34,009 bases of DNA from Pseudomonadota bacterium (GTDB taxonomy: Bacteria; Pseudomonadota; Gammaproteobacteria; Burkholderiales; Rhodocyclaceae), in contig JAGTRY010000032.1 in the NCBI GenBank assembly GCA_018262235.1, positions 1 to 34,009 of the forward strand, given 5' to 3'. The notes beneath the pieces were generated by a model that saw only the letters and a program-made list of their open reading frames with translations, was not told where the DNA came from and searched no databases. A program made the position numbers and the translations under genes. The stretch's first letter is position 1; every line of letters starts with the position of its first letter. This document shows positions 1-34,009 of this stretch, in pieces.

Positions 1-514
1 CGCCCGCGCCATGGGTCAGGACGATTTTCTGTCCGGACTGGTAATGGAGTTTCCGCGCGACCTCCGCGCCGAGCACCGCATCGAACACGCTCTCGAAGGG
101 CTTGCCGGTCTCAAAGCGGAGCTTCTGCCGATCCCCGTAGCCGAAATGCGCAAAGTAATCGGCGGATGTCCCCAGTACCGGAAACCCGTGGTGCGAATCC
201 CCCAGCGAGAGCGGAATGCTCCAGGCCACGGCGGGATGCCGGGCGAGTTTCCGGGCAGATGCCCAGCGCATGTTCTGGCTCGGGTCACCGATGCGGAACA
301 CGGCATACAGCATCAATTGCACCGGGCTGGCGCGTGCGCCGACGATCAGATCCGTGCCCGCGACCGATTGCGCAAATCCTTCGCGGGCATCATGGCGCAG
401 ATGTGCAATGCTCAACAGCAGGGCCGTCGCCAAAGCAATCGAGACCATTGTCATTCCCAGAGCCAGGCGCCGGTTCCAGGCACTGCGTGCGGCCAGCGTG
501 ATCAGATAGCGCAT
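1..514 (-). CDS. FtsX/MacB-type ABC transporter permease, N-terminal part (cut by window edge)
   Basis: The frame is open from an ATG at 514 to the window edge, giving about 171 residues with no stop. It begins MRYLITLAARSAW, followed by one hydrophobic helix (about residues 16-36, LALGMTMVSIALATALLL), then a soluble stretch containing TDLIVGARASPVQLM and GTSADYFAHFGYG. This is the layout of the MacB periplasmic core domain after TM1 of FtsX-type permeases. The start overlaps the end of the ATPase gene by 13 bases, so the two are translationally coupled and very probably form one transporter. In known ZrgA-type zinc operons (Vibrio zrgABCDE, Pseudomonas PA4063-PA4066) a permease of this kind follows ZrgA and an ATPase. 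The substrate is not established: family members extrude or release substrates rather than import them. The C-terminal helices lie outside the window. Confidence 0.85.
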   Translation of the reverse strand, partial: MRYLITLAARSAWNRRLALGMTMVSIALATALLLSIAHLRHDAREGFAQSVAGTDLIVGARASPVQLMLYAVFRIGDPSQNMRWASARKLARHPAVAWSIPLSLGDSHHGFPVLGTSADYFAHFGYGDRQKLRFETGKPFESVFDAVLGAEVARKLHYQSGQKIVLTHGAG

Positions 515-1227
515 ACGCCCTCCCCGCCTGCGGCCCGGTTGATTTGCGGCAAGGCCAGATTGCGGTCAAAACTCGCGGCAAGACGATGGTCGTGGCTCAC
601 GAACAGTACCGTCGCCCCTACCCCGTTCGCCTCCGCGAGCAACAGGTCGAGAAAAGCCTGCTGGCGTTCTCCATCCAGCGCCGAAGTCGGCTCATCGGCA
701 ATGATCAGTGCAGGCCCGCCAATGAGCGCACGCGCAGCCGCAACCCGCTGCTGCTGCCCCACCGAAAGCGTGGCGGCCGACGCGCGCCACAGATCGGCCG
801 AGACATCCAGCCGCCGCAGCAAGCGTTCCGCTTCCGCACGCAAGCTTGCTCCGCCAGCCTCGACCCGTGCTCGCCGGGACGTGGAGAAGCGGCATGCCAG
901 GAGCACATTGTCCAGTGCAGACAGATACGGCACGAGATTGAACTGCTGGAAGATGTAGCCGATGTGGTCGGCGCGCAATGCATCGCGGCGGCGGGACGAC
1001 AGCCTGCCCAGATCCTGCCCGAGCAGCGCAACGCGGCCTGTCGTGGGCGTCGCCACGCCAGCAATCAGGCTCAGCAGCGTGCTTTTGCCACAGCCACTGG
1101 GGCCGTGCAGGAAGGTGTGCTCTCCCCTTGCCAGGCAAAGCTGCGGGACATCGAGGCAGGGAGCATGCTGGCGCGGCCAGCGGAACACCAGATCGGTGAT
1201 CTCGACAACGCTTTCATCCGCAGGCAT
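502..1227 (-). CDS. ABC transporter ATP-binding protein, LolD/MacB type (ZrgA-operon ATPase)
   Basis: The product is about 241 residues and has all ATPase motifs: Walker A GPSGCGKST near residue 40, signature LSVGQQQR, Walker B LIIADEP followed by TSALDG, and H-loop FVSHDHR. The LSVGQQQR signature and the DEPTSALD box are typical of the LolD/MacB/FtsE branch, not of ZnuC. The ATG at 1227 (MPADESVVEITDL) was chosen because it lies 7 bases after the upstream stop; an in-frame ATG at 1257 would overlap ZrgA. The gene sits between the ZrgA-like gene and the FtsX-type permease, overlapping the latter by 13 bases. It most likely powers that permease. It is also the only ATPase in the operon, so whether the ZnuB-like permease can use it is an open question. 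Confidence 0.9.
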   Translation of the reverse strand: MPADESVVEITDLVFRWPRQHAPCLDVPQLCLARGEHTFLHGPSGCGKSTLLSLIAGVATPTTGRVALLGQDLGRLSSRRRDALRADHIGYIFQQFNLVPYLSALDNVLLACRFSTSRRARVEAGGASLRAEAERLLRRLDVSADLWRASAATLSVGQQQRVAAARALIGGPALIIADEPTSALDGERQQAFLDLLLAEANGVGATVLFVSHDHRLAASFDRNLALPQINRAAGGEGVCAI

Positions 1228-1234
1228 CGGTGGC

Positions 1235-1795
1235 TCACCAGACAAACGTGCGGGCATCGGGCGTGAGCCTGGCCGCGGATTGCCGCTTCGCCGTGACGGA
1301 CTGCACCTGGATCTGGCGAAAACCTGCGAAGGCGTCGAAGAGGCGTACCTCCATCGTCTTGAGCGCGAGCGGATGGGCGCACTGGAAAACGAACCCGGCA
1401 TCCAGATCCGCATGTCCGGGTTCCGCCTGGCTGGCCGCAGGCGCGGTTTTCGTCACCGGCTCGCCCAGTTCCACCGGCGCAATCACCGCAGATGAAAGGG
1501 TCACACTCGCGAGCTTGCACGCAGCCTCGGGATTGGGTACGAACCAGCGCCAGGCCTGGCGGAGCTGACGTGCCATGGTGCGGACTTTTGCGTGTTCCCC
1601 ATCTCCTGATGGCGCATGTTCAAAGCCGATCAGGTTGTCCAGCGGACTCTCCAGCGCCAGACGCAAGGTGTCGCCCTGCACACTGATGTCCAGTGCCGCG
1701 ACACCATGCACATGGGCTGGCTCGGCCCGGACAGCCGCACTGAATGCCGCCATCAGCAGCAAGGCCGGGAGACTGGATGGAAATTTCAAAGGCAT
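1235..1795 (-). CDS. zrgA: ZrgA-like periplasmic protein (DUF2796)
   Basis: The product is about 186 residues. A signal peptide (MPLKFPSSLPALLLMAAFSA, cleavage near AVRA-EP) is followed by the family's hallmark mature start AHVHGVAALDISVQ. The conserved LESPLDNLIGFEHAP block and a late FQCAHPLALKTMEVRLFDAF block also match DUF2796. Histidines at the mature N-terminus and in EHAPSGDGEHAK are plausible zinc ligands. In Vibrio cholerae the family member ZrgA belongs to a Zur-regulated zinc uptake locus. An in-frame ATG at 1825 exists, but the ATG at 1795 has a GAAAG motif upstream and gives a clean signal peptide. The gene lies between the ZnuB-like permease and the ATPase. Family assignment is firm; the molecular role (zinc chaperone or sensor for the transporter) is inferred. 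Confidence 0.82.
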   Translation of the reverse strand: MPLKFPSSLPALLLMAAFSAAVRAEPAHVHGVAALDISVQGDTLRLALESPLDNLIGFEHAPSGDGEHAKVRTMARQLRQAWRWFVPNPEAACKLASVTLSSAVIAPVELGEPVTKTAPAASQAEPGHADLDAGFVFQCAHPLALKTMEVRLFDAFAGFRQIQVQSVTAKRQSAARLTPDARTFVW

Positions 1796-1849
1796 ATCGT
1801 GGCTTTCATCAAAGGATTCATGCATGCGGGCACGGCGCTCGGGGGCGTT

Positions 1850-2611
1850 TCATGCCGGCTTGTCCTGTGCACGGAGGCACTGGCTGAGTGCGCCCAGGAT
1901 GGCCATAACGATCACGATCACCGCGCCGGAAGGCAGGTCGAAGACCGCAGAGAGCGCCAGCCCGAACAGATAGGACAGCCCGCCGAGGAGATAGGCCCGG
2001 AGCAGGCGCGCACGCGTAAAGCTGCGTGTAGCCAGGGCTGGAATGATCAGGCTGGAGAACACCAGATAGACGCCGACGAGCTGCACCGAGGCAGTGACCG
2101 CCAGGGCAAACAGCAGATAGAAGCCGAGCCGTCCAAGACGTTCCCCGGCAAGAAACCAGATGCCGAGCACGATTGCGGTGAGCCAGGCCACGCCGAGCAG
2201 CTGCTCGGAATTGACCCACAGGATCTGCCCCACCAGCAAATCCTTGAGGTGTTCGCCGCCATGCGGATTGCCCGCCAGCAGCAGCAATCCAATGCAGGAG
2301 GCCAGAACGAACAGCACCCCGATCAAGGCTTCCTGCGTCTGGGGCCAGCGCTTTTCAGTCCATGTCAGCAAGGCCGCGCCGAGCAAGGCGGCCCCCAGCG
2401 CGGCGCCCTGCACGGCCCAGCCTTGCGGCTCCAGCCCGAACGCATCGGCCGCAATGACGCCGATCCCGGCAATCTGGGCAATGGCCAGATCGATGAAGAT
2501 GATCCCGCGCTCCAGCACCTGCATGCCCAGCGGCACGTGCGTGGCCAGGACCAGCAAACCCGCCACGAAGGAGGGTCCGAGGATGGCAAGGTCCAGTCCT
2601 GACAAGGTCAT
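1850..2611 (-). CDS. znuB: ZnuB-type zinc/manganese ABC transporter permease
   Basis: The product is 253 residues, the usual length for the ABC-3 permease family, and almost wholly hydrophobic with 7-8 helices. Recognisable blocks are GPSFVAGLLVLATHVPLGM, IIFIDLAIAQIAGIGVI and a late VYLVFSSLIIPALATR, the last being the conserved C-terminal block of ZnuB/MntB permeases. Its ATG overlaps the TGA of the binding-protein gene by 4 bases (ATGA), so translation of the pair is coupled. It should import zinc, or a similar divalent metal, delivered by the ZnuA-like protein. No cognate ZnuC ATPase lies beside it; the next genes are ZrgA-like and a LolD-type ATPase. The ATPase may be encoded elsewhere. 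Confidence 0.9.
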   Translation of the reverse strand: MTLSGLDLAILGPSFVAGLLVLATHVPLGMQVLERGIIFIDLAIAQIAGIGVIAADAFGLEPQGWAVQGAALGAALLGAALLTWTEKRWPQTQEALIGVLFVLASCIGLLLLAGNPHGGEHLKDLLVGQILWVNSEQLLGVAWLTAIVLGIWFLAGERLGRLGFYLLFALAVTASVQLVGVYLVFSSLIIPALATRSFTRARLLRAYLLGGLSYLFGLALSAVFDLPSGAVIVIVMAILGALSQCLRAQDKPA

Positions 2612-3507
2612 TTTGCGGCCTGCACCAGTTGCGCAACGGTGTCGTCAAACAGGCCGAACAAGTCCTTGGCCCGATCGTTGCCGCCCACCGTGAAAGGCAG
2701 GGCCAGCGCCGGAATCCTGGCGCGCTGGGCCAGCCATTCGGAAGGACGGCCGTCGTTGTAGGCCGCACGGATGATCAGCCTGGCCGGCGTAGCCTGCAGA
2801 CGCGCCAGCACCTCGGCGAGATAGGCACTGCTGGGCTCCACGCCAGGCTTGGGCTCCAGGGTCGCCACTTCCTTCAGCCCCAGCCAGTCCTGCAGGTAGG
2901 GAAATGCCTTGTGCTGCACCACGATGGGCGTGCCGCGCAAGGGCGCGGCGGCCTTCTCCCAGCGCAGCTGCGCGGCCTGCCAGCGCGTGCTGAAATCGGC
3001 ATACCGGGCGGCATAGAAAGCGGCATTCGCCGCATCCAGCGCACTCAGGCGCTTGGCAAGCGCGTCGGCCACCAGCGCGATGTTGCGCGGATCTGTCTGG
3101 ATGTGGGGATTCCCGGCCGCATGCACGTCGCCATCGGCGCGGTCCAGACGCGTCGGGATCTCCAGCTTGCGCACATAGGCGGCCGCCTCGAAATAGCCGG
3201 GCTGGCCGACCTGCACGGCCGGGTTGCCGGACTGGCGTTGCAGCACCGGCAGCCAGCCGGTCTCCAGCTCGGCCCCGGTACACACCAGCAGGCTGGCGTT
3301 GCGTACCGCAGCGATCAGGCTCGGGCGGGCCTGGATGTGATGCGGATCCTGCAAGGCATTCGTGGCGGTATAGATCGTGGCTTTGTCGCCCGCGAGTTCC
3401 TGCGCCAGTGCGCCCCATTCCGGCTCGCAAGCCACGATATGCAGGGGAGCCGCCTGGGCATACGTGCCGAGCAAGGCCATGACAGTGGCAATCAATAGGT
3501 TTTTCAT
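2608..3507 (-). CDS. znuA: ZnuA-type zinc-binding periplasmic protein
   Basis: The product is 299 residues: a signal peptide (cleavage near AQA-AP, residue 19-20) and a cluster A-I binding protein. Expected metal ligands are visible: His56/His57 in LQDPHHIQARPS, His135 in GNPHIQTDP and His199 in VVQHKAFPYL. An acidic residue near the C-terminus (GNDRAKDL) could complete the site. The His-rich flexible loop of E. coli ZnuA is absent; the loop region near residues 110-135 has only His129 and His135. An AGGA-like ribosome site precedes the ATG. It is 11 bases after the porin gene and overlaps the permease gene by 4 bases. Zinc is the most likely ligand given the ZrgA neighbour, though manganese cannot be excluded from sequence alone. 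Confidence 0.9.
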   Translation of the reverse strand: MKNLLIATVMALLGTYAQAAPLHIVACEPEWGALAQELAGDKATIYTATNALQDPHHIQARPSLIAAVRNASLLVCTGAELETGWLPVLQRQSGNPAVQVGQPGYFEAAAYVRKLEIPTRLDRADGDVHAAGNPHIQTDPRNIALVADALAKRLSALDAANAAFYAARYADFSTRWQAAQLRWEKAAAPLRGTPIVVQHKAFPYLQDWLGLKEVATLEPKPGVEPSSAYLAEVLARLQATPARLIIRAAYNDGRPSEWLAQRARIPALALPFTVGGNDRAKDLFGLFDDTVAQLVQAAK

Positions 3508-3518
3508 TTTCTCGTTCC

Positions 3519-4904
3519 TCAGAAGCTGTGTGCGCCGTGAGCACCCAGGCTCATCTGGTATTGCAGGTAGATCTGGTCATCTCTCACACCTTCGCGCGCC
3601 TTGTCCTGCGCATATTGCAAACGGATGCGCGAGAACTCGGAGGGCGACCAGTCCAGCATCAGCGTGCTGCGTGTCGGCTTGTAGCCGGTATTGACGAAGT
3701 AAGCTTCGTTGCTGGCGTAATCGACGCGGCCCGGACTGAGCTGGTCATAGCGGGCACCCACACGCCAGCGCGGCATGAACTGGAACACGCTCTGCAGATA
3801 CCAGCCCGATTGCGCGGAACGGTAGCTGTCGGTCAGATTCTGGCTGGCCGTGTCATACGCCAGCTCGCCGTTCTCGTGGCGGCGGAAGTACTCGCCCTGC
3901 AGCTTCAGATTGATGCGTTCGCCATTGCCATTCGGTGCCCATTTCCATACGCCGTCGAGCAGCCACAAGCGGCTCGTCCCCGAGAAGCTGTTGGTGACCG
4001 TGTTTCCGGCCAGATCCTCCGCGTCGTAGCTGCGGTCACGCGGTGCCGTCCGCAGCCAGCCCGCGCCGGCACGCCAGCTGTGGCTCGCGCCAACATCCCC
4101 ACCAACGTGGGCAAACAGGGCCGTTGCGCCAGCGCCATTCTTGTTGCGAGTCGATCCGGGAAAGTTTTCTCCAGCGCCCAGATCGGCCCCGAGCTCGACG
4201 AAAGTACTGGTCGGCGCGACCCATTTCATCTGCACGCCATCCTGCTTGAACTGCCCACCCAGGAATGCCTGATAAGCAAGCGGTGCATCCACGAAATCCC
4301 AGGTATGGGAATGCTGGCTGTTCAGGTAACCGATGCCCGAGAAGAAACGCCCTGCCGTGGTCTGGAATCCGGCCGGCAGGCTGGTGCTTTGCACGAAGCC
4401 CTCTTCGGCTTCGATTGAATTGTCGCCCGTGACCGAAAGCGTCAACTGCCCGCGGAACAGCTGGTCGACGCTGGCCGAGAAGCCCAGCTCCGATTCGCCC
4501 AGATTGAAGCCGCGTTTGCCAGGGCCGATCTCATCCCCGCCGGGAATGAAGTTGCTCATCTTCCACTTCTCCGGGTCTTTCGAAAGGTTCGCGTATTGCC
4601 CGGACAGGATCAGTGAAATGTCGGGATTGAAGCCATTCGCGGCGGGTGCGGAAGGCGCTGCCACCACAGGACTGGCTGCGACCTTCTCGGCGGTCGAAAC
4701 GGCCGTCTGCCGGGCCTGATCCGCATTCTTTTCGGCCTGCTGCAGGCGGCTTTCAAGCTCGCGGATACGCGCTTCGTAGCCCTGGCGGAGTTGGTCGATT
4801 TCCTGGCGGATTTGCTGCAAGTCGCTGCTGTCGGCAGCCATGGCACTCATCGGAGCTGCGCTTGACGCAAGCACGGCAAGCGCGATGGTTGTGTGTCTGA
4901 ACAT
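3519..4904 (-). CDS. outer-membrane beta-barrel (porin-like) with N-terminal coiled coil
   Basis: The product is 461 residues from the ATG at 4904, which follows a clear GAGGAAA ribosome site. An upstream in-frame start at 4946 would add a non-secretory leader. A signal peptide (MFRHTTIALAVLASSAAPMS, cleavage near AMA-AD) is followed by a coiled coil at about residues 26-70 (LQQIRQEIDQLRQGYEARIR). An Ala/Pro/Val linker and a barrel region rich in alternating aromatic strands come next. It ends in phenylalanine (GAHGAHSF), as expected for Bam recognition. The coiled coil plus barrel layout resembles trimeric OprP/OprO-like porins. Its position between a small CxxC protein and znuA suggests a metal-regulated pore supplying zinc to ZnuA. 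The substrate is inferred from context only. Confidence 0.82.
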   Translation of the reverse strand: MFRHTTIALAVLASSAAPMSAMAADSSDLQQIRQEIDQLRQGYEARIRELESRLQQAEKNADQARQTAVSTAEKVAASPVVAAPSAPAANGFNPDISLILSGQYANLSKDPEKWKMSNFIPGGDEIGPGKRGFNLGESELGFSASVDQLFRGQLTLSVTGDNSIEAEEGFVQSTSLPAGFQTTAGRFFSGIGYLNSQHSHTWDFVDAPLAYQAFLGGQFKQDGVQMKWVAPTSTFVELGADLGAGENFPGSTRNKNGAGATALFAHVGGDVGASHSWRAGAGWLRTAPRDRSYDAEDLAGNTVTNSFSGTSRLWLLDGVWKWAPNGNGERINLKLQGEYFRRHENGELAYDTASQNLTDSYRSAQSGWYLQSVFQFMPRWRVGARYDQLSPGRVDYASNEAYFVNTGYKPTRSTLMLDWSPSEFSRIRLQYAQDKAREGVRDDQIYLQYQMSLGAHGAHSF

Positions 4905-4937
4905 GGGGTTTCCTCGTCTAAATCGATCAATGGCATG

Positions 4938-4960
4938 CGTACGCACCGCATGTGCGTACG
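4938..4960 (-). repeat. perfect 9-bp inverted repeat in the mRNA leader of the porin gene
   Basis: CGTACGCAC (4938-4946) and GTGCGTACG (4952-4960) are exact reverse complements around a 5-base loop. The hairpin lies 34-56 bases before the porin ATG, inside the 111-base gap after the small CxxC gene. No T-run follows it on the minus strand, so it does not look like an intrinsic terminator. It could stabilise the distal mRNA, mark a processing site, or be a protein-binding operator. Confidence 0.6.
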
Positions 4961-5015
4961 ACCAAACCGGGCCAGCCCCATCGGAATGGGTGAAAGGCGG
5001 GTTCAGTGAAAAGGA

Positions 5016-5351
5016 TCAGACAGGGATGACAGGCGGCGCGCGTGAATCGTAGAGCGCCAGGAACCGTTGTTCGGGGCTGTTTGTCTGCGGGGTGGGGGCA
5101 AACGTGAAATGCTGGGGCGCGGCGAGCGCCAGCCCCGCGGAAGGCAAGGCCGTGCCGATCATCGCAAAGGCCAGGCATGTCATGCAGGCATGCTCGGGCG
5201 CCTGATGCGATTCAGGCGTCGGCTTGCGTTCGTACTGTTCGGCGGACTGCAGATCTTCCTGCCAATGGCTCAAGGCGTGGATGACCGCGCCCTGCTGCGC
5301 GAGCAGCATGAAAAACATCAACAGGAATGGCAAAACCCGGGAGCACTTCAT
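5016..5351 (-). CDS. small membrane/periplasmic CxxC protein (DUF2946-like), first gene of the metal operon
   Basis: From the ATG at 5351 the product is about 111 residues: a signal or anchor helix (KCSRVLPFLLMFFMLLAQQG), a HALSHW segment, then HACMTCLAFAMIG with a CxxC pair, and a Pro/Thr-rich tail. The open frame extends to 5414, but the upstream part (MAQRKCNNVALIC) overlaps the palindromic operator, so the inner start is preferred. Short proteins with an HxxxxH and CxxC layout are common ahead of metal-transport operons and are often filed under DUF2946. I see no catalytic motif. A metal-binding accessory or sensing role is inferred from the His/Cys content and from its place as the first gene of the operon. 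Confidence 0.65.
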   Translation of the reverse strand: MKCSRVLPFLLMFFMLLAQQGAVIHALSHWQEDLQSAEQYERKPTPESHQAPEHACMTCLAFAMIGTALPSAGLALAAPQHFTFAPTPQTNSPEQRFLALYDSRAPPVIPV

Positions 5352-5382
5352 ACGCTGACCAGAATAAGTGCAAGCGCAGATT

Positions 5383-5407
5383 AACGCAACATTGTTGCAT
5401 TTGCGTT
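5383..5407 (-). promoter_or_regulatory. nested palindromes, candidate Zur/Fur-family operator
   Basis: Two inverted repeats are nested. GCAACA-T-TGTTGC occupies 5386-5398 and AACGCAA (5383-5389) pairs with TTGCGTT (5401-5407). They lie 32-56 bases upstream of the ATG at 5351, where a repressor site is expected. Spaced half-sites with a one-base centre are typical of Fur-family regulators, and every downstream gene concerns metal uptake, so Zur is the obvious candidate. The bases do not match the enterobacterial Zur consensus closely. A TTGCGT / TATTCT pair with 17-base spacing (5384-5389, 5361-5366) overlaps it but would leave almost no leader, so I do not call promoter hexamers firmly. Confidence 0.5.
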
Positions 5408-5712
5408 GCGCCACACCAAGGGCCCACGGCCACGCGCATTCAGCCTTTCATCCGGCCAGCCTGTCATCCATTCACCGGCTGCTGCGTTAACGAAACACAA
5501 GCTTTGCTTACAAGAAATGAGCACCGGCTTCATGAACCCATCCAGACATCTGTGGTCGAATCCGACACAGGCCGGTTCGAGAAGCCAGAGAAGATCATCC
5601 CGATGGCTGCCGGGGAAAGCCCGTCACGCCGATCAGCCCGTTTCAGGGCCAGGCAAACATGTTCATGCACCGGGCCGGCGCTCACCCTCACCTGCTCAGA
5701 AAAGGATTCAGA
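5408..5712. other. divergent intergenic region without a recognisable gene
   Basis: This stretch separates the minus-strand metal operon from the plus-strand efflux genes. Frames crossing it (for example 5406-5984 plus) run into the efflux gene in the wrong frame and show no protein-like composition. It presumably holds the promoter of the outer-membrane factor gene, whose ribosome site AAAGGA sits at 5700-5705. I could not identify convincing promoter hexamers or a terminator. Confidence 0.4.
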
Positions 5713-7203
5713 ATGTTCAGCCGTATCGCGCTCCACCCCAGATGGAGCGTGCTCTGTGTAGGGACCGCGCTCGCCGGATGTGCCGCCGTAGGGCCAAACT
5801 ACCAGGCCCCGAAACTCCCCGAAACAGACCTGCCACGCCAATGGACGTCGCCCACCGACGCCATCAAGGATGGCACCGCGACCAGCGAAACACCGGCCCA
5901 CGCCACGCAATGGTGGGCAGAACTTTCGGACCCGGCCTTGAACCAGTTGGTCACCGAAGCCTTCAACAGCAGTCCGACGCTTGAGGCCGCCATCGCGAAG
6001 CTCGGCCAGTCGCGCTCGCTGCACGCACAAGCCAACGCGTCGGGCAAGCCTGCTGTCAATGGCGAGGCCGCCAGCCAGCGTAAGGTCGACGACGAGACCG
6101 GCAAGCCCTACCAGGACTCCTGGTTGTCGACGAACGCCTCCTGGGAACTGGATCTGTTTGGCGCCGTGCAGCGCGGCAAGGAAGGCGCGCAGGCCCGCGA
6201 GGAAGCCCAGCTTGCCACGCTGGCCGATGCACGCGTCAGCCTGGCTGCCGATGTGACCGACGCCTATCTGAGCCATCGCGCCTGCCAATCCCATCTGGCG
6301 CTGAGCGAACAGGATGTGACCTCCCGCGTGGCCACCGAAAAACTCACCGCGGCCAGCGTCGAATTCGGTTTCACCGCGCCCTACCAGGGCATCCGCAGCA
6401 AGGCCTCGGTCGCGGAGGCACGAACCGCACTGGCGGCCACCAAAGCCCAGTGCCAGCAACTGGAAAACCTGCTGACCCGGCTCACCGGGATCACCCGTCC
6501 GGTCCTGATGAAGATCCTGGCGGAAAGCCCGACCGGCCTGGACCGGCTGCCGGAACCCAAGCACTTCAGCATCGCCATTCCAAGCCAGGCCCTGACGCAA
6601 CGCCCGGATCTGCGCGCGGCCGAGCGCAAGCTGGCTGCCGCTTCTGCGGATATCGGCCTGGCCGAGGCGGACCGCTACCCACGCCTGTCGTTCAACGGCG
6701 CACTCGGCTATTCCGCCACGAGTTCCAGTGGCAGCGGCGTCCTGTCGTTCGGCACCTGGTCGTTCGGGCCGTCATTGAGCCTGCCGATTTTCGACGCGGG
6801 GCGCCGCAAGGCCGAAGTCGAAATCGCCAAATCCAGATACGAGGAATCGCTGGCCAACTTCAAGGCGAAGACGCGCAGCGCAATCCAGGAAGTCGAAGAC
6901 GCCCTGACCCGCTACGCCGCCGCCCACGAACGCGCCGAGAATGCACGCGTGGCTGCGAGCGAATACCAGCGTTTCTTTGCCACCGTCGAAGAGCGCTACC
7001 GCGAAGGCGCCAGCAATCTCCTCGAACTCGAAGACGCACGCCGTGCCATGCTCGACGCGCAGCAAACCCTCCTTGGCGTACAGAAGGAGCGACTCCAGGC
7101 CTGGATCGCGCTGAACCGAGCAACCGGTGGCGCGGCGCAATACGCGCCGGAAGCCACCCTCTCCCAGGCCAGCGCGCCCGCTGCCACGCCATCGCAACCG
7201 TGA
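5713..7203 (+). CDS. outer-membrane efflux lipoprotein, TolC/NodT family
   Basis: From the ATG at 5713 (ribosome site AAAGGA) the product is 496 residues. It starts with a lipoprotein signal whose lipobox is LAGC, followed by AAVGPNYQAPKLP, the typical NodT/OprM mature start. Two homologous TolC-type repeats follow; the conserved QALTQRPDLRAAERKLAAA and SLPIFDAGRRKAEVE blocks are both visible, as is a late TVEERYREGASNLLELEDAR segment. It forms the trimeric outer-membrane channel of a tripartite pump. The adaptor gene follows after 8 bases. No RND or other inner-membrane pump gene follows, so the pump partner must be encoded elsewhere or has been lost. An in-frame ATG at 5659 would spoil the lipoprotein signal. 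Confidence 0.92.
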   Translation: MFSRIALHPRWSVLCVGTALAGCAAVGPNYQAPKLPETDLPRQWTSPTDAIKDGTATSETPAHATQWWAELSDPALNQLVTEAFNSSPTLEAAIAKLGQSRSLHAQANASGKPAVNGEAASQRKVDDETGKPYQDSWLSTNASWELDLFGAVQRGKEGAQAREEAQLATLADARVSLAADVTDAYLSHRACQSHLALSEQDVTSRVATEKLTAASVEFGFTAPYQGIRSKASVAEARTALAATKAQCQQLENLLTRLTGITRPVLMKILAESPTGLDRLPEPKHFSIAIPSQALTQRPDLRAAERKLAAASADIGLAEADRYPRLSFNGALGYSATSSSGSGVLSFGTWSFGPSLSLPIFDAGRRKAEVEIAKSRYEESLANFKAKTRSAIQEVEDALTRYAAAHERAENARVAASEYQRFFATVEERYREGASNLLELEDARRAMLDAQQTLLGVQKERLQAWIALNRATGGAAQYAPEATLSQASAPAATPSQP

Positions 7204-7211
7204 GACCTGCC

Positions 7212-8429
7212 ATGCAACCCATACACCACCCCCAACACCGCCTGGCGATTGTCATGGCACTCGCCGGATCATTCGTCTCGATTCTGGCTGCCGCCACCGC
7301 CTCAAGCGCCGAAGTGCCCACGCCACCAGCCTCCCGCCAAACCAGCCCGGCGAGCCAGCAAGCCCCCGCGCCTGCGGCCTCCGCACCCACGCCCGCCCCC
7401 GCGGCGCGTGCCGTCGTGCTGGTCACCCCCAAGGTCGAGATGTGGCCCGACCAGATCGAAGCCAATGGCGACATCATGCCCTGGCAGGAGACACGCATCG
7501 GCACCGAAATCGGCGGGCTGCGCCTGGTCAGCGTGCAGGTGAATGTCGGCGATGTCGTCAAGAAAGGGCAGGTTCTCGCGCAACTGAATCCGGCCTCCAT
7601 AGAAGCCGAGCTGGATGCGGTGAGTGCCCAATTGATGGAATCACAGGCGACCCTGGCCCAGGCCGAAGCCACCCTGTCGCGCGCCAAACGTCTGGCCCCT
7701 TCAGGTGGGGTCAGCCAGCAGGAACTGACGCTCTACGAAACCCAGAAACAAACCGCAACGGCACGCTTCAACGCCAGCCAGGCCCAGGTCAAAGCACAAC
7801 AACTCAAGCTGGAATCCGCCACACTCGTCGCCCCCGATGACGGTTTGATTTCCGCCCGCTCGGCTTCTGAAGGCGCCATCGTTCAGGCCGGCAGCGAACT
7901 TTTCCGCCTGATTCGCCAGGGCCGGCTGGAGTGGCGCGCAGAGGTGCCCGGTGAAACGCTCATGAAACTTGCCATCGGCCAGGAAGTGACGGTCACCAGC
8001 CCGCTCGGCACAGAAGTCAAAGGCCGGGTGCGCCAGGTTTCCCCCACCATCGACCTGAAGACCCGCACGGGCCTGGTGTACGTCGACCTGCCCGCCGATA
8101 CGGATTTCAAGGCCGGCCTGCACGTTTCCGGCACGCTCGCGCTCAAGCGCAAAGCCCTTGTCCTGCCAGCATCGGCCGTGCGCCATGGCGCGCAAGGCGA
8201 TCAGGTCTTCACCGTCAACACGGCCAACCGGATCGAAGCCGTCAAGGTGACGCTCGGCCGCGTGATCGACGAACAGACCGAAATCATCGCCGGGCTTGAT
8301 CGGCACGCCCGGGTCGTTGCCAGGGACGTAGAAACACTGAAGAACGGAGATGCCGTCACCCTGCCGGACGCGACGGAAAAACCGAAAGTGACGCAAGACG
8401 CAGCGAGCGTGAAGAAGCCCCAGGTCTGA
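7212..8429 (+). CDS. RND-type periplasmic adaptor (membrane fusion protein, HlyD/AcrA family)
   Basis: The product is 405 residues from the ATG at 7212. A signal peptide (LAIVMALAGSFVSILAAATA) is followed by a low-complexity Pro/Ala/Ser linker to about residue 70. Then come the first lipoyl half (GGLRLVSVQVNVGDVVKKGQ), a short alpha-helical hairpin (about 135-200, with heptad-like Gln/Ala), the second lipoyl half (APDDGLISARSASEGAIVQ), and beta-barrel and membrane-proximal domains (LKRKALVLPASAVRHG). This is the MexA/AcrA layout without an N-terminal lipobox. The longer open frame beginning at 6450 overlaps the efflux gene and is not used. It should bridge the upstream outer-membrane channel to an inner-membrane transporter. 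None is found downstream; a convergent VOC gene follows instead. Confidence 0.9.
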   Translation: MQPIHHPQHRLAIVMALAGSFVSILAAATASSAEVPTPPASRQTSPASQQAPAPAASAPTPAPAARAVVLVTPKVEMWPDQIEANGDIMPWQETRIGTEIGGLRLVSVQVNVGDVVKKGQVLAQLNPASIEAELDAVSAQLMESQATLAQAEATLSRAKRLAPSGGVSQQELTLYETQKQTATARFNASQAQVKAQQLKLESATLVAPDDGLISARSASEGAIVQAGSELFRLIRQGRLEWRAEVPGETLMKLAIGQEVTVTSPLGTEVKGRVRQVSPTIDLKTRTGLVYVDLPADTDFKAGLHVSGTLALKRKALVLPASAVRHGAQGDQVFTVNTANRIEAVKVTLGRVIDEQTEIIAGLDRHARVVARDVETLKNGDAVTLPDATEKPKVTQDAASVKKPQV

Positions 8430-8458
8430 TCCGGTCAGCATGTATCGCCAGACCGTGC

Positions 8459-8851
8459 TCAGCCATGCCGGCTCTGCGCAGTCCCGTGATAAACCGCCTC
8501 GATGTTGTAGCCATCCAGATCCAGCACGAACGCGGCATAGTAATGAGGGTGGTAATGCGGCCGCAGGCCGGGCGCGCCATTGTCTCTGGCGCCAGCCTCC
8601 AGCGCGGCAGCATGGAAGGCTATGACTTCCGCCTCGCTCTTTGCATGAAAGGCAATGTGACTGCGGGGTGAAAATGGCAGTCCGGCAGAAACCCAGAAAT
8701 CCCCGCCGGGATCGTTCCCGGCCTTTTCGCCGAAGCCCGCGGCATTTTTCAATTCGAGCTTGAGGGTGTAACCGAGCGGCGCGAGCACTCGTTGATAGAA
8801 GGCCTTGCTCGCGGCAAGATTGCTGACATTGATTCCGGTGTGATCGATCAT
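8459..8851 (-). CDS. VOC-superfamily (glyoxalase/bleomycin-resistance fold) protein
   Basis: The product is 130 residues, a normal single VOC protein. The start is MIDHTGINVSNLAASKAFYQ, the standard first beta-alpha module, and the end is FVLDLDGYNIEAVYHG, the standard last strand with its metal-ligand glutamate. His4 and Glu near residue 121 could be metal ligands. A GGAG ribosome site lies 6 bases before the ATG. The family includes lactoylglutathione lyases, dioxygenases and antibiotic-binding proteins; nothing here fixes the substrate. It is divergent from the flavin-reductase-like gene (38 bases apart), so both may share a control region. Confidence 0.88.
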   Translation of the reverse strand: MIDHTGINVSNLAASKAFYQRVLAPLGYTLKLELKNAAGFGEKAGNDPGGDFWVSAGLPFSPRSHIAFHAKSEAEVIAFHAAALEAGARDNGAPGLRPHYHPHYYAAFVLDLDGYNIEAVYHGTAQSRHG

Positions 8852-8889
8852 TTTGACTCCACGATGAATGAATAGGGCAAGGAACGCTC

Positions 8890-9441
8890 ATGCAGCCGTT
8901 GAAACTTGATCAAGCCTTCACCCTGATGGAATCCGGGCCTGTCGTGCTCGTCACGACCCATGACGGAAAGGCGCACAACATCATGACCATTTCATGGACC
9001 ATGGTGCTCGACTTCACGCCACGCTTTGCCATCGCAACAGGTGCTTGGAACCACTCCTTTGCTGCCTTGCGGAAAACGAGGGAATGCGTGATTGCCATTC
9101 CGGCTGTCGATATGCTGGATCAGGTGGTCGGGATCGGAACATGCTCCGGTACGGAGACGGACAAGTTTACCGAATTCAGGCTCACGCCCGTTCCCGGCAA
9201 GCTTGTTCAGGCGCCCTTGATTCAGGAATGCCTGGCCAACATCGAGTGCCGGGTCGTAGACATCGTCAGGAAGCACAACATCGTCGTACTCGAAGCAGTC
9301 GCGGCTTACGTGGATGACATGCGCAAGGAGAAACGCATGATCCACGCGGTTGGTGATGGCACTTTCATTGTCGACGGGCGCCGGATGGACCGGCAGAAGA
9401 TGATGGCTTCCAAACTTCCCGAAAGCTGCCAGCCGCACTGA
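8890..9441 (+). CDS. flavin reductase-like domain protein (FMN-binding split barrel)
   Basis: The product is 183 residues, typical for the flavin-reductase-like family. Characteristic blocks are GPVVLVTTHDGKAHNIMTIS near residue 17, the TPRFAIATGAWNHSFAALRKT strand-helix, and ECVIAIPAVDMLDQVVGIGT. The late SKLPESCQPH tail ends the protein. These proteins bind FMN and usually reduce it with NAD(P)H for a monooxygenase or act on other small substrates. No partner oxygenase gene is nearby. AAGGAA precedes the ATG by 4 bases. It is monocistronic and convergent with the esterase gene. Confidence 0.85.
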   Translation: MQPLKLDQAFTLMESGPVVLVTTHDGKAHNIMTISWTMVLDFTPRFAIATGAWNHSFAALRKTRECVIAIPAVDMLDQVVGIGTCSGTETDKFTEFRLTPVPGKLVQAPLIQECLANIECRVVDIVRKHNIVVLEAVAAYVDDMRKEKRMIHAVGDGTFIVDGRRMDRQKMMASKLPESCQPH

Positions 9442-9503
9442 AGCGGGCGGCCGTCCGGCAAGTGCCACGCCCGGCTCGGCTCCCCGGCGGAACATGTCCC
9501 GGA

Positions 9504-11075
9504 CTACCTGAGTATCTGCGCCAGCTTGGCCAGTTCCGGCGTGTCCTTGATCCCCTGTGCCACCATCCCGGCCACAGCACGCGCGCCCGCTTCCTGGAAG
9601 TGCGTGGTATCCGGCTTGGCCAGGGTTCCGCTGCTTTCCTTGGCGTAGAACGAGTATTTCGCCGGATCCGCAGCGAGCCAGTAGTTCTTCCAGTCTGCCT
9701 GGTGCGCATTGGCAAAGGCGATGGTCCGGGCTTCGATATCGATCAGCGGAATCTTGTTGGCACGCGCCGTGTCCTTGATGGTCCGGCTGTAATCCCCGGT
9801 GAACGCAAACCCGGCCTTGCCCTCGGCCGTGAAATGATTCGGCACGACCGGGAAACCTTCCTTGCGATCCTGGTTCCAGACGCGGGTAGTCGGCGTCATG
9901 ATGATCGGAATGGCCCCTTTGGCACGGGCTTCCTGCACATAGACTTCCAGCGAATTCTGGAAGCTCATTTCCGGCTTGCCGGCAGGGAACTGTTTCCTGC
10001 CTTGCGCATCATTCGGATAGGTGCACAGATTGGCGACATCCGCATCGCCCCGCCCCTTCTTGCTGCTGTCACAGTTCTGGTCATTGTGGCCATGATGGAT
10101 GATCACGTAATCGCCAGGGCGCAGGTATTGCGCCATCTGGCGAAAGTAGCCCTGGTTGTAGAAGTTGCGTGAGCTGCGGCCGGACTTGGCGTTGTTGAGC
10201 ACCTTGACCTTCGCGTCCGGCTTGAACTGGTCCTGGAACACCTGCCCCCAGCCCATGCGCGGCAGACGGAAAGCCTCATAGGTGCTGGCAGTCGAATCGC
10301 CCACGATGAGCACACGCGTGTAGGCCGGATCTTTTGCCTTGGCCAGCGCAGCCTGGGCATGCGCAAGGTCCAGCGGCTCTTCGTTGCCCACGTACCGGTA
10401 ATCGGCATCCAGAATCGCCGTGCCACCGGGCACGCCCGTGTCATTGTCATATCCACGATTGTGAACCAGCACTCGCAATACCGCATCCACGCCCTTGCCA
10501 TCCGCCTGCATCGGCGTCGTGACCGGATCGAAACTCTCGGCATAAGCCACGCCGGCATCCTTCAGCGCCTGCAGTACAGCCTTGCGCCCGCCATCGGTCT
10601 TGCCATGAATCACAGCGGGGTCAATCCCGGCAGTGGTGCCCGCATCCATCAAGCCCTGCGGCCCTTTGTACTTGAGCGTCTGGGCCACACTGCCGAGCGC
10701 ACGGTCGGTCAGCACATTCACGTTGGCGATGTTCTGCCCCGGCTTCGTTTCTGCCAGCAGGGCACCGATGCATCTGGCCCACGGCCTGGCGCTGTCACCA
10801 CAATTGGGATTACCCGGTTCCACCGCCGAGATCATCAGCGGGGCATGCAAGTCATTCACCTCCAGCGCATAGCGCCCCTGCGCATCAGCCCTCGCCGTCT
10901 TCTTGGCGCCCTTGGCATCAGCCACGGTAATGATCGCCCCGGCCAGTGGGCCTTCGTAGACAACCACCCCGGTCAGCACGGTACCTGAGAGTTGCGGCGT
11001 GGATGGTGCGTTGCTGCACGCGCCCAGCGCCAGACAAACCAACGCAGCAGTGGCATTCAGATGGAAAGTACTCAT
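9504..11075 (-). CDS. SGNH/GDSL esterase lipoprotein, rhamnogalacturonan-acetylesterase-like, with N-terminal beta-sandwich domain
   Basis: From the ATG at 11075 (ribosome site GGGAGG) the product is 523 residues. A lipobox LGAC gives a lipid-anchored start. Residues about 30-115 look like a carboxypeptidase-regulatory/CNA-B beta-sandwich (VLTGVVVYEGPLAGAIITVA). The catalytic part starts near residue 260 with all SGNH blocks: LIVGDSTAST (Ser), NNAKSGRSSRNF (Gly), IIHHGHNDQ (Asn) and DTTHFQEAGA (Asp/His). The order and spacing match CE12 rhamnogalacturonan acetylesterases. It probably removes acetyl groups from a polysaccharide in the periplasm or at the cell surface. It is divergent from the TPR-methyltransferase gene, 80 bases apart. 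Whether it acts on the neighbouring exopolysaccharide is unknown. Confidence 0.85.
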   Translation of the reverse strand: MSTFHLNATAALVCLALGACSNAPSTPQLSGTVLTGVVVYEGPLAGAIITVADAKGAKKTARADAQGRYALEVNDLHAPLMISAVEPGNPNCGDSARPWARCIGALLAETKPGQNIANVNVLTDRALGSVAQTLKYKGPQGLMDAGTTAGIDPAVIHGKTDGGRKAVLQALKDAGVAYAESFDPVTTPMQADGKGVDAVLRVLVHNRGYDNDTGVPGGTAILDADYRYVGNEEPLDLAHAQAALAKAKDPAYTRVLIVGDSTASTYEAFRLPRMGWGQVFQDQFKPDAKVKVLNNAKSGRSSRNFYNQGYFRQMAQYLRPGDYVIIHHGHNDQNCDSSKKGRGDADVANLCTYPNDAQGRKQFPAGKPEMSFQNSLEVYVQEARAKGAIPIIMTPTTRVWNQDRKEGFPVVPNHFTAEGKAGFAFTGDYSRTIKDTARANKIPLIDIEARTIAFANAHQADWKNYWLAADPAKYSFYAKESSGTLAKPDTTHFQEAGARAVAGMVAQGIKDTPELAKLAQILR

Positions 11076-11155
11076 GGCGACGCCTCCCAAGAACAAGGCA
11101 GACATGATGGCAGAAAAGCCAAACCGCGGACCTGACGGGAATTGCTGAAATTGGC

Positions 11156-12553
11156 ATGGCAGCAAAACCGAAGAAGCGCGATGATCGAGGCTTCACCTCC
11201 GAAATGGCGTTCATGGCACACCTTCGCTCCCCTGGCACAGACGCCACAGAAGTCAGCATCACCCAAGCCCTCGCTTATGCAATACAACTGCACCAGGCCG
11301 CGCAACTCGATGCCGCCGAAGCCCTGTACATGCAGATCCTCGATGCCGTGCCGGAGCAACCCGATGCCCTCCACTTCCTGGGCGTGCTGCAGCACCAGCG
11401 CGGCCAGAGCGATGCCGCCATCAACCTGCTCCGCTGTGCCTGCGCCCTGATCCCCAACCATCCGGACTGCCACATCAATCTGGGCAACGTGCTGGCCGAA
11501 ACCGGCCAGTACCCCGAAGCAGCAAGCGCCTACCGGCGGGCACTGGCGTTGGCCCCCGCACGTGCCGACGTGTTCAACAACCTCGGCGTGGTGTTCAGAC
11601 TCCTCGCGCGCTGGGACGAAGCAGAAGCCAGCTACCTGCACGCCATCGAACTCGCCCCGGACACAACCAGCGCCTACAACAACCTGGGGCTGCTCCATGC
11701 CGCACGCGGGCGCATCCAGCAAGCCATCCAGTGCTACGACCTGTCAATTGCCAGAACGCCCGGCAATCCGGACAGCCGGCGCCTGCTCGGGATTGCTTAC
11801 TACACGCTCGGAAAAACCCGCGAAGCCGCTGAAGTTTTCCGCCAATGGCTGGCGCTGGACCCTGCCAGCCCGGTCGCCCGCCATATGTATGCAGCATGCT
11901 CCGGGAAAAACGTACCGGAGCGTGCCGCGGACGACTACGTGGAGCAAACCTTCGACCGCTTTGCCGACAGCTTCGACACGCAACTCCAGAACAATCTGGC
12001 CTACTGCGCGCCGCAGCAGGTCGTCGGCGCACTGGCACAAACCCTGCCCGCCGGCTTCGAGCCACTCGACATCCTCGATGCCGGTTGCGGCACCGGTCTG
12101 TGTGGCCCGCTACTGCGTCCGCTGGCACGCCACCTGACAGGCATCGACCTCTCCGCCGGCATGCTCGCCAAAGCCACTGCCCGGCAGTGTTACGACACGC
12201 TTCTCAAAGCCGAGTTGGGCGCCTTCATCGCCAGCCAGACAGCCCGATTCGACGCCATCATCTCGGCCGACACACTGGTGTATTTTGGTGCGCTGGAAAC
12301 CGTCTGCGCCGCGGCACGCAAAGCACTGCGGCCACAAGGCGTGTTCATCTTCACGGTGGAACAATTACCTTCGGGTGACGTGGAGACCAACTACCGTCTC
12401 AACCCACATGGCCGTTATGCCCACGGCAAGACCTATCTGGAAACCACGCTCACCGCCGCGGGACTGGAAGTTACCCGCATCACCGCAACAGATCTGCGCA
12501 ACGAAGCGGACAAGCCCGTCGCCGGCTGGGTGGTCACGGCCATGGCGCCGTGA
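11156..12553 (+). CDS. TPR-repeat protein fused to SAM-dependent methyltransferase
   Basis: The product is 465 residues. Residues about 35-245 are six or so tetratricopeptide repeats with the classic pattern (GNVLAETGQYPEAASAYRRA, GVVFRLLARWDEAEASYLHA). A DREB2-like contact segment (YVEQTFDRFADSFDTQL, near 261) precedes a class I methyltransferase fold. Motif I is LDILDAGCGTGLCG (305-317), followed by GIDLSAGMLAKA and IISADTLVYFGALE. The C-terminal KPVAGWVVTAM closes the fold. TPR-linked methyltransferases of this type probably modify proteins or small biosynthetic substrates; the target is unknown. The ribosome site at the chosen ATG is weak and an ATG at 11204 is possible. The stop faces the exopolysaccharide operon tail gene (convergent). 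Confidence 0.88.
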   Translation: MAAKPKKRDDRGFTSEMAFMAHLRSPGTDATEVSITQALAYAIQLHQAAQLDAAEALYMQILDAVPEQPDALHFLGVLQHQRGQSDAAINLLRCACALIPNHPDCHINLGNVLAETGQYPEAASAYRRALALAPARADVFNNLGVVFRLLARWDEAEASYLHAIELAPDTTSAYNNLGLLHAARGRIQQAIQCYDLSIARTPGNPDSRRLLGIAYYTLGKTREAAEVFRQWLALDPASPVARHMYAACSGKNVPERAADDYVEQTFDRFADSFDTQLQNNLAYCAPQQVVGALAQTLPAGFEPLDILDAGCGTGLCGPLLRPLARHLTGIDLSAGMLAKATARQCYDTLLKAELGAFIASQTARFDAIISADTLVYFGALETVCAAARKALRPQGVFIFTVEQLPSGDVETNYRLNPHGRYAHGKTYLETTLTAAGLEVTRITATDLRNEADKPVAGWVVTAMAP

Positions 12554-12610
12554 GGAATCGCAATCAGGCCCATCCCCTCAAGCCCTACCCGTTCCGTGAA
12601 CTAAGCCGGT

Positions 12611-13258
12611 TCACTCGGGGAAAGATTTGAAACCCTTGCGCTGCGCCTGCACACGCATTGCTTGGCGTTCCCAATCCGGCGCATCGCGGTAACGCGCTAT
12701 TGCCCACGCACGCAAGTCCGGCGGTTGTTTTGTCCAGGTCGGCAACAACACATCCAGCAGGGTACGGCGTACGCCGGGATCACTCTCCCCCAGCGCGATG
12801 GCACGGCGGATGGCATGCTCCAGTGCAGGCCCTTGCTGATTCGTCGCATAGAGGCTCAGGGCCAGATTCGACCAGGCCGGCGCATTATGCTCACGCAATT
12901 TCAGCGAGGCCTGCTGGTGTTCCAGGGCTTCCGCAAAATAGGACTGGCGCAAGCTTTCATCACGCCAGGCCTGAATGCCACGCAGGGCATACAGGCTGCC
13001 CAGATAATCCTGCAGCATGGGATTGTCGGGAGTGATCGCCGCGGCTTCCTGCAAGCCATCGCGAGCCTCCAGCCATTCAGAGATGGTCCATTGCGCACGG
13101 CCATTGAGCCATGCATCAAGCCGGAACCGCGCCGGCATCGAAGCAAAATCCGCGCGGATCAACGCAACAGAAAACCACACAACCCAGCCGGTAATCAGCA
13201 GAACCACCAACACCAGACCCGCATTCAGGATACGCCGTGGCACAGCCTGCTCACTCAT
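12611..13258 (-). CDS. membrane-anchored TPR protein, last gene of the exopolysaccharide export operon
   Basis: The ATG at 13258 overlaps the phosphatase stop by 8 bases, giving 215 residues; a start at 13288 would overlap much more. A single helix at about residues 10-34 (ILNAGLVLVVLLITGWVVWF) is followed by a soluble part with TPR-like helices (WLEARDGLQEAAAITPDNPM, LKLREHNAPAWSNLALSLYA). No enzyme motif is visible. Small TPR proteins anchored in the inner membrane accompany many EpsE/EpsL-type clusters and may organise the synthesis-export complex. That role is inferred from position. Confidence 0.75.
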   Translation of the reverse strand: MSEQAVPRRILNAGLVLVVLLITGWVVWFSVALIRADFASMPARFRLDAWLNGRAQWTISEWLEARDGLQEAAAITPDNPMLQDYLGSLYALRGIQAWRDESLRQSYFAEALEHQQASLKLREHNAPAWSNLALSLYATNQQGPALEHAIRRAIALGESDPGVRRTLLDVLLPTWTKQPPDLRAWAIARYRDAPDWERQAMRVQAQRKGFKSFPE

Positions 13259-14006
13259 GTACAGACTCCACATCGACAGGAATGCCACACAATGCAGCGG
13301 GCCCCGTCCGCATCAAATCCAGTGCCATTTCAGAATCAAAACGGCGTTCCAGAACAATCCAGGCCTCCCGCATGCGGTGGCGACGGCCTTCCAGATTGTG
13401 GGCATCGCTGGCAACCGCAGTCACCCATCCCTCGTTGAGCAGGAAATCCGTCGCAGCACCCACACGCGGCCCAAACTGACCCAGCAAGGAGCCTGCCGTA
13501 ATCTGCAGAAAACATCCCGCATCAACGAATTGCCCGATGCGTTCCGGCTTTTCCATCACCGCCTTGTTGCGCTCGGGGTGCGCAATCACCGGGCGAATCC
13601 CCAAAGCCATCAGATGCCGCACCAGGGTGATTGATCCGAGCGGAATCTGTGCATCTGGCAATTCCAGCAGCATTGTTCGATAGCCACCACATTCGCCCAG
13701 AAACGGAATCTCGTTACGCTGCACAAGGCTGATGATTTCTGCATCCAGCCGCACCTCTCCCGCAAAGGAAAGCTGCAGGGGCACATTCTTGACCTTCAGA
13801 AATGCGGCGAAGCGCTGGAACTCGGCTTCAATGGAAGAGCGCAGGTTGTTGAAACGTCCCAGAAACACATGCGGCGTCAACACTGCATGTGAAATCCCGT
13901 CCGCAACAGCTGCCTGAGCCAAGGCCAGGGCTTCTTCCAGCGTTTGAGCGCCGTCATCAATTCCTGGCAGCAGATGGCAATGGATATCGATCATGCCAGG
14001 CATCAT
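13251..14006 (-). CDS. PHP-type tyrosine-protein phosphatase (CpsB/CapC/YwqE family)
   Basis: The product is 251 residues, the normal length for this family. Metal-binding PHP motifs are all present: DIHCHLLPGIDDGA at residues 7-20, TPHVFLG near 44, SFAGEVRLD near 80, PVIAHPERN near 139 and AVASDAHN near 195. Family members are Mn-dependent phosphatases that remove phosphate from the C-terminal tyrosines of capsule autokinases. The kinase is encoded immediately upstream in the same operon. A GGGAG ribosome site precedes the two adjacent ATGs (14006 and 14003). This phosphatase class is best known from Gram-positive capsule systems; Gram-negative Wzc usually pairs with the unrelated Wzb. Confidence 0.92.
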   Translation of the reverse strand: MMPGMIDIHCHLLPGIDDGAQTLEEALALAQAAVADGISHAVLTPHVFLGRFNNLRSSIEAEFQRFAAFLKVKNVPLQLSFAGEVRLDAEIISLVQRNEIPFLGECGGYRTMLLELPDAQIPLGSITLVRHLMALGIRPVIAHPERNKAVMEKPERIGQFVDAGCFLQITAGSLLGQFGPRVGAATDFLLNEGWVTAVASDAHNLEGRRHRMREAWIVLERRFDSEMALDLMRTGPAALCGIPVDVESVHE

Positions 14007-14104
14007 CGAATGCTCCCGAACTTGCAGTCCGCAAGGCGCGCGGTATTCATGAAACCCAAATCAATCTTCCTGACCCAAGGCATGGCGACTATCTTGAACA
14101 CCAA

Positions 14105-16330
14105 TCAGCTCTGCTTGGTCTGTACGTAACCATAGCCTTCGTAACCCTTTTCACCATAGCCGGAATACTCGCCGTAGTAACGTTGGGCCTTCGCATAATC
14201 CATATGATTGAGCACAACGCCCAGCAGCTTGCCTCCAGCGCGTTGCAAACGCACCAGGCCTTTGCGCACAATCGGATACGGCGTACGCAGGGCACGTGTC
14301 ACATAGATCGTACGCGTAGCCATTGGCGCCAGCACCAAGGCATCGCTCACCAGCTCGACAGGCGGCGAATCGATAATGATCACTTCATAAATTTCAGACA
14401 GGCTCGCAAGCATTTCGGCGAAACGCTTGGACAGGATCAATTCCAGCGGATTCGGCGGCACATCGCCCACTGGCATCACTTCCAGGGTTGAACCCTTGAC
14501 ACGATGCACACACTCTGCCAACGCTGCAGAACCGGTCACCAGATTCGACAAACCCTTGATCCCCGGCGGCAAAGCCAGGCGACGAGCGATCTGCGGGCGG
14601 CGCATATCCGCATCGATCAACAACGTCCGTTTGGTTTGCGCGTGAGCCAAAGCCAGATTCGAACTTACAGTGGTCTTGCCTTCACCCGGAACACTGGAAG
14701 TCACCAGCAAGATCCGGTTCGGCAGATCGATATCCGAAAGCAGCACCCCGGTACGCGCCGTACGAACCGCCTCGGCCATATGGGATTCCGGCTTGTCCAG
14801 AAAGAGCGTCATGGCCTGTTTGCCATCTTTGGGGCCCAGCTCGGGCAGCCCAGCCAACACCGGCACCTGGAATCGACGCTCGGCGTCCTCAATACCCTTG
14901 ACCGTGTTGTCCAGCTTATCGAGCAGCAGAGAAATCAGCACGCCAGCGAACAAGCCCAGCACCAGTGCAATTGCAATCACCTGGCTCTTCTTCGGCTTGA
15001 CCGGCCGTTCCGGCACCACGGCGGGGTCTACCACACGCGCCACCGAGCCTTGCAGGTCGCTACCAAGATTGGTTTCCTTGGCGCGATTCATGAACATGTC
15101 GTAGAGCTGCTTGTTGGCTTCTACTTCGCGCTCCAGAACGCCCAACTGGAATTCCTGCCGGTTCACGTTTTGTACAGACCCCCGCGCAGAATTCAGGGCG
15201 CCTTCCAGCGCGCGTTCGGTGTTGCGTGCCGTTTCATATTCGCGCGTCAAACCTGTCGCAACAGCCTGGGACTGACGCTGCAGATTCTCCTTCGCCGCAC
15301 GATACTCGGACAAGGCTTGGGCCATCTTCGGATGCTCGGCACCATAGCGTTGCTGCAGCTCAGCCACTTTTTGCCCGGCAATGGATTCCTGCTTCTTGGC
15401 TTCCTGCACACCAAGATTGCGCAGCACCGCCGGAACAGACGTGAAGTCGCCATCCTTGATCGTCTTCATCTGTTCATAGGCACTTTCAGCCTCCGCCCGC
15501 TTGGCCTTGGCCTCCACCAGGCGCTGGGTCACTTCACCAATCTGCTGGCCGATGATGGTCTGTGCAGAGCCCGACAAAGTCACGATCCCGGATTTGTCGC
15601 GATACGTCTGCAAAGCCTGCTCGGAAGCCTGCAATTTGTCGCGCAGGGACTGGGTCCGATCCTGTAGCCAGGTATTGGCTTGTTGCGTCATCTTGAAGCG
15701 CGCTTCGCGATCCGAGTTGATGTACGCCTCAGCCACGGCATTAGCCACCAAGGATGAAAGCTTTTTGTCATTAGCCTCAAAACTCACTTTCACCAGCTGG
15801 CTCAAGCGCACGGGCTCAACCGACAACTGCTTGGAAAAAGCTCCCAGCGCAGCATCAATCAAGCGCTCTTCAGTCCAGGCCTGCTTCACTGCGCCAATCC
15901 CCAGTGATGCTTTGAACTTTGCCAGGCTCCCGTCTTCGGCCTTGCGCGGGTCGAATTCCGGGTACTCCCACAGGCGCAGCCCCTTCACCACACGGGTAGC
16001 CACCTCACGCGACTTCAGTATCTCGACCTGGGTCTGGTAGTGCTCCTTGTCTTGCGAAACCCCGCTATACACATCCTCGATCGACAGCACCTTGGATTTG
16101 TTCTGTTCGATCAAAACCGTCGTGGTCGCGCGATACACCGGCGGCAACGAATACACGATTGCTCCGGCAACCACTGCGATCACCAATCCGAGTGCCAGAA
16201 TCGCCCATTTGCGCTTGGTAATGCTGCGCCAGTATTCAAGCAACTCAAGCTTGCTTTCGTCCGACAGGCCACCGCCCAGCGAGACGAACGGATCTTCATT
16301 GGAAGGGCTTTGAGAAATAGGCGAATTCAT
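14105..16330 (-). CDS. Wzc/EpsF-type polysaccharide co-polymerase with tyrosine autokinase domain
   Basis: The product is 741 residues from the ATG at 16330 (TTG/GTG codons up to 16345 are also in frame). The Wzz domain opens with YWRSITKRKWAILALGLVIA (TM1). A long coiled-coil periplasmic part with a GNVR-like segment follows, then TM2 (SQVIAIALVLGLFAGVLISL). The BY-kinase domain has Walker A VPGEGKTT near residue 540, Walker A' LLIDADMRRP and Walker B IIIDSPPV. Eight tyrosines lie in the last 30 residues (RYYGEYSGYGEKGYEGYGY), the usual autophosphorylation cluster. It sets chain length and couples polymerisation to export. The phosphatase gene is next downstream. Confidence 0.93.
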   Translation of the reverse strand: MNSPISQSPSNEDPFVSLGGGLSDESKLELLEYWRSITKRKWAILALGLVIAVVAGAIVYSLPPVYRATTTVLIEQNKSKVLSIEDVYSGVSQDKEHYQTQVEILKSREVATRVVKGLRLWEYPEFDPRKAEDGSLAKFKASLGIGAVKQAWTEERLIDAALGAFSKQLSVEPVRLSQLVKVSFEANDKKLSSLVANAVAEAYINSDREARFKMTQQANTWLQDRTQSLRDKLQASEQALQTYRDKSGIVTLSGSAQTIIGQQIGEVTQRLVEAKAKRAEAESAYEQMKTIKDGDFTSVPAVLRNLGVQEAKKQESIAGQKVAELQQRYGAEHPKMAQALSEYRAAKENLQRQSQAVATGLTREYETARNTERALEGALNSARGSVQNVNRQEFQLGVLEREVEANKQLYDMFMNRAKETNLGSDLQGSVARVVDPAVVPERPVKPKKSQVIAIALVLGLFAGVLISLLLDKLDNTVKGIEDAERRFQVPVLAGLPELGPKDGKQAMTLFLDKPESHMAEAVRTARTGVLLSDIDLPNRILLVTSSVPGEGKTTVSSNLALAHAQTKRTLLIDADMRRPQIARRLALPPGIKGLSNLVTGSAALAECVHRVKGSTLEVMPVGDVPPNPLELILSKRFAEMLASLSEIYEVIIIDSPPVELVSDALVLAPMATRTIYVTRALRTPYPIVRKGLVRLQRAGGKLLGVVLNHMDYAKAQRYYGEYSGYGEKGYEGYGYVQTKQS

Positions 16331-16380
16331 TGTCAGCGACACCAAAACAGTTCAGGACATACCGGGCTGAAGCACCCCGG

Positions 16381-16408
16381 ACAAAAACAAGCCCGGCAAT
16401 TGCCGGGC
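16381..16408 (-). terminator. terminator-like hairpin between epsE-like and kinase genes
   Basis: A perfect 18-base palindrome at 16391-16408 (GCCCGGC arms around AATT) is followed on the minus strand by TTGTTTTTGT (16390-16381). The GC-rich stem plus T-rich tail is the shape of an intrinsic terminator. It lies in the 112-base gap inside an otherwise tight operon, so it may act as an attenuator lowering kinase expression relative to EpsE/EpsL. Confidence 0.6.
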
Positions 16409-16442
16409 CGCGAAACAGCGCGCAGCCTGCGCACCATGCAGA

Positions 16443-17030
16443 TCAGAAAAAGCTCTCTTCCACCGTCACGATATCCCCGGGGAATACCGGGGTGTTCAGC
16501 TCTGCCTTGAACTGCTTCTGCTGCGGATCATCGCCACGGATGAGGAACAGCTTGTTCAGCGAGGCACGCTCCTTGAAGCCACCCGCCAGCGAAGCCGCCT
16601 TGCGAACCGTCAGACCCGGTTGAAAGGGATAACCACCGGGTTTATCAACCATGCCGTTGATGAAGAAGGGGCGATATTCCTCGACCGAGACCGACACTTT
16701 CGGATTCACCAGAATCCGGCCGCGCAGGCCATCGACCACGAGCTTCTCGACCTCCCCCAGAGTCTTGCCGCGAACGGTCAATTCCCCCAAGCCGGGCATG
16801 AAAATAGATCCCGTATCCGTCAAACGGATTTTTTCCCGGCTCAGATCATCCTCACCAAAAACACGGATGGACACCACATCCCCCGCGCCCAGCTTGTAGA
16901 TCGAAAGGAACTGCGAGGCAGTCGGTAGATTTGCTTCTACGGGTGCTGTTTGCGCCAACCCCAGCACTGCCCACATCAGCAACACAACACTCACGAAACC
17001 ACGCACCAGCATCCATTTTCTCCTGATCAT
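16443..17030 (-). CDS. epsE: short polysaccharide export protein (OPX/Wza family), EpsE-like
   Basis: The product is 195 residues. A signal peptide (VRGFVSVVLLMWAVLGLAQ, cleavage near AQT) lacks a lipobox cysteine. The Poly_export domain is at about residues 42-125 (YKLGAGDVVSIRVFGEDDLS) and one SLBB domain covers about 126-190 (FINGMVDKPGGYPFQPGLTV). Full-length Wza proteins are about 380 residues, are lipoproteins, and carry a C-terminal helix that crosses the outer membrane. Both features are missing here. Short OPX proteins of this kind work with a separate outer-membrane barrel, and the EpsL-like barrel gene is immediately upstream, 5 bases away. EpsE naming follows betaproteobacterial clusters. 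Confidence 0.88.
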   Translation of the reverse strand: MIRRKWMLVRGFVSVVLLMWAVLGLAQTAPVEANLPTASQFLSIYKLGAGDVVSIRVFGEDDLSREKIRLTDTGSIFMPGLGELTVRGKTLGEVEKLVVDGLRGRILVNPKVSVSVEEYRPFFINGMVDKPGGYPFQPGLTVRKAASLAGGFKERASLNKLFLIRGDDPQQKQFKAELNTPVFPGDIVTVEESFF

Positions 17031-17035
17031 TACAC

Positions 17036-18337
17036 TCAGAACGACGCCTCCAGCCTCAACATCGTCAAGTTACGGAGGTAATCGTACGTATCCACATTGG
17101 AATTGCGATGCGAGAAAGTGTAATCCAAACCCACACCCAGCCAACGGCGCAAATCGTACATCATGCCGATAGAGTAAACACTTTCACGATCACGACGCAC
17201 ATCGGAGTTGTAACGCGTATTCGTATAACCAGCGGAAAGCTTGCTGTGCACATAGCTGGACCAATCATGACTCCAAGCCAGGGACACGGTCTTCGCAATC
17301 GGAATCCCTGTCGAACCGCTCGGATCGCTGGCTGAACGGCCACTGATCAAATCAAAAGACGTATAGGTAAGGGGCTTCCAGCGCAGCGCGGCTTCCCAGG
17401 TAAACCCGCTGTATTCAGGACGCAACTGGTCGTAAAAGAAATCCTTGCGTTGTTGGCCGGCCTTGATGGTGCCACTCACGGCAGCGGTCGCATCCCAGGT
17501 AGCACCGAGCAGATAGCGACGTTCGGTGTTCTCGAGGAAATTGGTGTCGTGGGCGTAGTCGTAAGTCGTCCAGCGATACTCGACAAACGCGCGCGTCTTG
17601 GGCGCCACACGATAGTAGAAGCGAGCTCCCACATTGGTGGTATCCACATCGGACGCTTCGGTGGAATCATGGTTATTCAGGTAGCGCTTGCTGCTCAGAC
17701 CGGTATCCACTTCCACACGGCCCTTTGCATCATCTGCTCCATAGCGGAACGTGGCGTTCACCGCCAGGTCGCGATGATGATCAGGCTTGGATGCTCCGAT
17801 GCTGCGATCCGTCGAACCAATCGCGTCATAGCGGTCCATATAGGCAGCGCCCCAGGCCACGCTGGCACGTGTATCAAACACGTTAACCCCGTTGAACAAG
17901 AGATCATTGTTCTCAAGCTTGTTGGCGTCAAAACTCGGGTAGCGGGTGTAATCCCCTTTGTACGCCAGGGTGTAACGGTCAGCGCGGTACTTGGCTTCCG
18001 CCACCACGGTAGGCCGCAAGTTGTAGACCGAAGAGCTCACCTCTTGCCCTTTGGTAGCAGTCGTCACGTTGCTGTCATAACCGAAGCTACCCACGACATC
18101 CGCAAACACGTTAATGCCGTCAGCAACTTTCAGCGGATTCTTGCTGCGGGTTTTCGCAACAGGGATTCCACCGGCTTCAAACACATTGGCCGGCAACACC
18201 TCTGCCGAATTGGGCACCGCACTTGAAGAAGGCGGCAGTGGCGCAGGATTGGTGCCATCAACAGGCTCTGCCGCCTTCACCGAGGCAGCCCCGAAAACCA
18301 GCAACGCAATCGCCAGATGAATTTGTGTATGTTTCAT
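17036..18337 (-). CDS. epsL: EpsL-like outer-membrane beta-barrel for exopolysaccharide export
   Basis: The product is 433 residues from the ATG at 18337, preceded by GGGAG at a good distance. A signal peptide (IHLAIALLVFGAASVKA) is followed by a Pro/Ser-rich linker. From about residue 75 there are many alternating amphipathic strands (INVFADVVGSFGYDSNVTT, YTLAYKGDYTRYPSFDANKL). It ends in phenylalanine (MLRLEASF). The strand pattern and the position before epsE match the EpsL family of exopolysaccharide outer-membrane proteins. It probably forms the outer-membrane pore for the polymer, working with the short EpsE. Length and motif fit are good, but no catalytic residues exist to confirm the role. 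Confidence 0.82.
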   Translation of the reverse strand: MKHTQIHLAIALLVFGAASVKAAEPVDGTNPAPLPPSSSAVPNSAEVLPANVFEAGGIPVAKTRSKNPLKVADGINVFADVVGSFGYDSNVTTATKGQEVSSSVYNLRPTVVAEAKYRADRYTLAYKGDYTRYPSFDANKLENNDLLFNGVNVFDTRASVAWGAAYMDRYDAIGSTDRSIGASKPDHHRDLAVNATFRYGADDAKGRVEVDTGLSSKRYLNNHDSTEASDVDTTNVGARFYYRVAPKTRAFVEYRWTTYDYAHDTNFLENTERRYLLGATWDATAAVSGTIKAGQQRKDFFYDQLRPEYSGFTWEAALRWKPLTYTSFDLISGRSASDPSGSTGIPIAKTVSLAWSHDWSSYVHSKLSAGYTNTRYNSDVRRDRESVYSIGMMYDLRRWLGVGLDYTFSHRNSNVDTYDYLRNLTMLRLEASF

Positions 18338-18433
18338 GCGAACTCCCGTATGTATTGCCAATTGCGGCTTAAAACACTATGACCCCAAGCAAACCCAAGC
18401 ATAATTCGAGCCCCAAAGCATGAGGAAACCCCG

Positions 18434-19876
18434 TTACGCCGATGCTCGCCGATTTTTTGCTGTACTGCGAGGAACTAATACCCAAATCAGCCCCAACATC
18501 ACCACAAATGTCAGTCCATTGGCAGGCATCTGCAGGTTGAAATCCACCGCGCTATGCAACAGCAGACAGCAGATCGCCATCGCCCCGCCAAACGCAATGC
18601 CGCGATTCACACGCGACTGTTGCTCGCCCCATAAACGAACCACTCGCCGGATGGTCAGCAGCACCACTCCAGCCAACAGCCCCAAACCCAGCAAGCCCGT
18701 ATCCGCCGCCAGTTCAACATAATCATTGTGGGTATGGTCGTAATACCAAGGCAATTCAAGCGATTTGAAACGCGGAAACGCCGTATAAAAACTTGCCCCG
18801 CCAAAGCCCAGCCAAGGCCGCTCCGCCACCATCGCCAAACTTTGTCGGGCTGGCCTGATGCGTTCCTCCAGCGTTTCTTCACGCGGCGCTCCCGGCACCA
18901 GTTGAACCACCTGTGTTTGGGTCAGCTCAGTGCCCTGCAAGCGCTGCATCACCCGATCCAGACCAATCCACTGCCCGACCACAACCACATCCACCACCAC
19001 CAGACTCAGCACCAGCCAGAAAGCAGACTTGCGCAAACGCTTGTTGCGCGCCATCCCGATACAGCTCACCAGCAGCAAGGAGATGAAAAACGCCGCATTA
19101 CCCATGCGTGAATGCGTCAGCACCAAGGCGATCACCATGATCACCAGCATCAGCCGCAACAGCATCTTGCGAGACATCATGAAGTGCAGCAGCGCGACCA
19201 GTTTTTGGCGACGCGTTACTTCCCGCTCACTCCCACTACTCATGCGGGCCAGCATCAACCCGATACCGATCGACAGACACATCTCCATATAACCCGCAAG
19301 ATGGTCCCAATTTGCAAATGTCCCTGAAGCCCGTGCGCCTTGCTCGAAATGCATGAACAAAAAGGTGTATTCCGCCTGCGAGGCATACAGCAAAATTGCA
19401 ATCAAGGCTTGCAACACGCCAGAAGCAACAAACACCCCGGCAAGAACCTGCACGCCCCGCTCACCTCGCGCCAGCAGCAGCGTGAGCGCAAAACCCGCCA
19501 GATGCACCAGTGTGGCCAACAGATATTGCTGTGTGTTGAAAGCATCGACCGAGACCGGGCCTGGCGTATCGGCCCCAGGCACAAACAACGCTCGCACCCC
19601 CAGCGGCAACACGAGGCTTTGCCCAAACACCAACACCGCAAACAGGCTCAGCAACAGTAAAGGCCAGCGCCCAGGCGCCAGCCGCGCCAATACCGACTCA
19701 CCCCGCCAGATCAGACACAGGATCGTCACCCCCAGCAGCAGCCACAAGCCAGACGCCAGCAAACCCAACGCCCAACTGCGATTACTCGCTAGCGGCAAAG
19801 GGGCCCAGACCAGCAAGAACGCAAAAACACCAAACAGCACACGCTCAAGCCAGGACGATTGCGAAACAGAAGCCAT
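18434..19876 (-). CDS. Wzy_C/O-antigen ligase-family membrane protein
   Basis: The product is 480 residues from the ATG at 19876, with about 12 hydrophobic helices. The diagnostic Wzy_C motif HTHNDYVELAADTGLLGLGL lies near residue 405, after RPWLGFGGASFYTAFPRFKS, the usual periplasmic loop. A second typical loop carries FEQGARASGTFANWDHLAGYM. Family members polymerise repeat units or ligate O-antigen to lipid A core. It is the first gene of the export operon, 96 bases before epsL. A separate Wzy polymerase lies at 26.4-27.6 kb, so this one may have a different job (ligation or a second polymer). The start codon lacks a good ribosome site, so the exact N-terminus is uncertain. Confidence 0.87.
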   Translation of the reverse strand: MASVSQSSWLERVLFGVFAFLLVWAPLPLASNRSWALGLLASGLWLLLGVTILCLIWRGESVLARLAPGRWPLLLLSLFAVLVFGQSLVLPLGVRALFVPGADTPGPVSVDAFNTQQYLLATLVHLAGFALTLLLARGERGVQVLAGVFVASGVLQALIAILLYASQAEYTFLFMHFEQGARASGTFANWDHLAGYMEMCLSIGIGLMLARMSSGSEREVTRRQKLVALLHFMMSRKMLLRLMLVIMVIALVLTHSRMGNAAFFISLLLVSCIGMARNKRLRKSAFWLVLSLVVVDVVVVGQWIGLDRVMQRLQGTELTQTQVVQLVPGAPREETLEERIRPARQSLAMVAERPWLGFGGASFYTAFPRFKSLELPWYYDHTHNDYVELAADTGLLGLGLLAGVVLLTIRRVVRLWGEQQSRVNRGIAFGGAMAICCLLLHSAVDFNLQMPANGLTFVVMLGLIWVLVPRSTAKNRRASA

Positions 19877-19991
19877 AGAACCCAATACGAAACAGGATGA
19901 AGGACCAACAAACCATCCACTGCCAAAGAAGTGCCTGGCGAGTCTCAAGACCCGCTACAACGGCACAGAGCCAGAGCCTTGCGAACCTCAT

Positions 19992-20013
19992 CTTTCTCCC
20001 CCTTGGGAGAAAG
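19992..20013. repeat. 9-bp inverted repeat in the intergenic region
   Basis: CTTTCTCCC (19992-20000) and GGGAGAAAG (20005-20013) are exact reverse complements with a 4-base loop. It lies upstream of the Wzy_C gene, in the 399-base stretch 19877-20275 that holds no gene. It resembles common dispersed intergenic repeats. It has no T-tract on either strand. Confidence 0.5.
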
Positions 20014-20072
20014 CACCCCGACTCCAGACCCCAATACCCTTGATTCAGGTACCCAGGCCTTAAATTGGCGTC

Positions 20073-20092
20073 ATCCCGGCGAAAGCCGGGAT
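20073..20092. repeat. REP-like stem-loop with GAAA tetraloop
   Basis: ATCCCGGC (20073-20080) and GCCGGGAT (20085-20092) pair perfectly around GAAA. The core CGTCATCCCGGCGAAAGCCG belongs to a widespread proteobacterial intergenic repeat type. It is in the same gene-free stretch as the preceding inverted repeat. Confidence 0.6.
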
Positions 20093-20230
20093 CCAGAAAT
20101 CACCTCGAAACATCTCCCCTGCCAAGGAGAAAGCTAGGGGAGAGATTGAATGAATGACAAACCATTAATCATGAACGACCATCAAACCCAAATAGAAGCG
20201 CCCCGCCTCCGCCCCACCCCTCTACCGCCC

Positions 20231-20259
20231 AAAAAAATGGCAGCCTCAGCTGCCATTTT
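20231..20259 (-). terminator. intrinsic terminator of the Ala-rich secreted protein gene
   Basis: AAAATGGCAGC (20234-20244) pairs with GCTGCCATTTT (20249-20259) around a 4-base loop. On the minus strand the stem is followed by an uninterrupted T-run down to 20231. It is 16 bases past the stop of the Ala-rich gene, the standard place for a Rho-independent terminator. Confidence 0.85.
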
Positions 20260-20275
20260 GCGAACAGGCAAGAGA

Positions 20276-20824
20276 TCAGCTACGGCTAACTGCGCTACCA
20301 CCACCACCGCTGACGGACGGCGAATTCACGGTCGGCGCACTCGGAGTTTGATTGGAACTCTGACCTGTAGCATCACTGGTCGTCGTCGCGACTTGACCAG
20401 CGCCCGTAGCCGGCAGCGCGGTAACATCAGCCCCCGCAGTCACAGCCGCAGCCGCGATCTGGGCTGACTGACCAGGCGCCGCAGCATTTGCAGCCGCAAC
20501 AACCGCGGCCGCGGAAGCCGGACCAGCCGCCGTAATCACGGCAGAAGTCGCAGCCGAAGCACTCACACCAGCAGCGATCAAGGCAGTCGTAGCCTGAGCA
20601 GGCGAAACGCCTGAATCAACCAACGCCGCAGCGATCACAGCCGCCCCAACGCCATCAGCAGCCAGCGCCTTGGCTATCTCGGACGGCGTTTTGCCTGCCT
20701 TGATCTGAGCGGACACAGTAGCCTTGGCAGCCGTCACAGCAGGCGTTTCAGCCGCAAAAACAGCACCGCCCAACAAAACCGACAGCACCAACACGGCCTT
20801 CGAAACGTTTTTGATTACAGACAT
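20276..20824 (-). CDS. secreted Ala-rich protein with tandem 14-residue repeats
   Basis: The ATG at 20824 follows an AGGGAG ribosome site; the product is 182 residues. A signal peptide (VSKAVLVLSVLLGGAVFAAE) precedes the repeat region. Residues 46-115 divide into five 14-residue units: TPSEIAKALAADGV, GAAVIAAALVDSGV, SPAQATTALIAAGV, SASAATSAVITAAG and PASAAAVVAAANAA. Each unit would form a short amphipathic helix ending in a glycine turn in the first three copies. The rest is a Thr/Ser/Gln/Pro-rich tail ending SGGGGSAVSRS. I do not recognise a named family. It has its own promoter and terminator and is flanked by the exopolysaccharide export operon and a toxin-antitoxin pair. A surface or matrix protein is a reasonable guess only. 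Confidence 0.78.
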   Translation of the reverse strand: MSVIKNVSKAVLVLSVLLGGAVFAAETPAVTAAKATVSAQIKAGKTPSEIAKALAADGVGAAVIAAALVDSGVSPAQATTALIAAGVSASAATSAVITAAGPASAAAVVAAANAAAPGQSAQIAAAAVTAGADVTALPATGAGQVATTTSDATGQSSNQTPSAPTVNSPSVSGGGGSAVSRS

Positions 20825-20860
20825 GGCGACTCCCTGAAATAGACTTACGAACATGAGCAG

Positions 20861-20889
20861 AACTTACACACCATGGGAAATGAGGTCAA
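20861..20889 (-). promoter_or_regulatory. possible sigma-70 promoter of the Ala-rich secreted protein gene
   Basis: On the minus strand TTGACC (20889-20884) is separated by 17 bases from TAAGTT (20866-20861). The -35 element fits well, the -10 element poorly. It would place transcription start about 30 bases before the ATG at 20824. Confidence 0.35.
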
Positions 20890-21000
20890 TCGAACAAACG
20901 CGTTAAACCGGTCAAAAGTCTCACTTTCACGCAAAGTTCACACGCCCCGACCATCATCCCACGCAAAACCTTAAGCACAAGTCGGGCCATACAGCATATC

Positions 21001-21016
21001 CGTGACATATTTCACG
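21001..21016. promoter_or_regulatory. CRP-like palindrome upstream of the Ala-rich gene
   Basis: CGTGACATATTTCACG has the GTGA-N6-TCAC arrangement of CRP/Vfr-type sites, with symmetric C/G outer bases instead of T/A. It sits about 110 bases upstream of the suggested -35, further than usual for class I activation. A single match by eye is weak evidence. Confidence 0.3.
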
Positions 21017-21210
21017 CATATAAAAGCCCTCCAGGCCCAAAAAAATGCACATTGCTAAAACAGCGCACCGCCACAGAGCACAAACCACAAAAACCGCCCA
21101 ACAAAGCAGCCCAACTTGAACCTTGTAAGAAGCGGTCTGCGATCTTTCGAAAGTCACAAACCGGGCTACAGATACGGTCTGTCGCCCATACGAAACGCGG
21201 CCCCTCCCTA

Positions 21211-21290
21211 CCTCCCCTTGACAGGGGAGGCGCAAGCCAAACCGGCCGAAATGGACCCCCTCCCCTGTCAAGGGGAAGGCTGGGGAGGGG
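21211..21290. repeat. paired dispersed palindromic repeat (cctccccttgacaggggagg type)
   Basis: CCTCCCC (21211-21217) pairs with GGGGAGG (21224-21230) across TTGACA. A second, inverted copy of the same core (TCCCCTGTCAAGGGGA, 21261-21276) follows 30 bases later, then TGGGGAGGGG. Such head-to-head G/C-block palindromes are a common intergenic repeat in proteobacteria. The 530-base stretch 20825-21354 holds no gene that I can support beyond these sites. Confidence 0.6.
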
Positions 21291-21354
21291 GTCGCATGAC
21301 AAACAAAAAATCGGGAACAGCCTCTAACAGCCTTCCCCCTCTACAACACAGCCA

Positions 21355-21666
21355 TCAGGCCCCGTGTCGCTCAAAGAAAACCTGACCCACACGCTGGATA
21401 TGCGCCTGCAGCGCCGGGTGATCAAGTTCGGCAAAAATAGAAAGATCAATCATCCAGGGCAGCAGCAAATCATCCAGCTCTTCCATCAGATCCAGTTGCG
21501 TGCGATGCGTCAGTGCCTCACCAAACAAAGTGAGATCAATATCCGAGCCGAGTTTGAAATCACCCTTGGCGCGCGAACCATAAAGAATAGCCTTCTCAAC
21601 TTCTGGGTGCCGCGCAAGCGCAGCCTGAATCCGGGCGACAGCTGTCTCTGGCAAACCGAAACGCAT
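21355..21666 (-). CDS. MntA-type nucleotidyltransferase antitoxin (minimal NTase)
   Basis: The product is 103 residues with the minimal nucleotidyltransferase signature at about residues 30-46 (GSRAKGDFKLGSDIDL, the GS-x10-DxD pattern). A third acidic residue in WMIDLSIFAE completes the catalytic triad. Proteins of this size paired with a HEPN protein form HepT/MntA modules, in which the transferase adds AMP to the HEPN toxin and silences it. The ATG shares one base with the TGA of the HEPN gene, so the two are coupled. Confidence 0.9.
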   Translation of the reverse strand: MRFGLPETAVARIQAALARHPEVEKAILYGSRAKGDFKLGSDIDLTLFGEALTHRTQLDLMEELDDLLLPWMIDLSIFAELDHPALQAHIQRVGQVFFERHGA

Positions 21667-22088
21667 CAGCGCCCATCCTCTTCAAGCAAGGCTTCAAGCC
21701 GTGCATGAAGGGCCTGAAATGCGGGGTAAAAGCGATTCAGCACGTTGTCTGCAATGCGCGCAGCCACCACCTGATGATAGGTATGAGAAGTCAGGTTGCG
21801 ATCCTTGATCATATCCATCCAGGCCTCGCCCTCTTCGACCAGACCATTCCTGAAAGCGCTACGCGTTGCATCGCGCGAGCCAATCAAGCCTGAGATTCCT
21901 TTTTCCTCAAGAAAATCTTTAAGCACATTCCAGGCAAGCTCATGCGTGAACTCGAACCCCTGAATCAGGCCCTGCTGCTCCAGCTCAGAAAGAGGCCGCA
22001 GTGCCGCAAGCTCCACCGCCTTCTGCAAGGTGACAAGTGCTTTTGAAAAATTATCAAACCGCTGTTTCCAGCGAACATCCGGATTCAT
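21666..22088 (-). CDS. HEPN-domain toxin (HepT/HI0074 family)
   Basis: From the ATG at 22088 the product is 140 residues; an ATG at 22109 is also in frame but lacks a ribosome site. The HEPN RNase motif R-x4-H-x-Y is present as RNLTSHTY near residue 100. Other family blocks are GFEFTHELAWNVLKDFLEE and IGSRDATRSAFRNGLV. It was long annotated as a nucleotidyltransferase substrate-binding protein (HI0074). In characterised pairs the HEPN protein is an RNase toxin and the adjacent MNT protein is the antitoxin. The gene order toxin-antitoxin here is the common one. Confidence 0.88.
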   Translation of the reverse strand: MNPDVRWKQRFDNFSKALVTLQKAVELAALRPLSELEQQGLIQGFEFTHELAWNVLKDFLEEKGISGLIGSRDATRSAFRNGLVEEGEAWMDMIKDRNLTSHTYHQVVAARIADNVLNRFYPAFQALHARLEALLEEDGR

Positions 22089-22245
22089 ACGTCTCGTCCC
22101 ATCCAGCATGTATTAACCATAGCCAGAAAATAGCACAACAGCGCCCCCATCACTCAAGACGGCTCGTAAAGCGGCTACGGCATTGCAGGTAACAAGAGCA
22201 GCCCCACCGGGGCCTTCAAGATCGTCATTCCGCGACTACAAGATC

Positions 22246-22330
22246 GCGCCTGCGGCGCTACACAAGTTAAAATTTCCGCGCCATCGGCGCACATGCCTTC
22301 CTTGCTACTTGCAACTTGCATCTTGAAACT
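22246..22330. repeat. dispersed GCGCC-nnn-GGCGC palindromes plus CTTGCAACTTGC module
   Basis: Two short palindromes (GCGCC-TGC-GGCGC at 22246-22258 and GCGCC-ATC-GGCGC at 22278-22290) are followed by a CTTGC-rich tract. The stretch 22278-22330 matches 22863-22915 inside the glycosyltransferase gene at about 45 of 53 positions. It lies just past the stop of that gene. Confidence 0.75.
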
Positions 22331-22357
22331 CAAAGCCCGTCCAGCCCGTCTTGCCAC

Positions 22358-23848
22358 TCAGTCCTCAGGCCTGATCATCGCCCAGTAGCGCCCCAACACC
22401 ACCTCGCGATCCAGATACTGTTCGGCATAGGCTCGCCCAGCCGCACCCAGCCGGGCCCGCAATTCGGCATCCCCCGCGAGCCACAACACAGCTTCCGCCA
22501 CGGCCTGCGGGTTTTCAGGCTCCACCACCAAACCACAATTCGCCACCACATCCGCCAACTCGGTACCCGGCTGCGCCGTGGCCACCACCGGGCGGGCACT
22601 GGCCAACATGCCGGTGAGCTTGGAAGGCATCACCAGATCCGCCGCATCCGCACGCTGCGGCAGCAGATGGATATCCGCCATCGTCAGTAACTCGCCCAGG
22701 CGCTCGAAAGGCTGCAAAGGCAACAGCCGCACATTCGCAAGGCCCTCGCACGCCGCATCCAGCACAGCCTTGCCCGCGCCCTGGCCACAGAAAACGAAGA
22801 ACACAGGAGGAGGCAAACCCGAGTAGCAAGTATCAAGTTTCAAGTTACAAGTAGAATCCACCGCGCCAAAGGCGCGCATACCTTCCTTGCAACTTGCGTC
22901 TTGCATCTTGAGACTTGCTTGCTCAGCGCAAAGCGCTGCCGCAGCCGGCAATACCTCCAGCCCCTGCTTCATTCCCATATTCCCCGAATACAGCGCCACC
23001 ACTGCATCCACCGGTATGCCGAGCTCAACCCGATAGCCACTCGCTACCCGCGCATTTGTAGGAGCGACGTCTACGTCGCGAAGCCTTTGCCCTTCACTTA
23101 GGTCTCCGGGAGTGATCGCTGCCAGATCCACCCAGTTCGGGAAGAACACCACTTTCTCCGCCGCAACGCCCTTGTCCTTCGCCAACTCCACCATCCGGCC
23201 AGAAATCGTGCTCACCACATCAAAGCCACGCAGCAGCGTGCGTTCGCACCACAGCGCAAAACGGCGCGCCAGCGGGCTCTTCAGCAAGCCCAGCTGAAAC
23301 GCTGCATCCACCTCGTAATCCTGAATATGAATCACCGCCTTCGCGCCAGAGAGGCGCGCCGTGAGCCAGGCGCCGGGCGCGCACATCAGCGCGGGCGCCG
23401 CCATCCACACCACATCCGGTCGCCAGAAAACCTGGCGCAACATCACCGGCAGGCTCGTCAGCGCAAACGAAGCCAGATGCACCAGCCGCTTCGCCCCACT
23501 CACCTTGCCGGGCACCCACAGCGGGCAACGCCACACTTTGTAAGTCGCAAGGCGCGGCTTTGCCGCTTCAAGGTCGCCGCTACGCGGCTGCAAGGCCGCG
23601 CCTTCGGCGCTACAAGGTTTTGAGCTCCCTTGAAGCGAAGCGCCTTTAAGGCCCAGAGGGCCGTCTTGCACCTTGTACCTGTATGCCGAATAAGGCGCGT
23701 CAACCTTCCACGCCGGGTAATACGGCGGCGCCGTCACCACCCGCACCTCATGCCCCTGCGCGGCGAGCCAATCAGCCATTTCGCCGGTGTATTTACCGAT
23801 GCCGGTCAACTCGGGAGCGAAGTTAATGCCGTAAACCACGATTTTCAT
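22358..23848 (-). CDS. WcaI-like glycosyltransferase (GT4) with three in-frame repeat insertions
   Basis: From the ATG at 23848 the product is 496 residues; the upstream frame to 23974 overlaps the nuclease gene and is not used. The start MKIVVYGINFAPELTGIGKY and EVRVVTAPPYYPAWKV are hallmarks of WcaI-type transferases. The donor-binding half has VALYSGNMGMKQGLEVLPAA and a late MPSKLTGMLASARPVVAT. WcaI enzymes are about 400-410 residues. The excess is explained by three inserts built from repeat DNA: residues about 59-103, about 250-270, and about 342-380. Removing them restores normal family spacing (for example YRY to YKVWRCPLWVPG). Whether the enlarged enzyme is active is unknown. It starts 4 bases after the nuclease stop. 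Confidence 0.85.
   Translation of the reverse strand: MKIVVYGINFAPELTGIGKYTGEMADWLAAQGHEVRVVTAPPYYPAWKVDAPYSAYRYKVQDGPLGLKGASLQGSSKPCSAEGAALQPRSGDLEAAKPRLATYKVWRCPLWVPGKVSGAKRLVHLASFALTSLPVMLRQVFWRPDVVWMAAPALMCAPGAWLTARLSGAKAVIHIQDYEVDAAFQLGLLKSPLARRFALWCERTLLRGFDVVSTISGRMVELAKDKGVAAEKVVFFPNWVDLAAITPGDLSEGQRLRDVDVAPTNARVASGYRVELGIPVDAVVALYSGNMGMKQGLEVLPAAAALCAEQASLKMQDASCKEGMRAFGAVDSTCNLKLDTCYSGLPPPVFFVFCGQGAGKAVLDAACEGLANVRLLPLQPFERLGELLTMADIHLLPQRADAADLVMPSKLTGMLASARPVVATAQPGTELADVVANCGLVVEPENPQAVAEAVLWLAGDAELRARLGAAGRAYAEQYLDREVVLGRYWAMIRPED
22815..22925. repeat. CAAG/CTTGC repeat module inside the glycosyltransferase gene
   Basis: AAGTATCAAGTTTCAAGTTA, a GCGCC-AAA-GGCGC palindrome (22863-22875) and CCTTCCTTGCAACTTGCGTC form one module. 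It encodes SLKMQDASCKEGMRAFGA in the glycosyltransferase, with no counterpart expected in the family. The intergenic copy at 22278-22330 can be read in the same way as SFKMQVASSKEGM. Confidence 0.75.
23058..23083 (+). repeat. GTAG-headed REP element inside the glycosyltransferase gene
   Basis: GTAG (23058-23061) is followed by a stem GCGACGT/ACGTCGC (23064-23070, 23073-23079) and the tail GAAG. It is the same element, apart from one loop base, as the second REP in each tandem unit at the right end of the window. GTAG-headed palindromes are the substrates of REP-associated tyrosine transposases (RAYTs). Its position adds about 20 codons to the glycosyltransferase. Confidence 0.85.
23540..23674. 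repeat. string of four mini-palindromes inside the glycosyltransferase gene
   Basis: Four 13-base palindromes with 5-bp stems lie in a row: 23554-23566, 23576-23588, 23598-23610 and 23650-23662. They are linked by TTCAAGG, TGCAAGG, TACAAGG and TTTAAGG. The tract encodes about 45 extra residues (VQDGPLGLKGASLQGSSKP onward) with an atypical composition. The third palindrome with TACAAG matches the intergenic copy at 22246-22264. Confidence 0.75.
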
Positions 23849-23852
23849 GAAC

Positions 23853-24887
23853 CTACTCACTCGAAAGCGCCTGCATATTGCCAGCGTCAGCCTCTGGCGC
23901 ACTTTGCAGATACAGCTCATGCAGCTTCGCCTGCAGCACAGCCTTGTCGGGCAACTGAGTGTGATACTCAGCAATCAAAGCGGGGGACAAGCTACGGCTG
24001 AGTGCGTACTCCACCACCTCATCATCCTTACTGGCGCACAGCAGCACACCAATGGCAGCTTGCTCGTGCGGCTTTTTGACATCACGGTCCAGCGCCTCCA
24101 GATAAAAGCCCAGCTTGCCCAAGTATTCAGGCTCAAAGCGCCCAATTTTTAGCTCAATGGCAACCAAACAATTCAGCCCCCGGTGGAAGAACAACAGGTC
24201 CAACGCAAAATCGCGCCCACCCACCTGCAACGGATACTGACTTCCCACAAAGCAGAAATCCCGCCCCAACTCGATCAGAAAATCCTTCAGATGGCGCAGC
24301 AAGGCAAGATGCAAATCGGCCTCTGCGTGGCCTTGGGGCAAGCCCAAGAACTCCACGAGATAACTATCCTTAAAAATATCCAGCGCCTCCGGATGCATTT
24401 GTGCCACCAGTGGTGTCACTTTTGCAGGACTCAGCACAGAGCGCTCAAACAGCGCTGCCTTGAACTGCCGCTCAAGCTCCCGCTTGCCCCATTGCTCATG
24501 GATAGCCAGCCGCAGGTAAAACTCCCGCTCCTCCGCTCGCTTGCTCTGATTCAGAATGATCAGGTTGTGCGTCCACGGCAGTTGTCGCACCAGCGGTGCG
24601 ACAACTTCATCACCCTGATATGTCTCATAAAACTTGCGCATTCGAAACAAATTACTACGCGTAAAACCCCTGAGCCCCGGCTGCGTTTGAGCCAGGTGCG
24701 CCGCCAACTGCGCCACCACCCCATCGCCCCACTGCGCTTGAGCAATTTTATGACTGATGACTTGCCCCACCTGCCAATACAAATCGATCAACGTCGTATT
24801 GACAGCCTGCACCGCACGGGCGCGTGCAGCTGCGATCAACTGCGTAATCTCGGCAAAGTCAGCCAACTGCATGGCGGGCAAAGTCAT
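23853..24887 (-). CDS. PDDEXK nuclease-family protein (DUF1016/YhcG)
   Basis: The product is 344 residues from the ATG at 24887; the TTG at 24893 is an alternative. The N-terminal DUF1016_N half has the typical LIDLYWQVGQVISHKIAQAQ and GLRGFTRSNLFRMRKFYETY. The C-terminal PDDEXK half carries GRDFALDLLFFHRGLNCLVA then IELKIGRF, which supplies the D and E-x-K catalytic residues. Length is normal. YhcG-type proteins are putative nucleases, sometimes linked to defence or restriction islands. Here the gene lies inside the exopolysaccharide locus, 4 bases before the WcaI-like gene and next to a truncated copy of such a gene. It is probably a passenger rather than part of sugar metabolism. Confidence 0.9.
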   Translation of the reverse strand: MTLPAMQLADFAEITQLIAAARARAVQAVNTTLIDLYWQVGQVISHKIAQAQWGDGVVAQLAAHLAQTQPGLRGFTRSNLFRMRKFYETYQGDEVVAPLVRQLPWTHNLIILNQSKRAEEREFYLRLAIHEQWGKRELERQFKAALFERSVLSPAKVTPLVAQMHPEALDIFKDSYLVEFLGLPQGHAEADLHLALLRHLKDFLIELGRDFCFVGSQYPLQVGGRDFALDLLFFHRGLNCLVAIELKIGRFEPEYLGKLGFYLEALDRDVKKPHEQAAIGVLLCASKDDEVVEYALSRSLSPALIAEYHTQLPDKAVLQAKLHELYLQSAPEADAGNMQALSSE

Positions 24888-24954
24888 ACCCAACAGCCTT
24901 TCATAAACAATTCAATCGCAAGGCGCCTAGCGAACCGCAAACACCCGCGCCCAC

Positions 24955-25001
24955 AGGACTCAGTCCCAGGTCCTTAGACCTTAGTCCTGAGCCCTAAGAC
25001 C
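24955..25001. repeat. short repeated GGACTC/CCTTAG motifs
   Basis: CAGGACTCAGTCCCAGGTCC is followed by TTAGACCTTAGTCCTGAGCC and CTAAGACC, forming overlapping small dyads of the GGACT/AGTCC kind. It lies in the 235-base gap between the nuclease gene and the wcaI stump. Possibly degenerate mobile-repeat debris at the cassette edge. Confidence 0.4.
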
Positions 25002-25122
25002 GCTTGACTGAAAGACCTGACCCTGTAGCGACCAAGCCCGCCGCCATTTGCCAAGCAGGCGCTTCAAAGACAAGGCATGCAGACTGGCCCTATGAATCCG
25101 ACCCAACAACACAATTTCAAAC

Positions 25123-25254
25123 TCAAGAAATCAAGCGAGAAAAGTCGAGCCTGGCCCCTTTTATCCTGGCCAGCCACCGGGCCATTTCACCGGTGTATTT
25201 ACCGATGCCGGTCAGCTCGGGGGAAAAGTTAATACCGTGGATAAGGACTCGCAA
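25123..25254 (-). pseudogene. 5' stump of a second WcaI-like glycosyltransferase gene
   Basis: Reading on the minus strand from a TTG at 25254, the frame gives LRVLIHGINFSPELTGIGKY, then TGEMARWLA. This is clearly the N-terminus of a WcaI-like enzyme and parallels MKIVVYGINFAPELTGIGKY of the intact gene at 23848. After about 29 residues the homology ends and a stop follows at 25123. The bases differ from the intact gene at many positions, so it is not a recent exact duplication. It begins 15 bases after the GT2 stop, which is where an operon partner would start. It is a remnant of an original wcaI-like gene at this position. Confidence 0.85.
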
Positions 25255-25269
25255 CGCGGAACTCTCTTC

Positions 25270-26175
25270 TCAAAAATCAAGAATACGAAGCGGACTGGAT
25301 TTACCTGATAGCACATCCAAAAACGCAATCAAATTACCCTTCAAACGGCCGCGATAATCATGCTTCTCATTCCTAAAACACCGAATCAAATTCGAAGCGA
25401 ATGGACGAAGTACAAAAGATGCTGCGCAAAAGACCGAGAGCCGCCCCTGAAAACAAATATAGATCGGATTCGCCACCTGTGAATAACCAAATCTAAATCC
25501 ACTTGTCCTACCTCTCTGAGCTCCAAGATGGACACCAATACACGCACCAGAACTGGCTAGGCGACCACCATTTTCTACTGCGCGACGGCTCAGATCGAGA
25601 TCCTCCATCCATCCATACAACGGCAAATTTTCATCAAATGAATGAGCCCTAAAGATACTCGCCCTCAAAGCCATGTTGCAGCCGTACAAACTGAAACAGT
25701 CGGAAAGCCGCCCCGCCCCCTTGGAGCCCATCCGCACAAAATTTTCCAAGGCTTGATTAGCCTCCAGTTCCGAGACGCCACCGGAGCGGGCCCCATCAAG
25801 TAAGACATGCCCCGTCAAGCCGATCAAATCTGCATTCTCGAAAAACTGCGCTCGACAACATTCCAACCAATGCCTCTCCGGCCGGAAGTCATCATCAAAA
25901 AACACAAACAATGCGTCATCAACATCCGCTTCGTTTTCCAGAACCCAAGCGACACCAACATTGCGTTGCACCGAAGAGCCTGCGCGATCAGAAACGATCT
26001 GCTTTACAACCTCCGAACGACTCAGTGAGTGCTGCTCCAGTCCGTCCAAATCTTGGGAACAAGTTCCCACGGCCACTATGCGTGAGGCCAGCATTGTTTG
26101 GCGCTCAAGGAAATCCATGAGAATACTGGTCTCCGCGGCACGCCCCTTCGTCGCCACAACAACGAATACTTTCAT
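25270..26175 (-). CDS. glycosyltransferase family 2
   Basis: From the ATG at 26175, preceded by a strong GGAGGTG ribosome site, the product is 301 residues. The GT-A fold is evident: VFVVVATKGRAAETSILMDF at the start, the metal-binding DDD in FVFFDDDFRPERHWLECC near residue 95, and the acceptor-site ED in YGWMEDLDLSRRAVENGG near 205. A hydrophobic C-terminal stretch (LSVFCAASFVLRPFASNLI) may contact the membrane. It adds a sugar to the lipid-linked repeat unit in the cytoplasm; the sugar cannot be read from sequence. It is the last intact gene of the presumed cassette. Confidence 0.9.
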   Translation of the reverse strand: MKVFVVVATKGRAAETSILMDFLERQTMLASRIVAVGTCSQDLDGLEQHSLSRSEVVKQIVSDRAGSSVQRNVGVAWVLENEADVDDALFVFFDDDFRPERHWLECCRAQFFENADLIGLTGHVLLDGARSGGVSELEANQALENFVRMGSKGAGRLSDCFSLYGCNMALRASIFRAHSFDENLPLYGWMEDLDLSRRAVENGGRLASSGACIGVHLGAQRGRTSGFRFGYSQVANPIYICFQGRLSVFCAASFVLRPFASNLIRCFRNEKHDYRGRLKGNLIAFLDVLSGKSSPLRILDF

Positions 26176-26418
26176 ACCACCTCCATCAAATGAAAGTCGT
26201 GGGCTTACTAAACAATATCCCCACCACCGCCAACTCACAGAGCGTATCCGCTCTTAAACGGCCTAACTAAATAGAAGGCCCCATCCATATCACTCCATCG
26301 AATTTGACAACCCCAGCACTTAAGAGGCGCACCTCCTGCACAACAGCGAGGATCTGCCTTCACAAAGCCAACACCCCAATCAACACCAAGATTAGAACAG
26401 TCCCGACTCACCCGGAGA

Positions 26419-27597
26419 CTATTTATTTTTAACAAAAAACTCCCAATGATTAACCGACATGAGCAAAAGAATAAAGAAAGAAGTCGCCGGATTTCCAACC
26501 CCATACAGATAACGAGCAACAAATGCCTCGATAAGCATATACACAAATACCAAAACAACCAATATTGAAACGCAACTAGGCTTTAAGAAAAAACATTTTT
26601 TTAAAGCGAGCAACGGAACAAACACAGCAAAAGCAGCGGCAAAAACCCCAATCTCCCACATCAAATTCAAATAAGAACTATCGGTAGCATACCCATAAAA
26701 AGAATCATCCCACGTGCGAAAACCCGCCCCCAAAAACAAAACTCTAGGAGAATCAAAAATAAGATCGATCATCAATTTCCAATTATCCCCGCGCCCCGTC
26801 ATTCCACTACCAACACCTCTTTCAGCCGTATCAAACTCAAGGAGATCAAAAATGTACTCATGCTTCAAAACTACAACAACAAAAACCAGCAAAACAAAAA
26901 CCGGCCAAAAAGAAATCAGGCGGCTCACCGCCCCAGACAGAGAGCCCTTCCATAACCTCAAGTAAACAACACAAAAGAAAAAAGATACAGCCACGGCTAA
27001 AATAGAGCCGCGTGAACTTGCAGCCAACGGCATAACAAAAAACAACACCGTCAAAAACAAATAAATCACACTATTTTTCCACCCAGAAGAACACACAAAT
27101 CTAGACAAAGCAACAACAGTCGCCAGTCCGAAATTATGACCAACCAAGTTCGGATGAGCGCCCAAAGCCATATACCTAAGCAACCCGTTTTCAGTTCTCG
27201 TTACGGACAAGGCACTTGCAAGCCCAGAAAAGTCCGTGACAACAGAAAGAACAAGCACAGCCAAGCTAGCAATTAAAAACGAGTCGACAGCAGCATTCAA
27301 ACCATAAGCGACCGAACAAAAAAACAGGGAATATGCCGTCATAAAAAAAAGAACGGCATAAAAAGAAGGGCCAACAAGCGAATCAAAGAAAAGCGGAACA
27401 AAAGACAAAACAACAAAAACAAACAACATCACATCAATACCCCGAGGAACAAAAACATTAATCGAGATATTTTTTTTTGCAACCCCAGCTATCGCCGCAA
27501 CAAAAAAACCAGCGACTGGAATCAACCTAAACAAGTCACCGCCACCATCCCCATGAATGGCGCCTTGCAAAAAAAAAGAAATAGTCATTAAAAACAT
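26419..27597 (-). CDS. Wzy-type repeat-unit polymerase
   Basis: The product is 392 residues from the ATG at 27597 (TAGGA upstream); the frame is open to a TTG at 27708 with no ribosome site. Ten or more hydrophobic helices alternate with short loops. A large periplasmic loop near the C-terminus has GVGSGMTGRGDNWKLMIDLI and FLGAGFRTWDDSFYGYATDS then SYLNLMWEIG, the usual Wzy layout. The gene is strikingly AT-rich and A-biased on the plus strand compared with its neighbours, a classic sign of foreign wzy genes. It should join repeat units in the periplasm. Wzx follows upstream. The family is recognised from topology and loop motifs, as Wzy sequences diverge greatly. Confidence 0.83.
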   Translation of the reverse strand: MFLMTISFFLQGAIHGDGGGDLFRLIPVAGFFVAAIAGVAKKNISINVFVPRGIDVMLFVFVVLSFVPLFFDSLVGPSFYAVLFFMTAYSLFFCSVAYGLNAAVDSFLIASLAVLVLSVVTDFSGLASALSVTRTENGLLRYMALGAHPNLVGHNFGLATVVALSRFVCSSGWKNSVIYLFLTVLFFVMPLAASSRGSILAVAVSFFFCVVYLRLWKGSLSGAVSRLISFWPVFVLLVFVVVVLKHEYIFDLLEFDTAERGVGSGMTGRGDNWKLMIDLIFDSPRVLFLGAGFRTWDDSFYGYATDSSYLNLMWEIGVFAAAFAVFVPLLALKKCFFLKPSCVSILVVLVFVYMLIEAFVARYLYGVGNPATSFFILLLMSVNHWEFFVKNK

Positions 27598-27727
27598 AGA
27601 AATCCTATCGGCCAAATTTTGAGGACCACGCCCGCGCCGCCAAAAACAAAACCAGCAACCACATATCCACCTAAAAAACACAACTCTTAACCCAGAGGAC
27701 AAGCTCAAGGACTAAAAAAATTAGAAT

Positions 27728-29011
27728 TTAAAACCTTAAAAAAACAAGAGACTTAAATTGCCGCCACGAAACAATCAGCGCAAAAAATTCCATGATTGCT
27801 ATCAAGGCTACGCAGGACGCCAGATTGGGCATAGCATTAAGCGCGCAAAGAGAAACTGAAACCAGAACAAAATAGGCGACAGAAAATCCGCCGTGCAGAT
27901 TTCTAGCCACCAAAGGAGCACTCAGCATATGCCAACCTGAGTGCAGTACGCTGCACAATGCAAGCCCCCCGACCAAGGCAAAGGAGAAGCTCAAGGTTTC
28001 ATGCGTCCAGGCACGCAGAAACCACTCCCCAAAAATTGCAAAGCAAAATAACATAGGGACTGTCAAACAAAAATAAATCAGAACCACGGGCTTAAACGAC
28101 CTTAAAAACCCTTCTTTATCAGAGGCTGATATGGACTTGGTAAGGTTCGGCATCTGCGCGCGAGTGAACACATAACATAGCTGAAAGGGCAAGCGGCTTA
28201 CTGTTCGGGCAACACCGAACGCAGCGGCTACTTGCGGTCCCAACATGCTTCCAATAACGACGAGTGACCCCTGAAGAAAGAGTGCAACTCCGCCTGGCTG
28301 TAATAGATTCGCGGCAGAAGGGATCAAAATTTCTTTTGCCCGTACAAGGTATTCACGTGACGCGACGGTAACTGTTGCCCAAGGTGCCAGTGCGCGCAAC
28401 GCATAGCCACATATCACCAAGCCCAGAAGCCTTGGCACCACTAAACCTGCTGCGGCTTGAGCAAGCGTCCCCCCTCCCAAAGCTATGCAAGGAGGAATGA
28501 CGACCTCGAGAAAAATGGCGAGAACAGAGATCCAAGACGCGGTCGCGTTGGCGCCGGCCGCACGAATCAAGCAGATGTACATGTTGAACGTGACCAACAA
28601 CGCCAGTTGAATCACGACACAAAAGTAAAGTGCTTGAGAAGAATCACCTGCTCCGAGCCTGTTTCCAAGAAAATCAATTGCATAGGGTGCAGCACAAATG
28701 CCCATTAATCCCACGGCAAGGGACATACCTATTGCGACCCAAAATGCGAGACTTGACCATATTTGCGCCGTTTTTTGATCACGCTTGGCAATCGAGGCAA
28801 TCATTTCATTTGAGGCTGCTTGTGAAACGCCGAAATCGAGAATTGCCGCATACGCAGTGACGCCGACACAAATCATCCAGCTGCCGTATTTTTCGCCGCC
28901 CCATGCGTGCAGATATATCGGAATAAAAATAAGCTGGCCAAGCATGCCAATGATTTGCGCTGCCATATTCGCAATGGCGGCCCACTTCACGCTATCACTG
29001 AGCCAGCGCAC
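27728..29011 (-). CDS. Wzx-type polysaccharide flippase (MATE/MOP superfamily)
   Basis: From the GTG at 29011, which has GGGGGT just before it, the product is 427 residues; a TTG at 29023 is an alternative. There are about 12 helices. The N-terminal AAIANMAAQIIGMLGQLIFI and IYLHAWGGEKYGSWMICVG blocks and a central LQPGGVALFLQGSLVVIGSM block are typical of O-antigen flippases. It moves undecaprenyl-linked repeat units across the inner membrane. The start overlaps the preceding GT4 gene by 17 bases. GC content is closer to the genome than that of wzy. Confidence 0.9.
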   Translation of the reverse strand: MRWLSDSVKWAAIANMAAQIIGMLGQLIFIPIYLHAWGGEKYGSWMICVGVTAYAAILDFGVSQAASNEMIASIAKRDQKTAQIWSSLAFWVAIGMSLAVGLMGICAAPYAIDFLGNRLGAGDSSQALYFCVVIQLALLVTFNMYICLIRAAGANATASWISVLAIFLEVVIPPCIALGGGTLAQAAAGLVVPRLLGLVICGYALRALAPWATVTVASREYLVRAKEILIPSAANLLQPGGVALFLQGSLVVIGSMLGPQVAAAFGVARTVSRLPFQLCYVFTRAQMPNLTKSISASDKEGFLRSFKPVVLIYFCLTVPMLFCFAIFGEWFLRAWTHETLSFSFALVGGLALCSVLHSGWHMLSAPLVARNLHGGFSVAYFVLVSVSLCALNAMPNLASCVALIAIMEFFALIVSWRQFKSLVFLRF

Positions 29012-30104
29012 TATTACCCCCAAGTAGTAGCTGAATCATCCCTGCAAACTGTGCAGAAGAAACGCCTCTTAAATGTTGGTAGTGCAGGCGTGATTGATTG
29101 CACACGGCATCAAAGGTGCCGCCCTCACTGCTCCAATGCGTGAGCGAGCCAATCACTGCGGCCTTATACATATCTGGATCGCTCGGCATCACCAGCCCAA
29201 CATCGGAAAGCAGGTCCGCGATATAGCCCTGAGAGGTGGACAGTATGGGAACGCCTGATTGCAAAGCCTCAAGTACGACGAGGGGTTGTGCTTCAAACCG
29301 ATACTGACTCGGAAATAAGGCGACATCGATATCTGCATAAAACTGCTGCTTTGCATCGCCATAAACCGGGCCAAGATACTGGACGGCATCACCATATTTC
29401 AGCTGGAGTGCACGCAACGCTATCTCGGTTTCAATGTCGGTCACCGGCCCCGCCACGATGATCTTAGATACAAGCTTGGCTTCAAAGCACGCTTCGAAGG
29501 TCTTGAATACAGTCAGCGTGCCCTTTTCTGCACATAAATTTGAGATGTGCCCGAGGATAAACGTGTTATCTGACCTGCGTTTTTCTGTCACTTGAAACTC
29601 TGAAACAAAGACTGCGTTATTCACAACTCTGACTTCATTCAAGTGCGGATAATGCCTCAGCAGATCGGACTTCATGCCCTCGCACAAAGCAAAATGAACC
29701 GCATCATACCCGCACAGTTTTGCTACCCACGCGAACACACGGCTATAAGCCAAAGAATGAAAAGCAGTGTGATGGTGAAGAAAAACACGCCGACCAACTA
29801 GGCGAGCCAGTGTAATCAAAAATATATTGTAGACAACACCATAGCCTGACTCCAAGACAAAGTACGCACATTGACTGCGTTTTACGCCACCTAAAACAAG
29901 TAATCTGGCTGCTTTAAGTACGCTAAACACTCTTCGCAAGTGGTAATTAACCCCTCTTTTAGACTGGCCCGGACTGATATCACAGACCGTCACGCCGGTT
30001 TTTTCACGGCAAGATAATTCATCGCAGACCGCCTTATTAACAACGGATTGGCCATGAACTGGCGGCGGCAAGGCAGCGGCTACAAAAACAGAGTGATTAT
30101 GCAT
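28995..30104 (-). CDS. glycosyltransferase family 4
   Basis: The product is 369 residues. The N-terminal acceptor domain opens FVAAALPPPVHGQSVVNKAV, common in capsule GT4 enzymes. The donor domain has GHISNLCAEKGTLTVFKTFE and IIVAGPVTD, and the retaining GT4 E-x7-E region occurs as FEAQPLVVLEALQSGVPI near residue 265. It should transfer a nucleotide-activated sugar with retention of configuration. The stop overlaps the flippase start, giving translational coupling. The sugar specificity is unknown. Confidence 0.9.
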   Translation of the reverse strand: MHNHSVFVAAALPPPVHGQSVVNKAVCDELSCREKTGVTVCDISPGQSKRGVNYHLRRVFSVLKAARLLVLGGVKRSQCAYFVLESGYGVVYNIFLITLARLVGRRVFLHHHTAFHSLAYSRVFAWVAKLCGYDAVHFALCEGMKSDLLRHYPHLNEVRVVNNAVFVSEFQVTEKRRSDNTFILGHISNLCAEKGTLTVFKTFEACFEAKLVSKIIVAGPVTDIETEIALRALQLKYGDAVQYLGPVYGDAKQQFYADIDVALFPSQYRFEAQPLVVLEALQSGVPILSTSQGYIADLLSDVGLVMPSDPDMYKAAVIGSLTHWSSEGGTFDAVCNQSRLHYQHLRGVSSAQFAGMIQLLLGGNSALAQ

Positions 30105-30133
30105 TTATCTAAATAATAAAAATTATGGTGCAG

Positions 30134-31258
30134 TCAGGCACGAATCAATCTACTTACCGATTCAACAAAGCAAGAAACATCCGCCTTGGCTGACATCTGG
30201 CTGGAAGCCCTGGCCATGGTCTGCCATAGACTTTCATCTTGCGCAATCAGGGACATAAAGTAAGCAGCGCCTTCTGCGTTATCCGGCTCGACAACAAACC
30301 CATTGACGCCCGACCTGATCAATTGATCCCGGGAGCCACATGCTGTGGAAACAATGCATGGCAAGCCCATTGAGATGGCTTCGATAACCACATTGCCAAA
30401 CTGCTCTTCAGTACTTAGCAGCAACAGGGCTACTGTTGTACTCAACAATCGCGCAACATCTTCAGCCTGGATGAATCCCATAAAATCAACCAGACCGCTG
30501 ACTCCGAGAGACACCGCATGCTGCTTCAGCGCACTTTCCAGGGGGCCGTTGCCCGCAATTTTTAATCTGCGCGGGGATGTACTGTTCTTGGCGTATTCTG
30601 CATATGCGCTCAGCGTCAAAAACAGGTTTTTCTTTTCGACCAGCCTCGCAACAACGGTGAAGTGTCGATCACCATAGGCCGCGCCATTTGGCGCCGGCTC
30701 ACACCCCGCAGACCTCCTGATCCGGGAGATCGACATGCTGTCATAACAGGTTGCAATATTTTTCTCTGGTACACCAAGAAAACGCATGTAGTCCTGTGAG
30801 CGAGTGCTTGCGGCCACCCCCCCACGGTAGGGGATATAGAGAACGTACTTGAAAAACTCTTTGAACAAATTGCGTTCATAGTCATCAAACTTTGAGTCGT
30901 TCATGACGTACGTTTTCTGGCCAATCAACCTGAGCACCGCCGCGCTAAAAAATATTGACGGCCTCTCGTAATGGCAAAAAAAATAGGCTGAACCCAAGTT
31001 CCGCCAAAGTATTTTTTGCAGGCGAAACCAGTTTCTGAGCGAAGAGATCAATCCGTTATCACGAGCCGCGCCGCGACAAATGGTCACTTTTTTGAAGCTC
31101 TCTCCTCCCTCGGGCTTCCAGTCGTAAGTGTCACTTTTTGCAAACAACTCAACTCCGGTCACTTGACCAACCCCGGTCAGGCTCTGTGCAACAGCAGAGG
31201 CTCTATCTGCGTGAATGGGGCCAAAGTTATCCCAGACAAATACAATGTTATTTCTCAT
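30134..31258 (-). CDS. glycosyltransferase family 4 (second)
   Basis: The product is 374 residues from the ATG at 31258; a GTG at 31261 directly precedes it. It opens NIVFVWDNFGPIHADRASAV. The donor-binding half has VARLVEKKNLFLTLSAYAEY, LKIAGNGPLESALKQHAVSL and the E-x7-E region EEQFGNVVIEAISMGLPCIV near residue 285. These are standard for retaining GT4 enzymes. The start lies 3 bases after the fucosyltransferase-like stop. The residue it adds cannot be told from sequence. Confidence 0.9.
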   Translation of the reverse strand: MRNNIVFVWDNFGPIHADRASAVAQSLTGVGQVTGVELFAKSDTYDWKPEGGESFKKVTICRGAARDNGLISSLRNWFRLQKILWRNLGSAYFFCHYERPSIFFSAAVLRLIGQKTYVMNDSKFDDYERNLFKEFFKYVLYIPYRGGVAASTRSQDYMRFLGVPEKNIATCYDSMSISRIRRSAGCEPAPNGAAYGDRHFTVVARLVEKKNLFLTLSAYAEYAKNSTSPRRLKIAGNGPLESALKQHAVSLGVSGLVDFMGFIQAEDVARLLSTTVALLLLSTEEQFGNVVIEAISMGLPCIVSTACGSRDQLIRSGVNGFVVEPDNAEGAAYFMSLIAQDESLWQTMARASSQMSAKADVSCFVESVSRLIRA

Positions 31259-31261
31259 CAC

Positions 31262-32302
31262 TTAGGCTTTACGTTTAGCCTTGAGCGTGAGGCTCGGGAA
31301 CAGGGTTTTAATCACGAGCTTCGCCAGATTTTTCACCCTATACTTTGCGGCCACTAGCGGACTGCTCATCAGGAGCTCGCCGGGGATGAGAACTCCGGGA
31401 TCAATGGTCAAATCGCGGAACGAAATCATCGCCGCGGCAAGCGTGGCAAAGTGCGCATTGTTCTGGCCGACTATTTTTCTTGCCCCAGCGAGCAAGTAGA
31501 TATTCTTGATAGCCGTCATCGTCTCCTGAACGGCCTTATCCTGATTCTGCATCAGGAATCGATGGTTGGCGTTGTTGTAGCGTATCTCCTCGTGATCAAA
31601 AACGACCGTGACCCCGGCTGACTCCAAATCAAGCTCTTCAAGCGCCGCTGGAGAATCAGATGCCAGAAACACCTTTTTGATCCCGGTTTCCCGCACCAAA
31701 CGCAATATCGCTTCGCGATACTTGCTTGTTGGCACATAGGGGGTTTCGACTTTTTTATCGCCGCGCCGATAATGGACGCCGATATAGTCGCCCGAAAGCT
31801 CAAGACGGCTCGCAGCAGAAGCGACGTAGTCTGTATATGCGGTTTTTAACTGCATTTTCGACAACAGGATGCCTTCAAATAGCGCCTGACCACCCTCGGT
31901 ATTGGCCAAGCCGGAAGGAAGAAATTCGTAGACGATCTTGCGCTGCTCTTCGTCTTCCCAGAATTTCCAGAAATCAAATCTGACGGCGCCCTGTCGATCG
32001 GCATCGTTAAAATCCAGCACCGATTCCGGAGTTTCACCATTTGACATGGAGCCAGCGCCCTCAAGAGGTTCGTAGCATGTGTCGTACGGATACATTGACT
32101 CTTGCGGGAATGCGGCTCTTCGCCCCGTCATGCAGGCAATCCGCATCGCAAGAACGCGCCGTGAAATTTGGGCACCCAAGCCCGTTGGATCGTGCGAAAA
32201 AGCGGTTGAACGGGGGTTGGCAAGCGCCTGAATCTGGTCAAGCTGCGCCAAAACTCCAGCAGCCCAAATATTCAAAGAATTCTTCTCAGTGCTGGTATTC
32301 AT
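31262..32302 (-). CDS. fucosyltransferase-like protein (NodZ/GT23-like)
   Basis: From the ATG at 32302, with GAGG 6 bases upstream, the product is 346 residues. The key motif is YIGVHYRRGDKKVETPY near residues 173-189; H-x-RRGDK-type motifs bind GDP-fucose in GT23 and related enzymes. A second motif, KKVFLASDSPAALEELD, corresponds to the conserved D-containing block after it. A third (NIYLLAGARKIVGQNNAHFA) resembles the S/N-x-F region of the same fold. The adjacent GDP-L-fucose synthase gene supports use of GDP-fucose. GT11 or an O-fucosyltransferase-like enzyme are alternatives. Confidence 0.65.
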   Translation of the reverse strand: MNTSTEKNSLNIWAAGVLAQLDQIQALANPRSTAFSHDPTGLGAQISRRVLAMRIACMTGRRAAFPQESMYPYDTCYEPLEGAGSMSNGETPESVLDFNDADRQGAVRFDFWKFWEDEEQRKIVYEFLPSGLANTEGGQALFEGILLSKMQLKTAYTDYVASAASRLELSGDYIGVHYRRGDKKVETPYVPTSKYREAILRLVRETGIKKVFLASDSPAALEELDLESAGVTVVFDHEEIRYNNANHRFLMQNQDKAVQETMTAIKNIYLLAGARKIVGQNNAHFATLAAAMISFRDLTIDPGVLIPGELLMSSPLVAAKYRVKNLAKLVIKTLFPSLTLKAKRKA

Positions 32303-32309
32303 TGTTGCC

Positions 32310-32395
32310 TCAGTTTCCGCAATAAGCTTCAAACGCTTGCTGGATACCTGCTTCCAGTTCCACCACGGCCTTCCACCCCAGCGCATTCATAAATT
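32310..32395 (-). pseudogene. 3' stump of a second GDP-L-fucose synthase gene
   Basis: The minus-strand frame ending at the TGA at 32310 encodes FMNALGWKAVVELEAGIQQA, then FEAYCGN. This parallels the C-terminus of the intact synthase upstream, [20 protein letters not shown] then FKAYLG. Upstream of this piece the frame loses homology and enters a CAAG-type repeat. It ends 7 bases before the fucosyltransferase-like ATG. The stump is the tail of an fcl gene that once preceded this fucosyltransferase gene. Confidence 0.85.
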
Positions 32396-32411
32396 CAGTT
32401 CCAAGAACGCT

Positions 32412-32450
32412 CACTTTGTGAGCTTCAAGTTTCAAGTTGCAAGGAAAGGC
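32412..32450. repeat. CAAG-type repeat between intact fcl and fcl stump
   Basis: CACTTTGTG forms a small dyad and is followed by AGCTTCAAGTTTCAAGTTGC and AAGGAAAGGCG. Its reverse complement (CCTTTCCTTGCAACTTG) resembles the CCTTCCTTGCAACTTG module at 22880-22896. It sits exactly at the junction between the intact fcl gene and the stump. Confidence 0.6.
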
Positions 32451-32452
32451 GT

Positions 32453-33532
32453 TCATCCCAGATATGCCTTGAATGCGCTGTCGATACCGGCTTCGAGCTC
32501 CACCGCCGCCTTCCACCCCAGCGCATTCAAACGTGAGCTATCCATCAGCTTGCGCGGCGTGCCATCCGGCTTGGTGGCATCAAATTCAATCGCCCCCTTG
32601 TAGCCCACGACCTTGGCGACCAGTTCCGCCACCTCGCGAATCGTCACGTCCGTGCCATAGCCAACATTGATGTGGCTGCACATTGGGCTGGTGTTGGCGG
32701 CGTAGGTGGCGTTGTCCAGATTCATCACGTAGATGCTGGCTGCGGCCATGTCGTCGACGTGGAGAAATTCGCGATAGGGCGTGCCGGTGCCCCAGAGGGT
32801 CACCGCGTTGCGTGGGCTGATGACGGAGCTCGGGGTAATGGTGGCGGCTTCGGGGTCCAGACCGATCATCGCCTTGATGTCTTTGGGGATTTCGCCGTAT
32901 TTCTGTTCGTTGGCGATGATGCCTTGGATATCACCTTCCATCGCCAGCTTGGCGAGGTGGAATTTGCGAATCATGGCAGGCAGTACGTGGCTATTGGCGA
33001 GGTGGTAGTTGTCACCCGGACCATAGAGGTTGGTGGGCATCACGCTGCGGTAATCCACGCCATATTGGCGGTTGTAGCTCTCGCAGAGTTTGATGCCGGC
33101 GATTTTGGCGATGGCATAGGGCTCGTTGGTGGGTTCCAGAATACCAGTGAGCAATGCATCTTCGCGCATGGGCTGAGGCACTGCGCGCGGATAGATGCAA
33201 CTGGAGCCGAGGAACAGCAGTTTATTGATGCCAGCGCGCCAGGCTTCGTGAATGACGCTGGTTTCAATCATCAGGTTGGAATAGATGAATTCGGCGGGAT
33301 AGGTATTGTTGGCGTGAATGCCGCCGACTTTGGCTGCAGCGAGGTAGACCTGGGTGGGTTTTTCGGCCTCGAAGAACGCACGGACAGCGGCCGGATCGGT
33401 GAGGTCAAGCTCTTTATGCGTTTTGACAACCAAACACTCCGGGCTTAAGCCCTGAGCGAGAAGCTGACGAACGATGGCGGAGCCGACCATGCCACGGTGG
33501 CCGGCGACGTAGATCTTTTCTTGAGTGCTCAT
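32453..33532 (-). CDS. fcl: GDP-L-fucose synthase (GDP-4-keto-6-deoxymannose epimerase/reductase)
   Basis: The product is 359 residues, an extended SDR. The NADP site GHRGMVGS is at residues 11-18, the catalytic serine block [10 protein letters not shown] near 108-116, and Y-x3-K as YAIAK at 139-143. It converts GDP-4-keto-6-deoxy-D-mannose to GDP-L-fucose in the cytoplasm. E. coli Fcl has about 321 residues; the extra length is a segment near residues 195-235 ([20 protein letters not shown]), seen in a subgroup of the family. The partner gmd is not in the window and may lie to the right. The neighbouring fucosyltransferase-like gene is a likely consumer of the product. Confidence 0.93.
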
Positions 33533-33572
33533 ATCCGAATCTCTTTTCCAATCTATGGGTCCTGGCCTGCAC

Positions 33573-34009
33573 CAGGGTGACGGCTATTTTGCTGCTCCGG
33601 ACTCGGGCATTAGCCGTGAGTCCTTTAAAAGCTTCGCGGCTGACAGCCGCTCCTACAAATTCGAATGCTTCGCGACGTGGACGTCGCTCCTACAGTGCTG
33701 GCCTCATCTGGTCTGTGCCAGGGTGACGGCTATTTTGCTGCTCCGGACTCGGGCATTAGCAGTGAGTCCTTTAAAAGCTTCGCGGCTGATAGCCGCTCCT
33801 ACAAATTCGAATGCTTCGCGACGTGGACGTCGCTCCTACAGTGCTGGCCTCATTCTGGCCTGTACCAGGGTGACGGCTATTTTGCTGCTGCTCCAGACTC
33901 GGGCATTAGTCGTGAGTCCTTTAAAAGCTTCGCGGCTGATAGCCGCTCCTACAAATTCAAATACTTCGCGACGTGGACGCCGCTCCCACAGTACTGGCCT
34001 CATTCTGGT
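33573..34009 (-). repeat. three tandem ~147-bp units, each with two GTAG-headed REP elements
   Basis: Units start at 33573, 33719 and 33866 (CAGGGTGACGGCTATTTTGC). Each contains GGACTC/GAGTCC arms and two REPs in the same orientation on the minus strand. REP-a is at 33631-33656, 33777-33802 and 33927-33952. REP-b is at 33667-33693, 33813-33839 and 33963-33989. On the minus strand both begin GTAGGAGC, then a palindrome, then GCGAAG. The third REP-b has lost its head (GTGG). The array continues to the window edge, so the copy number is a minimum. No gene is seen in 33533-34009. Confidence 0.92.

Follow-up and report, generated by a model that had tools for sequence, protein, structure and literature searches.

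Gene content of the locus

The window, i.e. the whole stretch of 34,009 nucleotides that was analysed, contains a Wzx/Wzy-type exopolysaccharide locus in which the glycan-specifying genes occupy a fixed slot between fcl and wcaI. The genes, stumps, spacer and repeat arm of the window described in the following lie on the reverse strand. The left border gene is a resident fcl (32453–33532), which encodes a GDP-L-fucose synthase of the long-insert type with 359 aa. Its product matched the Pfam family Epimerase above the cut-off, scored 488 bits against NCBIfam GDPFucSynFcl (cut-off 500) and matched the proteins of four congeners at 73–77%. Upstream of this gene the contig ends; a tandem repeat is found at positions 33562–34009 of the window. 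The right border gene is a resident wcaI (22358–23848), assigned above the cut-off to the NCBIfam WcaI family PRK10307. Alignment revealed two in-frame insertions in this gene, one of which carries a heptad palindrome.

The cassette between both genes starts with fut (31262–32302), a putative fucosyltransferase gene. It is followed by two GT4 glycosyltransferase genes (30134–31261, Pfam PF00534 and PF13692; 28995–30104, Pfam PF13692 and PF00534), a wzx-like flippase gene (27728–29023), a wzy-like polymerase gene (26419–27708) and, as final gene, a GT2-like glycosyltransferase gene (25270–26175), whose ATG at 26175 is preceded by GGAGG. The preliminary description had called the first gene fucosyltransferase-like, which agrees with weak PDB matches only (best POFUT2, E 0.006; FUT8, E 0.3), and no match was found in Pfam or NCBIfam. 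The wzx-like protein matched NCBIfam WZX_like with an E-value of 2.4e-10 and a score of 40 bits, below the curated cut-off of 300 bits, and had no Pfam match. For the polymerase Pfam Wzy_C was detected with 33.7 bits (cut-off 31.7). The GT2-like protein gave matches to EPS_EpsD and MftF (E about 3e-8) that stayed below the NCBIfam cut-off, again with no Pfam match.

Beyond wcaI follows a conserved assembly block (13251–19948), which according to Pfam encodes a second Wzy_C protein (18434–19948), a beta-barrel porin, Wza (Poly_export/SLBB), Wzc (Wzz/GNVR/AAA_31) and CpsB, with the Wza and Wzc matches being above the cut-offs. As initiating phosphoglycosyltransferase a Bac_transf protein was found on contig C24, i.e. 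not on the contig of the window. C24 holds in addition the start of gmd, which runs off the contig end (residues 2–119 of the protein from the congener G003, 86%). In G003 itself, gmd and the initiating transferase precede fcl.

Gene stumps at both ends of the cassette

The cassette is bracketed by stumps of a second fcl and a second wcaI, as had been described before, and both are present well above chance. With the tandem repeat at 33562–34009 set aside, the strongest self-BLAST match of the window was the wcaI pair (25168–25238 versus 23762–23832, 84.5% over 71 nt, E 2e-15). The fcl pair (32343–32389 versus 32483–32529, 89% over 47 nt, E 1.7e-10) ranked after it and after heptad repeats in and behind wcaI that match each other (E 5e-11).

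The 3' stump of fcl (32310–32390) comprises 26 codons and its own stop codon at 32312–32310. Its translation, MNALGWKAVVELEAGIQQAFEAYCGN (32390–32313), matches the C-terminus of the resident Fcl at 76% over 25 aa. At the stump end a GAGG ribosome-binding-like motif is located five bases ahead of the fut ATG. The 5' stump of wcaI (25168–25254) starts with TTG at 25254 and provides 29 homologous codons, with 72% over 29 aa to the resident WcaI. The spacings to the neighbouring cassette genes, 7 bases between the fcl stump and fut and 15 bases between the GT2-like gene and the wcaI stump, are as in an operon and had been given correctly before.

Further details of the earlier picture needed revision. 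While the reading frame of the wcaI stump is open until a stop at 25125–25123, its homology to wcaI is limited to 25168–25254. The part from 25123 to 25167, previously counted as wcaI, is not wcaI and holds an arm of a palindromic repeat, GGGGCCAGGCTCGACTTTTC (25139–25158), that adjoins the stump end. Furthermore, the intact genes do not follow directly on the outside. The fcl stump is separated from the resident fcl by a 62 bp spacer (32391–32452) containing a CTTG-heptad array and a GCTCAC-AAA-GTGAGC hairpin, which forms the left joint of the block; the whole spacer folds no better than shuffles (z -0.86). Between the wcaI stump and the intact wcaI lies a yhcG-like gene (23853–24893, 346 aa) with a DUF1016_N and a YhcG PDDEXK nuclease domain, whose product belongs to the PADLOC candidate family PDC-S02.

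The stumps could in principle be gene ends of the residents that were duplicated in situ and decayed afterwards. In the preliminary description it had been argued that stumps equally close to the resident genes across related genomes would speak against an import. For fcl this pattern was not found: the stump agrees with the resident at 51/69 nt and with the best among 109 other fcl-like tails at 45/69 nt, a proximity that a local duplication would also produce. The wcaI stump agrees with the resident at 67/87 nt and with the best other head, which comes from another genus, at 65/87 nt. A stump that is nearly as close to another genus as to its resident points to a foreign allele and speaks against a duplicate. 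In addition, the divergence of both stumps from the residents includes 13 synonymous codons, where neutral decay predicts 5.7–6.5; with two different transition biases the joint P was 0.0044 and 0.0084. This excess was obtained with a simple neutral model over comparable lengths of only 69 nt for fcl and 87 nt for wcaI; it was significant for fcl alone (P 0.017 and 0.030) and not for wcaI alone (P 0.057 and 0.098). In a tree of 12 wcaI heads, in which the head of G346 is shifted by a frameshift, the stump did not pair with the resident, yet with supports of 0.02–0.93, mostly low, the tree offers little resolution because the stumps are short.

A recent duplication can be seen elsewhere. Scanning the named genome collection with the resident fcl provided at least 589 relatives, the best 80 of which were retained. 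For second fcl copies, 115 fcl locus records, some of them of the same gene and many with only about 1.5 kb flank, were each searched with the head and tail of the fcl they contain (threshold ≥ 50% over ≥ 18 residues). Nine second matches were obtained: the window stump, two each in L042, L052 and L108, and one each in L084 and L101. The L042 matches are an exact 5' fcl copy and the start of another SDR gene, and the partial copy sits within a 99.9% identical repeat, which is what a fresh duplicate looks like. The matches in L052, L084, L101 and L108 were low-scoring or, judged from the sequence, other SDR genes. Among the 115 records, the only second fcl tail besides the window stump was one match in L108, whose sequence identifies it as the C-terminal end of a different SDR gene. 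Taken together, the synonymous excess, the distance of the wcaI stump and the appearance of L042 make an origin by duplication very improbable.

The same scan bears on the idea that each stump is a small element conserved for a function of its own, such as a leader peptide or an RNA element, with no relation to cassette exchange. The fcl stump does provide the ribosome-binding context of fut; with no other genuine second fcl tail in those records, many of limited flank, we assign this idea a next to negligible probability. As judged from their sequences, the stumps look like the ends of separately evolved alleles that arrived with the cassette rather than recent copies of the residents.

A broader scan for stumps (94 sources, with those below 6000 bases skipped; 1178 ORFs, 150 matches) was set aside, since low-complexity and wrong-frame ORFs dominated and the window's own stumps were poorly recovered, with a single off-frame match in the window.

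The fcl-wcaI slot in related genomes

In colanic-acid-type loci fcl and wcaI are near neighbours. Two genomes of other genera (G259 and G346) resemble this arrangement, with fcl abutting wcaI, whereas the genome of the window (G000) and the congener G003 differ by a whole wzx/wzy cassette between the two genes. In G003 this cassette is a different one, and both border genes are intact and free of stumps. In G002 and G004, fcl is followed by yet other cassettes, which lie ahead of the same assembly block; the order of this block is common to all four genomes. The intact frame of G003, the other cassettes in G002 and G004 and the abutting genes elsewhere show that fcl and wcaI border a cassette slot. 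In the other 8 of 10 wcaI loci no fcl was found within roughly 1.5 kb upstream, where other open frames end. A wcaI-like gene (E ≤ 1e-60) is present in only 11 of 395 family genomes, including the window's own and G003, such that two alleles would hardly meet in one locus by chance.

A genome with the uninterrupted block of fcl, cassette and wcaI, which the preliminary description had suggested to look for, was not found among the 395 family genomes. The cassette genes as DNA had no match among those listed for this set, and the 12 other genomes that were hit by the cassette DNA matched only in the part with the wcaI stump and the repeat. For Fut as protein no convincing relative was detected in the 395 family or 399 order genomes; two family matches (E about 6e-4) span only 51 and 78 residues. 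In a comparison with fetched stretches of G002, G003, G004, G006 and G024 (E ≤ 1e-5), wzx was the sole cassette gene with a match (23–26% identity, to ORFs of G004 and G003). The family set holds one genome per species, about 395 from a larger group, and the absence of a donor from it is therefore not decisive.

Origin of the bracketed cassette

We favour, with some reserve, the import of the cassette from the fcl/wcaI frame of a related lineage into the resident fcl-wcaI slot. The cassette fut-GT4-GT4-wzx-wzy-GT2 would earlier have had its place in a related, unsampled lineage, flanked by the fcl and wcaI alleles found there, and would have been joined non-homologously, in a single event, between the resident fcl and the side of the resident wcaI. 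It would have brought along the final 26 codons of the donor's fcl, which also contain the ribosome-binding context of fut, as well as the start of the donor wcaI, cut short beside the arm of a transposase-linked palindromic repeat. Import of a donor block had been proposed from the outset; the G003 frame, the allele-like stumps and the cassette genes, of which only wzx had a match in the fetched stretches, are in line with it, while the search returned no donor genome.

The same anatomy is predicted if the order was reversed, i.e. if an older resident cassette had its own fcl and wcaI, and an incoming fcl and an incoming yhcG-wcaI overwrote the borders and left the inner ends behind. Only four bases separate the end of yhcG from wcaI, as if both had arrived together, which fits such an order, and in the model proposed for the meningococcal cps island the truncated remnant is the recipient's gene (PMC5349592). 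Against this order, the assembly block that lies behind the outer wcaI is the same in the window's genome as in G003. A step in composition at the cassette (GC 0.41–0.52, lowest in wzy with 0.413, versus 0.58 and 0.62 for the border genes) is a weak counterargument, because the cassette of G003 is low in GC as well and low GC in these generally GC-poor cassettes is no sign of transfer direction. We regard overwritten borders as an unlikely alternative; the direction of transfer is settled only weakly by the wcaI synteny.

Two unrelated events, in which the fcl tail on the left and the wcaI head on the right were gained at different times, would account for the different repeats at the two joints and for the fcl stump being relatively nearer to its resident than the wcaI stump when compared with other genomes. 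Still, both stumps are placed and spaced as in an operon of fcl, cassette and wcaI and have diverged similarly from their residents (51 of 69 and 67 of 87 nt), which makes separate events quite unlikely. The two joints of an imported cassette could nevertheless differ in age.

The repeats may mark the joints. Three one-mismatch copies of the arm at the wcaI stump occur in the genome, one of them 24 bp 5' of a Y1_Tnp (IS200-like transposase) gene, and complete palindromes were found in 2 of 5 family loci examined. A repeat-arm copy 5' of a Y1 transposase gene is a likeness to RAYT/REP elements. The site at the wcaI stump differs, having a single arm with neither a complete palindrome nor a transposase gene, and we do not class it as a member; the 71-nt segment with the arm folds no better than shuffles (z 0.81). 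The heptad hairpin inside wcaI folds better than shuffles (z -4.68), the hairpin segment after wcaI does not (z 0.26), and heptad triplets were absent from the loci L033–L125, including the congener stretches. As arms of direct-repeat recombination the heptads were rejected, because the copies near 22308 and 32426 are inverted relative to each other. It is decidedly unlikely that the slot is a dedicated exchange site with palindromic repeats as cut-and-join points, heptad-hairpin on the left and Y1-transposase-linked on the right. If it were, whole wzx/wzy cassettes would travel together with the ends of their border genes, and homologous arms would play no part.

Comparable remnants have been described. 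In Neisseria meningitidis the cps island is flanked by an intact galE1 and a truncated galE2, for which illegitimate recombination during import was proposed (PMC5349592). The likeness is that in both cases a polysaccharide island has beside it a sugar gene in an intact copy and, as a second allele, in a truncated one. In the arrangement given there (PMC5349592) one gene in inverted repeated regions is concerned, whereas here two genes, one per border, are affected in the same orientation, with the stumps inside the intact copies. Salmonella clusters for galactose-initiated O-antigens likewise keep remnants of genes and mobile elements at junctions where repeat-unit genes recombined, among them the remnant of an H-repeat at the D2 junction (PMC3715488); the gene remnants reported there are of internal wzy genes, unlike the border genes on both sides found here.

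Rather than a new mechanism, the stumps represent a clear scar of an already known type of gene swap. It is established that polysaccharide loci exchange their specificity genes; when this happens by homologous recombination in the flanks, the joints tend to be erased. Here, in a lineage assigned by inference to the Rhodocyclaceae, both border genes left recognisable ends, which show directly how far the transferred block reaches. The two joints provide exact sequences by which a donor could be identified once further strains or metagenomes become available. As the cassette sets which sugar coat the bacterium makes, the swap would be expected to have changed its glycan.

Border-gene stumps and gene order

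The window (contig C150) belongs to a genome of 3.96 Mb in 199 contigs. On the minus strand the genes follow in the order fcl, fcl stump, fut, GT4, GT4, wzx, wzy, GT2, wcaI stump, yhcG and wcaI. A MNT/HEPN-type pair, two short ORFs and the genes for a Wzy_C protein, a beta-barrel porin, Wza, Wzc and CpsB (the assembly block) come next. The preliminary description had placed the remnants of two border genes around the cassette, and both were recovered: in a self-comparison of the window the stump/resident pairs scored far above chance (E 2e-15 for wcaI and 1.7e-10 for fcl). The fcl stump (32390-32310, minus strand) comprises 26 codons and a stop. The wcaI stump had been drawn over 25123-25254. 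Its 29 homologous codons cover 25254-25168 (minus strand), but beyond 25168 the frame, which ends in a stop at 25123, is not wcaI and contains GGGGCCAGGCTCGACTTTTC. The intact genes had been described as lying just outside the stumps; in fact, resident fcl and its stump are 62 bp apart, an interval that includes a CTTG-heptad array and a small hairpin, and a DUF1016_N/YhcG_C gene lies between the wcaI stump and intact wcaI.

This yhcG gene (23853-24893, minus strand; PDDEXK nuclease) ends four bases before wcaI, within the polysaccharide locus, and matches the PADLOC candidate PDC-S02. It may have closed an earlier cassette or come in later as a passenger. A MNT-type nucleotidyltransferase and an NTase_sub_bind (HEPN-like) gene (21355-22109, minus strand), a pair that we take to be of toxin-antitoxin type, stand between wcaI and the assembly block. 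Resident wcaI itself contains two in-frame insertions that are absent in three relatives: a CTTG-heptad palindrome (22820-22925, minus strand; about 36 extra residues, DNA hairpin z -4.7) and a stretch of about 35 residues without heptads (~23552-23665, minus strand; WcaI residues ~62-99). Related heptad sequence past the wcaI stop codon (22250-22340, minus strand) folds no better than shuffles.

Divergence of the stumps from the resident genes

The wcaI stump is identical to resident wcaI at 67 of 87 nt, to that of the congener G003 at 64 of 87 and to those of other genera at up to 65 of 87 (ten loci compared). For the fcl stump the resident gene matches at 51 of 69 nt; among 109 distinct other fcl-like tails the closest reaches 45 of 69. 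Differences from the residents at codon positions 1/2/3 numbered 4/3/11 for fcl (72 nt compared) and 8/2/9 for wcaI (84 nt compared). Among the changed codons 13 of 25 were synonymous, while 5.7-6.5 are expected for a neutrally drifting copy (5000 simulations for each of two transition biases; joint P 0.0044 and 0.0084). Taken singly, the excess gave P values of 0.017 and 0.030 for fcl and of 0.057 and 0.098 for wcaI. Much of the stump divergence thus appears to date from a time when both alleles still functioned, with greater certainty for fcl than for wcaI. A recent partial fcl copy, taken for comparison from Haematospirillum sp. (L042:1008-2613 and 5345-6950), is a 5' fragment held within a 1606-bp direct repeat of 99.9% identity.

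The cassette slot in related genomes

A full-length fcl match (73-77%) was found in 4 of the 7 other species sampled for the genus. In G003, fcl and wcaI enclose, without stumps, a cassette of other content (acyltransferase, wzx-like, GT4, wzy-like, GT2, GT4, GT2, acyltransferase, aldo-keto reductase, FAD protein), beyond which the same assembly block recurs. The congeners G002 and G004 have yet other cassettes after fcl and, past these, the assembly block again, with no close wcaI; the fetched stretches of G006 gave no match to the block. A conserved ORF adjoining cpsB without Pfam match (12611-13288, minus strand) is 44-56% identical to its positional counterparts in G002, G003 and G004. Upstream of fcl these three share an initiating sugar transferase (59-65% among themselves; assigned by a Pfam run on the G002 protein). 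The gmd gene lies immediately upstream of fcl in G003 and, judged from its start sequence only, immediately downstream in G004. The window's genome has both the transferase and the gmd start on contig C24, where gmd runs off the end; this is compatible with the G003 order across an assembly gap but is no proof of it.

fcl lies directly next to wcaI in two other genera (G259 and G346); in the remaining 8 of 10 fetched wcaI loci no fcl was seen within ~1.5 kb upstream of wcaI. The wcaI of G346 (L179) seems to carry a frameshift close to its start, and two in-frame stops were reported for it. Since the two genes abut there and flank a cassette in G003, they are ordinary neighbours in some genera and form a cassette slot in this genus. 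The reverse order of events, with the outer fcl and wcaI as the newcomers, would leave the same anatomy. We consider it unlikely, yet the wcaI synteny is the only point clearly against it and concerns the wcaI side, not the fcl side.

The cassette genes have a GC content of 0.41-0.52 (GC3 0.40-0.59), compared to 0.58 (0.73) for fcl, 0.62 (0.71) for wcaI and 0.55-0.57 (0.60-0.68) for the assembly block. Nine genes of the G003 cassette are also low in GC (0.34-0.51), such that low GC is a general cassette mark here and does not indicate one donor or direction.

Repeats near the joints and a proposed origin of the scar

GGGGCCAGGCTCGACTTTTC, located past the end of the wcaI homology, forms one palindrome arm in 2 of 5 family loci examined. 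The genome holds three further one-mismatch copies, one of which (contig C15) sits 24 bp 5' of a Y1_Tnp gene (IS200-like transposase). Heptads related to the CTTG array occurred, at the stringency used, only on C150 and at one place on C148 genome-wide. Three tandem 146-bp REP-like repeats upstream of fcl (33562-34009) reach the contig end. The corresponding left cassette border of G002, shortly past fcl, carries a Y1_Tnp gene of the IS200-like kind along with many short repeats (L118:1947-2423).

We favour, with some reserve, a history in which the cassette, still attached to the tail of its own fcl and the head of its own wcaI, would have joined into the space between the residents without homologous crossing-over in those genes. 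The reserve reflects that no donor was found among the 395 family genomes searched and that the stumps offer only 69-87 comparable bases. As seen in the sequence, the ribosome-binding context of fut, GAGG five bases before the ATG, lies within the end of the fcl stump; by supplying it, the fcl end may have been favoured for retention. The wcaI end would be dispensable and might have been cut at or near the transposase-linked repeat.

Scars of this type are already known. The meningococcal cps island lies between an intact galE1 and a truncated galE2, an arrangement ascribed to illegitimate recombination on import (PMC5349592), and Salmonella O-antigen clusters contain remnants of genes and of an H-repeat at a recombination junction (PMC3715488). 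To these the present locus adds stumps of two different border genes, one at each joint.
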